64,000 nt of DNA from Methanobrevibacter sp. (GTDB taxonomy: Archaea; Methanobacteriota; Methanobacteria; Methanobacteriales; Methanobacteriaceae). The stretch covers positions 1 to 64,000 of the forward strand of contig JAFRFD010000009.1 of NCBI GenBank assembly GCA_017434525.1. The letters run 5' to 3'. Position numbers and translations under genes: made by a program. The notes under the pieces are model-generated. The model did not search any database and was not told the origin of the DNA. It saw nothing but the letters and a program-made list of their open reading frames with translations. Shown here piece after piece: positions 1 through 64,000 of the stretch; position 1 is the first letter of the stretch, and each line of letters begins with the position of its first letter.

Positions 1-3000
1 ATCAATTGTAATGACCGGAGTTACCTGTCTGACCTCAAATGACCTGTTAACCTTATCAGTGTTGTTGACATTATATTTGGCATCACCGGAGTAATTAGCC
101 CAAACTGTGTAATTATCAGCAGCCAAACCATCAACAATCCAGTTAACTTTACCCTCTGAGATTGGCAGAGTTACATTTCTGGTCTCATTAATCCTAATAG
201 TAATATATCCAGTTGCACCAGATGTAATAGTCACAGTAATATTGGCTTTTTGGCCATAATCAATATCCTCAACTGAAATAACCATAGTAGTGTTCAATTT
301 AGACATTACAAAGGTTTCGGTGTCATTATAGCTTGACTTGTATTGATTATCACCAAGATAAGTTGCATGGACATAGTATGTGCCGTTACCGAGACCTTTG
401 ATTTGGACAGATCCTCCACCTGTACTGTTCAATTCAATTGTGTAGTTTGTACCGTTGACATTGACAGTCACATGTCCTGTAGCATTGTTTTGGACTTGAA
501 CTGTGATTGTAGCATTGCTTCCGACAGTATTTCCGGTTGCAGTCACATTCAATTGTGAATTACGTTTGAGGACTTTAAATTGATCTGTTGTATGATTAGC
601 TGCGTAGTTTGCATCACCAATATAGTTTGCATAAACTGTCTTGTTTCCATAAATCAGATCAGATAATGTGAATGTCGCATTTCCGTTTGCATCAATTATT
701 TCTGTTTTGTTGATTCCGTTTATTTCTAATGTAATGTTTCCGCTTGCACCGGCAGGAACGCTGACAACAATGGTTATAGTGTCCCCTACATAGATGTCAT
801 GAACATATATGGTCATTGGAGTCGGATTAACAACATGAGCAGGAGGATAGACTTCAAAGTCTGTTGAATTGACATTACCATTATAGTTGGTGTCTCCGGA
901 GTATGTCACTTCAACTGTGTAGTTTTCACTTGGAAGAACACCTGCATCCCAGCAGTATGTTCCGTTTACAAGTTCAACGTCCTCCAATACTTTGTAAGTA
1001 TCATTGATTTTGAGAGTTACTGTTCCTGTCGCATCTGATGGAAGTATTACGTTGATTATGGTGTGATTTCCATATGTTACGTTATCAACATCAATCTTGA
1101 TGTCAGGAGTCACTTTAGATACATTGAACAGTGTTGTATTTGTGCCTGAGAGGTATTTTCCGTCTTCATAGAAGTATACTGTCACATTGTATACTCCTAC
1201 TTTAAGGCCGGTCACATTGATGATTACATTACCTCCTTCAATTTCACCATAGTATTTGGTTCCGTTGATTGTGACCTTAATGATTCCTTCAGCATCATCC
1301 GGAAGAGTTATGTTGAGTTTTTCTGTTTTTCCGTAGGTAATGTTGGTCATGTTAATGTTTATTGTTGGCAGGTATTTGCTTACAAGGAATGTGTCCTCTA
1401 CCCTTCCTCCGGTGAGGTTTTTGTCACCGTCATATATTACAAGCACATAGTTGGTTCCTTTCGGAAGGTTTGTTACATTTAATTGTGCTCTAGATTCATT
1501 TAATGTTACATTATATGGCTTACCGTTGACATAGATTGTAACATTTCCAGTGCCGTTTACATTAACTGTTACATTTATGGATTCTGTCTCGTTTATCATT
1601 ATGTCGGACACATTGAGAATGATTGATGCGGGATCCTTGTGAAGCATTGTAAAGTCTGTTGAGTTTGTGCTGTTCAGGTAATTGCTGTCCCCATTATATG
1701 CTGCATTGATAGTGTAGTTTCCAGGAGCAATGTTGTCAACAATAATAAAACCTTTACTGTTATTAATGTCCACTGTGAAGGTTCTTCCATCGATTTCCAG
1801 AGTCACATTGCCTGTAACATCAAGAATATCATCATTGAAGACTGTAAGATTGATGTACAGGTTGTATCCTTTATCCTCCACATCAAATGTTATGTTTGTT
1901 GGTAGCTTGTCTACAATGAAAGTGGCAGTAGTTCTGCTTGGCAGATAGTTGTCATCACCCCAGTATTTGGCAAGAACTTCATATTCGCCGGCAGGCAGGA
2001 ATTTACCCCATTTTAAGCTACTTACATTAATTAGTCCACCTTTATATTCACTGTCAAGAGTTATGTTGTCATAGAATGTATCATTGATATATATTGATAC
2101 GATACCTGTTGCCGGTTCAACCATGGACACGTTTATTGTAGTGTTCTGGTGGTAATCGATGTTGTCTGCATCTGCATTAATGTGTGATGCTGATTTGGTA
2201 CCGTATACCTGTTCAATATAAGTGTAGTAATCCTCATTTGTCAGGAATGCGAAAACATTGATTTGATTGTTGGTGGCTCTTAGGATATCTCCGAATTTTG
2301 AAGCTGACATGCGTCTTTGAGATGAGCCTGTTGTACCTACATTAATAACTATCTGACCGTTTACATCTGTTAAAATTTCATTTCCATAATAAAGTTGATT
2401 GTTTTCCAAATCATAGATTCCAATTGTAATGTTTTGACCTGCTTCAACCATTGAAGAGGTTGTTGTGGCAGTTAGTGAATCTGTACCTGTATTTGCAGTT
2501 CCTGCATAATCCCAATATGTCACATTACCCACAGCTATTGGAGTGGATGTGGAAGTTACATAAATCGCATTTAACAGGTTGTCCCATCCTTTGAATGTTA
2601 TTGTAACCTGAGTATTTGCGCTGTTCACTTCAATGTCGAGTGAAGCGGAATTAGCCCTATTTTTGATGAATGAAGTGTTGGTTATTGATAGTGCAACATT
2701 TGTGTAAATTGCAGAACCCCTTTCAGCTTTGTTTAAAGTGAAATTTGAATTGTTGATTGTCAATGAGTAAGTGTCGGCATATATTGCACCACCATATTTG
2801 GCAGTGTTGTTAATGCAAGTTAAATTATCAATCATTCCTTCTGAGGCTTTCCAGTAAACTGCACCGCCATAATTGGTTGCAGTACAGTCAGCAATTGTTG
2901 AGTTTAATAATTTATTGTCTTTACAGTTATTTGCATTACTTGCTTTGATATATACCGCACCACCGTCTTTTGCAGAAGCGTTAGTTATGGTAAAGTTAAC

Positions 3001-6000
3001 TAGAACATTATTTGCTGCAACCCCTTCATTTTTATTATCATCAGCAATATAAACCGCACCACCAAATTCTGTAGCTTTTGAGAGAGATATTGTAAAATTT
3101 GTAAAATTATTATTTGAACCCGTATTTGCATTATTGCCTAATATATAAAGTGCTCCACCCCATTGGGCACTTACATTATTCATTTTTACATTATTCATAG
3201 TGAGTGATGAAGTACAATCAATATAAATTCCTCCTCCACCTCTAGCATAATTTGAAGTGCCCTTAGCTATGGAATTGACAATTTCAACATTATTTAAAAC
3301 AGTATTTGAAGCTGAATTTTTAAAGTAAATGGCTCCTGCACTTTTTGCTGATTCAGAATTGTTAATGAATATTTTAGTCAAGTTTCCATTGTTTCCTTGC
3401 CAGTAAATAGCACCACCATAACCACTAGAACGTGTATCATTAACAGTTACATTGAAAACAGTACCATAATTTCCTGTCCAATAAATAGAACCTCCATCGT
3501 TAGCATAAATGTTGCTGTTAATTGTTGTATTATATAACTTTCCAGAGCCACCAGTCCAATAGACAGCTCCACCGCCACCATTTGAGTGAGAATTATTGAT
3601 GTTTGCAAAGTTTAAAGTACCGTTATAACCTCCCCAAGAAATAGATCCTCCAGCTCCAGAGCTCATTGAATCTGTAATATTGATATGATGAATATTAGTA
3701 TTACTGCCCTCTACATAAACAGATCCACCATTGCCTTTTGATTCTGTTTTCCTGATGACTATGTTATATATATTTGAATTTGAACCATGGACATAAATTG
3801 AACCACCATTGCTTTTGGCATAAGAATCATATATTGTTGCATTTGCAAAAGCAATATTGCCTCCTTCCATATATATTGAACCACCAGATGTTGCTTCAGA
3901 TCCATTGATATTAATATTCTTAAAGGAGGTATTTATGCATCCGTATAATGCTATTGAACCACCATATACCGCATAACAATCAGTGAAATTAATATTCTCC
4001 AAGATAGATGCATTTGTTCTTAACTGAAGAGCGCCTCCATAACCATTACCCGAACTTTTAGTTGTACAATTAATAAAAGTAATGTTGATTAATTTCATGA
4101 CTGATGGTTGGTCATTTTGAACTTCATTTATAGACATGGCTCCACCACCGACATTTCTATCAGAATCATTAGCTAGGTTATTCTCAAATCTAGCATTTGT
4201 AATCTCCAAACCGAAAACCCTTTTTATTTTTATTGCACCGCCATATTGAGCAGAGTTATTTGTGAAATTACATCTATCCATGGTTATGTTATAATTATAA
4301 AATTGGTTACCATAGTAAGCTCCACCTTCTCTTGCATGATTGCCATCGAAAGTGGTGTTGATTATTGTAACATTTCTTGCATTTTCAATGTAGATGGCAC
4401 CACCGGTTCCTGCAGTATTATTATTGAAATGTGAATTCTTGATAGTTGTATTCTGACAAAGTTCGGAACAAATTGCACCACCATGAGGTGAATAATTTTC
4501 CTCAAATGTACAATTGTTAATAACAGTGTTTCTAGCTAGCAAGTCACCCATTTCTTTAGCCAGCCCAATAGCTCCGCCACCTCTACGATCTTGACCTGAT
4601 GAAGCATTATTTCCTCTGAAATATGAATTCTCGATTAACCCATGATTTCCGGTCCAAAATATAGCTCCCCCTTGAGCTTTGAAAGTGTTTGTTACTCCAC
4701 TTTTATAGACGACAAAATTATCTATAAATCTAGAATTATTGATATATCCACCTATAGCGTTTGACCAGTAAACAGCACCACCATTACCGCCAGGAGCTGC
4801 AGAAGTGCTTGAAGCAGAATTATTTGTGAAGTTAGAGTTTAATATGCGTCCGTAATTACTTTCACCCCAGTAAACAGCACCTCCATCATTACTAGCATGG
4901 TTATTTTCAAAATTAGATGAATCTATCACACAATAAAGAGTGTTTATGTCAAATCTTACTGCACCGCCTAAACCTTCAGTAGCATTATTGTTTTTAAATG
5001 TTGAACCGTTAATTGTGGTATTATGGCAGTTGATCAGATATATTGCTCCACCACCAGTAGTTGCATAGTTATAAGTGAAGTTTGAATCAATGATATTTGT
5101 TAACAAACCATTTACATATATTGCACCTCCGCTGACGGATGCATTGTTGTTTTCGAAATTGGATGTTTCAACAGTGGTTTTGTATCCTTTAATGTAAATA
5201 GCTCCACCATACCCATTATCAACTGAACAGTTGGTGAAATTTGAGCCTTTGACTGTAGTATTTTCACCATCAATGTATATGGCTCCACCATAAAGGTTAG
5301 CGCCAGTTCTGTTGAAATTAGATTTAGTGATATTCACACCGTGACCTTCAACATAAATAGCTCCACCGATAGCACGATTATTATAGTTTGCATATGTTTC
5401 TGTGAAGTTAGATGATGATATAACTGCATAGTTACCTTCTACGAAAATTGCTCCACCACCATCAGTTTCATGACCAAATGCATTTGTTAAATTGAATGAT
5501 GAACCAGTGATATTTGCATTTTCTCCAGTGATGTAAATTGCTCCACCAGATACAGTAGCATTTGAATCTGTCACATGTGAGTTGGAAATTATTGCGTTTT
5601 CACCAAGTATGTAGAATGCTCCTCCGTTTGAGGTTGTATTACTGTTGGTACAGGTTGCATTATTGATTGTGACATCATTTCCCTGTACAAATATGATTCC
5701 ACCTTCTTGAGCCCTACAGTCGTCAAAGGTACAGTCCAATACATTTGTGCTATTACCTAAGATATACAATGCTCCACCGTATGGCAAGTCATCGCCATCA
5801 GCATTTAATGTAGTGTTTACACGGCAGTTTTTAAACTCTGATTCTGTAATATTTACATTGTTTCCTGTTACAAACATCGCTCCACCATTATATGAAACGA
5901 AACTATTTGTGATTTTTGTTTTGTTGACTGACATGTCATTAGCAGTAAGGGAAATGGTACCTCCTTTTGAATGGGAAGTGCCACCACTTATACCTTTGTT

Positions 6001-9000
6001 GTCTTCACAGGTAATGTTGTAGATTGTTCCGAAATCACCTTCCCAGTTGATTGCTCCACCGTCATCTAAAGCAGTGTTATTTTTAAATGTTGAGTTGTGC
6101 AGTTCACAATGTTCACCAAAAATGTACAATGCACCTCCATCTTTAGTGGAATTGCTGTTTTCACATAATAACTTATTGAGAGTTGCATTGTCACCTGCAA
6201 CATAGATTACACCACCATAATTGGCACTGGAGTTTGTGAAATTGGAATTGTCTATTGTAGCATTGTTTCCTGCAATATATATTGCACCACCATCCTTTAT
6301 AGCTCCAGTATGGTTGAATGTTGAGTTTATTACTTTACCCAAGTTTCCTTCAAGGTATATTGCACCACCATACTGTACAACGACAGTTCCCCTTTGGTCG
6401 TTTCTTTTGAAGTGAGAATTGGAAACTGTGTCGTTGTGACCTGAGATGTAGATTGCACCACCGTTTGAGTTTGAATATGTTTCTTTCAGAGTACAATTGT
6501 CTATAGTTCCGTTGTCTCCGCTTAGATAAATTGCTCCACCGTCACCAGGTGCTCGGCAGATTTCGAATGTTGAATTGTGGATGTAAACCTTGTGTCCTTC
6601 AACGTATATTGAACCACCGGAGCTTGCCTTACTGTTGTCGAATGTGGAATGTGTAATATTGTTGTTATCACCTTTTACATAGATATCTGCACCGATTGAG
6701 TCTTCGGATACATCCTGTGTGAATGTTGAATATTCAATTGTGTTTCTTTTTCCGCTGATGTAGATTGCACCACCGGAAGATATAGCTTCGGAAGTTTTAT
6801 AGTGTACTGTACAGTTTTTGAAGCTTGAGCCTGTGATGTTGTTGTCATCACCTTCAATATATATTGCTCCACCGTAGCTTGGCACGTAGTAGTCGAGAGA
6901 CTTATAGTGGATGTATCCGGTTGCTTCACAGTTTTCAAAGTCCACATTGACGGTTGCATTATGTCCTATGATGTATAATGCACCACCGTTTGTGAATGCT
7001 GAACAGTTTGTCATGTTTGAGTTCAGGATTTCGGAATTGTTTCCTGCCACACAGACCGCTCCTCCCTTGTTGTTAGGTGAGGAAATGCGGGTGAAATTAC
7101 AGTAGTCCACTTTTGCACGGTTTCCTTCAATATAAATAGCTCCACCGTCACCGTCATCAATTGAAATGTCCTCAAATATGGAATGGTCCACTGTTGTATT
7201 CAAACCGCTGATGTAAATGGCTCCACCGTCTCCGCTGTATGCAACGGTTTTTGTAAAGTTGGAATAGGAAACTGTTGCATTTGCCCCAGTGATATAAATG
7301 GCACCTCCGCTTATGTGGGAGTTCATGGAAGAGAAGTTACATTCGGTAATGTTGTTATAGTTACCGTTGATGTATATTGATCCCCCAAATCCGGTGGAAG
7401 CATTGTTGTATGTTAAATTTGAATTTTTAATTGTGTTTTCCATACCATTTATGAAAATTGCTCCACCGGAGGCTAGAGCATAGGAGTATTTGAGGTTTGA
7501 ATCTGTTATGGTTGCATTATGACCGTTGATGTATATTATACCACCGTTTGTGTTTGCGTGGTTGTGGGTCAGATTGGAGTGTTCCATATGGGTTTTATTA
7601 CCGTTGATGTATATTGCTCCCCCCAGGTTGGATTCACCATACTCGAAACTGGAATGGGAGATGTTCATGTTGTTTCCTTGAACATACAAAGCACCACCAG
7701 TGCCTGTTGCATTATAGAAGTTAAATACTGACTTGATGATTTTAGCTTCATCTCCTGAGATATATACTGCACCACCATTACCTGTTCCCGGACGTGTCTG
7801 TATTGCATTGGCAATATTTGAATGGCAGTTTGTTAAGGTGGTATTCACACCACCTGCATAGATGGCTCCTCCGTTACCACCAATTGCATTGGTGATTGTG
7901 AAGTTGGCGTTGGTGATATTGTTGTTGTCCCCTAATACATATATGGCTCCACCGTTACCGTTTTTAGCAAAACAATATGAGAAATTGGCATCGATGTTTG
8001 TTTCATTTCCGGCAAGATATATTGCTCCACCATTGGTTGCGTTAGTGTATTGGAAAGTTGAAGCTGTAATAGAAGCATTTTTACCGCCCACATAGACCGC
8101 ACCACCATTTAAAACCGCAATAGCAAATTTGAATCTGGATTTGGTAATGTTGGTATAGTTTCCTGCGATGTAGAGTATTCCACCGTTTCCGGCATTGCTC
8201 TGTGTGAAATTGGATTTTTCAATCACCGCACCGTCACCTGCAATATAGATTGATCCGCCTTTCGTATCGCCTGTGCTAGCTATCTGATTTGGATTTACAC
8301 CGTTTTGAGAGAAGTCTGAGATTGTAACGTGAGTTCCGGATCCTTCAATATATATAGCACCACCATTAATAGCGTAGTTTAAGGAGAATTTTGAGTTTGT
8401 GATGTTTGCATCATCCCCGTTTACATAAATCGCACCACCGTTTGCGCTTGAAGCGTTGGTGTATGTGAAATTTGTATCTTTAATAAAAGTATCGTTACCG
8501 TTGATGTATACTGCACCACCTGAATGTTCGGAGTAGGAAAAGGTGATGTTTGTGCGGATTATCTTCGCATCATTACCCTCAACATATATCACTCCTCCGT
8601 CGGTTGTTGCATGGTTACGTGTCAGATTAACGTCGATTATGCGGGTTTCATTACCGTCAACATAGATTGCACCACCGTATCTGGCTTCACCATATACAAA
8701 TGAAGCATCAGTGATGTTTACCTTTTCACCCTCAACAAATATTGCGCCACCGGAAGTTGCATTGTAACGTTGGAAATCGGAATATATGATTTTGGTATTG
8801 TTTCCTGCAATGTAAACAGCTCCACCGCTTTTTTTGGCAGTGCTGATATTGAACAGACAATCATAAATTGTACCGTTGACACCTTGCCATACTATAGAAC
8901 CACCATTACCGTTAGGGCCTACAGCATGATTGGCAGTGAAGTTGGTGTGATTAGCAGTACCGTTGGAACCAATCCACATGACAGCACCACCGGCATTGAC

Positions 9001-10662
9001 TGCCTTATTGCCTATGAACCTTGAACCTATCAGGTTACCATTACTTCCATAAACATAACCGGCACCACCATCATGACCAGCAAAGTTGTTTATGAAAGTT
9101 GTGTTTCTTACAACACCATAACTTACACGCACATAACCTGCACCACCGTCTCTGCCTGCATTACAGTTTGAAAGTGTTGAGTTGAACACACCTAATCTGC
9201 CCACATAACCTGCAAGTGCAGCCATAGCATTGGCGTTGATTGTGTTAAGGTATATTGCACCACCATCAACAGTGGCATTCTCACCATCAAACAGACAGTG
9301 GTCAATATGTGCTCCTACTTCAAGGTATATCGCACCCCCATAACTGGCAACATCATTAGTGAAGTTTGTGTATGTTACATCACAGAAAGTACCGGTAACA
9401 TACATACCACCACCATTTATTGCTCTTCCATTATTGAAAGTGGTGTTATACACATTACCGTTTGTAATGTTTTCAAGGTATAATGCACCACCGTTACCGC
9501 CAGTAGCATTGTTGCCATTAAAAGTAGAGTGTCTTATAGTACCATCAGTAGTGTTTACCCATCTGATAGCACCACCATCAGTTGCAGTATTGTTTATGAA
9601 ACGTGATAGTTCTACAGTTGATGAAGCACCTTTAAAGTATATTGCTCCACCAGAGGTTGCTGTGTTATTTGTGAAATTGGAATTTATCACATTTGCATAA
9701 TTACCGTCCCAATATATTGCACCACCAAATGCATTATTACCGGATGCATTGTTGTTGATGAATCTTGAGTCTTTAATAATTCCATTAGGGCATTGCATCA
9801 ATACTGCACCCCCACCATTATTAGTAGCGTTATTGTTTATAAAATCACAATTGATTATGCTAATCTCATCATTTTGAGTGGATCCGCCACCTGCGTGGAA
9901 AGCTGCCCCTTGAGAAGGTGCAGTATTGTTGATGAAATAGGAATCTGAAATAGTTAATTTGTTCATTTTGGATCTGAGCCTAATTGCACCTCCACCTGCA
10001 TTTGTAGCAGCGTTGTTGGTGAAATAACAATTTTTAATGGTACAGTCAGTACCGTAACCCCAAGCCAAAGCGGCCGCTACGTTTGCATTGTTAAATGAGA
10101 AATTACAGTATTCAATGGCACCGCTACCTATGAACTCCACTGCACCAAATGCGCTAGTATGGGTTCCTTCACTGCTAAATGCATTGACAAAGTTGATGTT
10201 TCTTAATGTAACATCGCCTACTGCGCGATGAACAATTTCTTCACCGGAATAAATTGAACCGACACCAAAAATCCTCGCTACGCCGCTTCCATTAATCGTA
10301 TGTCCTTGTCCATCGATAGTGATATTTTTATAGAATATTACTCCTTTCTTAAGCAAATCACTGTCGACTAGCTCGTTATAGGCATAATCATTTTCCAGAT
10401 AAACAATGCTTCCCTCTACAACACTGGCATCGTTTATCTTCGCATTCAGTGCCGTAAATGATCCGTCATCTGTAGCAGTTAACACCTCCCGTTCAGTTGA
10501 TTGCTGAAGCGCATTCACTTCAATTGTTTGTAATGTACTTTGATTGCCATTTGCAGATAGTGTAGTGTCATCTACGTTTTCATTTGCGGATACAAATGAC
10601 AATGACAGAACAAAACAGATTAACAAACTCAGTATTATCAATTTATGTTTGTTTTTTATCAT
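1..10662 (-). CDS. giant adhesin-like surface protein, C-terminal end missing (left edge)
   Basis: This is a secreted surface protein whose frame stays open from an ATG at 10662 to base 1, giving 3554 codons in the window. The start follows AAAAGAGGTTGC, a good ribosome binding site. Residues 1-26 form a signal peptide (basic start, hydrophobic core, ending near V-S-A). From about residue 60 to 2690 the protein is a long run of beta-helix repeats of about 20-40 residues with G-G-A-I/V-Y and S-x-F-x-N-N motifs, as in Pmp/pectate-lyase-like adhesins. A junction domain follows (nt about 2600-2180). Then come about eight Ig-like modules of some 90 residues, each ending in a Y-x-G-D-x-x-Y and F-x-V pattern. 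N-x-S/T sequons are very frequent. A role in attachment to partner cells or host surfaces is known for similar Methanobrevibacter proteins and is inferred here. The end of the Ig array and any anchor lie outside the window. Confidence 0.9.
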   Translation of the reverse strand, partial: MIKNKHKLIILSLLICFVLSLSFVSANENVDDTTLSANGNQSTLQTIEVNALQQSTEREVLTATDDGSFTALNAKINDASVVEGSIVYLENDYAYNELVDSDLLKKGVIFYKNITIDGQGHTINGSGVARIFGVGSIYSGEEIVHRAVGDVTLRNINFVNAFSSEGTHTSAFGAVEFIGSGAIEYCNFSFNNANVAAALAWGYGTDCTIKNCYFTNNAATNAGGGAIRLRSKMNKLTISDSYFINNTAPSQGAAFHAGGGSTQNDEISIINCDFINNNATNNGGGAVLMQCPNGIIKDSRFINNNASGNNAFGGAIYWDGNYANVINSNFTNNTATSGGAIYFKGASSTVELSRFINNTATDGGAIRWVNTTDGTIRHSTFNGNNATGGNGGALYLENITNGNVYNTTFNNGRAINGGGMYVTGTFCDVTYTNFTNDVASYGGAIYLEVGAHIDHCLFDGENATVDGGAIYLNTINANAMAALAGYVGRLGVFNSTLSNCNAGRDGGAGYVRVSYGVVRNTTFINNFAGHDGGAGYVYGSNGNLIGSRFIGNKAVNAGGAVMWIGSNGTANHTNFTANHAVGPNGNGGSIVWQGVNGTIYDCLFNISTAKKSGGAVYIAGNNTKIIYSDFQRYNATSGGAIFVEGEKVNITDASFVYGEARYGGAIYVDGNETRIIDVNLTRNHATTDGGVIYVEGNDAKIIRTNITFSYSEHSGGAVYINGNDTFIKDTNFTYTNASSANGGAIYVNGDDANITNSKFSLNYAINGGAIYIEGSGTHVTISDFSQNGVNPNQIASTGDTKGGSIYIAGDGAVIEKSNFTQSNAGNGGILYIAGNYTNITKSRFKFAIAVLNGGAVYVGGKNASITASTFQYTNATNGGAIYLAGNETNIDANFSYCFAKNGNGGAIYVLGDNNNITNANFTITNAIGGNGGAIYAGGVNTTLTNCHSNIANAIQTRPGTGNGGAVYISGDEAKIIKSVFNFYNATGTGGALYVQGNNMNISHSSFEYGESNLGGAIYINGNKTHMEHSNLTHNHANTNGGIIYINGHNATITDSNLKYSYALASGGAIFINGMENTIKNSNLTYNNASTGFGGSIYINGNYNNITECNFSSMNSHISGGAIYITGANATVSYSNFTKTVAYSGDGGAIYISGLNTTVDHSIFEDISIDDGDGGAIYIEGNRAKVDYCNFTRISSPNNKGGAVCVAGNNSEILNSNMTNCSAFTNGGALYIIGHNATVNVDFENCEATGYIHYKSLDYYVPSYGGAIYIEGDDNNITGSSFKNCTVHYKTSEAISSGGAIYISGKRNTIEYSTFTQDVSEDSIGADIYVKGDNNNITHSTFDNSKASSGGSIYVEGHKVYIHNSTFEICRAPGDGGAIYLSGDNGTIDNCTLKETYSNSNGGAIYISGHNDTVSNSHFKRNDQRGTVVVQYGGAIYLEGNLGKVINSTFNHTGAIKDGGAIYIAGNNATIDNSNFTNSSANYGGVIYVAGDNATLNKLLCENSNSTKDGGALYIFGEHCELHNSTFKNNTALDDGGAINWEGDFGTIYNITCEDNKGISGGTSHSKGGTISLTANDMSVNKTKITNSFVSYNGGAMFVTGNNVNITESEFKNCRVNTTLNADGDDLPYGGALYILGNSTNVLDCTFDDCRAQEGGIIFVQGNDVTINNATCTNSNTTSNGGAFYILGENAIISNSHVTDSNATVSGGAIYITGENANITGSSFNLTNAFGHETDGGGAIFVEGNYAVISSSNFTETYANYNNRAIGGAIYVEGHGVNITKSNFNRTGANLYGGAIYIDGENTTVKGSNFTNCSVDNGYGGAIYIKGYKTTVETSNFENNNASVSGGAIYVNGLLTNIIDSNFTYNYATTGGGAIYLINCHNTTINGSTFKNNNATEGLGGAVRFDINTLYCVIDSSNFENNHASNDGGAVYWGESNYGRILNSNFTNNSASSTSAAPGGNGGAVYWSNAIGGYINNSRFIDNFVVYKSGVTNTFKAQGGAIFWTGNHGLIENSYFRGNNASSGQDRRGGGAIGLAKEMGDLLARNTVINNCTFEENYSPHGGAICSELCQNTTIKNSHFNNNTAGTGGAIYIENARNVTIINTTFDGNHAREGGAYYGNQFYNYNITMDRCNFTNNSAQYGGAIKIKRVFGLEITNARFENNLANDSDRNVGGGAMSINEVQNDQPSVMKLINITFINCTTKSSGNGYGGALQLRTNASILENINFTDCYAVYGGSIALYGCINTSFKNININGSEATSGGSIYMEGGNIAFANATIYDSYAKSNGGSIYVHGSNSNIYNIVIRKTESKGNGGSVYVEGSNTNIHHINITDSMSSGAGGSISWGGYNGTLNFANINNSHSNGGGGAVYWTGGSGKLYNTTINSNIYANDGGSIYWTGNYGTVFNVTVNDTRSSGYGGAIYWQGNNGNLTKIFINNSESAKSAGAIYFKNSASNTVLNNVEIVNSIAKGTSNYARGGGGIYIDCTSSLTMNNVKMNNVSAQWGGALYILGNNANTGSNNNFTNFTISLSKATEFGGAVYIADDNKNEGVAANNVLVNFTITNASAKDGGAVYIKASNANNCKDNKLLNSTIADCTATNYGGAVYWKASEGMIDNLTCINNTAKYGGAIYADTYSLTINNSNFTLNKAERGSAIYTNVALSITNTSFIKNRANSASLDIEVNSANTQVTITFKGWDNLLNAIYVTSTSTPIAVGNVTYWDYAGTANTGTDSLTATTTSSMVEAGQNITIGIYDLENNQLYYGNEILTDVNGQIVINVGTTGSSQRRMSASKFGDILRATNNQINVFAFLTNEDYYTYIEQVYGTKSASHINADADNIDYHQNTTINVSMVEPATGIVSIYINDTFYDNITLDSEYKGGLINVSSLKWGKFLPAGEYEVLAKYWGDDNYLPSRTTATFIVDKLPTNITFDVEDKGYNLYINLTVFNDDILDVTGNVTLEIDGRTFTVDINNSKGFIIVDNIAPGNYTINAAYNGDSNYLNSTNSTDFTMLHKDPASIILNVSDIMINETESINVTVNVNGTGNVTIYVNGKPYNVTLNESRAQLNVTNLPKGTNYVLVIYDGDKNLTGGRVEDTFLVSKYLPTININMTNITYGKTEKLNITLPDDAEGIIKVTINGTKYYGEIEGGNVIINVTGLKVGVYNVTVYFYEDGKYLSGTNTTLFNVSKVTPDIKIDVDNVTYGNHTIINVILPSDATGTVTLKINDTYKVLEDVELVNGTYCWDAGVLPSENYTVEVTYSGDTNYNGNVNSTDFEVYPPAHVVNPTPMTIYVHDIYVGDTITIVVSVPAGASGNITLEINGINKTEIIDANGNATFTLSDLIYGNKTVYANYIGDANYAANHTTDQFKVLKRNSQLNVTATGNTVGSNATITVQVQNNATGHVTVNVNGTNYTIELNSTGGGSVQIKGLGNGTYYVHATYLGDNQYKSSYNDTETFVMSKLNTTMVISVEDIDYGQKANITVTITSGATGYITIRINETRNVTLPISEGKVNWIVDGLAADNYTVWANYSGDAKYNVNNTDKVNRSFEVRQVTPVITID

Positions 10663-10724
10663 TTTTTTGCAACCTCTTTTTAATTTAATTTCACAAAATA
10701 TAGCGAAAATCATCGCTTATACTA

Positions 10725-10757
10725 ATGTATATTTTTTATATCAAGTAATATATAATG
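10725..10757 (-). promoter_or_regulatory. probable TATA region of the left adhesin gene
   Basis: Read on the minus strand, this stretch contains TTATATATTA and TATAAAAAATATA, the usual look of an archaeal TATA element. It lies about 65-95 bases before the ATG at 10662, which leaves a short untranslated leader carrying the GAGGT ribosome binding site. Several A/T boxes overlap, so the exact element cannot be picked by eye. Confidence 0.45.
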
Positions 10758-11224
10758 TTTGTCTATTAAAAATTTAAAAAAAAATAGAAAATAATTAAAT
10801 ATTCCTAAAAAATATAAACAATTATGCAAAATTATACTTAAATAAATGAATAAAATAAAAATTAATGGAGATGTATTAAATCTTTTCAAAATGAAAAAAC
10901 GAAAATTAAACCACATCCAAAAAAAATCATGTAAAATAATCATTACCCAATTTAAAATCAAAAATTAAGACTATGTTCATAATTATTAAAAATAAATATA
11001 TATTATTCATAATTATAGAAAAAAATATACAATATAAATTATTAAATTTCGAATCTAATGTAAATTTGATTAATAAAACATAAAAGCGAAATAAGTTTGT
11101 TTCAATATATCAAAACAAATTAAAATCAAAATTTCATCCAAAAAACAATAATCAAACACCCGTGAAAAAATTAAAAAGAAAAAATGAGTTTTATAAAAAA
11201 TTCTATTGTAAAAATCTACAATAA

Positions 11225-11259
11225 AATATACAGAGAAAAAAGTGAAAAAAATAAGAAAA
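11225..11259 (-). terminator. T-rich stretch after the 7242-residue adhesin
   Basis: On the minus strand the bases just after the TAA stop read TTTTCTTATTTTTTTCACTTTTTTC. Archaeal RNA polymerase terminates at such T-runs without needing a hairpin. No clear stem was seen here. Confidence 0.5.
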
Positions 11260-14200
11260 TTATTTTCTAAATCTTCTTAATTGAGTTGATCCAAGAGCAA
11301 TCAATATCAGCAATATGACAAATATAGGATTACCAGTTGAATATGTGGATAGGCTTATGCCCTCAGAGTTCTCATCATTATCCGAATGATCTCCATCGAC
11401 TATAATTTTTGTAACTGTAGTATTGGACGGATATTTCACATCACCTGAGTAATAAACAGTCACCTTATATTCACCTACAGCCAAATCAGACACGACAAAT
11501 ATTGCCTGACCGTTTTCAACTTTTTCAGTGTATGTTTTACCATCAATAGTGATTGTTACAGTTCCTGTTGCATCTTCAGGTAATTTTACAACTACAGTTC
11601 CGGATTCTCCCACTTTAATTTCATCTCCAATTGCTGAAATTGGTGCTTTTGCTTTTGATACAGTAAATGAAACACTTGTAGTGCTTGGCAAGTATTTTTC
11701 ATCACCTTCATATGTTACTTTTCCGGCGTATTTGCCTGCTGCAATATTTGGTATCAATATTTTTGCTTTACCGTTGACAATGTATCCATAGTATCCCACA
11801 CCATCGATTTCAATTAAAACTTTACCGGTCGCATCCTTAGGAACAGTTACAGTAATAGTTTCTGTTTTACCTGAAGTTATATCCTTAGCGGCTGCTTTAA
11901 CATTTGATGGAACTTTAGAGACTGTAAATTGTCCTGTTGTTGCATTTTCACCATATTTGCTGTCACCTGGATATTTTACTGCAACGGTCTTTTCACCGGA
12001 AAGCATGCCTTCAACTTCAAATGTCGCTTTGCCATCTTTAATGGTTGATGAGTATTTCTTACCATCGATTTCGATAGTTACATTGCCTGTTGCATCATCT
12101 GGAAGGGTGACTGTAATAACTTCAACATCTCCGACATAAATGTCATTTGCTTCAACGCTTATTGGAGTATTCTTCTTAGGAATTTCAACTGTGGAATTAA
12201 TTGTTTTAGGTAAGTACTCTCCGTCACCTGAATAAGTCACTTCAATATCATGAACTCCAGGTGTAGCATTACCTAAATCGATTACAGCAGTTCCGTTTTC
12301 AATAATTCCTGTGTAGGTATCGTTTCCTAATTTTATTGTTATGTTACCTGTAGCATCGCAAGGCACCCTTACAACAACGGTTCCGTTATTTTGGTCAATG
12401 ACTTGAATATTGCTTTCAACCTTTATTACCTTAAAGGTGGTTGTGTTTACGCAAGGCAAGTATTTGGCATCACCATTGTATCTTGCACTTACTGTATATT
12501 CTCCTTTAGGAAGACCAGATATGACTATTTCTCCATTGCCTCCGCTGACTGCAACTGAGTATTTGTCCCCATCATTATATGGTGTGGACAATGCACCAGT
12601 ATCAATGTTGAAGTTGTATTCTTCACCATCTATGACCAATGTTACGTTACCTGTTGCATCTGTAGGAACAGATACTCTGATTGTTTCAAGTTCTCCTACA
12701 TAAATATCATGAGCTATTGGAATTACAAAGGACTTAACTTTATTTACATTGAATTTTGAAACATTTGAGCTTCCAATGTACCTATCATCACCCATATATG
12801 CAAGGTTTACGTTGTAGATTCCGCTTGGTATACGAGGGATTTGAGCTGTTCCGCTACCATTAGTCAGGTTTACATAATATCCAACACCGTCAATGTCAAT
12901 CAGTACTTGACCGGTTGCATCTTTTGGACCATATACTGTGATTGTGACGTTTTCACCAACGTTAGAATCTTTAATTGTAGCGTTTATTGCAGAACTGCGT
13001 TTGAATACTTTAAATTGAGTGGTAGTTGCATTGTGAGTGTAGTATTCATCACCCTCATAAATTACAGACACTGTCTTGTTTCCTGCAGCCAAGTCATCTA
13101 CAGTGAATGTTGCTTTACCATCAGTAATATTTTTGGTGTATGATTTTCCATTGATTTCAATTGTGATTTCTCCAGTTGCGTTTTCAGGAACATTGACTGT
13201 TATTGTAGCAGTATCTCCCACATAGATATCTTTAACATCTACGGTTATTGGAGCATCCTGCTCGCCAACCCTTATTGTTGCATCTTTTGTTGTTGCGTTG
13301 TGGGTATCATCACCGGAGTATATCACTTCAATGTCATGAGTTCCAGGAGTTGCATTGTTTAAAGTAACAACAGCAGTGCCGTTTATTACATCAGCAGTGT
13401 AGTTCTGACCATCAACAGTAACGGTTACATTACCAGTAGCATTATCACCAACAATCACAACGATTGTGCCATTGCCTTGATCAATTACTTTGATATCCGG
13501 ATTTGATTTGGCTTTTTCAACTGTGAAATCATATATTGTGTAGTTTCCACCGTAATTATCATCACCAGGATATTCGACGATAACAGATTTATCCCCTGCA
13601 GTTAAGTTTTCAACTTTAACGATAGCTTCACCGTCTTTGATTTCTGCAGAGTATTTTTGACCGTCAACAGTTACAGTGACATTGCCTGTTGCATTTTCTG
13701 GAACTTTAACTGTAATTACTGTAGGTTCGCCTTCTTTAGCTTCACCAACAGTGACATTAATAGATGAATCATATTTAGGTCCATTGACAACAGTGCTTGC
13801 TGTAGCATTGGTGTGAGTGTCATCACCGGAGTAAATGACTTCAACTTCATGAGTTCCAGGAGTTATATTATTCAATGTAACAACAGCAGTGCCGTTTATT
13901 ACATCAGCAGTGTAGTTCTGACCATCAACAGTAACAGTAACATTACCAGTAGCATTGTCCCCTACGACAACCACAACAGTACCATTACCATAATCAACAA
14001 CAGTAAGGTCTGATTCGACTTTAGCCTTATCAACAGTCATGTTAGAGATTGCATAATTAGAGGAGTAATTATCATCACCAACATACTCAACAGCAATAGT
14101 ATGATTTCCTGCAGAAACGTTTTCAACAGTCACAATAGCCTTACCGGTTTCAGGATCAACTGAAGCGGTATGATTTTCACCACCAACATAAACAATTACA

Positions 14201-17200
14201 TCACCGGTAGCGCCAGCAGGAACTTCAACAGTAATAACAATAGGTTCGCCCTCCTTAGCCTCACCAACAGTGATATTCATTGGTGAATCATACTTAGGAA
14301 CTGTGATAGTAGCCGGAACAGTGGAATTAGTGTGAGTGTCATCACCAGAATAGATGACCTCGACCTCATGAGTTCCAGGAGTTATATTATCCAATGTAAC
14401 AACAGCAGTGCCGTTAACAACAGTAGCATTGAACTCCTTATCTCCAAGCTTAATTGTCACATTACCAGTTGCATTGTCCCCTACGACAACCACAACAGTG
14501 CCATTTCCATAATCAATAATGTTCATGTCAGGAACTTCTTTAGCTTTTGCGACAGTGAGATTGCCAATAGCATAAGCATCTGAGAAGTTGCCGTCACCGG
14601 AATACTTGACAACATAAGTCTTATTACCTGCAGTTAAACCATCAATAGTTACAACAGCAACACTGTTTTTGACTTCAGCAGGATATTCCTTACCATCAAT
14701 AACTACAGTAACATTGCCTGTAGCACCAGCAGGAACTTCAACAGTGATTATTGCAGGTTCGCCCTCTGTGATTTTAGGGGCATCAAGCTTAATTTCACTA
14801 GGATATTTAGGAACTGTCACATTGCCTTCGACAGTAGCAGGCGCATGGGTGTCATCCCCATCATAGATCACAGTAACGTTATAAGTTCCAGGAGTGTTAT
14901 TCACTAAATCAACATTGGCAGTACCGTTGATTACGGTTACATTGTATGTTTCATTTCCAACTTTAACTGTTACATTTCCGTTTTCAATGCTTGGAGCAAC
15001 TATTGTAATAGTGCCATTGCCTTGGTCAATTACTTTAATTTCTCCCACTTCAACTGGAGCCACTTCGAATTTGGCAGTATCATTGCTTGGTTCGTATTTT
15101 CTGCATCCGTCAAATATTGCATCAACTGTGTAGTTTCCAACTCCTAAATCTTCAAGTACTAATGTTCCGTGTCCTCCTGATACATATACTGTATGGTTGT
15201 CTCCATTTACGGATACTGTTACGTTTCCACATAAATCGGCAGGAGTGCTTATGTTGATAACTGCCTTGTCTCCAACAGTGATGTTTTGAACTGTCACATT
15301 TACTGTTGAAGGCACTTTGGACACTTTAATGCTTGAAGTGCTGTTTGAAGCGAAGTATTTGTCATCACCCAGATATGTTACATTGATTGGGTAGTCACCG
15401 CTAGCCAGTCCTTTGATTGTAGCAGATCCTGTACCATTATTTACTTTTATTGCATAAGATTCATTGTTGATTTTGACTATTACATATCCTGTTGCGTTTT
15501 GAGGAACTTCAACAGTGATTACTGGGTTTTCTCCAACATCAATTGCAGGAGTGATTGTTGCATTTACTGTTGATGCGTATTTGTCAACTATTAATTTTGA
15601 GGTTGTGAAGTTTGCAGAGTGGTTTCCATCACCTGAGTAGGTTATTGCCACGGTCTTATTGCCATATGTAAGGTTTTTAATTGTGAATTTCACAACACCG
15701 TCAGTAATGTTGTCTGAAGTGTATTTTACACCATCAATTTCAACAGTGACATTACCTGTAGCGTTTTCAGGAAGTTCCACAGTGATTGTGGCATTGTCGC
15801 CAACTTTGATGTATGTGTCTGCATCAAGTCTGATTGGAGATTCTGCTTTGGTTACGTTGAATTCAGCAGTTGCAGTTGCTGTGTTGTAGTTTTCATTGCC
15901 GTTGTAGGTTACAGTGACATCGTATGTGCCTACAGCTAAATTGTGAACATCCAAACTAGCTTTACCATCATATTTTGGAACATTCCATCTGGATGCCATC
16001 AGTTTAATTACTTTTTGGCCGTTTTCAAGAGAGATTGTTTCGTTAATGTCAGTGCCATTGATTCTGATGGTTACGTTTCCTCTAGCGTTTACATGAACCA
16101 CAATGTATTCGACATTTCCGTAAACGATGTTTTCGACTTCAACTGATATGATTGGATCTGCCTTTTTAACTGTGAAGTTGGCTTTTAAGTTGTTTGCTGT
16201 GAAATTGACGTTTCCGTTATATGTTACGTTGGCTGTGTAGTTGTTTGCATCCAATCCAGGAACATCAACGGTTACAATACCGTCAACTATTGGTCTTTCT
16301 TTGAATTCTTGGTCTCCAACCTTGATTGTTACATTACCTTCGGCATTCACGAAGACTGTAATGGTTTCGACTTCACCGTAAGTAATGTTTTGGACATCAA
16401 TATGGATGTCTGGAGTGATTTGGCGTACCTTGAATGTGTTATTTGCGGTTGCAGCTTCGTATTTGTCGCTTGCAGGGAAGTATAATGTGATATTATAACT
16501 GCCAGCTTCAAGGTTAGCCAATGTCAGGTTACCTTTACCGTCCTTAATGAATGTTGTGTAGTTTCTGTCGTTTACTTCAACAGTGACTAAGCTGGTAATG
16601 TCATCTTTGGTTTCAAATTTAATCAATTCAATTCCGCCAACATCAATATCAGTTCCGTTGATTGTGAATTCAGGTTGATATTTTGAAATTGTAAAGCTTG
16701 AATTGGTTGTATTTCCATAATACTTGTTGTTTTCAATGTATGTGGCTGTTACGTTATGTTTGCCGGCTTTAATACCTGTTATGTTGAACTGTGCAACACC
16801 GTTTGTGATGTTTGCATAGTAGTGATTGTCCTCAATATCAAGCAATATTTGTCCGGTTGCGTTGTTTCCTACTGTTACGTTGATTTGTTCAACATCTCCA
16901 AGGTTGGCTGTGCTTATGCTTAAAGGAACAGTGTTTTTGTCAACTCTGAATGCTGAAGTGTCATTGGAAGCGTTGTAGTTTTTGTCACCATAGTATAACG
17001 CTTTCACAACATATTCATCTGCGCCAAGGCCAGGGATTATGAATGTAAGGTTATCTGCTGTGGTTTTGTGTTCTAAACCGTTTACGAATACGGAGATATT
17101 GCCTGTAGCACCAGGAGTTAATTCCAGTTCGATTGTGACATTGTTTCCAACTGTAGTGTTTTTGATTTCATTGATTGTGATTTGAGAAGCACGTTTGTAT

Positions 17201-20200
17201 ACATTGAAGCTGCTGCTTCCTTCATGTATGTATGTTCTAGGACCCGCATTTTCAATGTAGATTGCTTTTACATCATAGCTGCCTGCATCCAGTAACGGCA
17301 ATGTCCAGTAAGCGGAACTGAAGTTTGTAAATGTGGAGCTAATGTAATCCTTAATAAGAACACTTTCATTTCTCATTACTTCACCGCTTGCATTGGTAAT
17401 GATAACTGTTAAATATTTACCTGTTTGATCACCAGACAATATGACATTGACTGTCTTGGTTTCGAATACATAAATATCACCTGGAAGAACAATCAGCTCT
17501 TTTTCATTATTGTAAACTTCAAATGTTGTGTAGTTTCTGTTTTCAAGGTATTTTCTGTTTTCAAGATATCTTACAGTTACATTATACTTGCCGATTGCAG
17601 GAGCTTCAAGAGGTAATGTGCCTGTTCCTTCATTTACATAAACTGTGTATGTAGTGTTTATATCTCTGTCCATGTCCCATACGGTCACGTTTACTTTTCC
17701 GGTTATGTCGCTAGGAGCATGGATTGTAATGTTTACATCACTGCCATTGGAGATTATTCCATCATTGATTACTGTTGCATTAATGAATGGAGTTATCTTG
17801 GATACTGTGAAATTGGTATTATTGCTGCTAGGCAGGTACTGGTCATCACCGATGTATGTTACGGTCACATTGTAAAGACCTGCTTCTGTGACTTTAACAG
17901 CAACCCTGTCCTCTCCTGCAGTTAAGTTGATAGTGTAGTTGGTTCCGTTCACGTTTACAACAACATATCCGATAGCATTTGCTGGAACGGTAACATTGAT
18001 GATTGCTTCTCCATCTACAGTCACACCTTCGCTAGCAGTTACATTGATGAATGAATCGCGTTTGTGAACTGTGAAGTTTTTGGTGGTTGAGTTATAAGCA
18101 AATTTATCGTCTCCACCATATATTGCCACAACAGTCTTGTTGCCGTAAGTGATGTTTGGAACTTCGAAAATCACATCGTTACCGCTTACAGACTTATTGG
18201 TGTAAGTTTCACCGTTGATTTCAATTGTTACTTGATTTTCGATGCCATCAGGTACAGTAACAGTAATGACTGCAGTGTCGTTCACGTAAACAGGTTCAGT
18301 TACATCAATGCTTAATGGAGTGTCCCTGTGAGATACATAATAATTAGCAATTATTGTTTTATTTGCATATTTAGGATCGCTTAAAGTAGCGTTAACCACG
18401 TATCTGCCAGCAATATCTTTAGTTACGTTAAATACTGCTTTTCCACCACTGACTGTTTTATTCAATTTGGTTCCGTTTACATCGATGAATACTTTGCCTG
18501 TTGCATCGCCAGGAACATAAACAGTTATTGTAGTGTTCTCACCGGATTTAACATCTACAGTAGATACATTCATTGGATAACATTTTACTTTAGTAACGTT
18601 CAATCCTTTAACCAGAGTAGTTGAATTGACAGTGTAGTTGGTGTCAGTTAAAGCATTGTAATTAGCTGTAATGTCGTATTCTCCAACTGGTAAAATGTCC
18701 ACTGTGAATTCTGCAATACCATCATTAATAATAGCCTCGTATGGTTTGCCGTTTACAGTAATATTAATTGTACCAGTAGCAGTGTCGTTAATGTGGACAA
18801 TTACAGTAGCATTTGTATTGGCATCAACAGTTACCTTATCAATGACGATGACCGGAGTTGCTTTAGTTACACTGAACTTCTTGGAAGCTGTATCATTCAC
18901 GTTATATTTGTAATTGCCGTTGTAGACTGCATAGACAACATAATTGTCAACACCCGGATTATCAATGGTAATATTCACTTTACCTCCAACAATGCCGTAA
19001 GTGCCGAGAGAGGTAGTGTTTAAACTGAGTGTAATTGATCCTTCAACACCCTCATCAACATAAACAACAATGTTGACATCCTTGTCATAAACTGTATCTT
19101 TAACATCAATTATGACATCAGTATCCAATTTGGATACTGTGAAGTTGGTATTGTTAGTGTTAGGCAAGAACTGGTCATCACCGATGTATGTTACAGTCAC
19201 GTTGTAAGGACCATCTTTTGTAACTTTAACAGCTACCCTGTCATCTCCTTTTGTAAGATTAATAGTGTAGTTGGTTCCATTAACGTTTACTATGACATAT
19301 CCGGTTGCTCTTTCAGGGACTGTGACATTGATAATTACCTCACCATCAACGACACCATTGGTAGCATTTACATTGATAAATGAATTGCGTTTATGTACTG
19401 TGAAGTTCTCGGTAGTGTAGTTGGAGCGGAACTTGTCGTCCCCACCATAAATCGCTACAACGGTCTTGTTGCCGTATGTAATATTAGAAACTTCAAATAT
19501 GACTTTATTTCCTTCAACAGACTTGTTGTTGTAGGATTCGCCGTTAATTTCAATAGTGACTATGTCTTTAATGCCATCTGGTACTGTGACAGTGATTACT
19601 GCAGTGTCGTTGACATAGACTGGTTCAGTGACAAGGATTGATATAGGTGTGTCAACTTTAGATACTGTGAAGAATGTGGTGACTACCCTATTCTCATAAT
19701 TATCATCGATTAAAGTAGCATTTACAACATAAACTCCTTCTTTAAGATTATCTCCAAGTGAGAATTTGACCTCTCCATCAACAATGGTTCTGTTGATATG
19801 GTCAGTGCCGTTCACCCAGATGATTACATATCCTGTAGCGCCGTCAGGAACATTGACTGTGATATTAGTATTCTGGCCAACAGTAATGTTTTCAGCAGAC
19901 ACATTCATTGGGTAGCATTTGATTTTGGTTACAGTTACACCGACTTCAATGTATTTTGAGCCTTCAGTGTAGTTGGTATCGCTTAAAGCATAGTAGTTAG
20001 CGGTAACATTGTAGATACCTGCAGGTAAAACAGGAATCATGTCGAATGTAGCGACACCATCAATGATGTCTGCAGTGTAGTTTTGCTTGTTGACAGTAAT
20101 GTTGATTGTGCCTGTAGCAGTATCATTGATATGGACAACAATAACTGCACTGGTATTTGCGTCAACAGTTACAGGATCTATTGTAATGGCAGGAGTTGCC

Positions 20201-23200
20201 TTTTCAACAGTGAAGGATTTGGATTCTGTTTTATTTGCATTATATTTGTAGTTACCTTCATATTCTGCATAAACTGTGTATTTTCCGGCACCCAATTTGA
20301 CTGTTGTGTTGACTTTACCGTCGACAATTGCAAATGTTCCTATGAGAGTGTTGTTGATTTTGATTGTGATTGCCCCTTCCACGCCATCATCAACATAAAC
20401 TACAATGTCTGAAGTGTTGTCATATACGGTATCGTTGACATCAATTGTGACATTGACTTTGATTTTGGATACTGTGAATAGGGTCTCAGCGAACCTTGGT
20501 TTATAATCTGTACCCTTGTAAGTTACATATACGTGATAAGTTCCTTCCCTTAAGTCTTCAGGATAGACGAATGCTTCGCCGTTGTTTACCTCTTTGTAAT
20601 AGGTATCATCCCTGTAGCCATTATACGCTTCAATCTCAATTACAACATATCCGGTAATGTCCTTAGGAAGGTTTACAGTGACATTTCCTGTCTGACCTAC
20701 AGTGATATTTTGAGCAGTGACATTCAAATCATTCTCAGTTAATGTCCTTTGAGTAACTTTATATGTTTTCATTGCCCTGCTTTCTTTGAAGTTCACATCT
20801 CCCTCAAAGAATACCCATACGACCCTTTTTCCAACGGCGTTGTTGAATTCAGTAGTGTTGAATGTTGCAGTACCGTTTATAATGTTGGCTTTGCGGTCAA
20901 CACCATCGATGTTGATTGTTAAAGTGCCGTTTAAGTTAGTGGCAACGCCTCCTGTTGAATTCATGACTGTGATGTTTATGTATTCCATGCCTCTGATAGG
21001 AACATCATGAACTTTGACATCCAAAGAGGTGGCCATCTGTGATACTGTGAATGTTTTGCTTGCAGATGATTTTGTGTAGTTATCGTTACCGTTATATGTC
21101 ACATCGACAGTGTAAGTTTTTGCAGATAAGTTATAAACATCCAGACTGGCCTTGCCGCTTTCATTGAGTACGATTGTTTCAGATTTGCCGTTTACAGTTA
21201 TGGTTACGTTACCTGAAGCGTTCACATATACTTCAATATGTTCAACATCACCATAAACAATGTCCTTAACTTCAATGTCTATGGTTCTATTGGCTTTATA
21301 GACTGTAAAGTTTTGTTTGTATCTTGCAGAAGTGTGATTTGTGTCTCCACTGTATATTGCCTCTACAGTGTAGTTTCCGGCAGCCAAAATACCGACATCA
21401 AATTCAACTTTTCCGTTATCAATCAGTTTAGGATCCCCGTATGGTGTTCCATTAATTTTGATGGATACATTGCCGCTTACACAATCCGGAACTTTAATGA
21501 CAATATTTGTCGGATTGCCATAGGTTACGTTGTCGACATCAATGATGACATCAGGAGTTACCTGTTTTACATAGAATCTTGTCATATTGGTGACGTTGTT
21601 GAATTTCCAGTCTCCTGGGAATTTAACAGTTACGTTGTGTTCTCCTACAGTCAGGTTTGAAAGCTCAAGAATTGCTGTGCGGTTGTTGATAATAGCTGAA
21701 TAGTTTCCTCCGTTTACGTATATGTATACAACACCTTCGGTTTCGTTGAGGAATGTAATGTTGATAACCTCTGTTTGATTGTGGGTAATGTTTGTGACAC
21801 CGATTGTGAATGTTGTGTTGTATTTGAGTACATTGAATTCCGCATCACCATAGTTTGCCTGCAAGTCTTTGCTTCCGTCATAGCATACAGTGACTATCTT
21901 ATGTCCTGCAGGAAGGCCTGTTTTATTAAATTGAACTTTTGAATCTGTTAAAGACAGACTATATTTTTCGTTGTCAAGGTAAAGAGTTACATTTCCTGTT
22001 GCTTCAAATCCTTCAGGAGTGAGAATAGTGATGTTGATATAGACTGTCTCATCCACCATGATGTCTCCTGCTGTTGCATTAATGTCAATGAGGATTCTTA
22101 TGTCCTGTTTATGATGCAGTTCTACAGTAGTTGAGTTGATTGAAGCATTATAATTCTTATCACCATCATAAACTGCTTTTATGGTATAGTTTGCAGGCAA
22201 GAGATCGAAGAATGTGACTCCGGTACCGTTTGTAAGATAAACTACCTTGGACTGTATAGGAGTTGTTAAATCCTTACCATAAACGTTGAGTGTTACGTTT
22301 CCGGTTGCATCAGCATAATATTTGCCGTCCCAGTCATCAACAATTGTAACGTTTATGAAAAGATTATATCCGATCTCATTGAAAGCTACTATTGTTATGT
22401 TGGATTGTGCTTTTGTTACATTGATTGGAACTGTTATGTTAATCTCATCATTGTACAGGTCACCCCAGTATTTTAAGGTGAGATTGTGTGTGCCCACTTC
22501 AAGGAACCTGTCTGCAGTGATGTTGGTTAGGATTTCATCACTGATTCCTTTGTTATTAGTGACAGATATGTTTCCTAAGAACACATCACCATAGTAGACT
22601 GAAACGATACCAGTAGCGGCAGGTAATCCTGTGCTTGGGGTGATTGTCACATTAACTGTTGCATTTCTGTGATATGTTACGTTGTGTGCAGTAGCTTCCA
22701 TACTGCTAGGAAGTCTTGTAGTGACCTCAACTTGAGTGTAGTAATCCTCATTTGTAAGGCGTGCTTTTACATAGACGTTTTCAAATGAAGTTATGCCATC
22801 AAAGTCATTCGGAGTCAAGTGAAGTTCACCGATTGCATCTGTTGCGAAAATGTCATTTCCTACATTCAATTTATTGTTGTTGGCATCAAATAGCTCGACA
22901 GTTAGGCTTATACCTTTTTCAAGGGTAGGTTCTGCCTCCAGTCCGGATTTAGATTGGGAAGTAATTGCCTCGGTACCTGAGAGTTTAGTGTCATCAGTCC
23001 AGTATTTAACATTGCTGCAATATGCAGTATTTCCTTTAGTTATATACATTGCATTCAAGTAATTGTCCCAACCTTTCAAGGTTAAGTCAAGAGTGCCGTC
23101 AGGTCTGCTGAATGCCATGTCAAGTGAGCTGGTATTTGCCCTGTTTTTCAGTAATTCGACATTTGTTAAATAGAATGACTTTTCAGCGTAAATTGCAGAA

Positions 23201-26200
23201 CCTTTTACAGCCTTGTTATAAGTGAAATTGGAGTTAGTTACATAGAGCACTTTATCGTTACCCTCTAAGATATAAATAGCACCACCCATCTCGGTTGCAG
23301 TGTTGTTTTCAAAAGTACACTGGTCAAATGTTTTTGCATTACCATAAACCTTATAGACAGATAATGCTCCACCCACATTAGCAGTGTTGTTTATGAATGA
23401 AACGTTTTTGAAATCAACTGTCTTAATTTGTTTAATCATAACAGCACCACCACCAAAGATTTCGTATTTACCAATACCCTGAGCGGTGTTGTTTATGAAT
23501 TTTGTATTTTCAACTAAAACATTGCCCGGAACACTACTATCAGCAGATTGCATATACAGTGCTCCACCTTCTTTAGATGAGTAACAGTTCTCAAATAGGG
23601 AATCTCTAATGGTATAATTCGCATTTGGTCTTAAATACATGGCTCCACCTTGAGCCCATATGCCATTATTCTGATCACCAGTGGTAAAAACATAATCCCC
23701 TATAAAAATACAATTGTCAACCAATGCATGCAAACTTTTATCCCATAAAATAGCACCACCATCAGCTTTATGATTAATGCTAGATACGACTGAATTATTA
23801 TAGAATTTGGAATTTTTAACAGTACCGTAATATCCTCCTTCAGACCAATAGACAGCACCGCCACCTTTTGTATTTAATTGATAAGTATTTGCTTTAGCAG
23901 TGTTATTTATAAATATACAATCATCAACAACATTATTTCTAGAACTATCCCCACCATACCAGAAGATAGCACCACCATTACCTTCCGCATCATTATTTGT
24001 AAAGTTAGAAGCATATACCCTGGAATTTGATCCGGTAGAGTACATTGCACCACCATGTCCTTCCCTATTTAATGTATGGGAATCATTAAATGAAGAATCA
24101 CTTACAGTACAGTGGTCACCTTCAAGGAATATTGTTCCTCCAATAAATGCTTTTGATGTTTCAAATTCAGAACTTAAGATTCTAGTATAATCCCCTTCAA
24201 TATAAACAGTTCCTCCTTCACCCACAGTAGTTGATACTGAAGAATTGTTGAAGATAGAACCTTCAATAGTAGCATTATTTTCATTAATGTAAATGGCTCC
24301 ACCACGAGGATTGGTGTTTTCATATTTTCCACCAGTGACTGTAGAATCTGTGAAGTTGGAATCTTTTACAGTTGCATTGAAACCTTCGATGTAAATTGCT
24401 CCACCGCGATATTCAGAAGAAGTCTTATTGAAAGTGGATTTTTCTACCAGAGCATTTTTACCGTCAATATAAATAGATCCACCGTTGTCCGGAGCGGAAC
24501 AGTTCATAAAGTCAGATTCTGTGATTGTAGTGTTAACACCGTTGATGTAGATTGCACCGCCTTCACCCTTAAGTGCGTTACCTACAAGACATCTCAAGAA
24601 TGTGGAACCTGTGATGTTGGTGTCGTTACCCGCAACATAAATGGCTCCACCTTTAATGCCCAGGTTCTGGAGGCTTTCAGCAGCATTATGAATAATTCCC
24701 AATTGTGATTTGACATATGTAAAGTTATCTGATAATTCCGTAAAGTCACTTCCGGCATATGCATCTAAAAGCAAGTCAAGGTTAGCTTCAATATCTGCAA
24801 CATTTACCATTACATCATACATTACATTGTTAAAGCTTTTGAGATTTGTTTGTGAAACCAACTTATCTAAATTACTTTTCAGAGCATTTACATTAGTTTT
24901 ATAAGCCCCATAAGTATTTTTAATGTTTCGTGAATAAGTCATTAATGAAGAAATATTGTTATAAGCAGCTGACCTAACCTTATCATAGACATTATAAGTA
25001 GCATCATCAGGATTATCTGGAATGGACCTTAAACCTCCAATAATTATACTGAGATTATTTAAAAATTTATCATATGAACCGTCTTTTTCTGCGAATTTTA
25101 CACAGTCATATACTTCTGTTAGATTGTCTATTGCATGATGAAGATTATTTACATTTAATTTTTTATCAACGAATATTTTATTAACAAGATTGTTTCTAAT
25201 GGATTCTAATCTTTTATAAAGATAACTATTATCATTACCTAAGATATTTATATAAGCCATTTTTGTATTAAGACCATCATAAACAGGTTTTACCTTGCTG
25301 TTGTAATAATTATAATTATCACTGTCAATATCTGATAGCAATGAGATATAACTTGATAAGTCCAATGTATCCAAAAGCACACTATCAGTTACCATATTAG
25401 GCATAGCATTGTTAAGTTCAGTTAAATTTCCTATTGCATTGTGAAGATTATCCACATTCAAATGTCTGTTACTGAATATTTTATTGACAATATTGTTTCT
25501 GATGAAAGAGAGTGAATTATAAATATCACTGAAATTATCACTAAATCCGTTATGAATATCATTATTATATGCGATTATTCCATTAACTTTAACTAAAATA
25601 TCCCTGATTGGGGATATGAATAAGTTAATGTCCGGAGTTACCCATGCAGCAGGGAACCCTGCACCACAGTCTATAAAGTCAACTGAAATTGTAGCATTGT
25701 TTCCTTCTACGTAAATTGCACCACCCTCATAGGTTGCGTTACTTAAAGTAATAGTTGAATCAAGGATTTGTGAATTTTCACTTTTAATATAAATGGCTCC
25801 ACCTTTACCTGAAAGCGCATCTTGGAAAGCGGATACATCTAGGTTTTCATCTAATAGAGTATGTGAATCGCTGCCTGCAACTGTGTCGTTGAGGATACAT
25901 CCCATAACAATAGCATGGTCCCCGTCAATGTAAATTGTACCCCCGTTTAATGCAATAGAGTCTGTGAAGTTGGATTTGTCGACTTTAACGTCATGACCTT
26001 GAACATAGATTGCTCCACCTTCCCTGGCTTCAGAATCATCGAAAGTACAGTTTATGATATTGGAATAATTACCCAATACATAGATTGCTCCTCCACCGTT
26101 AGCATAAGATTTATTGGTTTCGGCTATGTCCATTGAAACATTACAGTCTTTAAATTCAGTATCAGTAATGTTTACATTGTTACCAGTTACAAATATAGCT

Positions 26201-29200
26201 CCTCCTGCAATTAGAGCGTAAGTCTGTGTGAAACTTGATTTTTCGATTGATGTGTCGTTACCTGTAAGGGAAATGGTACCTCCGTTTGAAGAGGATCCGT
26301 TGAGACTTATTCCTTTGTTGTTTTCACATGTTATATTATATATTTTACCCTGGTTTCCGTCCCAGTTGATTGCACCACCGTCGTCTCCGGCAGTGTTGTT
26401 TATGAATTTGGAATTGTACAGTTTACCTCCTTGACCGGCAATATCTATTGCCCCACCGTCTTCAACGGAATACAGGTTCATGAATACACTGTTGTCCACT
26501 TTTACGTCATGACCTGTAATGTAGAGTCCACCACCATAAACTGCATCTGTGCTGTTTATGATAGAACCGTCAATGAGCGCTTCGTTACCTGAAATGTAGA
26601 TAGCTCCACCTTGCGCTATAACTTCCGGAACTACCAAAGTATCGCTAACAGTTGAAATGTTTCTTAATTCTTTTGCAATCTTTTCAACATCATCAGATAA
26701 ACCTAAAACGTTGTTAGCATCTATTGTGTGCAAGGTTTGATTAAATTCATCTAATAAGCTTAAAGCAAGAGTGATATTGGTTAAATTGAATAGGCTATTG
26801 TTAAATATGCCCTTGACTGTGTCATTAATTTTAATTAAGTCTGATTTCAATGTAGTTATATTATCTGCAGTAATTTCAGAAGTAGGTGTAAACTCATCAA
26901 GAACTTTAATCATTCCATCGATTTCAGCTGTGATATTAGCCGGAGTTTCAAGGCTTTGAGAAACCTCAAGAACATAATTCAATTCTTTTTCAATTGTTTC
27001 AAGGTCACTGATTAACTTGAGTGTGATGTTTTTGGCTCCACCAGGATTCAATGTGGAATTCAATTGAGTCAAGTTTGCATTCAACTTGCTTATGATGTCT
27101 AAAGCTATTGTTACATTGGTGCTGTTGATTCCATTGTCATTTAATACGTTATCAACAGCATTGTAAAGGTCCCTTAAAGTACTGTTCAGACAGGTGACAT
27201 TTTCATCTGTAATATCCTCACCGATGACATTTCCGGTTTTTATTGTCAGAACATATTTAATCAGGTCATCTATGTCATATTTTATCTCTTTTACATTGTC
27301 CTTGAAGAACTTGTAGTCAACAGTCTTAACGTATGAATCCGCTCCCAATGCATGGGTATCGGTAATGTTTACTGAAATTGTTGCACGGTCACCTTCCACA
27401 TAGATTGCACCACCCTGTGTTGCGTTACATTCTTCAAAGGTACAGTCTGTGATTGTAGTGTCGTGACCTAAAATGTAAATTGCACCACCTTCCTCAACTG
27501 AAGTACAATTTTCAAAGTTTGTAGTCATAATAGTTACATCATCTCCAGTAACGAAGATTGCACCACCGTCAGCTCCGGCGAAACTGTCCTTGAAGCTGGA
27601 TTCAGAAAGTGTTACATCACCACCAGTAAGACAGATTGTACCACCGTTGGAGTTGGAATCCCCTGCACTGATACCGCTGTTGTTTTCACATGTGATGTTA
27701 TATATGGTACCGTGGCTACCTTCCCAGTAGATTGCACCACCATCATCACCTGCAACATTGTCCTTGAATGTGGAATTGTGCAGTTCGGCATAGTCACCTT
27801 TTACATACAGTGCAGCACCGTCTTTAGTGATGTTGTTGTTGGTGAACTCAGATCCTATGATTTTCACATGTTCTCCTTCAACATAGATTGCACCACCGTC
27901 AGGCGCATGACATTCGTTGAATGTTGAGTCACGAACTTGTACATAATCACCAAGAATTTGGATAGCACCACCTGTTTCGGTAGTTACGTTACAGTCATCA
28001 AATTCTGAACCTGTGATGTTTACATAGTTACCGGTTACGAAAAGAGCTCCACCAGTGACTTTAGCATGGCTTTGCTTGAAGCTAGAGTTTGAAAGGGAGA
28101 TGTTGTTACCGTTAAGACAGATTGTTCCTCCTTTGGAGTTACCGTGTGTGCTTACTCCACTGTTGTTTACACATGTGATGTTATATATAATACCAGCATC
28201 CCCTTGCCAGAAGATTGCACCACCGTCGTCACCAGCATAGTTGTCTGTGAAAGTGGAATTGTGCAGTTCACAGTTAGTACCATCAATGTAGAGTGCTCCA
28301 CCGTCTTCGTCGACATAGTTTTTCTCAAATGTGGAATTAATAATCTTGTCTTCGGATGCTCCTTCCCTGAAGTGCACCGCACCTCCGAAGTTTTTAGCTG
28401 TGTTGTTGATGAATGTGGAGTTTATGATTGAACTTTGGCTAGCATCTATATCGAATGAAATTGCTCCACCATGACCTGTAAGATCTTTATTTAAACCGCT
28501 TGAAGTATCATGAGGATCATTGAATGTGTTGTTTGCAGTACCTAAAGCACGGTTGTTTTCAAATCTGCATAATTCAAATGTAACATTATCATTGTCCTGT
28601 AAAAATACTGCTCCACCACGGCCAAGAGCAGTACAGTCAGTAATATTAGCGTTATAAACCTTAATGTGGTCACCGGTAAACATTATAGCTCCACCGTCAC
28701 CGCCTGTGGTATTGGTATCCCAGTGACTGGAATCCCAACCTGCATATTTAACTTTACCATCTTTATTTTGAGTTATATCTCCACCGTGAGCAGTGGTGTT
28801 TTTAATGATGATATTTCTGAACTCACCATAGTCACCGTCATAGTATATTGCACCGGCAGAACGGGCAGCCTCAGTGTGAGTGAAGTTACAGTCGATTACC
28901 TTACCGTAGTTAGCACCTGCCAACCAGTCAAGACCTCCACCGTTAGTACCTGAAGTACAATTCTCAAAGGTACAGTTATAGTAGTTTACATGGTCTCCAC
29001 CAGTCATGTATGCTCCACCACCACGACGAGCGGAATCAGAGTCAATGAATTTACAATTATCTATAGTACCGTTGTCTCCACCCCAGTAAATGGATCCACC
29101 GTCACCACCGAAGTACTCATCAACCGCCCAATCGATTGGGGAAGGACCAGTTTCAGTGGTTTCATCGATTTTAAGCCAGAAGTGAGAATCTGTAACTTGA

Positions 29201-32200
29201 GATACATATAATTCATATTTAGCCTTTTTAGTTCCATCGTAGATTACAAGAACATATAACTTATTATCAGTAGCTGTGGAAGGTTGGTCCAGATCATATG
29301 CATCTGCACCAGTTACATTTATAACATCATCTAAACTGGTCAATACAGCATATTCTGTACTGATTACAACACCTAATGCTTTGTTTCCAGTGAAATTACA
29401 GTAAGTTACATTACCACCAGTACCGTCCCAACAGAATGCTCCACCATTACGTTTAGCAGTGTTGTTGTCAAATGTGGAATTGTATATTGTACCATTAATA
29501 GAACCGAATGCGAAGAATATTGCACCACCATCACGTGCGGCGGTGTTGTTGAAAAATTTAGAGTTTTTGATTGTACCATTTGTGGCACCGATATCAAATC
29601 CGATAGCACCACCATGACCAGTATTCCATTTGTTAAGTCTACTGGTTACATCTTTATCATTAGTATATGTGTTGTTTGCAGTACCTAATGCCCTGTTGTT
29701 TTCGAAAGTACATAAATCAAATGCCACATTATGATTATCCTGCAAGAACACAGCTCCTCCACGACCAGAAGCAGTACAGTTAGTGAATGTGACATTGTAA
29801 ACATCAATGAATGAACCAGTGAACATAATAGCACCAGCGTCACCACCGGTAGTGTTGGTATCCCAGTGACTGGAGTCCCAACCTGCATAGTTAACCAGCT
29901 TGTCTTTACTTTGTTTTAAAGCACCACCATAAGAAGTGGTATTGATGATAGTGATGTTTTGCATGTCACCATACCAACCATCGTAGTAGATTGCACCTGC
30001 TGAACGTGCAGCACGAGTATTATTGAATATACAATTATATATCTTACCATAGTTAGCACCAGCCAACCAATCTACTCCACCACCATTTGTACCGGAAGTG
30101 GAATTTGTGAAGTTACATAAGTTATAGGTAACATTGTCAGAACCTGTCATGTATGCTCCACCACCACGACGTGCAGAGTTGGAATCTGTGAAACTACAGT
30201 TGTATACTAAACCTATATCACCACTCCATAAAATGGAACCTCCATCACCTCCATAGTACTGATCAATTGCCCAGTCAACAGGTGAAATGATTGATTCTGA
30301 AATATCAATTGTAGTTTCATCAAGTTTCAACCAAATTAGTCCAGTTCCATTATTGTGAGCGACATATGATTTGAATACCTTTTTGGTTCCATTGGTATAA
30401 TTGAGCACAAATAGTTTATTTACATCATTTGATGTAGGGGTAACAGTTGGTAAAGTACTATTTTGAATGACATAAATATTTCCTAAAACCAAGTTGCCAT
30501 TATCTTGAACAACAATTGATGTTCCCATATTTAAATCAAATGTATATTCCCATTCAGTACCTGTTGCTCTGTTGTTGGTGAATCTTGAATTTTTGATTGT
30601 ACCATTTTGACCGTGCCAGAAGATAGCACCACCATTACGTTTTGCAGTGTTGTTAATGAAAGTAGCATTATTCACCAAACCGTCTTCTGCGCCGTCATGC
30701 CAGTCAATAGCACCACCATTGGTACCTGCAATGTTGTTTTCAAAGTAAACGTTCCAGAAGGTAGTGTTTTTATTACCGTGACTGCAACGGTCAAGGTATA
30801 CTGCACCACCACGACCTCCGGCAACATAATTATCATTTCTTATAGCTTCATTTTCAACAAATCTACAGTTATCAACATCACCATTAATACCTGCCCAGAA
30901 GATAGCACCACCATCACCGACATTACCATAATGACCAGGATGTACACCTTTAGCAGTGTTATTGGTAAAGTTGGAATATGTTATATTACCATTATGACCT
31001 CTCCAATATATAGCACCACCATTTGCATTTGCAATATTGTTGTTGAATGTGGAATTGATTATCTTACCGTCGTGTGCACCTTCGTGCCAGTCAATAGCAC
31101 CACCATTGGTACCAGCAATATTACTTGTAAAGTTACAGTTACTGAATGTTGTATTAGTACAGTTATCAGTAGCACTACCTTGGAGATATATAGCACCACC
31201 ACGACCACCAGAATTAGTAGCCTCATTATATTTAGCCTCATTGCTGATAAATCTACAGTCATCTATAGTACCGTTAGGACCAGTCCACATTACAGCACCA
31301 CCGTAACCGCCATAAGTCATATTACCGTAAGTATCATTAGCTTCTTTAATACCTAAAGCAGTGTTATTGGTAAAGTTGGAATATTTGATTTCACCACCAA
31401 TACCAGACCAGAATACAGCACCACCAGACCTATTAGCAATATTATCCTCAAATACAGAATTTAGGATATGACCATTTCTAGCACCACGATACCAATCAAT
31501 AGCACCACCATTAACACCAGCAACATTACCAGTAAATGTACATGTATCAAACTGAGTGTTATTACAGAGACCTTCACTACTACCTTGCAGGTATACAGCA
31601 CCACCTTTATTAGATGCATCATTGGTAGTGAATGTACAGTTATATACAGTACCTTCTGAACCTACCCACATGATAGCTCCACCATTACCTCCATAGGTCA
31701 TACTACCATAAGAGTCTTTATCCTCTTTGATACCTAAAGCTGTATTGTTGGTGAAGTTGGAATATTTTATTGTACCTATTGTACCGAACCAGTATACCGC
31801 ACCACCACTACGGTTAGCAGTGTTATTGGTGAATGTGGAGTTAAGTACATAACCATAATGAGCACCTTTAACCCAATAGAGTGCACCACCATTAGAACCT
31901 GCAGTGTTGTTAATGAATGTACAAAGTTCATATTTGGTGTTATTATTAGTAGGGTCAGTACTTGTATTAGTTAGGAAAGATCCACCACCATATAGTTTAG
32001 CAGTGTTACTGATAAAAGTAGTGTTATATACATAACTGTCGTGAGCTCTAACTACTATTCCACCACCATTACCCGGATAATAAGGTGTAGTACCAACCAC
32101 ATCAAATAGACCTCTAGCTTCATTATACTTGAAGGTAGAATTATACATTTTGAAATTAGTACCTTGCATACCCACTGCCCCAGCAGAACCGTTAGCAGTG

Positions 32201-32988
32201 TTATGTTCAAAAGTACAATTGATAATAGTACAGTTGGTGAAACCATCCTTACTTGCAATAGCACCACCATTCAAACCAGCATAATTATCAACAAATGTGG
32301 AATGACTGATTTTTACATTATTGGCATCAACCATAAATACCGCAGCACCAGCACCAATACCATCATTACCATTGTTTAAAGCAATATTGCCCTTGAAGTA
32401 AGAATTGGTAATTGTACTGCCACTACCTCTAATGAATACACCTGCACCATTACCGTATGTAGCAGTGTTATCTATGAAATTACAGTTGTCAATATGAACT
32501 TCACCATTTGCAAAAATAGACCCTCCGTGACCTGTTTGATCACCATTTGGCAAAACAGTAGAATTAGCATTAACAAATGTAATTCCTTTCAAGGTTACAT
32601 TAGCGTTCTGTGCAATAATAAATATTCTGGATTTGTGACTAGCATCAATGATAACATTGCCGTTACCGTTAATGACTTTAGTACCAGATATAATAATACC
32701 TTTATTGCCCAGACTAACATCCGTATCCATGTACGTATAGTTCTTGGTCAGCGTGATTTCTGACCCTCCATTTAAAATGCCCTGTAATTCAGTGAATGAA
32801 CCTTCATTCGCATTTCCCACCAGGCCATTCGATTCGGAGTTAGGAAGTGCGTATGAAGAGACATTATCAACTGACAAGACATTACCGTCTGTGCTATTTG
32901 ATCCACTGTCGACAGCACTTACTGCCTGCAGTGAGAAAATAACACATATTAATAATATAAATATTGTCAATATCTCTTTTCTATTCAT
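11260..32988 (-). CDS. 7242-residue adhesin-like protein: beta-helix plus Ig-like array
   Basis: This very large secreted surface protein starts at the ATG after GGAGGGGGTGTATT, a strong ribosome binding site. Residues 1-25 are a signal peptide ending V-S-A. Residues about 60-3290 are beta-helix repeats (G-G-A-I-Y/F, T-F-x-N-N-T-A). They are broken by two helical insertions (about 1881-2124 and 2443-2776) and two short non-repeat inserts near 810-915 and 1205-1295. A junction domain follows at about 3300-3430, then roughly forty Ig-like modules of some 88 residues to about 7185. The tail has an acidic linker, the motif T-G-N-P-I, one hydrophobic segment and the basic end L-R-R-F-R-K. Family knowledge suggests adhesion at the pseudomurein-covered cell surface, with the beta-helix outermost; this is inferred. 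No frameshift interrupts the 21.7 kb frame. Confidence 0.93.
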   Translation of the reverse strand: MNRKEILTIFILLICVIFSLQAVSAVDSGSNSTDGNVLSVDNVSSYALPNSESNGLVGNANEGSFTELQGILNGGSEITLTKNYTYMDTDVSLGNKGIIISGTKVINGNGNVIIDASHKSRIFIIAQNANVTLKGITFVNANSTVLPNGDQTGHGGSIFANGEVHIDNCNFIDNTATYGNGAGVFIRGSGSTITNSYFKGNIALNNGNDGIGAGAAVFMVDANNVKISHSTFVDNYAGLNGGAIASKDGFTNCTIINCTFEHNTANGSAGAVGMQGTNFKMYNSTFKYNEARGLFDVVGTTPYYPGNGGGIVVRAHDSYVYNTTFISNTAKLYGGGSFLTNTSTDPTNNNTKYELCTFINNTAGSNGGALYWVKGAHYGYVLNSTFTNNTANRSGGAVYWFGTIGTIKYSNFTNNTALGIKEDKDSYGSMTYGGNGGAIMWVGSEGTVYNCTFTTNDASNKGGAVYLQGSSEGLCNNTQFDTCTFTGNVAGVNGGAIDWYRGARNGHILNSVFEDNIANRSGGAVFWSGIGGEIKYSNFTNNTALGIKEANDTYGNMTYGGYGGAVMWTGPNGTIDDCRFISNEAKYNEATNSGGRGGAIYLQGSATDNCTNTTFSNCNFTSNIAGTNGGAIDWHEGAHDGKIINSTFNNNIANANGGAIYWRGHNGNITYSNFTNNTAKGVHPGHYGNVGDGGAIFWAGINGDVDNCRFVENEAIRNDNYVAGGRGGAVYLDRCSHGNKNTTFWNVYFENNIAGTNGGAIDWHDGAEDGLVNNATFINNTAKRNGGAIFWHGQNGTIKNSRFTNNRATGTEWEYTFDLNMGTSIVVQDNGNLVLGNIYVIQNSTLPTVTPTSNDVNKLFVLNYTNGTKKVFKSYVAHNNGTGLIWLKLDETTIDISESIISPVDWAIDQYYGGDGGSILWSGDIGLVYNCSFTDSNSARRGGGAYMTGSDNVTYNLCNFTNSTSGTNGGGVDWLAGANYGKIYNCIFNNTRAARSAGAIYYDGWYGDMQNITIINTTSYGGALKQSKDKLVNYAGWDSSHWDTNTTGGDAGAIMFTGSFIDVYNVTFTNCTASGRGGAVFLQDNHNVAFDLCTFENNRALGTANNTYTNDKDVTSRLNKWNTGHGGAIGFDIGATNGTIKNSKFFNNTAARDGGAIFFAFGSINGTIYNSTFDNNTAKRNGGAFCWDGTGGNVTYCNFTGNKALGVVISTEYAVLTSLDDVINVTGADAYDLDQPSTATDNKLYVLVIYDGTKKAKYELYVSQVTDSHFWLKIDETTETGPSPIDWAVDEYFGGDGGSIYWGGDNGTIDNCKFIDSDSARRGGGAYMTGGDHVNYYNCTFENCTSGTNGGGLDWLAGANYGKVIDCNFTHTEAARSAGAIYYDGDYGEFRNIIIKNTTAHGGDITQNKDGKVKYAGWDSSHWDTNTTGGDGGAIMFTGDHIKVYNANITDCTALGRGGAVFLQDNDNVTFELCRFENNRALGTANNTFNDPHDTSSGLNKDLTGHGGAISFDIDASQSSIINSTFINNTAKNFGGAVHFREGASEDKIINSTFEKNYVDEDGGALYIDGTNCELHNSTFTDNYAGDDGGAIFWQGDAGIIYNITCVNNSGVSTHGNSKGGTICLNGNNISLSNSSFKQSHAKVTGGALFVTGNYVNITGSEFDDCNVTTETGGAIQILGDYVQVRDSTFNECHAPDGGAIYVEGEHVKIIGSEFTNNNITKDGAALYVKGDYAELHNSTFKDNVAGDDGGAIYWEGSHGTIYNITCENNSGISAGDSNSNGGTICLTGGDVTLSESSFKDSFAGADGGAIFVTGDDVTIMTTNFENCTSVEEGGAIYILGHDTTITDCTFEECNATQGGAIYVEGDRATISVNITDTHALGADSYVKTVDYKFFKDNVKEIKYDIDDLIKYVLTIKTGNVIGEDITDENVTCLNSTLRDLYNAVDNVLNDNGINSTNVTIALDIISKLNANLTQLNSTLNPGGAKNITLKLISDLETIEKELNYVLEVSQSLETPANITAEIDGMIKVLDEFTPTSEITADNITTLKSDLIKINDTVKGIFNNSLFNLTNITLALSLLDEFNQTLHTIDANNVLGLSDDVEKIAKELRNISTVSDTLVVPEVIAQGGAIYISGNEALIDGSIINSTDAVYGGGLYITGHDVKVDNSVFMNLYSVEDGGAIDIAGQGGKLYNSKFINNTAGDDGGAINWDGNQGKIYNITCENNKGISLNGSSSNGGTISLTGNDTSIEKSSFTQTYALIAGGAIFVTGNNVNITDTEFKDCNVSMDIAETNKSYANGGGAIYVLGNYSNIINCTFDDSEAREGGAIYVQGHDVKVDKSNFTDSIALNGGTIYIDGDHAIVMGCILNDTVAGSDSHTLLDENLDVSAFQDALSGKGGAIYIKSENSQILDSTITLSNATYEGGAIYVEGNNATISVDFIDCGAGFPAAWVTPDINLFISPIRDILVKVNGIIAYNNDIHNGFSDNFSDIYNSLSFIRNNIVNKIFSNRHLNVDNLHNAIGNLTELNNAMPNMVTDSVLLDTLDLSSYISLLSDIDSDNYNYYNSKVKPVYDGLNTKMAYINILGNDNSYLYKRLESIRNNLVNKIFVDKKLNVNNLHHAIDNLTEVYDCVKFAEKDGSYDKFLNNLSIIIGGLRSIPDNPDDATYNVYDKVRSAAYNNISSLMTYSRNIKNTYGAYKTNVNALKSNLDKLVSQTNLKSFNNVMYDVMVNVADIEANLDLLLDAYAGSDFTELSDNFTYVKSQLGIIHNAAESLQNLGIKGGAIYVAGNDTNITGSTFLRCLVGNALKGEGGAIYINGVNTTITESDFMNCSAPDNGGSIYIDGKNALVEKSTFNKTSSEYRGGAIYIEGFNATVKDSNFTDSTVTGGKYENTNPRGGAIYINENNATIEGSIFNNSSVSTTVGEGGTVYIEGDYTRILSSEFETSKAFIGGTIFLEGDHCTVSDSSFNDSHTLNREGHGGAMYSTGSNSRVYASNFTNNDAEGNGGAIFWYGGDSSRNNVVDDCIFINNTAKANTYQLNTKGGGAVYWSEGGYYGTVKNSKFYNNSVVSSINHKADGGAILWDKSLHALVDNCIFIGDYVFTTGDQNNGIWAQGGAMYLRPNANYTIRDSLFENCYSSKEGGALYMQSADSSVPGNVLVENTKFINNTAQGIGKYEIFGGGAVMIKQIKTVDFKNVSFINNTANVGGALSVYKVYGNAKTFDQCTFENNTATEMGGAIYILEGNDKVLYVTNSNFTYNKAVKGSAIYAEKSFYLTNVELLKNRANTSSLDMAFSRPDGTLDLTLKGWDNYLNAMYITKGNTAYCSNVKYWTDDTKLSGTEAITSQSKSGLEAEPTLEKGISLTVELFDANNNKLNVGNDIFATDAIGELHLTPNDFDGITSFENVYVKARLTNEDYYTQVEVTTRLPSSMEATAHNVTYHRNATVNVTITPSTGLPAATGIVSVYYGDVFLGNISVTNNKGISDEILTNITADRFLEVGTHNLTLKYWGDLYNDEINITVPINVTKAQSNITIVAFNEIGYNLFINVTIVDDWDGKYYADATGNVTLNVYGKDLTTPIQSKVVYLTNGTGVTFFDLLPANYTIKAVYDGDKNYNASINSTTVELHHKQDIRILIDINATAGDIMVDETVYINITILTPEGFEATGNVTLYLDNEKYSLSLTDSKVQFNKTGLPAGHKIVTVCYDGSKDLQANYGDAEFNVLKYNTTFTIGVTNITHNQTEVINITFLNETEGVVYIYVNGGNYSAIINNRTAILELSNLTVGEHNVTVKFPGDWKFNNVTNMTRFYVKQVTPDVIIDVDNVTYGNPTNIVIKVPDCVSGNVSIKINGTPYGDPKLIDNGKVEFDVGILAAGNYTVEAIYSGDTNHTSARYKQNFTVYKANRTIDIEVKDIVYGDVEHIEVYVNASGNVTITVNGKSETIVLNESGKASLDVYNLSAKTYTVDVTYNGNDNYTKSSASKTFTVSQMATSLDVKVHDVPIRGMEYINITVMNSTGGVATNLNGTLTINIDGVDRKANIINGTATFNTTEFNNAVGKRVVWVFFEGDVNFKESRAMKTYKVTQRTLTENDLNVTAQNITVGQTGNVTVNLPKDITGYVVIEIEAYNGYRDDTYYKEVNNGEAFVYPEDLREGTYHVYVTYKGTDYKPRFAETLFTVSKIKVNVTIDVNDTVYDNTSDIVVYVDDGVEGAITIKINNTLIGTFAIVDGKVNTTVKLGAGKYTVYAEYEGNYKYNANKTESKSFTVEKATPAITIDPVTVDANTSAVIVVHINDTATGTINITVNKQNYTADIIDGVATFDMIPVLPAGIYNVTANYYALSDTNYTEGSKYIEVGVTVTKIKCYPMNVSAENITVGQNTNITVNVPDGATGYVIIWVNGTDHINRTIVDGEVKFSLGDNLKEGVYVVNATLIDDNYENRVVTTFFTVSKVDTPISILVTEPVYVNDTAVITVTVPDGIKDIVTIEINGESYNNKSVEGNKVIFEVSNITYGNKTVVAIYGGDDKFRSNYTTENFTVHKRNSFINVNATNGVVDGEVIINVTVPERATGYVIVNVNGTNYTINLTKGDDRVAVKVTKDGPYNVTVTYIGDDQFLPNTNNTNFTVSKLDTDVIIDVKDTVYDKDVNIVVYVDEGVEGSITLSLNTTSLGTYGIVGGKVNITIDNPGVDNYVVYAVYNGNYKYNVNDTASKKFSVTKATPVIVIDKVTVDANTNATVIVHINDTATGTINITVNGKPYEAIINDGIAEFTVDILPVGEYDITANYNALTDTNYTVNSTTLVKGLNVTKVKCYPMNVSTVDVKSGENTTITVYVPGDATGKVFIDVNGTKLNKTVSGGKAVFNVTKDIAGRYVVNATLSDPKYANKTIIANYYVSHRDTPLSIDVTEPVYVNDTAVITVTVPDGIENQVTIEINGETYTNKSVSGNDVIFEVPNITYGNKTVVAIYGGDDKFAYNSTTKNFTVHKRDSFINVTASEGVTVDGEAIINVTVPANAIGYVVVNVNGTNYTINLTAGEDRVAVKVTEAGLYNVTVTYIGDDQYLPSSNNTNFTVSKITPFINATVINDGIISNGSDVNITIHAPSDITGKVNVTVWDMDRDINTTYTVYVNEGTGTLPLEAPAIGKYNVTVRYLENRKYLENRNYTTFEVYNNEKELIVLPGDIYVFETKTVNVILSGDQTGKYLTVIITNASGEVMRNESVLIKDYISSTFTNFSSAYWTLPLLDAGSYDVKAIYIENAGPRTYIHEGSSSFNVYKRASQITINEIKNTTVGNNVTIELELTPGATGNISVFVNGLEHKTTADNLTFIIPGLGADEYVVKALYYGDKNYNASNDTSAFRVDKNTVPLSISTANLGDVEQINVTVGNNATGQILLDIEDNHYYANITNGVAQFNITGIKAGKHNVTATYIENNKYYGNTTNSSFTISKYQPEFTINGTDIDVGGIELIKFETKDDITSLVTVEVNDRNYTTFIKDGKGNLTLANLEAGSYNITLYFPASDKYEAATANNTFKVRQITPDIHIDVQNITYGEVETITVFVNAEGNVTIKVGDQEFKERPIVDGIVTVDVPGLDANNYTANVTYNGNVNFTANNLKANFTVKKADPIISVEVENIVYGNVEYIVVHVNARGNVTIRINGTDINETISLENGQKVIKLMASRWNVPKYDGKASLDVHNLAVGTYDVTVTYNGNENYNTATATAEFNVTKAESPIRLDADTYIKVGDNATITVELPENATGNVTVEIDGVKYTSDNITDGVVKFTIKNLTYGNKTVAITYSGDGNHSANFTTSKLIVDKYASTVNATITPAIDVGENPVITVEVPQNATGYVIVKINNESYAIKVNNGTGSATIKGLASGDYPINVTYLGDDKYFASNSTSSIKVSKVPSTVNVTVQNITVGDKAVINISTPADLCGNVTVSVNGDNHTVYVSGGHGTLVLEDLGVGNYTVDAIFDGCRKYEPSNDTAKFEVAPVEVGEIKVIDQGNGTITIVAPSIENGNVTVKVGNETYNVTVINGTANVDLVNNTPGTYNVTVIYDGDDTHAPATVEGNVTVPKYPSEIKLDAPKITEGEPAIITVEVPAGATGNVTVVIDGKEYPAEVKNSVAVVTIDGLTAGNKTYVVKYSGDGNFSDAYAIGNLTVAKAKEVPDMNIIDYGNGTVVVVVGDNATGNVTIKLGDKEFNATVVNGTAVVTLDNITPGTHEVEVIYSGDDTHTNSTVPATITVPKYDSPMNITVGEAKEGEPIVITVEVPAGATGDVIVYVGGENHTASVDPETGKAIVTVENVSAGNHTIAVEYVGDDNYSSNYAISNMTVDKAKVESDLTVVDYGNGTVVVVVGDNATGNVTVTVDGQNYTADVINGTAVVTLNNITPGTHEVEVIYSGDDTHTNATASTVVNGPKYDSSINVTVGEAKEGEPTVITVKVPENATGNVTVTVDGQKYSAEIKDGEAIVKVENLTAGDKSVIVEYPGDDNYGGNYTIYDFTVEKAKSNPDIKVIDQGNGTIVVIVGDNATGNVTVTVDGQNYTADVINGTAVVTLNNATPGTHDIEVIYSGDDTHNATTKDATIRVGEQDAPITVDVKDIYVGDTATITVNVPENATGEITIEINGKSYTKNITDGKATFTVDDLAAGNKTVSVIYEGDEYYTHNATTTQFKVFKRSSAINATIKDSNVGENVTITVYGPKDATGQVLIDIDGVGYYVNLTNGSGTAQIPRIPSGIYNVNLAYMGDDRYIGSSNVSKFNVNKVKSFVIPIAHDIYVGELETIRVSVPTDATGNVTLVIDGEEYNFNIDTGALSTPYNDGDKYSVAVSGGNGEIVISGLPKGEYTVSARYNGDAKYLPCVNTTTFKVIKVESNIQVIDQNNGTVVVRVPCDATGNITIKLGNDTYTGIIENGTAVIDLGNATPGVHDIEVTYSGDGEYLPKTINSTVEIPKKNTPISVEANDIYVGDVEVITVTLPDDATGNVTIEIDGKKYSSTIKDGKATFEVEGMLSGEKTVAVKYPGDSKYGENATTGQFTVSKVPSNVKAAAKDITSGKTETITVTVPKDATGKVLIEIDGVGYYGYIVNGKAKILIPNIAAGKYAGKVTYEGDEKYLPSTTSVSFTVSKAKAPISAIGDEIKVGESGTVVVKLPEDATGTVTITIDGKTYTEKVENGQAIFVVSDLAVGEYKVTVYYSGDVKYPSNTTVTKIIVDGDHSDNDENSEGISLSTYSTGNPIFVILLILIALGSTQLRRFRK
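13250..15060 (-). repeat. two-module Ig supra-repeat, about 520 bp, in the adhesin C-terminal part
   Basis: Within the 7242-residue adhesin, pairs of Ig-like modules recur at about 518-520 bp. One module of each pair carries the sequence G-N-G-T-(V/I)-V-V-V-V-G-D-N-A-T-G-N-V-T. Equivalent DNA stretches lie near 13430, 13945 and 14465, and their bases are nearly the same. The unit is two modules, so the array seems to have grown by copying pairs. Confidence 0.75.
17790..20460 (-). repeat. five-module Ig supra-repeat, about 1.35 kb
   Basis: In the Ig-like array of the 7242-residue adhesin, module types recognised by their linkers occur in the order K-C-Y-P-M, D-T-P, N/D-S-F, L-D-T-D, A-T-P and then start again. 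K-C-Y-P-M modules begin near 19925 and 18575, giving a period of about 1350 bp. A partial earlier copy (the V-D-D/A-T-P pair) is visible near 20460-20200. Confidence 0.7.
22690..23090 (-). other. junction domain between beta-helix and Ig array
   Basis: This part of the 7242-residue adhesin matches neither the beta-helix nor the Ig repeats. It begins with L-N-A-M-Y, then V-K-Y-W, then a segment resembling an Ig strand set (L-T-V-E-L-F-D-A-N), and ends with T-N-E-D-Y-Y-T. The same order appears in both other adhesins, near 2180-2600 and 43590-43960. It probably caps the beta-helix and hands over to the stalk. Confidence 0.6.
24660..25660 (-). other. helical insertion B in the beta-helix of the 7242-residue adhesin
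   Basis: About 333 residues without G-G-A-I-Y motifs interrupt the beta-helix. The segment is rich in L, N, D, K and I in heptad-like spacing, consistent with helices. It contains an internal duplication: two stretches with N-K-I-F, L-N-V-x-N-L-H and A-I-x-N-L-T-E are encoded near 25140-25200 and 25440-25500. It begins after a repeat reading G-G-A-I-Y-V-E-G-N-N-A-T-I-S-V, and the beta-helix resumes with G-G-A-I-Y-V-A-G-N. No family was recognised. Confidence 0.65.
26615..27345 (-). other. helical insertion A in the beta-helix of the 7242-residue adhesin
   Basis: About 244 residues of predicted helix replace the beta-helix pattern. The segment has leucine- and isoleucine-rich spacing, many N-x-T sequons and two related halves; each has T-L-(R/K), then N-x-T-N-(V/I)-T-(I/L)-A-L and a long helix. 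It starts after a repeat ending A-T-I-S-V and ends before G-G-A-I-Y-I-S-G-N, the same frame position as insertion B. No family was recognised. Confidence 0.65.
28400..30570 (-). repeat. tandem block duplication of about 1.15 kb in the beta-helix
   Basis: Two consecutive blocks of about 385 residues in the 7242-residue adhesin match almost motif by motif. Each opens with a short insert ending W-L-K-(L/I)-D-E-T-T and P-(V/I)-D-W-A. The shared sequence continues G-G-D-G-G-S-I, N-S/D-S-A-R-R-G-G-G-A-Y-M-T-G, Y-A-G-W-D-S-S-H-W-D-T-N and A-L-G-T-A-N-N-T. The equivalent G-G-D-G-G-S-I codons lie near 30250 and 29100. Confidence 0.8.
30600..32000 (-). repeat. tandem beta-helix unit of about 375-400 bp, three to four copies
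   Basis: Units of about 125-130 residues recur near the N-terminus of the 7242-residue adhesin. Each carries Y-S-N-F-T-N-N-T-A, then (N/G)-G-G-A-(I/V)-M/F-W, then G-G-A-I-D-W and a G-A-x-x-G-x-I-x-N-S turn. Equivalent points lie near 31720, 31340 and 30940. Confidence 0.65.
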
Positions 32989-33626
32989 AATACACCCCCT
33001 CCATTTGATGACATATATTTTTTACATATGTCTCTTTGGAGAGTCTATCGTGATATTTATTTTAGAATATCATAATATATAATCTTTTTCTTTACAAAAA
33101 ATAGAAAAAAACTAAAAAAAATTCAGAATTAAATTAAAAAATTAAACAATGATAAACATAGCATTACTAATAAAATTACATGTAAAAAAATCGAATTTCA
33201 TAATAAACCCAGTTCAACTCAACAATCTTCAACTGAAAAAATAATAATAAAAATCAGTATAATTATAGCAGATTCACATTGAAGATATAAAACTGGAGAG
33301 TATGAACATTTTAGTTGGAATTATATGAATGATATTTAAAAAAAATTACGAAAAATATTGAAAAACCATGCAACAAAATTTAAAAAATGCTGAAAAAAAT
33401 TGCCATATTTTGATTAAGCATAGCAATAAAACCCATAAAAGTTAAAAATTAATTATACAAATTAAAATCAGTGATAATCACCACAAGACCACCACAAAGT
33501 AATATTAAAAATTAATAGAAAACTATAAAAAAATTAGAATACCCTCAATAATAGAATATAATTTTTACACAGTTTGAACATTGAATTTGAAAAAAAAGAA
33601 AAATAAGAAATCATGAAAAATCATGA
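32989..33626. other. AT-rich intergenic region between the second and third adhesins
   Basis: About 640 bases without a credible gene. It contains the promoter and leader of the 7242-residue adhesin at its left end and the terminator of the 5404-residue adhesin at its right end. The middle is A/T-rich with no repeat or RNA gene that I recognise. Confidence 0.7.
33001..33092 (-). promoter_or_regulatory. promoter and leader of the 7242-residue adhesin gene
   Basis: On the minus strand a TATA-like AAAGATTATATATTATG lies at about 33071-33088. The leader before the ATG at 32988 contains two possible small hairpins: ACTCTCCAAAGAGA, and GACATAT paired with ATATGTC at about 33009-33031. The ribosome binding site GGAGGGGGTG follows. 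The hairpins could affect translation, but this is only suggested by the sequence. Confidence 0.5.
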
Positions 33627-33627
33627 T
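33594..33627 (-). terminator. hairpin plus T-run after the 5404-residue adhesin
   Basis: Directly after the TAA stop, the minus strand reads ATCATGA, a TTTT loop, then TCATGAT, a perfect 7-bp stem (33610-33616 with 33621-33627). It is followed by T-rich bases (TTCTTATTTTTCTTTTTTTT). The layout is that of a factor-independent terminator. Confidence 0.65.
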
Positions 33628-36600
33628 TACTTTTTAAATTTTCTCATTTGACCTGAACCCAATACCAATAATATTAATATTAATAATATTATAGGGTTTC
33701 CGGTAGGATATTGATACAAACTTATTCCACCATCATGTTCAAATACATTAGTGGCATTAGTAGTATCATTTTTCTCTACAGGATTGACTTTTATAGATCC
33801 TACAGTATTACCCGGAAGATATTTTTCATCACCTGAATAGTATGCAATGATGTCATGTTCCCCAGCTTTCAAGCCAGGAATGATGAATATTGCCACCCCA
33901 TCTTCAATATCTGCAGTGTACTGTTTTCCATCGATTTCAATAGTAATTGTACCTGTTGCATCTTCCGGAACATATACAATAATTTCACCATCTTCACCAA
34001 CAGTGATTTCAGGCGCTTCAATGTCCACTTGAGGTTTTAACTTAAGAACATCAAATGTTGTTCTGTTTTCACTTGGTTTGAATAATATTGTACCCTTATA
34101 TTCAACTGTAACAAGTTTTGTGCCTGCTTTTAGACCCGGTACGACCAATATTGCTTCACTGTTATTGTCAAGCGGAACAATGTATATTTCACCATCGACA
34201 GTTACTGTTACGTTTCCGGTTAGTCCTTCAGGGCCAACCTTAATGTTGATTACTGCATCTTCACCGACATAGATGTCATCGGCTGTTACGACAACAGTGC
34301 TTTGTTTGTCCCTTACATGGAACAGGTCACTTGTATCTACACTTGTGTAGTTTTCATTACCTGGATAGAATGCATATGCAGGATATGCGCCTACCGGCAA
34401 GTTGATTAAGTTCCAAGTTGCATTGCCCTTGTAGTCATGTTTTGTTGCTGTCAGTACATCAGTGGTTACGACTCCATTGTCAAGGGATATCATCACTGTT
34501 CTGTTGTATATTGTGACATATACGAATCCAGGAGCATTGACTGTTATGTTCGCCACTTCTATTTCGCCAACCCAAATGTCTTCAACCTCAATAGTGATAA
34601 TCGGAACAACACGTGCTACATTGAATGTGCCTGATGTTGAGTTTCCAACATACACTCCGTCTCCGCCATACACGACAGTCACAGGATAGTCTCCTCCTGC
34701 CGGATCGATTATCGGCAAGGTCACCTCACCATTATTGATCGGTAAACCAGCATAAGTCACGTTTCTTACAGTGATGTTTACTGTGCCTGTTGCCCCTTTA
34801 GGTAATGTTACCTTGAGGATTTCATCTTCACCGTAAGTGATGTCATATGCATCAATGCTTATTGGAGTGTTGCGTTTTTCGGATGTCACATTGTCACTGG
34901 TATCATTGTTGTTTGTCAGGTTTGTATCGTTTTCCCTGGATTTTGCAAATGCGACGTTTTCAATTGTGCCGTTTGAAATGACACGTGCAGTGATTGTTAA
35001 GATTACGGTTTCACCGGCATTGAGATTACCTATTGATGATATGCCTGTCTTGTCATCATAGACAATTCCTTTGCGTGAGGATTCGAATGAAACGAATTTC
35101 AACAGGTCGCTTAGCTTATCAGTGACATTGACTCCAGTGGCATTGGAAGGACCGTAATTTACAACGGTTATTGTGTATTCTATAAGGTCATTCACATTTA
35201 CCACGGTTGTGTTTACAACTTTACTTATTCTGATATCCACTATCGGAAGTGCAGTTACATTATCAGAGCTTCCATTGTTATTGGATTTGTTTGTATCATT
35301 TTCTCTGCTTTTTGCAATTACTATATTTTCAATAGTGCCGTTTGCGATAACCTGAACTGTTAAAGTCAGGACCACAGGTTTATTCACTGATAAATCACCG
35401 ATGTGCCATATGTTTGTTGAATTATCATAATAACCCACGTCAGCTTCTGCTTTAACCAGTTTTACAAACGGACTTAATTTTTCAGTCACGTTAACACCGG
35501 TAGCGTTGCAAGGACCAGCGTTAACTACAGTGATATTGTATTCTACTAAATCTGTCACGTTCACGACAGTTGCATTTACTGTTTTATTAATCCTTAAATC
35601 GACAACAATCTGTGCAGTTATGTTTGTAATGTTAGCCACATTGTTTGAAGTGTTTGTATCGTTTTCAATGCCTTTGACTGTAACAACATTTGAAATGTTT
35701 CCTGCAGACATGACACGGGCCACAATGGTCAGTGTAGCATTGGACTGATTGGTTAATGTTCCGATATTTTTCCATGTGAAACCGTCATATTCACCAACAG
35801 TTGCATTGGATGAGACCATTTCAAGTAAAGGACTTAATTTCTCAGCTACAAACACGCCATGGGCATCACATGGACCATCATTCCTGATGAAGATAGTGAA
35901 TTTGATTAAATCACCCACAACAACAGAAGAAACATTAGCCTCTTTTGTAATCTGCAAGTCAACAATATTCAAAGAGGTAATGTTAGTAATGTTAGCCTTA
36001 TTGTTTGAAGTGTTTGTATCATTTTCAATACCTGATACTGTAACCACATTTGAAATATTGCCCTCAGAGACAACACGAGCCACAATAGTCAAAACAGCAC
36101 TAGACTGATTAGTCAAATTACCAATCATCCAAGTGAAACCATCATAATCACCCAAAGTAGTAGTGTTGGAAACATACTCGAGATGTGAATCCAAAGCCTC
36201 ACCAACAAACACACCAGTAGCATCACAAGGACCATTATTCCTAACAGTAACAGTGAACTTAATCAAATCACCCACAACAACAGAAGAAACATTGACCACT
36301 TTTGTAATCTGCAAGTCAACAATATTCAATGAAGTAATGTTAGTAATGTTAGCCTCATTGTTAGACTTATTAGTATCATTTTCAATACTGTTTACCACCA
36401 CGACATTAGATATATTGCCCTCAGAGACAACACGAGCCACAATAGTCAAAACAGCACTAGACTGATTAGTCAAATTACCAATCATCCAAGTATAACCATC
36501 ATAATCCCCAAGAGTAGTTGTATTGGAAACATGCTTAAGATGGGAATCCAAAGCCTCACCAACAAACACACCAGTAGCATCACAAGGACCATTATTCCTA

Positions 36601-39600
36601 ACAGTAACAGTGAACTTAATCAAATCACCCACAACAACAGAAGAAACATTAACCTCTTTTGTAATCTGCAAGTCAACAATATTCAAAGAGGTAATGTTAG
36701 TAATGTTAGCATTATTGTTTGAAGTGTTTGTATCATTTTCAATACCTGATACTGTAACCACATTTGAAATATTGCCCTCAGAGACAACACGAGCCACAAT
36801 AGTCAAAACAGCACTGGACTGATTAGTCAAATTACCAATATTCCAAGTATAACCATCATAATCCCCAAGAGTAGTTGTATTGGAGAAATGCTTAAGATGG
36901 GAATCCAAAGCCTCAGTAACAATCACACCAGTAGCATCACAAGGACCATTATTCCTAACAGTAACAGTGAATTTGATTAAATCACCCACAACTGCTGATG
37001 AAACATTGACCGCTTTTGTGATCTGCAAATCAGCATTGGTTATTGCTGTGACATTAGGAATGCTTGCATTGTTGTTTGTGTAATTGGTTTCGTTTTGATA
37101 TGCGTGAACGACAACCACATTTGTAATGTTACCTGCATAAACCGCCTGTGCAATAATTGTCAAGGTTGCATTAGTTCCGTTTAACAGCTTAGGAATGTTC
37201 CATGTGTAACCGTCCCACTTACCGGCAGTGGTGACATTGCTGAGCAATTTAAGTTTATCGCTTAATGATTCTGTTACATATATGCCTGTAGCATCACAAG
37301 GACCGTCATTAAAGACTGTGATGACAAACTTGATTTTCTCAGTCACGCCAATTTCGGATGTGACGTTTGCCTCTTTGGTTATTCTCAAGTCAACAATAGG
37401 CAATACTGCAATGTCAACTTCATCCCAATTGTCATATGGATTGTTATCCTTTTCTGTGCTGTTTACAATAACCAGGTTTGGAATGACAGTTCCGTTTCTC
37501 ATCACTAGAGTAACAATGGTTAAGTTTACACGAGATCCCTTGGACAGATTGCCTATATGCCAGATGCCTTCGGTTTCATTATAGTAGCCTGATTTTGTTT
37601 CAGCCCTAATGAACTTGAGGGCAGGATTTATTGTCTCGTTTACCATCACATTGGTTGCATTGCAAGGACCGTCATTGTAGACAGTGACTGTGTATTCAAT
37701 GAAATCGTATACCTTAGCGAATCTGGAGGTTATATTTACATCCTTCATGATTTGCAAGTCAACAGTAGGAAGTGCAGTGATATTAGGAATGCTTGCATTA
37801 TTGTTTGATGTGTTGGTATCGTTTTCTGTACTGTTTACGAAAACAACATTAGAAATGTTTCCGACTGAGACAACATTGGTTACAAGGATTAATTGCCTCC
37901 AATCGTATTTGTTTAATGTGCCGATGTGCCAGACACCTTCATCAACATCATAATATCCGTCCCATGTAGTCCAATCGGCCAATTCAAGATGAGGACTTAG
38001 GACTTCACTGACATTCACATTAGTGGCGTCGCATGGACCCCTATTGCGAACTGTGATTGTGAATACGACTGTATCGCCGACATATGTAATGTTACCGACA
38101 TTGGCCTCTTTTTCAATTTCCAAATCGACAATAGGGTTTGCAGTGATATTTGGAATTGTCTTATTGTTGTTGGATTCATTGGTATCTATGTCATAGCCGA
38201 ATATTTCAACGTAATTTGAGAAATTACCCGGTTCCATAACGCGAGCGACAATTTTCAATGTTGCATTAGCGCCTGCATCCAAATTGCCGATATACCATGT
38301 ATAACCATCATCATATCTGGTGCCCGGAGAGGCAACATGATATTCTTCTTTGAGATTAGGGTCTAAAGCTTCAAGCACATAGACACCGCTGGTGTTACAA
38401 GGACCGTAGTTATGAGCTGTAATGGTAAATTCAACAAGATCGGAAACATTGACAACACCTGTTGTGACATTGACAGTCTTGTTAATTGCCAAATCGACTT
38501 TGGTGGTTGCAACAAGAGGGGTTATATTGTCGTAATTGTTGGACATGTTAATGTCATCATCATTACTTGTTACAAATACCTCATTTTCGATAATGCCTGA
38601 GTAAACAATTCTGGCAACAATAGTCAAGTTAGCTTTCTCGCCGACAGTCATGTTTCCTATTACCCATGTATATTTATCCTTATATACTCCTTTGGATGCG
38701 TTCCAACCTTGTTTCTTTCCACTAGGATCGGTTACATTATCATACACTTCACACATTCTAAGTTTATCACTTAAAGGTTCACGAATATAGACGTTAGTAG
38801 CATTGCAAGGTCCGTCATTGACTACAGTGAGAGTGAATATGAGCACATTAGTCACATTGACATCAGTGCCTACAATGTCGACTGTTTGATAGGTAGTTAA
38901 GTTGAAAAGACCAACAGTCTTATTGATTCTCAAATCAACAATAGGCTCAGCAGTAATGTTAGGAATGCTTGCATTGTTGTTGGATTTGTTGGTATCGTTT
39001 TCTGTACTAGTTACATTGACCGCATTTGTAATGTTTCCAAGTGAAGTCACGTTAGCATAGATTACTAATTTACACATACCACCTTTAGCCAAATCTCCAA
39101 TATGCCAAATATGGCCATCATATGTTGTTCCAGGAGTTGCATCATGATGATACATATGAATAAGAGAGCTTAATTCTTCACTTACATTCACATTGGTTGC
39201 ATCACAAGGACCGTTATTTCTAACGGTGATTGTGAAGATTATCTTATCTCCGTAATGAACAGAACCGCTTACATTAGCTTCTTTTTCAATTTCCAAATCG
39301 ACAATAGGGTTTGCTGTAATGTTTGGAATTGTATCATTGTTATTAGACAAGTTAGTATCAATGTCGCTGCCATTTATTACAACATAGTTTGAGAAATTGC
39401 CCGGTGCAATGACGCGTGCAATGATTGTTAAAGTAGCGTTAGCTCCTGCATTCAAGTAACCGATATTCCAGATGTGACCGTCATATGTAGTGCCTGGAGT
39501 TGCAACATAAGTATACTCACCAAGATGAGGATCCAAATCTTCAATCACATAAACGCCCGCAGCATTGAAAGCACAATTATTGATAGCGACAATAGTGAAC

Positions 39601-42600
39601 TTGACCAGGTCAGTCACATTGACAACACCAGTTGTGACATTGACTGTCTTGTTTACAGTTAAATCCACATGAACTGTTGCATTGAGCGGAGTGATGTTGT
39701 CCTTATTGTTTGAAGGGTCTCTATCAGTTCCGTTACCTGTCACAATGACGACATTTTCAATGATACCGGAGTATGCGACTCTAGCAACGATTGTTAAGTT
39801 TGCATAATCGCCAGCATTCAGATTGCCGATATACCAGGTGAAACCGTTCCATTCACCAACAGTGGTGACATTGCTGATTAAAGCAAGTTTATCGCTTAAC
39901 ACTTCAGTTACGGTAACATTTGTAGCGTTACAAGGACCATCATTGTAAACAGTGATATTGAACTGAATCACGTCAGTTACCCCAACGTCAATTGTAGTGA
40001 CATTCACTGTCTTGTTGATTTGTAGGTCAAATAGAAGCACTGAGGTAATATTCTTGATTTCAGCCCTGTTGTTGGATAGGTTAGTGTCCTTTTCTGTGCT
40101 GTTTACGACAACAACATTGGAAATGACTCCATCACTTATCACCTGAGCATCAATTGTCAGGACTGCTGTGGATTTGTTGGCCAAATCACCAATATACCAG
40201 ATACCATCAGTTACGTTATAATATCCGTTTGCTGTTACATTGTCAAGCAATTTGAGATGAGAGCTTAACACTTCGGTTACATTCACATTGGTTGCATTGC
40301 AAGGACCGTCATTATATACTGTAATGGTATATCTGATTTTGTCAAGCACATAGATTAAATCGGAAGTGACATTCACATCTTTTTTAATCTGCAAGTCAAC
40401 AATAGGTATTGCGGTAATATTAGGGATTGTGTCATTGTTGTTTGATTTGTTGGTATCGTTTTCTGTGCTGTTTACTCTAACTGAATTAGTAATGTTTCCA
40501 ACTGAAGTAACGTTGGCATAGATGACCAGCTGCCTCCAATCGTTCTTAGCCAAGCTGCCGATATACCAAATACCCTTATCAACATTATAAATTGTGTTTC
40601 CGGTTGCATTATAATGGTCCAACTTAAGATGAGGACTTAATACTTCACTTACATTCACGTTAGTTGCATCACAAGGACCGTTATTCCTAACGATGATTGT
40701 GAACATTATTTGATCTCCAAACTCGACAATACCTGAAACATTAGCCTCTTTGGAAATTTCCAAATCAACCACAGGCCTTGCGGTAATGTTTGGAATAGTG
40801 TAATTGTTATTGGATTCATTGGTATCGTTACCCCAACCAAATACTTTTACGTAATTTGAGAAATTGCCGACTTCCATTACACGAGCGACAATTGTCAAGG
40901 TAACGTTTTCACCAGCGTCCAAATTACCAATTACCCAAGTATTGCCACTATAGGTAGTGCCCCGACTTGCAACATGGGAACATTCCTCGAGATGTGAATC
41001 CAATGCTTCAAGCACGTAAACACCACTGGCATTACATGGACCGTTATTATAGGCTGTGATTGTGAACTCAACCAGGTCACTTACGTTGACAACACCGGTT
41101 GTAACGTTAACTGTCTTGTTTACACCTATATCAATGTGAGCTGATACACGAATAGGAGTGATATTATCCTTATTATTGCTGAGGTTAGTATCGATTTCAT
41201 TACCGGTTACATTTACCTCATTTTCAATAATACCTGCATATGCAATTTCTGCAAGGATTACTAAAGTAGCTCCTTCTCCACTATTTAAATTACCGATATA
41301 CCAAGTGTAACCATCATATGTAGTGCCTAGAGGTTTAACAATTTGGATTGGCCTGAGAATATCACTTAACGGTTCACAGACATACACACCAGTAGCATCA
41401 CAAGAACCCGCATTATAAACCTCAATGGTGAACATGATTTTCTCAGTAATGTCAATTTCAGTCCTGTCAACATCAACTGTTTTTTTAATCTGCAAGTCAA
41501 CAATGTTTACTGCAGCAATATCATCAACATGATCTTGGTTATTGGACAAATCAGTGTCTTTTTCAGTACTGTTTACAATAACTCCATTTGAAATGGTTCC
41601 ATTGCTTATCACTTGAGCAGTAATGGTCAAGACAGCTGTGGATTGATTGTTTAAAGTACCAATATACCAAATACCATCAGTTAAATTGTAATAACCATAT
41701 TCAGTCTCATTTTTAATCAACTTAAGATGAGGACTCAATACTTCACTGACATTCACATTGGTTGCATTACATGGACCTGCATTAAATACTGTAATTGTGT
41801 ATTTGATGGTATCGGTCACATTAATGACCTTACCAGTGAAATTGGATTCTTTATCAATCTGCAAGTCAACAATAGGTAGCGCAGTAATGTTATCAATTTC
41901 ATCTCTATTGTTGGATGTGTTTGTATCGTTTTCTGTGCCTGTTACAACAACCACATTGGAGATGTTACCTGCTGAAATCACTTGAGCCACAATGACCAAA
42001 TCACGCCAGTCGTCTTTAGTCAGATTGCCGATATACCAAACACCTTCAGTTACATTATAACGGCCTCCACCCCATGTATTATATCTTATTAATTTAAGAT
42101 GAGGGCTTAAAACCTCACTTACATTAACATTAGTTGCAGTACATGGACCTTTATTCCTAACAGTAATAGTGAATACGACCACATCAGTTACATTGACTGC
42201 CTTTGGATTTCCATCGACTGTCTTAGTGATTTCCAAATCAATTGTGTTGATAGCTGTGAAGTTTTCGATGCTGTCATTGTTGTTTGATTTGTTTGTATCG
42301 TTATCATTACCGAAGATTGCAACCACATTGGAAATGTTTCCTTCTGAGATTACCTCAGCAATGATTGTCAAGTTATGGACTTCTCCACTGTTCAAATTAC
42401 CTATAATCCAAGTGGCTCCATCATATTCGCCGATGGTTGTCACATTGGAGACATGTCTAAGATGAGGGCTTAAACGTTCACCTACATATACACCGGTTGC
42501 GTTACATGGACCGTTGTTTGTAACTGTAATGGTGAATTTAACCCTGTCAGTTACGCTGATAACACCAGAAACGTTAACGTCCTTGGTGACTTTCAAGTCA

Positions 42601-45600
42601 ACATTAGCTACTGCAGTAATGTTTTTGATTTTAGCCACGTTATTGGTATAATCAGTTTCGTTTTCAAATCCTGAAACGCGAACCACATTGGAAATGTTAC
42701 CTGAATAGACCACTTTGGCAACAATGGTTAATGTTGCATTTGTGCCGTTTGTCATGTTACCTATATTCCAGGTACCTCCACTATACTTGCCTTGAGAGGT
42801 AGTGTTGGAAATTATCTGCAAGTGATCGTCAACAAGTTCCTGTACAATGACACCTGTTGCATTGCAAGGACCGTCATTGAATACTTCAATGTCAAATTTG
42901 ATTACATCAAGCACCGCAATAACATCTTTTGTAACGTTGACCTTCTTATTGATGCGCAAATCGACAATTGGCACTGCTGTGAAGTTGTGTGCGGAAGCAT
43001 TGTTGTTGGTTTCATTGATGTCCTTTCCAAAGCTTGTTACCCAAACAGTATTTGTTATAGGTCCCATGTGAACCACTTCGGCAATGATTGTCAATGTTTC
43101 AAAGTCATTCACATCCAACTCACCTATATACCAATAGCCACCTGTAAGATTGTATTCGCCTTTTGTCGCTTTGCTTTTGCTTAATCTAAGATATGGACTT
43201 AACCTTTCTGTCACATTTACATTATAAGCCACACTTGGACCATGATTTGTCACTGTTATTGTGTATTTGATGATGTCAGTGACATTGACATAATCCGCTG
43301 TGATATTGACATCTTTTGCAATTTCCACATCATCATATGGAAGCACTTCAAACAATGTCCAGTCAGTGTCTCCGGTATGGTTCAAGTCGCCTGCAAATGA
43401 AGCGGTCGCATTATACTTGCCTATGGCCAGGTCAGTGATATTGTATTTTACTCCGGTACCGTTTTTAACATCAACTGTGAATGTTGTATGTGCGGTATCG
43501 TTGAATGTAACTGTGACTGTTCCGTTCAGGTTACCCCATGCGCCGTCAGTCAACTCTATGAGAACTGTCTGGTTTTGAGCGTAGTATATAGGGGTGTATA
43601 CATATATCTTGACGAGACTGCTGTTGGACAGTGTGTCCCTTAGATATGTGTAGTACCTGTCTGTCTTATGCACATATGCGAAATAATATGTTTCACCATC
43701 CTTGGCATCGAAAGTGTATTTGACCTTACCGTCCTTATCTGTAGCAAGGTCCGCTGTATTTATCTGCACACCTTTATCATCATACATTTCAACAGTGACA
43801 TTGATGTTTACTTCCCTGTCGCTTTGGGTTGGAGCACTGTCAGCTACTGTCTTGCCGTCAACTCCCCAATATGTTACGTTGGTACATGAAAGCGGATTGG
43901 TGGCCTCTTGCCAGATTGCGTTTAGGAGATTGTCAAATCCTAAAAATATTGCACTGGTGTAATTATTGCCATCTTCATCCACACCGACATGCTTTTCAAT
44001 GAACTTGTTTGAATTTGCCTGGTTGTCAAGAAGAACATCATTTGCTAATGTGAACCTGTTGACTTTAGTGACATATATTGCAGAACCCTGGAATGCAGTG
44101 TTATTGATTAAATCGCTGCCTCTTACCCAGCTTGATCCGGATTTGTCAATGTAGTTATGGTAGATTGCACCACCTTTCTCTTCAGCTGTGTTGAATTCCA
44201 TAATGGAATCGTCTATTTGGATATGGACGTTTTGAGAGAATATTGCTCCTCCTCTTTTAGCGCTGTTATGCTCGAACTCAGAAGTGGATACGATAATATC
44301 GCTTCCGATACCATATAAAGCACCACCATCCTTATTAGCTACATTTCCTGTAAATGAAGTGCCGGATATACGTCCGGTTACCTTATTGAAGTATAATCCT
44401 CCACCCAAATCAGCATTGTTTTCATTGAATGTGGAATTGTAAACCCAAACGCTGGTTGAACCTCTATATCTTTCAAGGAAAACTGCACCACCATAGGAAG
44501 TTCCATCATCTGTTGAAGCGCGTGAGCCTTCAACAGTAATATTGTTCAATGTTACGGCATCCCTCAAGTAGATAGCACCACCATGAACATCACCATTGTT
44601 TTTATAAGCGCGTGCACCATCAATAGTGACATTACTCAATTCACCAATAGTAGTTGAATAAATTGCACCACCATCAGCGCTGTTGGTTGAATTGATTACT
44701 TCTGTCTGGGAATAGGTGATTGAAATATTGGTTATGGTACCAGGAGTACTGCCTTTCCAATATATTGCACCACCGTTACCGTTTGCATATGTGTTTGAAA
44801 TGGTTGCATTGATTAAGGTACCTCCATATCCGTTCTGGTAGATTGCACCTCCTGCACCATTCATTTTCACGTTGGCGGAAGTCGCATTATCAATAATGAT
44901 ATTTGTCAATACACTATTGGAACCTCCGATGTAAATGGCACCACCATAATTGGTTTTTGCAGCAGTTTCATCGGTGTTTGCAGATGCTTCGAATATCCTG
45001 ATATCATTCATGACACAGTTCCAACCGGCCACATATATGGCACCACCGTCAGATATTCTTGAACCGGTGGAATGTGAGGATGATTTAAATATTGTTACGT
45101 TATTCAAATAACCGTCAGTACCTTTCCAATATATTGCACCACCTTCGGCATTTTGTGTTGATGCGTTTTCGATTGACACATTGATTAAGGAACATTGAGC
45201 TCCTAATATTGCAATTGCACCACCAGGACCTTTAGCAATTGTGGAATTCATTACGACGGAATTTGAGATTGTGATATTGGAATCTCCATTTACACCAAGG
45301 AGAATTGCTCCTCCACCTTCACCATATTTACCATCTAAATCACCGACACGAGAATTGTAAATGTAACAGTGGTCGATTACGGAATTTTTAGCGGGACCCT
45401 CTTTCATCAATATTGATCCTCCACCGGCATTAGCCAGGTTTCCATCGAATGTATTGTTAAATACATATGAATTAGCCATCTGGTTTGCAATAGCTCCACC
45501 ATATTTTCCTGCAGTGTTGTTATAGAATTGGCAATTGGACATGTTTAAATTATAACTGTTACCACGTTGGTCACCAGTATAAAGTGCTCCACCGTCAGCA

Positions 45601-48600
45601 TTTGCTGTGTTGTTGATAAACAGACAGTTATTTATTTTACTGTCACGTGTTTGGAACCAGTTAAGAGCACCACCATGTCTTCCGGCCGCTGTGTTGTTGA
45701 TGAAAACTGAATCCTGAATCAAACCTCCGGAACCTATATATCCAGCGGTGTTGGATGCAGTCCAGTGAATTGCACCTCCACCTTTGCTAGTACCATAACA
45801 GATGTTGTTGGTGAATGTTGAACCTATAATTGAATCGTCACCGTGTCCACCAATCCAGTTAATTGCACCACCCTCAGTGTTCGCCTCGTTGTGGTCAAAC
45901 CATGAATAGTATACTGAGGCATTTGAACCACCGATATCCAAAGCACCACCACTTAGGGTCAATGCAGTGTTGTAGGTGAAATTGGAGTTGGAGAGAATTG
46001 TATCGTCACCGTGAACCATGATTGCTCCTGCAGTGTTAGCGGTGTTGTTGTTCAGATTACAATATGTGATTGTAGTATTTTGACCGTTGATGTAAATTGC
46101 ACCACCTGTACCTGCCCGGGATAATGTGAAGTTGGAATAGGCAACTGTTGTTCCTATATCATCAATGTAAATTGCACCTCCAATATTGCTCATACCGACA
46201 GTACAGTTATAGAAAGAAGAGTTCAATATGTCTGTTTTCGCACCGTCTACAACTATTGCTCCACCATTGCTTTTAGCGGAAACGTTATCAAAGCTGGATT
46301 CTCTTATTGTTGCTTCATCCCCTTTAACATAAATGGAACCACCTGCATCTCTTGATGAACTGTTAATGAATGCGGATGTGTCAATTAAGGCATCTGCACC
46401 TTCAATGAAAATCTCTCCACCTTGGTATGCATTACCCCATTCAAACTCGGAATCTTCGATAATGGTTCTTTCACCCTTGATGAAGATTGATCCACCACGA
46501 GCAGATTTGTTCGGAGCTTTGTTACTGCTAAAGTTAGATGCGGAAATATGGGTGTCCGGACCATTGATATAAATAGCTCCCCCACCGTTGTTTGCTGAAC
46601 TACCTTGAGCAATACAATCATCAAAATTACTTTCAGCTATTTGAATACTTCCTTCTGCAACATAGATACCACCACCGTTTTCAGTAGCGATACATTCGCT
46701 AATATTGGATCCTGTAACGGAAGCACCCCATGCGGTAAGGTAAATTGCACCACCGTATTTGGAAGTACTTGCATTGAATGTGGAATCCTCAATCCTTGCG
46801 GAGTTACCGTATGCATAGATTGCTCCTCCACCTTCGGCTGCCTTACAGTTGTCGAAATCTGATTCCTTGATGACTGCATCTGATCCTTCGATATAGATTG
46901 CTCCACCAAGAGCCTTATTATTTTTAGAGTTAGCTTCAGCGGAAGTGAAGTTTGACTTTTCGATGAGAGTATTTTCACCTTTTATATATATTGCTCCACC
47001 ATTGTGGTTGGTAACCTTGCTTCTTAGGAAATTGCTTTCTGAAATGTTAGCATTTGCTCCTGCCACATAAATCGCTCCACCGTAATCCCTGGCGGTGATG
47101 TCTGTGAAATTGGATTTTGATATGGTTGTGTTGACACCGTCCACATAGATTGCACCACCTTGGTAAGCTTCACTGTCCTTGAAAGTGGAACTGTCTATGA
47201 CTGCGTTAGCACCGCTTACATGAATGACCCCACCTAAACGTGAGTCACAGTCATCAAAATTACATCCTAAAATCCTGGTGCCCTCACCTTCAACCTCAAT
47301 CGCTCCACCATGAGAATACTGATCTCCTAAAGCGTTACAACTGGTGAAATTTGAAAGGGAAATTGTAGCATTTGCACCGTTTACATATATTGCACCACCA
47401 TTAAGTTTGGTAGATTTTGAATTTTCAAAAGTGTCGTTGACAATTATGGCATTCGGTCCCCATACAGCTATGGCACCACCATAATTTACAGCAGAACCTT
47501 CTGAGAAATCGGAATTTGAAATAATTGCATTTGCACCATTCACATTAATGGCACCACCGGTACCTCCCAAGGAAGAAACAGCAGTGTTTTGCCTGAATTT
47601 TGAATTGTCCACAATTGTGTCATTACCATCGATATATATTGCACCACCGACAAGACCTTTAGTGTTTGTAAATGATGAATTTGTGATGTTTGCATCGTTA
47701 CCTGCTATATAAATGGCACCACCACGATGGTCGCCAACTGTTACATCAACACGACAGTTATTAAATTCAGAATCGACAACATGAGTATTGTTACCAATGA
47801 TGTATATCGCACCACCATTACCATTGGTGGATGTACAATCGTCAAAGACAGAATTTAATACATTTACATCATTTCCTGTGATGAATAAAGCTCCACCGTC
47901 GACTACAGCGGAACTTTTAGTGAAATTAGATTTTTCTATTGTAACATTTGAACCTGTAAGACAGATTGTTCCACCTTTGGAATTGGAACGTGTGCCGTCT
48001 GTAGGGTCAATGTCGCTTATTCCCTTGTTGTTTACACATGTAATGTTATAGAGAAGACCATTGTCCCCTTCCCAGTATATTGCACCACCGTCATCACCAG
48101 CAGTGTTGCCGGTGAAAGTGGAATTGGACAAAGTACAATCGTCACCTGCAATGTATAAAGCAGCACCATCCAAATTAGCCTTATTGTTTGTGAATTTGCC
48201 GTTGTTGATGGTTGCATTGTTACCTTCCACATAGATGACCCCACCAGACAAGTTGGCATAACAATTATTAAAATCACAATCTAAAATTTTGGTATTGTTT
48301 CCAATGATATATATTGCACCACCGTTGGTACTGTTGGACCTACAGTCATCAAATATACAATCTAATACGTTAACATCATTTCCTGTGATAAATAAAGCTC
48401 CACCGTCAACTACAGTAAAACTTTTTGTAAAACTAGATTTTTCTATTGTAACATTTGAACCTGTAAGACAGATTGTTCCACCTTTGGAATTGGAACGAGT
48501 ACCGTCTGTAGGGTCAATGTCACTTATACCCTTATTGTTTAGGCAAGTTATATTGTATAAAATACCATTGTCACCTTGCCAAAATACTGCACCACCATCG

Positions 48601-49841
48601 TCACCAGCAATGTTATCAGTGAATGTAGAATTGGACAAAATACAATTGTCCCCTGCAACATATAACGCAGCACCATCCAAATTAGCGCCATTTTTTGTGA
48701 ATGAAGCATTGTTAATGGTTGCATAGCTACCATTCACATAAATAACACCACCAGACAAGTTAGCATTACAATTTTCAAAGCTACAGTCAAAGACATTTGT
48801 ATGATTTCCAATAATGTACAGTACACCACCATTCTCGTCACGTGCAGTACAGTTATCGAATATACAATCAATTACATTATCGTTATTTCCGGTGATGAAC
48901 AAAGCACCACCGTTATATCCTGCTAAACTGTTAGCAAAACTAGATTTTTTTACAGTGACATTTGAACCTGTAAGACATATTGTTCCCCCTTTTGATGTGG
49001 AACGTTTGCCTTCTTTTGGATCAATTTCACTTTCTCCCCTGTTTCCGGAACAGGTGAGATTATACATTATACCATTACTACCTTGCCAATATACTGCAGG
49101 ACCATCATCTCCTGCAACATTATCAGTGAAGGTAGAGTTAGCTAGATTACAATTATCACCGGCAATATACACTCCAGCACCGTCATTGTCTGCGTGGTTG
49201 CCTGTGAAAGTTGTACCTTCGATGGTGGCCTTATCTGAATTACTGTAGATTGCACCACCATTATAAGCTTTATTTTCTTCAAAAATCGAATCTGTTATTT
49301 TAGAGATTATATCTGAACCACCCGCTACGATATAAATTGCTCCACCAAAATTGGTAGCGGTGTTATTAATAAAAGTACAATTAATAATCTCCACACTGGA
49401 ACCCGGATTTACCTTGATTGCACTACCGTTTTCGCCGTGCCCGTTAGCGAATCTGATATTCTTTAAAATGACATGAGAAGCGTTGGTAATATTAAAAATA
49501 GCTATTTGGCCATCTGCATCAATAGTATGTCCTTGTCCATCAATGGTCATACTCTTGGAAATATTAATAGTCTGGCCAACACCATTGTACGTATAGTTCT
49601 TCTCTAACGGTAAATTTCCGCTTCCCGGAACTGCCTCGATATCTCCTTCGAGATCTGCGAATGTTCCGTTCGGTGGATCAGTCAGAATCTCATTATTGCT
49701 GTTTGCTGTATCTATGGTGTTTTCATCATTTGCAACAGACACGGTCATGTTATCAACAACATCGCTTGCTGATGCAATGGATAGAGCAGAAAAAAACACG
49801 GCAAACAAACAAAAAATAACAATTATCTGTCTCGTATTCAT
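33627..49841 (-). CDS. 5404-residue adhesin-like protein: beta-helix, 23 DUF11 modules, Ig-like modules
   Basis: A giant secreted surface protein. The ATG follows TTGGGGTTATAATTA, an acceptable ribosome binding site. Residues 1-25 form a signal peptide ending A-S-A. Beta-helix repeats (G-G-A-I-Y-I/V, S-x-F) span about 50-1950. A junction domain and one Ig-like module follow. Then come 23 DUF11 modules (nt about 43345-34890; V-D-L-x-I-x-K, I-T-V-x-N-x-G-P-C, Y-x-W-x-I-G-N-L, N-x-V-x-V, D-T-N-x-S-N-N). Four Ig-like modules and a tail with T-G-N-P-I, a hydrophobic segment and M-R-K-F-K-K complete it. Twenty of the 23 DUF11 modules carry a Cys at the G-P-C site. DUF11 modules are known as surface stalk domains. 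Adhesion or cell-surface display is the likely role; the ligand cannot be read from sequence. The frame is intact. Confidence 0.93.
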   Translation of the reverse strand: MNTRQIIVIFCLFAVFFSALSIASASDVVDNMTVSVANDENTIDTANSNNEILTDPPNGTFADLEGDIEAVPGSGNLPLEKNYTYNGVGQTINISKSMTIDGQGHTIDADGQIAIFNITNASHVILKNIRFANGHGENGSAIKVNPGSSVEIINCTFINNTATNFGGAIYIVAGGSDIISKITDSIFEENKAYNGGAIYSNSDKATIEGTTFTGNHADNDGAGVYIAGDNCNLANSTFTDNVAGDDGPAVYWQGSNGIMYNLTCSGNRGESEIDPKEGKRSTSKGGTICLTGSNVTVKKSSFANSLAGYNGGALFITGNNDNVIDCIFDNCTARDENGGVLYIIGNHTNVFDCSFENCNANLSGGVIYVNGSYATINNASFTKNGANLDGAALYVAGDNCILSNSTFTDNIAGDDGGAVFWQGDNGILYNITCLNNKGISDIDPTDGTRSNSKGGTICLTGSNVTIEKSSFTKSFTVVDGGALFITGNDVNVLDCIFDDCRSNSTNGGAIYIIGNNTKILDCDFNNCYANLSGGVIYVEGNNATINNGKFTNNKANLDGAALYIAGDDCTLSNSTFTGNTAGDDGGAIYWEGDNGLLYNITCVNNKGISDIDPTDGTRSNSKGGTICLTGSNVTIEKSNFTKSSAVVDGGALFITGNDVNVLNSVFDDCTSTNGNGGAIYIIGNNTHVVDSEFNNCRVDVTVGDHRGGAIYIAGNDANITNSSFTNTKGLVGGAIYIDGNDTIVDNSKFRQNTAVSSLGGTGGAINVNGANAIISNSDFSEGSAVNYGGAIAVWGPNAIIVNDTFENSKSTKLNGGAIYVNGANATISLSNFTSCNALGDQYSHGGAIEVEGEGTRILGCNFDDCDSRLGGVIHVSGANAVIDSSTFKDSEAYQGGAIYVDGVNTTISKSNFTDITARDYGGAIYVAGANANISESNFLRSKVTNHNGGAIYIKGENTLIEKSNFTSAEANSKNNKALGGAIYIEGSDAVIKESDFDNCKAAEGGGAIYAYGNSARIEDSTFNASTSKYGGAIYLTAWGASVTGSNISECIATENGGGIYVAEGSIQIAESNFDDCIAQGSSANNGGGAIYINGPDTHISASNFSSNKAPNKSARGGSIFIKGERTIIEDSEFEWGNAYQGGEIFIEGADALIDTSAFINSSSRDAGGSIYVKGDEATIRESSFDNVSAKSNGGAIVVDGAKTDILNSSFYNCTVGMSNIGGAIYIDDIGTTVAYSNFTLSRAGTGGAIYINGQNTTITYCNLNNNTANTAGAIMVHGDDTILSNSNFTYNTALTLSGGALDIGGSNASVYYSWFDHNEANTEGGAINWIGGHGDDSIIGSTFTNNICYGTSKGGGAIHWTASNTAGYIGSGGLIQDSVFINNTAAGRHGGALNWFQTRDSKINNCLFINNTANADGGALYTGDQRGNSYNLNMSNCQFYNNTAGKYGGAIANQMANSYVFNNTFDGNLANAGGGSILMKEGPAKNSVIDHCYIYNSRVGDLDGKYGEGGGAILLGVNGDSNITISNSVVMNSTIAKGPGGAIAILGAQCSLINVSIENASTQNAEGGAIYWKGTDGYLNNVTIFKSSSHSTGSRISDGGAIYVAGWNCVMNDIRIFEASANTDETAAKTNYGGAIYIGGSNSVLTNIIIDNATSANVKMNGAGGAIYQNGYGGTLINATISNTYANGNGGAIYWKGSTPGTITNISITYSQTEVINSTNSADGGAIYSTTIGELSNVTIDGARAYKNNGDVHGGAIYLRDAVTLNNITVEGSRASTDDGTSYGGAVFLERYRGSTSVWVYNSTFNENNADLGGGLYFNKVTGRISGTSFTGNVANKDGGALYGIGSDIIVSTSEFEHNSAKRGGAIFSQNVHIQIDDSIMEFNTAEEKGGAIYHNYIDKSGSSWVRGSDLINNTAFQGSAIYVTKVNRFTLANDVLLDNQANSNKFIEKHVGVDEDGNNYTSAIFLGFDNLLNAIWQEATNPLSCTNVTYWGVDGKTVADSAPTQSDREVNINVTVEMYDDKGVQINTADLATDKDGKVKYTFDAKDGETYYFAYVHKTDRYYTYLRDTLSNSSLVKIYVYTPIYYAQNQTVLIELTDGAWGNLNGTVTVTFNDTAHTTFTVDVKNGTGVKYNITDLAIGKYNATASFAGDLNHTGDTDWTLFEVLPYDDVEIAKDVNITADYVNVTDIIKYTITVTNHGPSVAYNVNVTERLSPYLRLSKSKATKGEYNLTGGYWYIGELDVNDFETLTIIAEVVHMGPITNTVWVTSFGKDINETNNNASAHNFTAVPIVDLRINKKVNVTKDVIAVLDVIKFDIEVFNDGPCNATGVIVQELVDDHLQIISNTTSQGKYSGGTWNIGNMTNGTNATLTIVAKVVYSGNISNVVRVSGFENETDYTNNVAKIKNITAVANVDLKVTKDVNVSGVISVTDRVKFTITVTNNGPCNATGVYVGERLSPHLRHVSNVTTIGEYDGATWIIGNLNSGEVHNLTIIAEVISEGNISNVVAIFGNDNDTNKSNNNDSIENFTAINTIDLEITKTVDGNPKAVNVTDVVVFTITVRNKGPCTATNVNVSEVLSPHLKLIRYNTWGGGRYNVTEGVWYIGNLTKDDWRDLVIVAQVISAGNISNVVVVTGTENDTNTSNNRDEIDNITALPIVDLQIDKESNFTGKVINVTDTIKYTITVFNAGPCNATNVNVSEVLSPHLKLIKNETEYGYYNLTDGIWYIGTLNNQSTAVLTITAQVISNGTISNGVIVNSTEKDTDLSNNQDHVDDIAAVNIVDLQIKKTVDVDRTEIDITEKIMFTIEVYNAGSCDATGVYVCEPLSDILRPIQIVKPLGTTYDGYTWYIGNLNSGEGATLVILAEIAYAGIIENEVNVTGNEIDTNLSNNKDNITPIRVSAHIDIGVNKTVNVTTGVVNVSDLVEFTITAYNNGPCNASGVYVLEALDSHLEECSHVASRGTTYSGNTWVIGNLDAGENVTLTIVARVMEVGNFSNYVKVFGWGNDTNESNNNYTIPNITARPVVDLEISKEANVSGIVEFGDQIMFTIIVRNNGPCDATNVNVSEVLSPHLKLDHYNATGNTIYNVDKGIWYIGSLAKNDWRQLVIYANVTSVGNITNSVRVNSTENDTNKSNNNDTIPNITAIPIVDLQIKKDVNVTSDLIYVLDKIRYTITVYNDGPCNATNVNVTEVLSSHLKLLDNVTANGYYNVTDGIWYIGDLANKSTAVLTIDAQVISDGVISNVVVVNSTEKDTNLSNNRAEIKNITSVLLFDLQINKTVNVTTIDVGVTDVIQFNITVYNDGPCNATNVTVTEVLSDKLALISNVTTVGEWNGFTWYIGNLNAGDYANLTIVARVAYSGIIENVVIVTGNGTDRDPSNNKDNITPLNATVHVDLTVNKTVNVTTGVVNVTDLVKFTIVAINNCAFNAAGVYVIEDLDPHLGEYTYVATPGTTYDGHIWNIGYLNAGANATLTIIARVIAPGNFSNYVVINGSDIDTNLSNNNDTIPNITANPIVDLEIEKEANVSGSVHYGDKIIFTITVRNNGPCDATNVNVSEELSSLIHMYHHDATPGTTYDGHIWHIGDLAKGGMCKLVIYANVTSLGNITNAVNVTSTENDTNKSNNNASIPNITAEPIVDLRINKTVGLFNLTTYQTVDIVGTDVNVTNVLIFTLTVVNDGPCNATNVYIREPLSDKLRMCEVYDNVTDPSGKKQGWNASKGVYKDKYTWVIGNMTVGEKANLTIVARIVYSGIIENEVFVTSNDDDINMSNNYDNITPLVATTKVDLAINKTVNVTTGVVNVSDLVEFTITAHNYGPCNTSGVYVLEALDPNLKEEYHVASPGTRYDDGYTWYIGNLDAGANATLKIVARVMEPGNFSNYVEIFGYDIDTNESNNNKTIPNITANPIVDLEIEKEANVGNITYVGDTVVFTITVRNRGPCDATNVNVSEVLSPHLELADWTTWDGYYDVDEGVWHIGTLNKYDWRQLILVTNVVSVGNISNVVFVNSTENDTNTSNNNASIPNITALPTVDLQIMKDVNITSRFAKVYDFIEYTVTVYNDGPCNATNVMVNETINPALKFIRAETKSGYYNETEGIWHIGNLSKGSRVNLTIVTLVMRNGTVIPNLVIVNSTEKDNNPYDNWDEVDIAVLPIVDLRITKEANVTSEIGVTEKIKFVITVFNDGPCDATGIYVTESLSDKLKLLSNVTTAGKWDGYTWNIPKLLNGTNATLTIIAQAVYAGNITNVVVVHAYQNETNYTNNNASIPNVTAITNADLQITKAVNVSSAVVGDLIKFTVTVRNNGPCDATGVIVTEALDSHLKHFSNTTTLGDYDGYTWNIGNLTNQSSAVLTIVARVVSEGNISNVVTVSGIENDTNTSNNNANITNITSLNIVDLQITKEVNVSSVVVGDLIKFTVTVRNNGPCDATGVFVGEALDSHLKHVSNTTTLGDYDGYTWMIGNLTNQSSAVLTIVARVVSEGNISNVVVVNSIENDTNKSNNEANITNITSLNIVDLQITKVVNVSSVVVGDLIKFTVTVRNNGPCDATGVFVGEALDSHLEYVSNTTTLGDYDGFTWMIGNLTNQSSAVLTIVARVVSEGNISNVVTVSGIENDTNTSNNKANITNITSLNIVDLQITKEANVSSVVVGDLIKFTIFIRNDGPCDAHGVFVAEKLSPLLEMVSSNATVGEYDGFTWKNIGTLTNQSNATLTIVARVMSAGNISNVVTVKGIENDTNTSNNVANITNITAQIVVDLRINKTVNATVVNVTDLVEYNITVVNAGPCNATGVNVTEKLSPFVKLVKAEADVGYYDNSTNIWHIGDLSVNKPVVLTLTVQVIANGTIENIVIAKSRENDTNKSNNNGSSDNVTALPIVDIRISKVVNTTVVNVNDLIEYTITVVNYGPSNATGVNVTDKLSDLLKFVSFESSRKGIVYDDKTGISSIGNLNAGETVILTITARVISNGTIENVAFAKSRENDTNLTNNNDTSDNVTSEKRNTPISIDAYDITYGEDEILKVTLPKGATGTVNITVRNVTYAGLPINNGEVTLPIIDPAGGDYPVTVVYGGDGVYVGNSTSGTFNVARVVPIITIEVEDIWVGEIEVANITVNAPGFVYVTIYNRTVMISLDNGVVTTDVLTATKHDYKGNATWNLINLPVGAYPAYAFYPGNENYTSVDTSDLFHVRDKQSTVVVTADDIYVGEDAVINIKVGPEGLTGNVTVTVDGEIYIVPLDNNSEAILVVPGLKAGTKLVTVEYKGTILFKPSENRTTFDVLKLKPQVDIEAPEITVGEDGEIIVYVPEDATGTITIEIDGKQYTADIEDGVAIFIIPGLKAGEHDIIAYYSGDEKYLPGNTVGSIKVNPVEKNDTTNATNVFEHDGGISLYQYPTGNPIILLILILLVLGSGQMRKFKK
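34890..43345 (-). repeat. array of 23 DUF11 modules with a four-module supra-repeat
   Basis: Modules of about 119-122 residues begin near 43335, 42975, 42610, 42245, 41870, 41510, 41140, 40775, 40405, 40035, 39675, 39310, 38945, 38505, 38135, 37770, 37400, 37040, 36680, 36323, 35966, 35605 and 35250. Modules 4-7 and 8-11 follow the same order of four types (A-B-C-D). Modules 12-14 repeat it without B, and 15-17 are A-B and a C-like module. Modules 18-21 form a separate, younger tandem set. Type C of the third round (module 13) has about 25 extra residues. Confidence 0.8.
35850..37050 (-). repeat. nearly identical tandem DUF11 modules, 357-360 bp period
   Basis: DUF11 modules 18-21 of the 5404-residue adhesin are almost the same at the DNA level over long runs. 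Examples are the recurring CATCACAAGGACCATTATTC near 36217, 36574 and 36931, and the ACAACAGAAGAAACATT block. Such identity implies recent copying or gene conversion. Confidence 0.85.
47790..49250 (-). repeat. triplicated beta-helix unit of about 500-525 bp
   Basis: In the N-terminal part of the 5404-residue adhesin a unit of about 170 residues occurs three times in tandem. It carries L-D/N-G-A-A-L-Y, N-I-T-C-x-N-N, then D-P-T-D-G-T-R-S-N-S-K-G-G-T-I-C-L-T-G-S-N-V-T and G-G-A-L-F-I-T-G-N-D. Equivalent points are near 48990, 48480 and 47965. The two right-hand neighbours, about 47950 and 48460, are the most alike. Confidence 0.8.
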
Positions 49842-50148
49842 TAATTATAACCCCAATTTTATAAGTCTCATTTTCTTGTAAAATTGGATGTGCCTGTTAT
49901 AGTAATTATATATATATTTAAGTAATATAAATGTTATTTTCCAATATAATAAAATATAATTAAAAACATTTCAGAAAGTGCCATAATTATTGAACGAAAA
50001 ATGAAAATAAGCGTGCAAATAAAATAACATAATTGAATCTTAAAAAAAATAAGTAAAATTCATTCATTCTACAATATACAAAAAAAATAACACGTTTTGA
50101 AAAAATAGCACTTGAAAATTGAAATTTAAAAAAAAAAGAAGTGAAAAA
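49842..50148. other. intergenic region between the 5404-residue adhesin and the eS1 gene
   Basis: About 310 A/T-rich bases with no gene. The left end carries the promoter of the adhesin. The right end carries the T-runs that follow the eS1 gene. Nothing else stands out. Confidence 0.7.
49900..49922 (-). promoter_or_regulatory. TATA region of the 5404-residue adhesin gene
   Basis: The minus strand reads CTTAAATATATATATAATTACT here, a strong TATA-like element about 60-80 bases before the ATG at 49841. A leader of about 40 bases with the GGGGTT binding site would result. Confidence 0.55.
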
Positions 50149-50166
50149 GTAATCCTATTTGATTAC
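50149..50166 (-). terminator. hairpin overlapping the eS1 stop codon, with T-run
   Basis: On the minus strand GTAATC, a six-base loop containing the TAG stop, and GATTAC form a 6-bp stem. It is followed by TTTTTCACTTCTTTTTTTTTT. This resembles an intrinsic terminator that uses the last codons as its left arm. Confidence 0.55.
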
Positions 50167-50736
50167 TTTACTTTTGATGATTTCTACTCTTTTAAGAGGG
50201 TAGATTTTTTTAGCGTTGTGGTAAATTTCAGATGCTAATTTACCGTTTACACAGACTTTTACCAAATCATCGAATGATTTTTCAGCTGCTGCTTCTCTGA
50301 GTAAATCTTCAATGGTTTTTCTCATGAATCTTTGTTGGGAAGATTTAGCTCTTCTGATGGTTACAGCTAAAACTTGTAATTTTAATTTGCGTCCGTCTTT
50401 AGTTTTTACGATTGCGGAAGCGTCGATTCTGGAAGTTCCTCTTCTGATCATGCTTCTTACGTAATCGGTAGTGGTTTTGTGTCCGGTGAATTTTGTGTTT
50501 GCAACTTCACCTGCAACATTGTCTATTTCAAATCTGAGTTTGATGTATTGTTTTGAGAAATCTCCGGTTAATTCTCTCATGGTAACTTCTACGCCTCTTC
50601 CAATGAGAAGTTCTGGATCTTTTGCTGGAGTTTCTCCAATTTCTTTGTCTTCAAAGTTCACTGGTGTTTTAATAGTATACCAGGACTTTTCTTTCCATGT
50701 ATCACGTACTCTACGTCTTGATTTTGCTTTTGCCAT
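50155..50736 (-). CDS. rps3ae: small ribosomal subunit protein eS1 (S3Ae)
   Basis: This is the archaeal and eukaryotic-type ribosomal protein eS1, part of the small subunit platform near the mRNA exit. The 193 residues are typical for archaeal S3Ae. The basic start (K-A-K-S-R-R-R-V-R-D-T-W-K-E-K-S-W-Y) and the stretch G-R-G-V-E-V-T-M-R-E-L-T-G-D-F are characteristic, as is the R-R-G-T-S-R-I-D segment near the middle. The ATG follows CGGTTGATATA, matching the GGTGAT-type binding site. The gene stands alone, with a TATA box at about 50763-50776 and a terminator at the stop. No anomalies. Confidence 0.95.
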   Translation of the reverse strand: MAKAKSRRRVRDTWKEKSWYTIKTPVNFEDKEIGETPAKDPELLIGRGVEVTMRELTGDFSKQYIKLRFEIDNVAGEVANTKFTGHKTTTDYVRSMIRRGTSRIDASAIVKTKDGRKLKLQVLAVTIRRAKSSQQRFMRKTIEDLLREAAAEKSFDDLVKVCVNGKLASEIYHNAKKIYPLKRVEIIKSKVIK

Positions 50737-50762
50737 TATATCAACCGTTTAAATTTAATAAT

Positions 50763-50777
50763 TTATTATATATAGTA
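50763..50777 (-). promoter_or_regulatory. TATA box of the eS1 gene
   Basis: Minus strand TACTATATATAATAAAT lies about 30-40 bases before the ATG at 50736. The spacing gives a short leader just long enough for the GGTTGAT binding site. Confidence 0.6.
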
Positions 50778-50902
50778 ATTTAGCGTTTCGCCATATAATT
50801 TTAAAATAGTCTTAAAACTTGTAGTTTACAAAATACTACACAAAATAAACTGTAAAAATGATTTTAAATAAGTATAGATTTACAATCGTTTATTTGACTA
50901 TT

Positions 50903-50917
50903 GTGAGTTCTACTCAC
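50903..50917. promoter_or_regulatory. 15-bp palindrome, possible operator
   Basis: The sequence GTGAGT-TCT-ACTCAC is a perfect inverted repeat with a three-base centre, in an otherwise A/T-only stretch between divergent genes. It is the size of a dimeric regulator site. No second copy was found nearby and its distance from either TATA box is over 100 bases, so the role is unproven. Confidence 0.3.
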
Positions 50918-51328
50918 TTGATTTAAAGAAATATTTGTAATAAAGTTTTATTTTTTTAAAACCCGCCCATAAAGGTTATATTTACTTATTTTATTCATGA
51001 TATATAAAGATTATTGAATTTTTAAAAATAAGACAAAATTTTTATGAAAAATAAAAAAATAAAATTTCGACCAAAATTCAACATTTTATAAAAAATGAAT
51101 ATTTGGCCCTAAAATTTGAAATAGAGCTTTTAAAATCGATTTTATAAAAGTTACAATAGAATGTATAAAAGTTTACAATATAAAATTTTTACACTTTCAA
51201 GAAAAAATTGAATTCATTTAGAAAAACTGATTAAAATCTATTAAATTACATAATATTGATAAAATTGTATTTAAAATAAAAAAATTACATTATAAATCAT
51301 TGAAAATTAAATTTAAATAGTTTAAGAA

Positions 51329-51360
51329 GTATATAATAAAAATAAGAAAATTTAAGAGGT
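51329..51360 (+). promoter_or_regulatory. TATA box and ribosome binding site of the Rpn-like gene
   Basis: AGTATATAATAAA at about 51328-51340 is a TATA element. AGAGGT just before the ATG at 51367 is the ribosome binding site. The leader is short. Confidence 0.5.
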
Positions 51361-51366
51361 TTATAA

Positions 51367-52182
51367 ATGTCAGAATTTCAAGAAGATATGATATTTAAAA
51401 ATGTTAATGAGGAAGATGCAAGAATACTTTTAGATATCATAGGCAAAAAATCCAAAAAAGTCAAGATAATGACAAAAGAGTTACGTCAGATTGATCCAAC
51501 AACATTTGTACCCGATATTATTTTAGAACTTGATGATGAAATACTGATTATTGAACTTCAATCAACCAAAGTCAGGAAAAGACATCATAAACGATTCCAC
51601 ATATATGTTGCATTATCCGATTTTAATTTTGATAAAATAGGCAAAGAAGTTAATTTATGCGTTTTTACAACTGCAGAAGAATCCAAAAAAATCTCATTAT
51701 ACGTAAACAAAGATAATAATTTCCAATACGAAGTCATTAACTTAGCCGATTATGATAGTAGTGAAATTATTAATACTATTAATTACAAAATAGAACACAA
51801 GACTGAAATAAACAGTAAAGAATTAGTATTATTTGCATTAGTTCCAATTATTGAAAAAACAGGAACTGTTGAAGATTATGTTGAATATATAGTTGATACA
51901 TTACTCAATTTAAACGATTTAACACCATCAATTAAAGCCTTAGTATTAGGAATAGAATGGTTAATAGTGGACAAATTTGTAACCGATGAACAAACAAGAA
52001 ACATATTATGTGATGCATTAGGTGATAGAATGAGTTTAATACACGAATACGCAATGAATAAAGAAAATAGAATTATTGAAAATTTACTTATTGCAGGCAA
52101 TTCCCCTCAAAAAATTGCAAAAGATGCGGACATCCCATTATCTAGAGTAAAAGCAATTGAAAGAAAAATTAAAAAGTGTTAA
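51367..52182 (+). CDS. Rpn-like PD-(D/E)XK nuclease family protein with C-terminal helix-turn-helix
   Basis: Likely a DNA endonuclease of the Rpn/transposase-associated PD-(D/E)XK group. The motif is Asp50 (V-P-D), then Glu63-x-Gln65 (I-I-E-L-Q), followed by the R-x-R-H-H-K-R-F-H-x-Y stretch and F-T-T, as usual in this family. Residues about 150-230 are helical. The last 35 residues (G-N-S-P-Q-K-I-A-K-D-A-D-I-P-L-S-R-V-K-A-I-E) look like a small helix-turn-helix. Many relatives have E-G-K repeats between these parts; this one lacks them. The protein has 271 residues and an ATG start after AGAGGT. The gene stands alone and converges on the nifX-like gene with overlapping stops. Rpn proteins promote recombination; whether this one is active is not known. 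Confidence 0.75.
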   Translation: MSEFQEDMIFKNVNEEDARILLDIIGKKSKKVKIMTKELRQIDPTTFVPDIILELDDEILIIELQSTKVRKRHHKRFHIYVALSDFNFDKIGKEVNLCVFTTAEESKKISLYVNKDNNFQYEVINLADYDSSEIINTINYKIEHKTEINSKELVLFALVPIIEKTGTVEDYVEYIVDTLLNLNDLTPSIKALVLGIEWLIVDKFVTDEQTRNILCDALGDRMSLIHEYAMNKENRIIENLLIAGNSPQKIAKDADIPLSRVKAIERKIKKC

Positions 52183-52499
52183 TTTTTCATAAAATTAACA
52201 TGATTAATATATCTTTGTAAAACTTCATCGATTGGACCTTCATCCATTACAAGTTTGATTCCGGCATCGTCTGCCTTGATTTTAGATTTAAATCCATATT
52301 GAACTGCAATCAATACATCACAATCATCGCATGCTTTCAATACTTTGCTTCCCTGATGCTTTTCATCATCTGCAATTTCAACAGATCTCATTTCCACAAA
52401 ACTTAATTCATCATCATACTCATAGATATAAAGTGATTTTCCACGGCCCAAATGCAAATCCACATTCTCACCGTCAGAAGACACAACAGCCAAACGCAT
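52179..52499 (-). CDS. NifX/NifB-type iron-molybdenum cofactor-binding domain protein
   Basis: A stand-alone 106-residue domain of the dinitrogenase FeMo-cofactor family (NifX, NafY, NifB C-terminus). The start R-L-A-V-V-S-S-D-G-E-N-V-D-L-H-L-G-R-G is the family signature, and C-D-D-C-D-V-L-I-A-V-Q-Y-G is the usual central strand. Stand-alone members are common in methanogens that do not fix nitrogen and probably bind or carry metal clusters; that role is inferred. It is the last gene of the rtcB operon. Its ATG lies two bases after the stop of the flavoprotein gene, and GGTGAGGG inside that gene is its binding site. Its stop overlaps that of the convergent Rpn-like gene in TTAA. Confidence 0.8.
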   Translation of the reverse strand: MRLAVVSSDGENVDLHLGRGKSLYIYEYDDELSFVEMRSVEIADDEKHQGSKVLKACDDCDVLIAVQYGFKSKIKADDAGIKLVMDEGPIDEVLQRYINHVNFMKN

Positions 52500-52501
52500 T
52501 T

Positions 52502-53071
52502 TTAATCCCTCACCTTTTTGATTATTTTAGCAACATTACGTCCAAATAGCTTGATTGTTTCTATTCCTTCTGAATCTTCAAGTGCAGTTCCTTCCGGCCC
52601 TGCAATTACCATGTTCCAGTATGTGCTTCCCGCAACTATCATATTGTTGATTGCAAAGAACATGAGCATTTCCTGAAGTGTCAATGTAACTCCGCCACGT
52701 CTTGCAACAGCTATCGGACCACCGACCATCCAGTCGAGGAACTTGTCGCCACCCCTGGATACCTTTCCAATCCTTTGAAGTGCCGCCATGAGGTCCCCTC
52801 TTGCGGTTCCAAAGTATACTGGTGCGGCAGGAATGAAACCGTCAGCTTGACGTATCTTTTCTATGATTTCATCCAATCCGTCAGGCAATACACAGTTGCC
52901 CTTTTCTGCACATTTGCCGCAGGCAATGCATGACTGAATCTTCATTCCCCTCAATGAAATGATTTCTGTTTCAACACCTTCATCTTCAATTTCACGGGCA
53001 CACTGCTCAAGAACGATTTTTGTATTTGAGTTTGCCCTTGGGCTTGCATTTAATAAAATAACCTTGCTCAT
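52502..53071 (-). CDS. iron-sulfur flavoprotein (Isf-type NAD(P)H/FMN reductase family)
   Basis: A flavodoxin-fold protein with FMN and probably a 4Fe-4S cluster. In the 189-residue form starting M-S-K-V, residues 8-18 (N-A-S-P-R-A-N-S-N-T-K) form the FMN phosphate loop. Cys48, Cys51, Cys54 and Cys60 form the compact C-x2-C-x2-C-x5-C motif typical of methanogen Isf proteins. A-P-V-Y-F-G-T-A-R-G near residue 84 is the second flavin loop. Isf proteins are thought to handle electrons or reduce oxygen species; the partner here is unknown. I chose the ATG at 53071, beyond the upstream stop. An in-frame ATG at 53098 would overlap the upstream gene and lacks a binding site. It sits in the rtcB-mtnP-isf-nifX operon. 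Confidence 0.85.
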   Translation of the reverse strand: MSKVILLNASPRANSNTKIVLEQCAREIEDEGVETEIISLRGMKIQSCIACGKCAEKGNCVLPDGLDEIIEKIRQADGFIPAAPVYFGTARGDLMAALQRIGKVSRGGDKFLDWMVGGPIAVARRGGVTLTLQEMLMFFAINNMIVAGSTYWNMVIAGPEGTALEDSEGIETIKLFGRNVAKIIKKVRD

Positions 53072-53081
53072 ATTATCACAC

Positions 53082-53840
53082 TTAAACTTCTGCACCATCT
53101 AATGCATGATGGCAGGTGCAATCTGATGAATCATCAACATTTTTTATAAAATTGTATATCAGTTCAAGTAGCTCAAGTTCCTTTTCAGCCACCATTTCAA
53201 ACACTTCATCGATTGTCAGTTCCTGCTCGGAGATTCCGGATGCATAATTGGAAACTATGCATACTGAATTGTAGCACATCTCCCTTTCACGTGCAAGGGT
53301 AACTTCAGGAAGTCCTGTCATTCCGACCAGGTCCCCTCCAAGCATCTTGAACATCTTGATTTCCGCAGGGGTTTCGAATCTTGGCCCTTCAGTACATACA
53401 TATGTTCCTCCGAGTATAACATCACCGCAATCGGCCAATGTGTCCCTTAATGCAGGACAATACGGTTCTGTTACGTCAATATGTACCACCTTGTCTTCAA
53501 AGAATGTTTTTGCCCTGTTTTGTGAGAAATCCAAAAAGTCATTTGGGATAACAAAAGAACCTGGAGGCATTTCCTCATTCATTGAACCAACAGAATTGGT
53601 GGCAATTATTTTAGTGACACCAACTGCCTTGAGCGCATCGATATTTGCCCTGAAGTTTATTTTGTGGGGCGGAATGGAGTGGCCTGATGCATGGCGGGGA
53701 ATAAACGCCACTTTTTTGGAAAAAATCTCCAGAAGTGAGACTTCAACCTCCCCATAGTCAGTTTTAACTGATTCGGTAGTGCAGGAATCTGCCTTTTGGG
53801 TGATTTCGTATACTCCACTACCTCCGATTATGCCAATCAT
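53082..53840 (-). CDS. mtnP: MTA/MTI phosphorylase family, likely 6-oxopurine specific
   Basis: A purine nucleoside phosphorylase of the 5'-methylthioadenosine group that salvages methylthio-nucleosides. The 252 residues carry G-G-S-G-V-Y (6-11), R-H-A-S-G-H (49-54), P-P-H-K-I-N-F-R-A-N-I (57-67), G-P-R-F-E-T (152-157) and M-T-G-L-P-E-V (174-180). At the base-recognition loop it reads S-N-Y-A-S-G with Asn198. Adenine-specific MTA phosphorylases have Asp here, so inosine- or guanosine-type substrates such as 5'-methylthioinosine are more likely, as described for a Methanocaldococcus homologue. The C-terminus has an unusual C-T-C-H-H cluster. The ATG lies five bases after the rtcB stop, with AAAGGGTAG as binding site. 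Confidence 0.88.
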   Translation of the reverse strand: MIGIIGGSGVYEITQKADSCTTESVKTDYGEVEVSLLEIFSKKVAFIPRHASGHSIPPHKINFRANIDALKAVGVTKIIATNSVGSMNEEMPPGSFVIPNDFLDFSQNRAKTFFEDKVVHIDVTEPYCPALRDTLADCGDVILGGTYVCTEGPRFETPAEIKMFKMLGGDLVGMTGLPEVTLAREREMCYNSVCIVSNYASGISEQELTIDEVFEMVAEKELELLELIYNFIKNVDDSSDCTCHHALDGAEV

Positions 53841-53845
53841 TTTAA

Positions 53846-55294
53846 CTACCCTTTACATACCGCAATCGGTTTGAGTTTGGCTACAAGTTTGGCGATGCCT
53901 GTGCTGTCTGATACTCTGACAACGCTGTCAACATCCTTGTATGCTCCAGGTGCCTCTTCTTCGATTACGTGTTTGCTTGTTGCCTTAATCCTGATTCCTT
54001 TTGATTCAAGATCCTTTGTAATTTCATCGGCATCATAATCCTTTTTGGCCTTTGACCTGGACAGTATCCTTCCTGCACCATGGGCAGTGGAACCGAATGT
54101 TTCCTCCATTGCCTTTTCTGTTCCATGCAACACATATGAAGCTGTTCCCATAGTCCCCGGAATCAATACAGGCTGTCCGACAGCACGGTATTTTTCCGGA
54201 ACCTCTTCCCTTCCAGGACCGAATGCGCGGGTAGCTCCTTTTCTGTGAACCAAAAGGTCCTCTTCACGATTATAAACTTTATGATTTTCCATTTTGACAA
54301 TATTGTGGGCCACATCATAGACTATGTCCATTTCCATATCCTTTGCTGATTTACCAAGGACATCCTCAAAGGTTTCACGAATCCAATGAGTCATCATCTG
54401 CCTGTTTGCCCATGCGTAGTTGGCCGCAGCCGCCATAGCCTGAATGTAGTCTTGAGCTTCTTTTGAATCTAGAGGAGCGCATGCAAGCTGCCTGTCATCA
54501 ATCTGAATTTTGTACTTTTTGTATGCCTTGTCCATTACCCTTAGATAATCGGAACATACCTGGTGTCCGCAGCCCCTGGAACCTGAATGCACCATAACAA
54601 CAATCATTCCTTTCTCAAGGCCGAACACTTCTGCAACCTCTTCATTGAAGATTTCTTCAACTTCCTGAATTTCCAAAAAGTGGTTTCCGGAACCTAAAGA
54701 CCCCAATTGTGGAATTCCCCTTTTTTTGGCCTTATCGGAGACGATACTTGAATCTGCATCCACCATCTTTCCGTTTTCCTCCAAAACTTCCAAGTCCTCT
54801 GGCCATCCGTAACCGTTTTCGACAGCCCATTCGGCACCATTGTCAAGAACCTTGTCGATTTCGCCCTCTTCAAGTTTTATTTTGCCTTTGCTTCCAACTC
54901 CTGAAGGAATGTTTTTAAACAGCTTATCTGAAAGCTCGTCGAGATGGCCTTCGATATCTGCCATTGTCAGATTGGATTTAATCAATCTGACACCACAGTT
55001 GATGTCAAAGCCCACACCTCCAGGTGATACGATACCGTTCCTCATGCTGAATGCCGCAACACCGCCAATCGGAAATCCATATCCAAAGTGAATGTCTGGA
55101 AGACCGATGGAATATCTTTGAACGCCCGGAAGGCAAGCGATATTGATAATCTGCTCAATGGCACCCTCCTCCAAATCGTCGAAATATTCATCGGCAATGT
55201 AAAATCTTCCGGAAGCCCTCATTTTCTTATCATAGGTTCCCGGAATCTCATAAACGTTATCCCTAACTTTTTTAATCTCGTCTTTAATTGTCAT
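53846..55294 (-). CDS. rtcB: RtcB RNA-splicing ligase
   Basis: RtcB joins RNA 2',3'-cyclic-phosphate or 3'-phosphate ends to 5'-OH ends with GTP and manganese. It performs tRNA exon ligation and RNA repair. In the 482-residue form (ATG at 55294) the metal ligands are in place: Asp97 and Cys100 (G-F-D-I-N-C-G-V-R), His205 (G-S-G-N-H-F), His236 (V-H-S-G-S-R) and His330. His405 (T-A-H-G-A-G-R) is the residue that becomes guanylated. There is no intein. The ATG has GTGAT four bases upstream; a GTG at 55303 in frame is less likely. It leads the rtcB-mtnP-isf-nifX operon. Its activating partner archease is encoded about 1.5 kb upstream, beyond the HEPN module and a DUF4064 gene. Confidence 0.96.
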
Positions 55295-55367
55295 AAGAAT
55301 CACAAAATTTATTATGTTTTAATATTTGTCAGTGATGTTTAAATAAGGTTTGCTAAAAAAAGAAAAA

Positions 55368-55832
55368 TTACGAATAGTTGCATGGACCGTCCTTCCACAA
55401 ATCATGCATGCTCAAGGAGGATTTTCCATAAGGAGTGCAACTAGTGTCCCAAATAAAAAATTCAACAGTTAAGTTAAGTTTTATAACCAATGCCCTTAAC
55501 TCCGACTTGATTAACTTAATGTCATCTTTAAAACCATTGTCAAAATCTTCCTGCAAAGCCTTAACAACAACCAAAAGTTGAGGAGAAAAAATAGGATCAT
55601 CATCCAACTCCAAATGAACAGAAGCATAAGGGACATGTTCCTCCAAAAGAGGTTTGGCTTTATTTAAAAGTACAATTAAGCCCCTATGGTTACTGCAAAT
55701 TCTATGAATTTCATCGAAATTTTGAAATGGGAAATCCTTTTGGACATTATTGAATTCTCTTTCAAACAACTCATCATCGTCATTTAAAGCATTAACAAAC
55801 TCAATTTCTTCTTTAAAATCATTATTATCCAT
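55368..55832 (-). CDS. unknown protein paired with a HEPN protein
   Basis: No family was recognised. The 154 residues (ATG at 55832) are acidic at the start, with a helical middle (D-I-K-L-I-K-S-E-L-R-A-L-V-I-K-L). The end has F-F-I-W-D-T-S-C-T-P-Y-G and H-D-L-W. The sequence S-V-H-L-E-L-D-D-D-P followed by L-L-V-V-V-K-A-L suggests an alpha/beta core. An in-frame GTG at 55841 exists, but AGGGGTG lies seven bases before the ATG. The start sits 11 bases after the HEPN stop, so the two are surely cotranscribed. By position it could be an antitoxin or a nucleotide-binding partner, as in HEPN/MNT pairs. I saw no G-S-x-A-R-G-x-A-x-x-x-S-D-x-D nucleotidyltransferase motif, so this remains open. Confidence 0.7.
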   Translation of the reverse strand: MDNNDFKEEIEFVNALNDDDELFEREFNNVQKDFPFQNFDEIHRICSNHRGLIVLLNKAKPLLEEHVPYASVHLELDDDPIFSPQLLVVVKALQEDFDNGFKDDIKLIKSELRALVIKLNLTVEFFIWDTSCTPYGKSSLSMHDLWKDGPCNYS

Positions 55833-55843
55833 ATAAAACACCC

Positions 55844-56233
55844 CTAATAGTTAGGATGATTTTTAAAATATTCAATGGCATCAGTAATTATTTCTAAATC
55901 TTTATTATAATCTTTTAAGAATTTTTTGAAATGAACAATGTTTACCTCGGCATTATAATCTGCTTCATTTCTAACTTTCCTCAATTTATTAAACAAATCA
56001 GAAATTTCATTTTCGGTAGTATCATCCGAGGATTGAAGCTCGATGAAAATATTTTTATGAACATCACTTGATTGACTTTTTAAATAATATTTGCCTTTCA
56101 CATTAATCAAATATCTTCTAATAATTCCAAATACTCCATAATAATACCTACTAATGCCTGAGCGAACATATTCCTCATCATCACTATTTAATAATACCAA
56201 TGCCAATATTACAAATTTCATCCAATCGAACAT
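55844..56233 (-). CDS. HEPN domain protein
   Basis: A small all-helical HEPN protein of 129 residues. Visible marks are R-S-G-I-S-R-Y-Y-Y-G-V-F (24-35) in the first helix pair and L-R-K-V-R-N-E-A-D-Y-N (84-94), the R-x-x-A-D-Y form seen in UPF0332-like HEPN proteins. HEPN proteins include RNA-cutting toxins with an R-x(4-6)-H motif. Here R-N-E-A-D-Y has Tyr where the His would stand, so the usual catalytic pair is not obvious. The ATG follows GGTGGTGAAATAA, a strong binding site. It is the first gene of a two-gene unit lying between rtcB and archease. Toxin, antitoxin or binding module are all possible. Confidence 0.75.
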   Translation of the reverse strand: MFDWMKFVILALVLLNSDDEEYVRSGISRYYYGVFGIIRRYLINVKGKYYLKSQSSDVHKNIFIELQSSDDTTENEISDLFNKLRKVRNEADYNAEVNIVHFKKFLKDYNKDLEIITDAIEYFKNHPNY

Positions 56234-56406
56234 TTATTTCACCACCAAAAATTGCTTTGACTTTGAAATATTGTTCTCACGTGAGAATATTTACCTCAAT
56301 TAGAAGTAATTCAACTTGAAATTTCAATCTAATATACTATATGGACCAATTAGTTAAAAAAGGTTTTGTTAAAAGCTAAAACAAAATTCTAAAGAAAAAT
56401 CAATAT
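56234..56406. other. intergenic region with probable promoter of the HEPN module
   Basis: This 173-base gap is A/T-rich. On the minus strand it holds several A/T boxes, for instance near 56328-56342 (ATATAGTATATTAG), which could drive the HEPN pair. A short inverted repeat TTCTCACGTGAGAA is present at 56274-56287 and is a candidate operator. Confidence 0.45.
56274..56287. promoter_or_regulatory. 14-bp perfect palindrome upstream of the HEPN pair
   Basis: TTCTCACGTGAGAA is a perfect palindrome located about 41-54 bases before the HEPN start codon. That is where a regulator binding site overlapping the transcription start would lie. Self-regulated toxin-antitoxin units often have such a site, but this is inference from position only. 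Confidence 0.45.
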
Positions 56407-56727
56407 TCATTTTCTAAACAATGCAGATATTCCCGCAATGATTAAAAATATTGCACTTAAAACATTGATGTAGTCTGATCCGATAATTACAAACATTGTA
56501 GCAATGATGAAACCTACGCCCGCTACATCCTCATTGGTTTTGACATAGTAACTAGAAACAATCCCTAAAATAGATGCTGCAATAGCAATTAGGCCTAAAA
56601 AAGGAGTGTGCACTTGTCCGAAATGCTCTAAAAATATTAAAAAGGAACCTGAAAATATCCCAATGATGGACCCTATCAAACCCATCACCATTTCAAAGGT
56701 CCTTGTTACGGTTCTAGTTCTTTTCAT
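56407..56727 (-). CDS. DUF4064-like small membrane protein
   Basis: A 106-residue membrane protein of unknown function with three to four hydrophobic segments (about 12-32, 41-60, 68-83, 85-102) and a basic start (M-K-R-T-R-T-V-T-R-T-F). The start and the G-x-I-G-S-I-I-G-I-F pattern resemble DUF4064 proteins common in Methanobrevibacter. No ribosome binding site precedes the ATG. A TATA box lies about 27 bases upstream, right after the archease stop, so the mRNA may be leaderless. Its role cannot be stated. Confidence 0.7.
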   Translation of the reverse strand: MKRTRTVTRTFEMVMGLIGSIIGIFSGSFLIFLEHFGQVHTPFLGLIAIAASILGIVSSYYVKTNEDVAGVGFIIATMFVIIGSDYINVLSAIFLIIAGISALFRK

Positions 56728-56745
56728 GTTTAATTATATGGTCAT

Positions 56746-56760
56746 GATATTATATATAAT
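56746..56760 (-). promoter_or_regulatory. TATA box placed for a leaderless transcript
   Basis: Minus strand ATTATATATAATATC is centred about 27 bases before the ATG at 56727 and immediately follows the archease TAA stop. Archaeal transcription starts about 25-27 bases after the TATA box, which falls on or next to the ATG. This fits the missing binding site. Confidence 0.55.
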
Positions 56761-57174
56761 TTACAAATCAACTATTGCCCGAAGCTTTACCCCGTCGGTT
56801 TCGATAACGTCCATCTTATGGAAAGTCACGGCCTTGATTTCCGTTTTTCTTTCATGCTTATCCCAATTGATCCCTTCACCTTTTATTGCTGCTTTAAGAT
56901 GCAGGTTTTCATCGATTTCAACATGAAATTCGCTGAAAAGCATGAAATCAATCTCATGGTGGAACAGCAACTCCTCCAAATAATCATAAAGGAGAGATAC
57001 CTTGTCTTCCGAAGTTATCTCAAATGATATTTCTGTTTTTGGACAAACACCGGAAGTGTCAGTGATTATGTTAAACATTGCGATTCCTGCATTTTCAAAT
57101 GCTTCATTCAATGTTTTTCCATAAGCCCTAAATCCAATGTCGGCTGTCGCTTCGAAATACTCATACCTTTTCAT
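56761..57174 (-). CDS. archease, RtcB activator
   Basis: Archease speeds up RtcB guanylation and multiple turnover. The 137 residues start Y-E-Y-F-E-A-T-A-D-I-G-F-R-A-Y-G, with the metal-binding Asp12 region. They include L-L-Y-D-Y-L-E-E-L-L-F and end K-A-V-T-F-H-K-M-D-V and L-R-A-I-V-D-L, all family marks. Length is normal. The ATG follows GGGGAAAAGTC. A TATA box at about 57219-57231 serves it and possibly the divergent small frame. It lies close to rtcB but not in its operon; the HEPN pair and a DUF4064 gene intervene. Confidence 0.92.
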   Translation of the reverse strand: MKRYEYFEATADIGFRAYGKTLNEAFENAGIAMFNIITDTSGVCPKTEISFEITSEDKVSLLYDYLEELLFHHEIDFMLFSEFHVEIDENLHLKAAIKGEGINWDKHERKTEIKAVTFHKMDVIETDGVKLRAIVDL

Positions 57175-57216
57175 GACTTTTCCCCAAAAATATTACTTAT
57201 CAAATGCTCTCTATCT

Positions 57217-57233
57217 CTTTGTTTATATATGTA
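57217..57233. promoter_or_regulatory. shared TATA region of archease and a divergent small frame
   Basis: TTTGTTTATATATGTAC reads as a TATA box on both strands. It is about 48 bases before the archease ATG and about 37 bases before the ATG at 57263 on the plus strand. One symmetric element could therefore serve both directions. Confidence 0.4.
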
Positions 57234-57262
57234 CTTTCAACAATTAAAATATAGTGATTAAT

Positions 57263-57442
57263 ATGTTGAGAAATAAAGACACCACATTACAAGCAGATTT
57301 AAGAAAAAAAAGTTCAATAGTAGATGAAATGGCATATTACAATATAGATATTCAATCTTGCATGGTAATGCTTTTAGTAATAACAGCATTCCTATTATCT
57401 GTTATTTCTGTTGTTGCAGCTCAAAATCCATTTATTATCTAA
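57263..57442 (+). CDS. possible small single-pass membrane peptide
   Basis: A 59-residue frame with a charged first half (R-N-K-D, R-K-K-S, D-E) and one hydrophobic segment at about 35-55 (M-V-M-L-L-V-I-T-A-F-L-L-S-V-I-S-V-V-A-A). The ATG has GTGAT four bases upstream and a TATA box at the right distance. A GTG nine bases earlier is the alternative start. It lies on the plus strand between two minus-strand genes and does not overlap them. No family was recognised. A real small membrane protein is plausible but unproven. Confidence 0.5.
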   Translation: MLRNKDTTLQADLRKKSSIVDEMAYYNIDIQSCMVMLLVITAFLLSVISVVAAQNPFII

Positions 57443-57544
57443 AGGATTTAATTGATTTTACAATACCAAACCCTTAGTTGCACATTAGATAAAGCTTACC
57501 ATGCAAATCTAATGTTAACAGAAACTAATTTCCCGCAGGAAAAT

Positions 57545-58654
57545 TTAGATGTTGTAATCATCGGGGTTAAAACGCAATATGATTTGGCGGGAATTTCCCC
57601 TAACCCCTTTTCCTGTGAATTTGGTATCAATTAGCCTTACGAATTCCAGTTTATCCAATGTACGATTGAATGACGCATAGCTGCAACCGGTTTTTTGCTT
57701 GAATTCTTCACCTAAATCTCCAGCCGCCCAGATACCATCATGATTGACTATCATCTTCAAAAGATCCTTTTCCGCATCATTTAGGGATTTTAATGTTTCA
57801 GAAACATTGATTGACACCAATGATTCAATTGCTTTATCAAAGTGTTCCTGAGTGATTTCACGGCTGGCTGAAGCTTCTGCAATATTGCCGCATGATTTTA
57901 AAAGATTTATTCCTACTCTCAGATCACCATTTTCCAGAGTATACATTGAAATCTGCTCGAGAATATCATCGGACATCACGCCAGGGAAAAACCCTGCCTT
58001 TACCCTATCACCCAATATGTTTTCTATTTCGGAGTAGGTGTAAAGCGGAAACATGATTTCCTGAGGAATGAATACCGTATTTACATTCTTGTCGAAAGCG
58101 TATTTGAATTCCAAATCTGACAGGATTGCAAAAATGGATGTTCTCACACCGGGATACTCCTCATATGCCCTTAAGATATCATAAACTACCTTATTGGCGT
58201 GATTTGTTTGGAACAAGTAGTTAATATCATCAAATGCGATTACAAGGGATTTTTCCTTCTTTTGAAGTTCCTGCATGATTTGAGTATAGATTCTTGAGAA
58301 CGGAACCCCTGTTTCTGGAGGCAAATGTCCGAACAGCTTTTTGAAGATTTGTGAAAATATTCCAAAACGGGTTGTATGAATCTGACAGTTAATATAAACG
58401 CAGACAACCTTTTCTGTTGTCTTTTCAACAAGCTCGAATACCTTTCTAATTGCAGTTGTTTTACCTGTTGCAGGTGAGCCTAAAATAATTGCGTTTGAAG
58501 GTTGTCCTCCCCTTATGGCGGGCCTTATTGCCATTGCCATCGCTTCCATTTGAGTGTCCCTGAAATTATAGTTTGGAGGCATGTAATCCGGATCAAAAGC
58601 ATTTATATTTTGAAAAAGGCTTTCATCATACATCAAAATATCTTCAATTCCCAT
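57545..58654 (-). CDS. Orc1/Cdc6 replication initiator family AAA+ ATPase
   Basis: An archaeal Orc1/Cdc6-type protein that binds origin DNA and loads the MCM helicase. In the 369-residue form, residues 59-66 (G-S-P-A-T-G-K-T) are Walker A and 138-143 (V-I-A-F-D-D) are Walker B. G-D-L-R near residue 250 is sensor 2. The last 85 residues are a winged-helix DNA-binding domain. Walker B has D-D in place of the usual D-E. The ATG at 58654 has GTGGAT upstream; a GTG at 58663 lacks a site. It follows mptE by 22 bases, so they are probably cotranscribed. Methanobacteriales usually have two paralogues, and the D-D Walker B suggests the more divergent one; this is inference. No origin repeats were seen beside it. 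Confidence 0.88.
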   Translation of the reverse strand: MGIEDILMYDESLFQNINAFDPDYMPPNYNFRDTQMEAMAMAIRPAIRGGQPSNAIILGSPATGKTTAIRKVFELVEKTTEKVVCVYINCQIHTTRFGIFSQIFKKLFGHLPPETGVPFSRIYTQIMQELQKKEKSLVIAFDDINYLFQTNHANKVVYDILRAYEEYPGVRTSIFAILSDLEFKYAFDKNVNTVFIPQEIMFPLYTYSEIENILGDRVKAGFFPGVMSDDILEQISMYTLENGDLRVGINLLKSCGNIAEASASREITQEHFDKAIESLVSINVSETLKSLNDAEKDLLKMIVNHDGIWAAGDLGEEFKQKTGCSYASFNRTLDKLEFVRLIDTKFTGKGVRGNSRQIILRFNPDDYNI

Positions 58655-58676
58655 GTTATCCACTTGTTTTTTAAAT

Positions 58677-59396
58677 TTATTCTTTTAAATTGAATATTTC
58701 AACATTCTCGTTTTCAGCTACCCAATTTGTGAACTTTTCTGCATAAACCAATTTTTTCTTTTTAAATTCATCTGCCTGACCTAAAGCGTCCGGAAGGTTT
58801 GGCCTTGAATATTTGGTTACGATATCGCCGAAGTCCATTCCCGCAAGGGTGATCTCTGATGCTCCAAGGGCTACTGAGAGAAATATTGCCCTGTCCCCAT
58901 CGGTGAATCCTCCGAAGTTATAGAGATTTCCTACAGGCTGTGCCTGGGTTGTGCCCAATACATTATTGAAAAATGATGAGAGAGAAGCGATTTTCTCAAT
59001 ATTATCGCCATGCGCATGGATTGCAATGTTGGCCCCTCTGATGTTGGCAAGCAATATGTCATCAATATTGCCGTCCAAATCCGTTGCCACTATATCCGGA
59101 ACCAGCTTCTCTTCAATCATTGCGGTTGTTGCGCCGTCTGCTGCAACCAATACATAATCTTTTAAATCATAACCCTGTTTAAGCATTTGAATATGCTCTT
59201 TTATTGAAGGTCCTGCACCGAATACGATGAATTTGTCTGAAAATCCTACAATCTCTGCCAAATCGTTTAATGTAAGACATCCTTCAGTTGACAATATTTC
59301 ATCCAATAGTTTTGCAGATTCCTCGTCGTTTTCTCTTGAAAATCCAAAATCATCAAGAATTTCTGTATAATATTTTTCCCAGAGACCAAATTCCAT
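58677..59396 (-). CDS. mptE: 6-hydroxymethylpterin pyrophosphokinase MptE
   Basis: MptE activates 6-hydroxymethyl-7,8-dihydropterin with ATP for methanopterin synthesis, the one-carbon carrier of methanogenesis. The 239 residues show F-G-A-G-P-S (59-64), A-A-D-G-A-T-T-A (85-92), P-D-I-V-A-T-D-L-D-G (100-109), H-A-H-G-D-N (127-132) and G-G-F-T-D-G-D-R-A (162-170), as in the Methanocaldococcus enzyme (DUF115 fold). The ATG follows GTGAGGTTTAAGT, a good binding site. It leads a pair with orc1/cdc6. No anomalies. Confidence 0.92.
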   Translation of the reverse strand: MEFGLWEKYYTEILDDFGFSRENDEESAKLLDEILSTEGCLTLNDLAEIVGFSDKFIVFGAGPSIKEHIQMLKQGYDLKDYVLVAADGATTAMIEEKLVPDIVATDLDGNIDDILLANIRGANIAIHAHGDNIEKIASLSSFFNNVLGTTQAQPVGNLYNFGGFTDGDRAIFLSVALGASEITLAGMDFGDIVTKYSRPNLPDALGQADEFKKKKLVYAEKFTNWVAENENVEIFNLKE

Positions 59397-59442
59397 ACTT
59401 AAACCTCACTATATTAATTTTAGCTTTTAATGATTAAATAAT

Positions 59443-60093
59443 TTATCCTTCTTCAACGGGATTAACTTCATGACCTGTGATGTGTGCATACAAATTATTG
59501 ATTTGCCTTAGGGTGAATCCTACCATGAATGCTGAAATTACGGTTCCGATATAAACCGCACCGAAGACGTTTGTATACCACAGTCCGCACATTATCAGGG
59601 CGATTGTGACTGTTGTTGCATCGAAACCTATTTTGATTGTTGAAAATCTCCATCCGGTCACAATGGCCACCGCTTCGACACATCCCTCACCGGGAAGTGG
59701 TGAGATATTGGCAGGCATGTACAGAAATATCCCAAACGCTATTAAAAAGATGCTTAAGATTAAATACAAAAGATAAAACGGAACAGTATGTTGGAATGGA
59801 ACGAATGAAACCAAAAACAGGGCAACATCGGTGAAGTATCCGAACAATATGCAGTTTATAAGCTGCAGCAATCTTTTTTTGTGAAATTTTGACCTTAAAA
59901 TCAGGAATTGAATCAAAATCAATGCCGCATTGAAGAGAAATGTGGTAACTCCAATGTCAATGTTTGTTATCAAGGCCAAAGCATAAGAAATAGAGCTGAC
60001 TGGAGTTGTTCCAAGTGTTGACGTGATGGAAAATGCCACACCCAGTGACATTATAAAAAGTCCACCGACAAATAAACAAATCCTTTTAAACAT
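59443..60093 (-). CDS. YczE/YitT-like integral membrane protein
   Basis: A 216-residue membrane protein with about five hydrophobic segments (near 5-25, 42-65, 80-100, 105-128, 155-195). The start (R-I-C-L-F-V-G-G-L-F-I-M-S-L-G-V-A-F-S-I) and the loops T-S-T-L-G-T-T-P-V-S and P-L-P-G-E-G-C-V-E-A match the YczE family. Function in the family is not settled; transport has been suggested. No binding site precedes the ATG. A TATAAG box about 24 bases upstream (near 60117) suggests a leaderless message. It is a single gene, divergent from the aminotransferase. Confidence 0.75.
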   Translation of the reverse strand: MFKRICLFVGGLFIMSLGVAFSITSTLGTTPVSSISYALALITNIDIGVTTFLFNAALILIQFLILRSKFHKKRLLQLINCILFGYFTDVALFLVSFVPFQHTVPFYLLYLILSIFLIAFGIFLYMPANISPLPGEGCVEAVAIVTGWRFSTIKIGFDATTVTIALIMCGLWYTNVFGAVYIGTVISAFMVGFTLRQINNLYAHITGHEVNPVEEG

Positions 60094-60214
60094 ATATTAA
60101 TTAGACTACATTATCTTATAAAAAGGTTATTGTTTAATCATTATTTAAGAAATTCAGGTAAATTTGAACAAAAAACTAAAAATTTCTAGAATAACACAAT
60201 AAAAATGAATAAAT

Positions 60215-60290
60215 CCATATATTAAAAATATTTAATAAGTATAAAGATAATAGATATACATAGCTGAAATTAAGCTAATATTTTGGAGGA
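60215..60290 (+). promoter_or_regulatory. promoter and ribosome binding site of the class V aminotransferase
   Basis: A/T boxes at about 60215-60240 (CCATATATTAAAAATATTTAATAAG) precede a leader of about 40 bases. GGAGGA at 60285-60290 is a near-perfect ribosome binding site six bases before the ATG. The strong site fits a well-expressed enzyme. Confidence 0.6.
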
Positions 60291-60295
60291 ATTTA

Positions 60296-61438
60296 ATGAA
60301 TGATATTTTATTAATGCTTCCTGGACCAACAACAGTGCATCCTAGAGTACTCAATGCAATGTCACAAGCTGTTGTTAACCACAGAAGCGCAAAATATGGT
60401 GAAATCTTAACTGAAACCACTGAATTGATGAGTAAAGTTTTCCAAACCCCAAATAATTCTTATTTATTAACTGGATCAGGAACTGCAGCAATGGAAGCAG
60501 GTATTGCCAACACTGTTGCTCCTGGAGAAAAAATGTTGAATGTAGTCGGCGGAAAATTCGGAGAACGTTTCATGAAAATAGCTAAAACCCATGGAATTGA
60601 AACAAAAGAATTGGCTGTTGAATGGGGAACTGCTGTTACTCCTGAAGCTATCGAAGAAGCATTGGAAGCTGATGAAGACATTAAGGCTGTAAGCGTAATC
60701 CACAACGAAACTTCTACCGGTGTTGCCGCACCTATCGAAGAAATCGGTAAAGTGATGAAAAACTATGACGCATTATACATCGTTGATACCGTATCCTCCC
60801 TTGGAGGAGACTACGTGGATGTTGAAAAGTTCGGAATTGACGTCTGTCTTACCGGATCCCAGAAATGTTTGGCTGCACCACCGGGCATGGCAGCAATTAC
60901 CTTAAGCGATGATGCTTGGGCTGCAGTCGACAAAGTGGAGACCAATACTTTTTATTTGGATTTGAAAGCTGCAAGAAAAAGTGGAGACAAAGTCCCTCCT
61001 GAAACTCCATACACACCATCCGTTTCACTCACATATGCAATGAATGAAGCATTGAAAATGGTTATGGAAGAAGGACTTGAAGCTAGAGTTGCACGTCACC
61101 ACAAAGCAGCTAAAGCTAGCGTAGATGCTGTTAAAGCATTAGGTTTAGAATTATTCGCTGATGAAGCAGTTTCATCTGCAACCGTGACCGCAGTCAAAAT
61201 GCCTGAAGGAATCGCCGATGCGGACTTCAGAGGCACCACCCGTGACAAATACGGCGTGGAATTAGCTGGCGGACAAGATCACTTAAAAGGAAACATTTTC
61301 AGAATCGGACACATGGGAAATATTTCCTACAAAGAATTGACCCAAACCTTTGCGGCAATTGGTATGACCTTAAAAGGTTTAGGCGTAATTGATGATGCAG
61401 GCGCAGGTGTTGCATCAATCGCAGAATCATACTTATGA
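60296..61438 (+). CDS. class V aminotransferase, serine-pyruvate/alanine-glyoxylate type
   Basis: A PLP enzyme of 380 residues that moves amino groups between small amino acids and keto acids. L-P-G-P-T-T-V-H-P-R-V (8-18) is the family start. T-G-S-G-T-A-A-M-E-A near 60 binds the PLP phosphate, Asp164 (V-D-T-V-S-S-L-G-G) pairs with the ring nitrogen, and Lys190 (G-S-Q-K-C-L-A-A-P-P-G) forms the Schiff base. R-I-G-H-M-G-N-I near 345 binds the substrate carboxylate. In methanogens such enzymes are annotated as alanine-glyoxylate or serine-pyruvate aminotransferases with broad range, so the true substrate is open. It is a single gene with a strong binding site. Codon use suggests good expression. 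Confidence 0.9.
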   Translation: MNDILLMLPGPTTVHPRVLNAMSQAVVNHRSAKYGEILTETTELMSKVFQTPNNSYLLTGSGTAAMEAGIANTVAPGEKMLNVVGGKFGERFMKIAKTHGIETKELAVEWGTAVTPEAIEEALEADEDIKAVSVIHNETSTGVAAPIEEIGKVMKNYDALYIVDTVSSLGGDYVDVEKFGIDVCLTGSQKCLAAPPGMAAITLSDDAWAAVDKVETNTFYLDLKAARKSGDKVPPETPYTPSVSLTYAMNEALKMVMEEGLEARVARHHKAAKASVDAVKALGLELFADEAVSSATVTAVKMPEGIADADFRGTTRDKYGVELAGGQDHLKGNIFRIGHMGNISYKELTQTFAAIGMTLKGLGVIDDAGAGVASIAESYL

Positions 61439-61806
61439 TTCTGTTTACTTATTTTTTTAATTGAATTTCCAGTATAACTTATAAGCAACATTTTTTTCAC
61501 ACCAGTATAAGTTATAACTTTGAATTTACACTTGAAATGCACCTCTTCTGTTAAAAAGTTTAAGTTATAAGTTAAAATTTACACTTGAAATGGAACTTTT
61601 TTATAAGTTATAACAAAAAAGTTACACTTGAAATACATCTCTCATGAAAAATTAGAAGTTATAACAAAAAAGTTACACTTGAAACTTATGTCTATGCCTT
61701 AAAAAAAGTATTACTAAAATCAGAACCCAATAATAAAAACAGTTATACTAAAAATATTTTAAAGATTAACACCAAATATAATATAACATACATAGGATGT
61801 GAAACT
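61439..61806. other. intergenic region holding a four-copy repeat array
   Basis: This 368-base gap lies between the aminotransferase and the GerW-like gene. Its first half holds the repeat array described separately. Its second half holds A/T boxes (about 61748-61787) that may form the promoter of the GerW-like operon. There is no reading frame of note. Confidence 0.75.
61509..61684 (+). repeat. four copies of a bipartite 29-bp motif
   Basis: AAGTTATAA, eight bases, then TTACACTTGAAA occurs at 61509-61537, 61562-61590, 61605-61633 and 61656-61684. Both halves are exact in all four copies and the gap between them is always eight bases. The distances between copies differ (53, 43 and 51 bases). 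The first half contains GTTATAA(C), part of a palindrome. A related inverted piece, AGTATAACTTATAAG, lies at 61471-61485. The constant internal spacing and variable outer spacing argue for protein binding sites and not for a simple satellite. Confidence 0.85.
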
Positions 61807-62223
61807 ATGGCAAATGATATAAAAACAACAGTAGACGAATTGCAAAAATTAATAAATATAAATAATGTAATTGGCCAACCTATTGAAACCGAAGACAAAG
61901 TCCTGATTCCAGTAATGAGAATGGGAGTGGGATTCGGTGTCGGTGAAAACATCACAGGACAAGAAGGCAGCTGTGCAGTGGGTGCAGGTGCAGGATTAGA
62001 ACCAGTTACCATGGTAATGATTCCTAAAGAAGGAAATGACGCTGAAGGAGTACGCGTACTCAACTTAAGTAAAGGAAGCGAAGCCAACAAAGCATTAGGA
62101 GATTTAAGTTTAATCGTGTCTGATTTGGTGAAAAGCTACCTTGGAAAAGAAGAAGATCATGATGAATCAGAATACATAGAACCTGAATTCACTACAAAAG
62201 TTGACATAGAAGACGACGAATAG
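61807..62223 (+). CDS. GerW/YtfJ family protein
   Basis: A 138-residue protein of the GerW (YtfJ) family, first known from Bacillus spores, where it is needed for germination. Marks are N-V-I-G-Q-P-I-E-T (21-29), V-L-I-P-V-M-R-M-G-V-G-F-G-V-G (32-46) and a glycine-rich G-A-G-A-G-L-E-P-V. The C-terminal 25 residues are acidic. Archaeal members are widespread in Methanobacteriales, which form no spores, so the function here is unknown. The ATG follows GGATGTGAAACT. It leads a three-gene unit and lies about 120 bases after the 29-bp array. Confidence 0.88.
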   Translation: MANDIKTTVDELQKLININNVIGQPIETEDKVLIPVMRMGVGFGVGENITGQEGSCAVGAGAGLEPVTMVMIPKEGNDAEGVRVLNLSKGSEANKALGDLSLIVSDLVKSYLGKEEDHDESEYIEPEFTTKVDIEDDE

Positions 62224-62233
62224 GAAATTCGAC

Positions 62234-62809
62234 ATGTTAAACATCCTATTGATGATTATTTTAATAATCATCATATTTATTATTATTTTACTCTATATTG
62301 GAGTTAAAATAGCTTTTATCTATGATAAAAAAGGCAGTGAATTGAAAGGATGTTTAAAAATACTTATTTTAAAAAAGATTAAAGTTTATTCTCTTGAATA
62401 TCCCTCCAATGAAAGTGAAGAGGAAACCGAAGAGGATGAAAAAGAAGACCGTGACAACAAAAAAATTCTTGAATTGGCCAAACCCTGTTTAGGAGATTTT
62501 AAAGAATTCATCAAATCATTTACCAAATGCATTCACGTTACCAAACTTGAAAACCATCTGATTTTTGGTCTGGACTCATATGCAGACACCGCAAAATACA
62601 TTGGATACATTTGGAGCATTTTAATAATAATCAACAATTCCCATAAAAATGCAAAATTAACAGCCGAACCATCATTCAACGGCAGTGTTTTGGATGCCAA
62701 AGGAGTAAATGAACTGGACATCAACCTTTTGAAGGTGATTCCCCCGGCAATAAAATTGATTTCAAAAAAGGAAGTCCGAGAATTTATAAAAGGTGTTAGA
62801 AATGGATAA
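62234..62809 (+). CDS. DUF2953 membrane-anchored protein
   Basis: A 191-residue protein with one N-terminal membrane segment (about 2-27, nearly all I and L), then a short strand-rich part. A very acidic stretch of E, D, K and N residues follows at about 56-73. The C-terminal domain carries Y-A-D-T-A-K-Y-I-G-Y-I-W and A-E-P-S-F-N-G-S-V-L-D-A-K-G, typical of DUF2953. In Bacillus the DUF2953 gene ytfI is next to ytfJ (gerW), the same pairing as here. It begins 10 bases after the GerW-like stop and ends overlapping the next gene. Function is unknown. Confidence 0.85.
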   Translation: MLNILLMIILIIIIFIIILLYIGVKIAFIYDKKGSELKGCLKILILKKIKVYSLEYPSNESEEETEEDEKEDRDNKKILELAKPCLGDFKEFIKSFTKCIHVTKLENHLIFGLDSYADTAKYIGYIWSILIIINNSHKNAKLTAEPSFNGSVLDAKGVNELDINLLKVIPPAIKLISKKEVREFIKGVRNG

Positions 62810-63071
62810 GGATGTTGAAGAATTTATTGAAGACCTTTTAGAAATTAAAAAAATCGGCAGGTATGACTTCCGGGAAATTTATGGATTCACTTTTGTCTTC
62901 AAAAAGGAAATTTTCCTGATTAATGACCATAGGTCATCAGCTGAAATAAAACCCATCGGAATAATTTATGAAGAAAATGGTGAATATTACCTTGCACCCA
63001 TAGGTGTAGTTGATGAAATAGAGGAAGTTATAAAAGAATTTGTAAAACAACAACTTAAAAGTAAAAATTGA
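62802..63071 (+). CDS. small protein of unknown function in the GerW-like operon
   Basis: An 89-residue soluble protein with an acidic N-terminal helix (D-K-D-V-E-E-F-I-E-D-L-L-E-I-K), a strand-rich middle (G-F-T-F-V-F-K-K-E-I-F-L-I-N) and a C-terminal helix. The ATG overlaps the last bases of the DUF2953 gene and AGGTG lies eight bases before it. A GTG at 62793 is the alternative. No family was recognised. Its tight coupling to the GerW-like and DUF2953 genes suggests a shared role. Confidence 0.75.
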   Translation: MDKDVEEFIEDLLEIKKIGRYDFREIYGFTFVFKKEIFLINDHRSSAEIKPIGIIYEENGEYYLAPIGVVDEIEEVIKEFVKQQLKSKN

Positions 63072-63125
63072 TTTGACTTCGTTAAATTGATTTTAAAGAA
63101 TAAAAATTACTTATTTTTAAAGAAA

Positions 63126-63178
63126 AACTATATATAACTGTCTAAATATAATATAATCACCAATCATTAATGGAGACA
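63126..63178 (+). promoter_or_regulatory. promoter and ribosome binding site of the second Rpn-like gene
   Basis: ACTATATATAAC at about 63127-63138 is a clear TATA box. TGGAGA at 63170-63175 is the ribosome binding site, eight bases before the ATG. The expected leader is about 20-25 bases. Confidence 0.6.
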
Positions 63179-63182
63179 GTTA

Positions 63183-64000
63183 ATGGCTAGAAAAATTCAT
63201 AAAATCTATGATATTCTTATGAAAATCATCATATTAATCTATGATATGGAGTTTCTGAAATATATTGGTATGGAACAACCCATAGCAGAAATATTGCAAA
63301 CAGAAATGACATCACTTGGTGGAAAAACTAGAGTGCTGGATTTTTTGTGCAAGTTGGAAGATGATACATTATGCAACATTGAATTTCAATTTCCGGTTGC
63401 AAGACTAGATGATTTGAAAAGATTTTTTGATTACAATATCATGGCAGAAATAAGAAACGATTCCCTAACTGAAACCGTCATCATAAATTTCACAACAAGT
63501 GCTTCAGGCGAGAAGCAAACAAACATTGGAATAACAAAAAGTTTTCAACCAATGCAAATATATTTAGGAGATATCAATTATGATGAACGGCTAGAAAAAA
63601 TTAATAACAAAGAACAAACAAATCAAAAATTAACTAGCAGTGAAGAAATCGATTTAATGTTAATGTGTTTGGTTGTTGATACCACTAACAAAACGGGAAA
63701 GCTTAGAAATATTTGCAAAATTCTAAAAAATGAAGAAATTTTCAAAAAAGATAGATTAGATGTGGTAAAATCAATAATCAAACTTGAAATAGATAACCTA
63801 ATAACAGACGATGAAAATGAAAAATTCAAGGAGGGGATAAAAATGACTCCGGAAGCGGAACAAATAATAAATCAGGCTGTAAACCAAGTAAACAGAAAAT
63901 ATGAAATACTTGCAAGAGAAGAAGGAATAAAAGAAGGCAAAGCTGAAGGAATAAAAGAAGGCAAAGCTGAAGGAATAAAAGAAGGAAAAATTGAAGGTAA
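63183..64000 (+). CDS. Rpn-like PD-(D/E)XK nuclease family protein, cut by the right edge
   Basis: Starts at the ATG after GGAGACAGTTA and is open to base 64000 (272 codons). The nuclease core shows Asp53 (V-L-D-F-L), then Glu67-x-Gln69 (N-I-E-F-Q-F), then L-D-D-L-K-R-F-F-D-Y-N and I-I-N-F-T, as in the Rpn/transposase-associated family. A helical middle follows. The visible end is a charged helix of E-G-I-K-E-G-K-A repeats, a common tail in these proteins. It belongs to the same broad family as the gene at 51367 but shares little direct sequence, so it is not a recent copy. Activity is not known. Confidence 0.8.
   Translation, partial: MARKIHKIYDILMKIIILIYDMEFLKYIGMEQPIAEILQTEMTSLGGKTRVLDFLCKLEDDTLCNIEFQFPVARLDDLKRFFDYNIMAEIRNDSLTETVIINFTTSASGEKQTNIGITKSFQPMQIYLGDINYDERLEKINNKEQTNQKLTSSEEIDLMLMCLVVDTTNKTGKLRNICKILKNEEIFKKDRLDVVKSIIKLEIDNLITDDENEKFKEGIKMTPEAEQIINQAVNQVNRKYEILAREEGIKEGKAEGIKEGKAEGIKEGKIEG
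63921..64000 (+). repeat. 24-bp coding tandem repeat in the Rpn-like gene
   Basis: A unit coding for E-G-I-K-E-G-K-A is repeated at 63921-63944 and 63945-63968 without a base change. A third copy at 63969-63992 differs near its end. It probably continues past the edge. In-frame slippage of such units would lengthen or shorten the helix without breaking the gene. Confidence 0.85.

Follow-up and report, generated by a model that had tools for sequence, protein, structure and literature searches.

In Pmp-type beta-helices, each rung pairs an FxxN motif with a GGA[IVL] motif, and the passage from FxxN to the next GGA[IVL] is the omega-loop (PMC10715098). These loops are variable and exposed on one face, and in PmpE they correlate with tropism; a Methanobrevibacter protein has been shown to carry Pmp-like rung motifs (PMC10715098). 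In other beta-helical adhesins, the extra-helical parts are the functional ones (PMC5422565; PMC5371414). Specifically, a variable modular central region decides binding in CdiA, a long filamentous beta-helical protein (PMC5371414), and the M loop of HxuA and the extra-helical motifs of FHA are functional elements protruding from a beta-helical scaffold; homotypic contacts among beta-helical adhesins are also known (PMC5422565). The searched passages of a 2024 paper surveying adhesins of M. smithii and M. stadtmanae (PMC11532034) describe adhesin-like proteins with a signal peptide, a right-handed beta-helix, Ig-like domains and a membrane anchor, and they contain no mention of helical insertions inside the beta-helix. 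The sole adhesion site mapped in a rumen Methanobrevibacter adhesin is the Big_1 Ig domain of Mru_1499 and not a helical arm (PMC9213418).

Here, we analyzed a 64,000-nt stretch of Methanobrevibacter sp. DNA (the window), which encodes a 7242-aa protein. Like chlamydial Pmp (PF02415), this protein pairs FxxN with GGA[IVL] in each rung and varies in its omega-loops, with its inserts in exactly this register (PMC10715098). Unlike Pmp, it is archaeal, carries Ig repeats and a C-terminal anchor and has no autotransporter barrel; moreover, the omega-loops of Pmp lack a confidently predicted structure, whereas those of the window protein hold what are predicted to be folded helical domains of ~240–333 residues (hereafter, arms). 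It shares the signal peptide, beta-helix, Ig-like domains and anchor of the Methanobrevibacter and Methanosphaera adhesin-like proteins but differs from those in the searched passages of the survey by the helical insertions in its beta-helix (PMC11532034). Any likeness to CdiA would lie in the way of working only, since CdiA is a bacterial toxin-delivery protein and no homology is claimed (PMC5371414). The HxuA and FHA elements, unlike the arms, are loops or small pieces and not a repeat-built helical family, and they belong to type Vb secretion (PMC5422565).

RESULTS

A giant adhesin-like protein with two overlong beta-helix rungs

The ORF is as initially annotated, including its strand and length (Table 1). 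Its beta-helix occupies the N-terminal part until ~residue 3300 (Pfam Beta_helix, 201.8 bits) and is followed by Big_3_5 repeats (928.7 bits, 32 stretches). The rungs are built on GGA[IVL]/FxxN motifs, with GGA-type motifs spaced 25–30 residues apart (median of 28, GGA to GGA), and the Chlam_PMP (PF02415) repeat profile scores 74.9 bits against a curated cut-off of 20.6. A putative signal peptide (MNRKEILTIFILLICVIFSLQAVSA) at the N terminus and a putative membrane anchor (NPIFVILLILIALGSTQLRRFRK) at the C terminus were found by inspection. Pfam revealed no autotransporter barrel family in the protein, the C-terminal half of which consists of Big_3_5 repeats and the hydrophobic tail. N-glycosylation sequons are enriched in both the beta-helix (80 versus 34 in shuffles) and the Ig part (234 versus 62). 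With its beta-helix, its Big/Ig-like repeats and its predicted signal peptide and anchor, it is best explained as a membrane-anchored adhesin-like protein from Methanobrevibacter, a gut methanogen. The window genome is a draft of 173 contigs with an estimated contamination of 7.9%; the ORF is intact, and its architecture is confirmed by relatives.

Table 1. Features of the adhesin-like protein and its two arms in the window
Feature	Position (nt)	Strand	Residues and description	Evidence
Adhesin-like protein	11260..32988	(-)	7242 aa; signal peptide, Pmp-like beta-helix, Big_3_5 Ig-like repeats, C-terminal hydrophobic anchor	Pfam; both ends by inspection
Rung bearing arm 1	27346..27414	(-)	aa 1859-1881, GGAIYVEGDRATISVNITDTHAL	
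Arm 1 (insert 1)	26617..27345	(-)	aa 1882-2124, 243 residues; eight predicted helices, two four-helix units	AF2; homologues in G074, G038, G047; hydrophobic moment z +5.8
Arm 1, unit 1	26953..27315	(-)	helices aa 1892-2012	AF2; unit 1 vs 2 profile E 1.2e-22
Arm 1, unit 2	26638..26946	(-)	helices aa 2015-2117	AF2; profile comparison
Extended omega-loop (the shorter insert of the initial annotation)	25810..25875	(-)	aa ~2372-2393; two rungs ahead of arm 2	counterpart in 6/6 type 2 modules, rung length 39-48
Rung bearing arm 2	25657..25725	(-)	aa 2422-2444, GGAIYVEGNNATISVDFIDCGAG	
Arm 2 (insert 2)	24658..25656	(-)	aa 2445-2777, 333 residues; predicted all-helical, one unit above relatives	AF2 pLDDT 64.6; homologues in G089, G063, G039, G038; hydrophobic moment z +4.5
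Extra tandem unit of arm 2	25012..25326	(-)	aa ~2555-2659; missing from every other type 2 arm	alignment; 73% DNA identity/127 bp to preceding unit

Two rungs measure 268 residues (aa 1859–2126) and 358 residues (aa 2422–2779) against the median of 28. Both have GGAIYVEG..ATISV ahead of the insert and GGAIY behind it, and the inserts, originally estimated at about 244 and 333 residues, are exactly 243 and 333 residues long. The motifs named earlier, ATISV before and GGAIY after, are confirmed for both inserts, but the repeat runs on past ATISV: an additional beta strand, whose FxxN motif is non-canonical (ITDT for insert 1 and FIDC for insert 2), comes first, so the insert starts later.

Each insert lies between this FxxN-like strand and the next GGAIY, i.e., in the T3 omega-loop of the Pmp-type beta-helix. 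The common register was thus rightly recognized in the initial annotation, which had not identified the loop as the known Pmp type. The other large excursions of the beta-helix, including two non-helical ones (aa ~812–915 and ~1207–1296), also sit in the omega-loop, and the shared register therefore follows from the scaffold. We rejected the idea that it is a coincidence needing explanation, given that the scaffold accepts long insertions in this loop and the inserts are mutually homologous (see below); the same register alone is weak evidence.

All 10 arms that we identified (see below) stop just before a GGA-type motif and follow a motif resembling [IF]xx[NTCS], which in some cases is quite non-canonical. 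A role of ATISV as a special socket was also rejected. An IS[AV] rung lies under 8 of the 10 arms, the type 1 arms of G038 and G047 standing on an ordinary rung, but relatives also have IS[AV] rungs without an arm (G074 aa 1243, G038 aa 2379, G047 aa 2323 and others), so this rung is no strict socket.

The inserts are predicted to be helical arms

Insert 1 was modeled in context (aa 1700–2300) with AlphaFold2 (AF2) from a shallow alignment of four sequences, the window protein and three homologues. The model (mean pLDDT of 80.8, pTM of 0.61) has strands until aa 1876, eight helices at aa 1892–2117 and strands from aa 2130; the arm 1 helices mostly score pLDDT 80–90, and the flanks are modeled as beta alongside them. 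Each half of the arm has two helices, a short beta hairpin and two more helices. Two low-confidence stretches (aa 1883–1888 and 2120–2124) form the joints of arm 1, which suggests a flexible attachment. The model of insert 2 by itself consists entirely of helices (pLDDT 64.6); over the first ~50 residues, where pLDDT mostly stays under 50, it is unreliable. Independently of AF2, the arms contain 11–13% Leu and 4% Gly versus 4% and 13–15%, respectively, in the beta-helix, and all 10 arms have a mean helical hydrophobic moment 2.6–6.7 SD above shuffles, whereas that of the beta-helix lies below shuffles. AF2, which gave helical predictions for both inserts, composition, hydrophobic moments and conservation agree with the initial view of helical, folded inserts placed in one beta-helix register. 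Because the beta-helix resumes after the insert, the arms likely stand out from the rod; the two leave it about ten rungs (roughly 50 Å) apart and probably on the same face.

Arms of two types occur in seven Methanobrevibacter genomes

A search for the inserts in other Methanobrevibacter adhesins, as first suggested, recovered arms from six genomes besides that of the window. Protein and profile searches covered the family (139 genomes) and the phylum (152 genomes), with one genome per species, and revealed ten homologous arms in 7 of the 152 phylum genomes, all Methanobrevibacter, a count that more diverged arms may escape. Four are of type 1 (window insert 1, G074, G038 and G047), and six are of type 2 (window insert 2, G089, two copies in G063, G039 at C1:144929-145657 and a second protein of G038). 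Because arms are so rare, most related adhesins function without them. N-glycosylation sequons are above shuffles in the type 1 arms and at chance level in the type 2 arms. Scanning GTDB contigs with the insert 1 profile returned two Methanobrevibacter MAGs, RUG10921 and RGIG2231 (goat duodenum), on contigs that equal those of G074 and G047 in length, while the same scan with insert 2 alone returned no match. No arm matches were found in phage records and viral contigs, and these searches therefore give no sign of a viral origin.

The arm family is built from a unit of ~115 residues with four helices, of which arm 1 has two and arm 2 one further. An internal duplication had been claimed for each insert. 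This claim stands for insert 1 (36% over 109 aa, 11 SD above shuffles, with 0 of 300 shuffles reaching the score) and for units A and B of insert 2 (36% over 101 aa, 14 SD; 73% DNA identity over 127 bp), but not for the third unit against unit A (1.2 SD, chance level), the B–C comparison giving 6.2 SD. The extra unit of insert 2 (about 105 residues) is present in only 1 of the 10 arms. In type 1, units 1 and 2 clearly arose by duplication (profile E of 1.2e-22) and match type 2 unit 1 with E-values of 3e-9 and 9e-9, respectively; type 2 unit 2 has diverged (E of 0.003). The two types are homologous along their whole length (hhalign E of 1.6e-10 over 229 columns taken from a joint alignment), and separately made alignments yielded an E-value of 3.7e-4 over 89 collinear columns. 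This kinship of the two inserts had escaped the initial annotation. At 15–20% identity, the arms retain their fold, a length of ~240 aa and a hairpin motif with a near-invariant Asn and Leu.

In all six type 2 cases, which share descent and hence are not independent, the arm belongs to a fixed module consisting of a rung of 39–48 residues with an extended omega-loop, one rung of exactly 26 residues and the arm rung. The shorter insert reported near 25790–25900 as sitting in a similar loop is this extended loop, in the same register as the arms; its place in a conserved module had not been noticed initially. In G063, the entire module occurs twice, 402 residues apart. Since two beta-helix rungs span about 10 Å, the extended loop would sit at the foot of the arm, and it may touch arm 2.

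The arms match no named family

In line with the initial remark that no named family has this form, Pfam, NCBIfam, PHROGs and the PDB gave no convincing match. The best Pfam score for the window arms was 20.2 bits (cut-off of 34.6), no NCBIfam model reached its cut-off, and PHROGs matches were at chance level only. Among Pfam models of spectrin- and laminin-type coiled coils, SR_plectin_7 scored 13.1 bits (cut-off of 27), Spectrin_3 12.9 (24.4) and Laminin_II 11.8 (33). PDB sequence searches with the arms returned chance helical matches only, and nothing in the PDB fold search reached E ≤ 0.001, the sensor domains of McpS, PilJ, TorS and McpZ being among the closest helical structures. McpS, PilJ and TorS (PDB 2yfa, 7zjr and 3o1i) resemble the arms in size and in being helical bundles, stacked or in tandem, but the arms have no significant fold or sequence match to them; an McpS-type domain compares with an E-value of 0.16–0.35, a TM-score of about 0.3 (same-fold limit of 0.5) and an rmsd of 9–10 Å. 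A viral fold search gave three matches at E ≤ 0.001 with TM-scores ≤ 0.32, which we took as beta-helix or unspecific. Together, these searches support the view that the arms are an undescribed helical domain family displayed by a known scaffold.

The arms change faster than the rod

For G038 and G047, the one pair with usable dS (other pairs being nearer synonymous saturation), the dN of the arm (0.43) is roughly fourfold that of the beta-helix on either side (0.11 in each flank), with similar dS (0.94 versus 1.02 and 1.10). Other type 1 pairs show 32–38% identity in the arm versus 48–76% in the flanks, and the single type 2 pair shows 36% versus 41–45%, a contrast owed partly to the invariant core motifs of the beta-helix. 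At about 0.45, the dN/dS of the arm is below 1 and is no proof of positive selection; relaxed constraint would also fit.

DISCUSSION

We regard it as highly probable that the overlong rungs carry homologous, unit-built helical arms on a known scaffold. Each arm would be spliced into the omega-loop of one rung, where a short flexible joint would lead from the beta-helix into the helical domain, and the beta-helix would resume at the next GGAIY. In such a rod-and-arm adhesin, the Ig chain and the beta-helix would serve as stalk or spacer and the arms as contact heads meeting a partner, which could be another microbe, host material or a neighboring adhesin. That the arms on the rod act as contact surfaces is slightly more likely than not. 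They are good candidates for the cell-contacting parts because they are mutually related helical bundles predicted to protrude, recur in six other Methanobrevibacter genomes, belong to no named family and change faster than the rod. Binding, already suggested in the initial annotation, is plausible and would be their likeliest function, judging from position, fast evolution and modular gain and duplication, although we are evenly divided on this point; parallels in mechanism may be CdiA with its modular receptor-binding region (PMC5371414), HxuA with its M loop (PMC5422565) and PmpE with its tropism-linked loops (PMC10715098). Weighing against this reading are the Ig-domain location of the adhesion site in Mru_1499 (PMC9213418), the rarity of arms, the shallow AF2 alignment with the modest confidence of arm 2, and a dN/dS that relaxed constraint would explain as well.

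The opposite view, also raised in the initial annotation, would make the segments no separate domains but a continuation of the beta-helix or disordered linkers. The small depth of the AF2 alignment and the low pLDDT of arm 2, especially over its first ~50 residues, would fit this, but the segments contain no GGA/FxxN rungs, helical composition and periodicity recur in the ten homologues, and arm 1 combines well-scored helices with beta flanks in one model. Continuation and disorder are thus largely excluded, and we consider them very improbable. Still less credence is due to small-molecule sensor-like domains akin to helical chemoreceptor domains such as McpS: the sensor domains of McpS, PilJ, TorS and McpZ are among the nearest helical PDB fold matches, but with E-values of 0.08–1.3 and TM-scores of about 0.2–0.3 these fall below any same-fold threshold, no sequence match accompanies them, and the 7242-aa protein contains no signaling partner.

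Two rivals deserve more weight. If the arms are helical domains, they might nevertheless be structural, tying neighboring adhesins together within a cell or between sister cells, or spacing the rods, with no foreign partner. Helical bundles with tandem units are suited to spacing or self-association, arm length has been altered by one unit in the window protein, and beta-helical adhesins are known to make homotypic contacts (PMC5422565). However, arms that diverge faster than the rod are not expected of a conserved self-interface, unless the two sides co-vary within a species, and we think a purely structural role unlikely. Comparable doubt attaches to the proposal that the arms are ligand-free decoration tolerated on the surface, which either drifts in a permissive loop or serves to vary the surface against antibodies or viruses. 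Fast protein change at dN/dS below 1, patchy presence among genomes and an omega-loop position that tolerates length all agree with it, whereas the preservation of fold, length and hairpin motif at such low identity, and of the flanking module in all six type 2 cases, argues against it.

Returning to the arms as contact heads, we tentatively propose, with more reservation than for binding itself, that they represent a new extracellular helical family, seen only in Methanobrevibacter so far, i.e., an exchangeable, length-adjustable candidate binding head on a duplicable beta-helix module (extended loop, plain rung and arm rung), and that several independently evolving heads per rod might choose the partner cells of the methanogen. 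Proteins on the surface of rumen methanogens, which live attached to hydrogen producers, are regarded as targets for methane mitigation. Within the giant beta-helical adhesins, the arms are short, expressible and rapidly evolving candidate contact segments.

Giant adhesin ORFs and their omega-loop inserts

Three giant tandem ORFs, all on the minus strand, take up 50 kb of the window, and the middle one encodes the adhesin that carries the helical arms. Besides the arms, two large inserts occupy its omega-loops (the stretch of a rung between FxxN and the next GGA[IVL]), and their hydrophobic moment indicates that they are not helical. Both share a recurring LYVLN..NGTKK..WLKLDET pattern, and most of the related adhesins have similar inserts at the identical position. 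Searches of Pfam and PHROGs with the two inserts returned no match.

Giant ORFs of the window and non-helical inserts of the window adhesin
Feature	Window position	Strand	Protein	Character
Giant ORF 1	1-10713	minus	at least 3571 aa	ORF runs off contig end
Giant ORF 2 (window adhesin)	11260-32988	minus	7242 aa	GGA-type beta-helix
Giant ORF 3	33627-49841	minus	5404 aa	GGA-type beta-helix
Large omega-loop insert	30242-30555	minus	aa ~812-915	non-helical (hydrophobic moment)
Large omega-loop insert	29101-29370	minus	aa ~1207-1296	non-helical (hydrophobic moment)

Compared with shuffled sequences, N-glycosylation sequons were two- to fourfold enriched in the beta-helix and the Ig-like part of the window adhesin and in the type-1 arms; in the type-2 arms, their frequency was at chance level.

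Armed and armless adhesins in other genomes

The genome matching Methanobrevibacter millerae SM9 (G039:C1) encodes an armed adhesin (locus L102) at ~145 kb. A related giant adhesin of this genome, L100 at ~1.79 Mb, lacks an arm and is probably the published 7805-aa sm9_1600. As a separate matter of labeling, the legend to Fig. 7 of PMC10715098 spells out "MAG" in a Methanobrevibacter protein name as myelin-associated glycoprotein, although it almost certainly stands for metagenome-assembled genome. Finally, the adhesin at locus L104 (G063:C105) contains the entire type-2 module twice in tandem (protein aa ~2000-2720), 402 residues apart, each copy comprising the extended loop, the plain rung and the helical arm.
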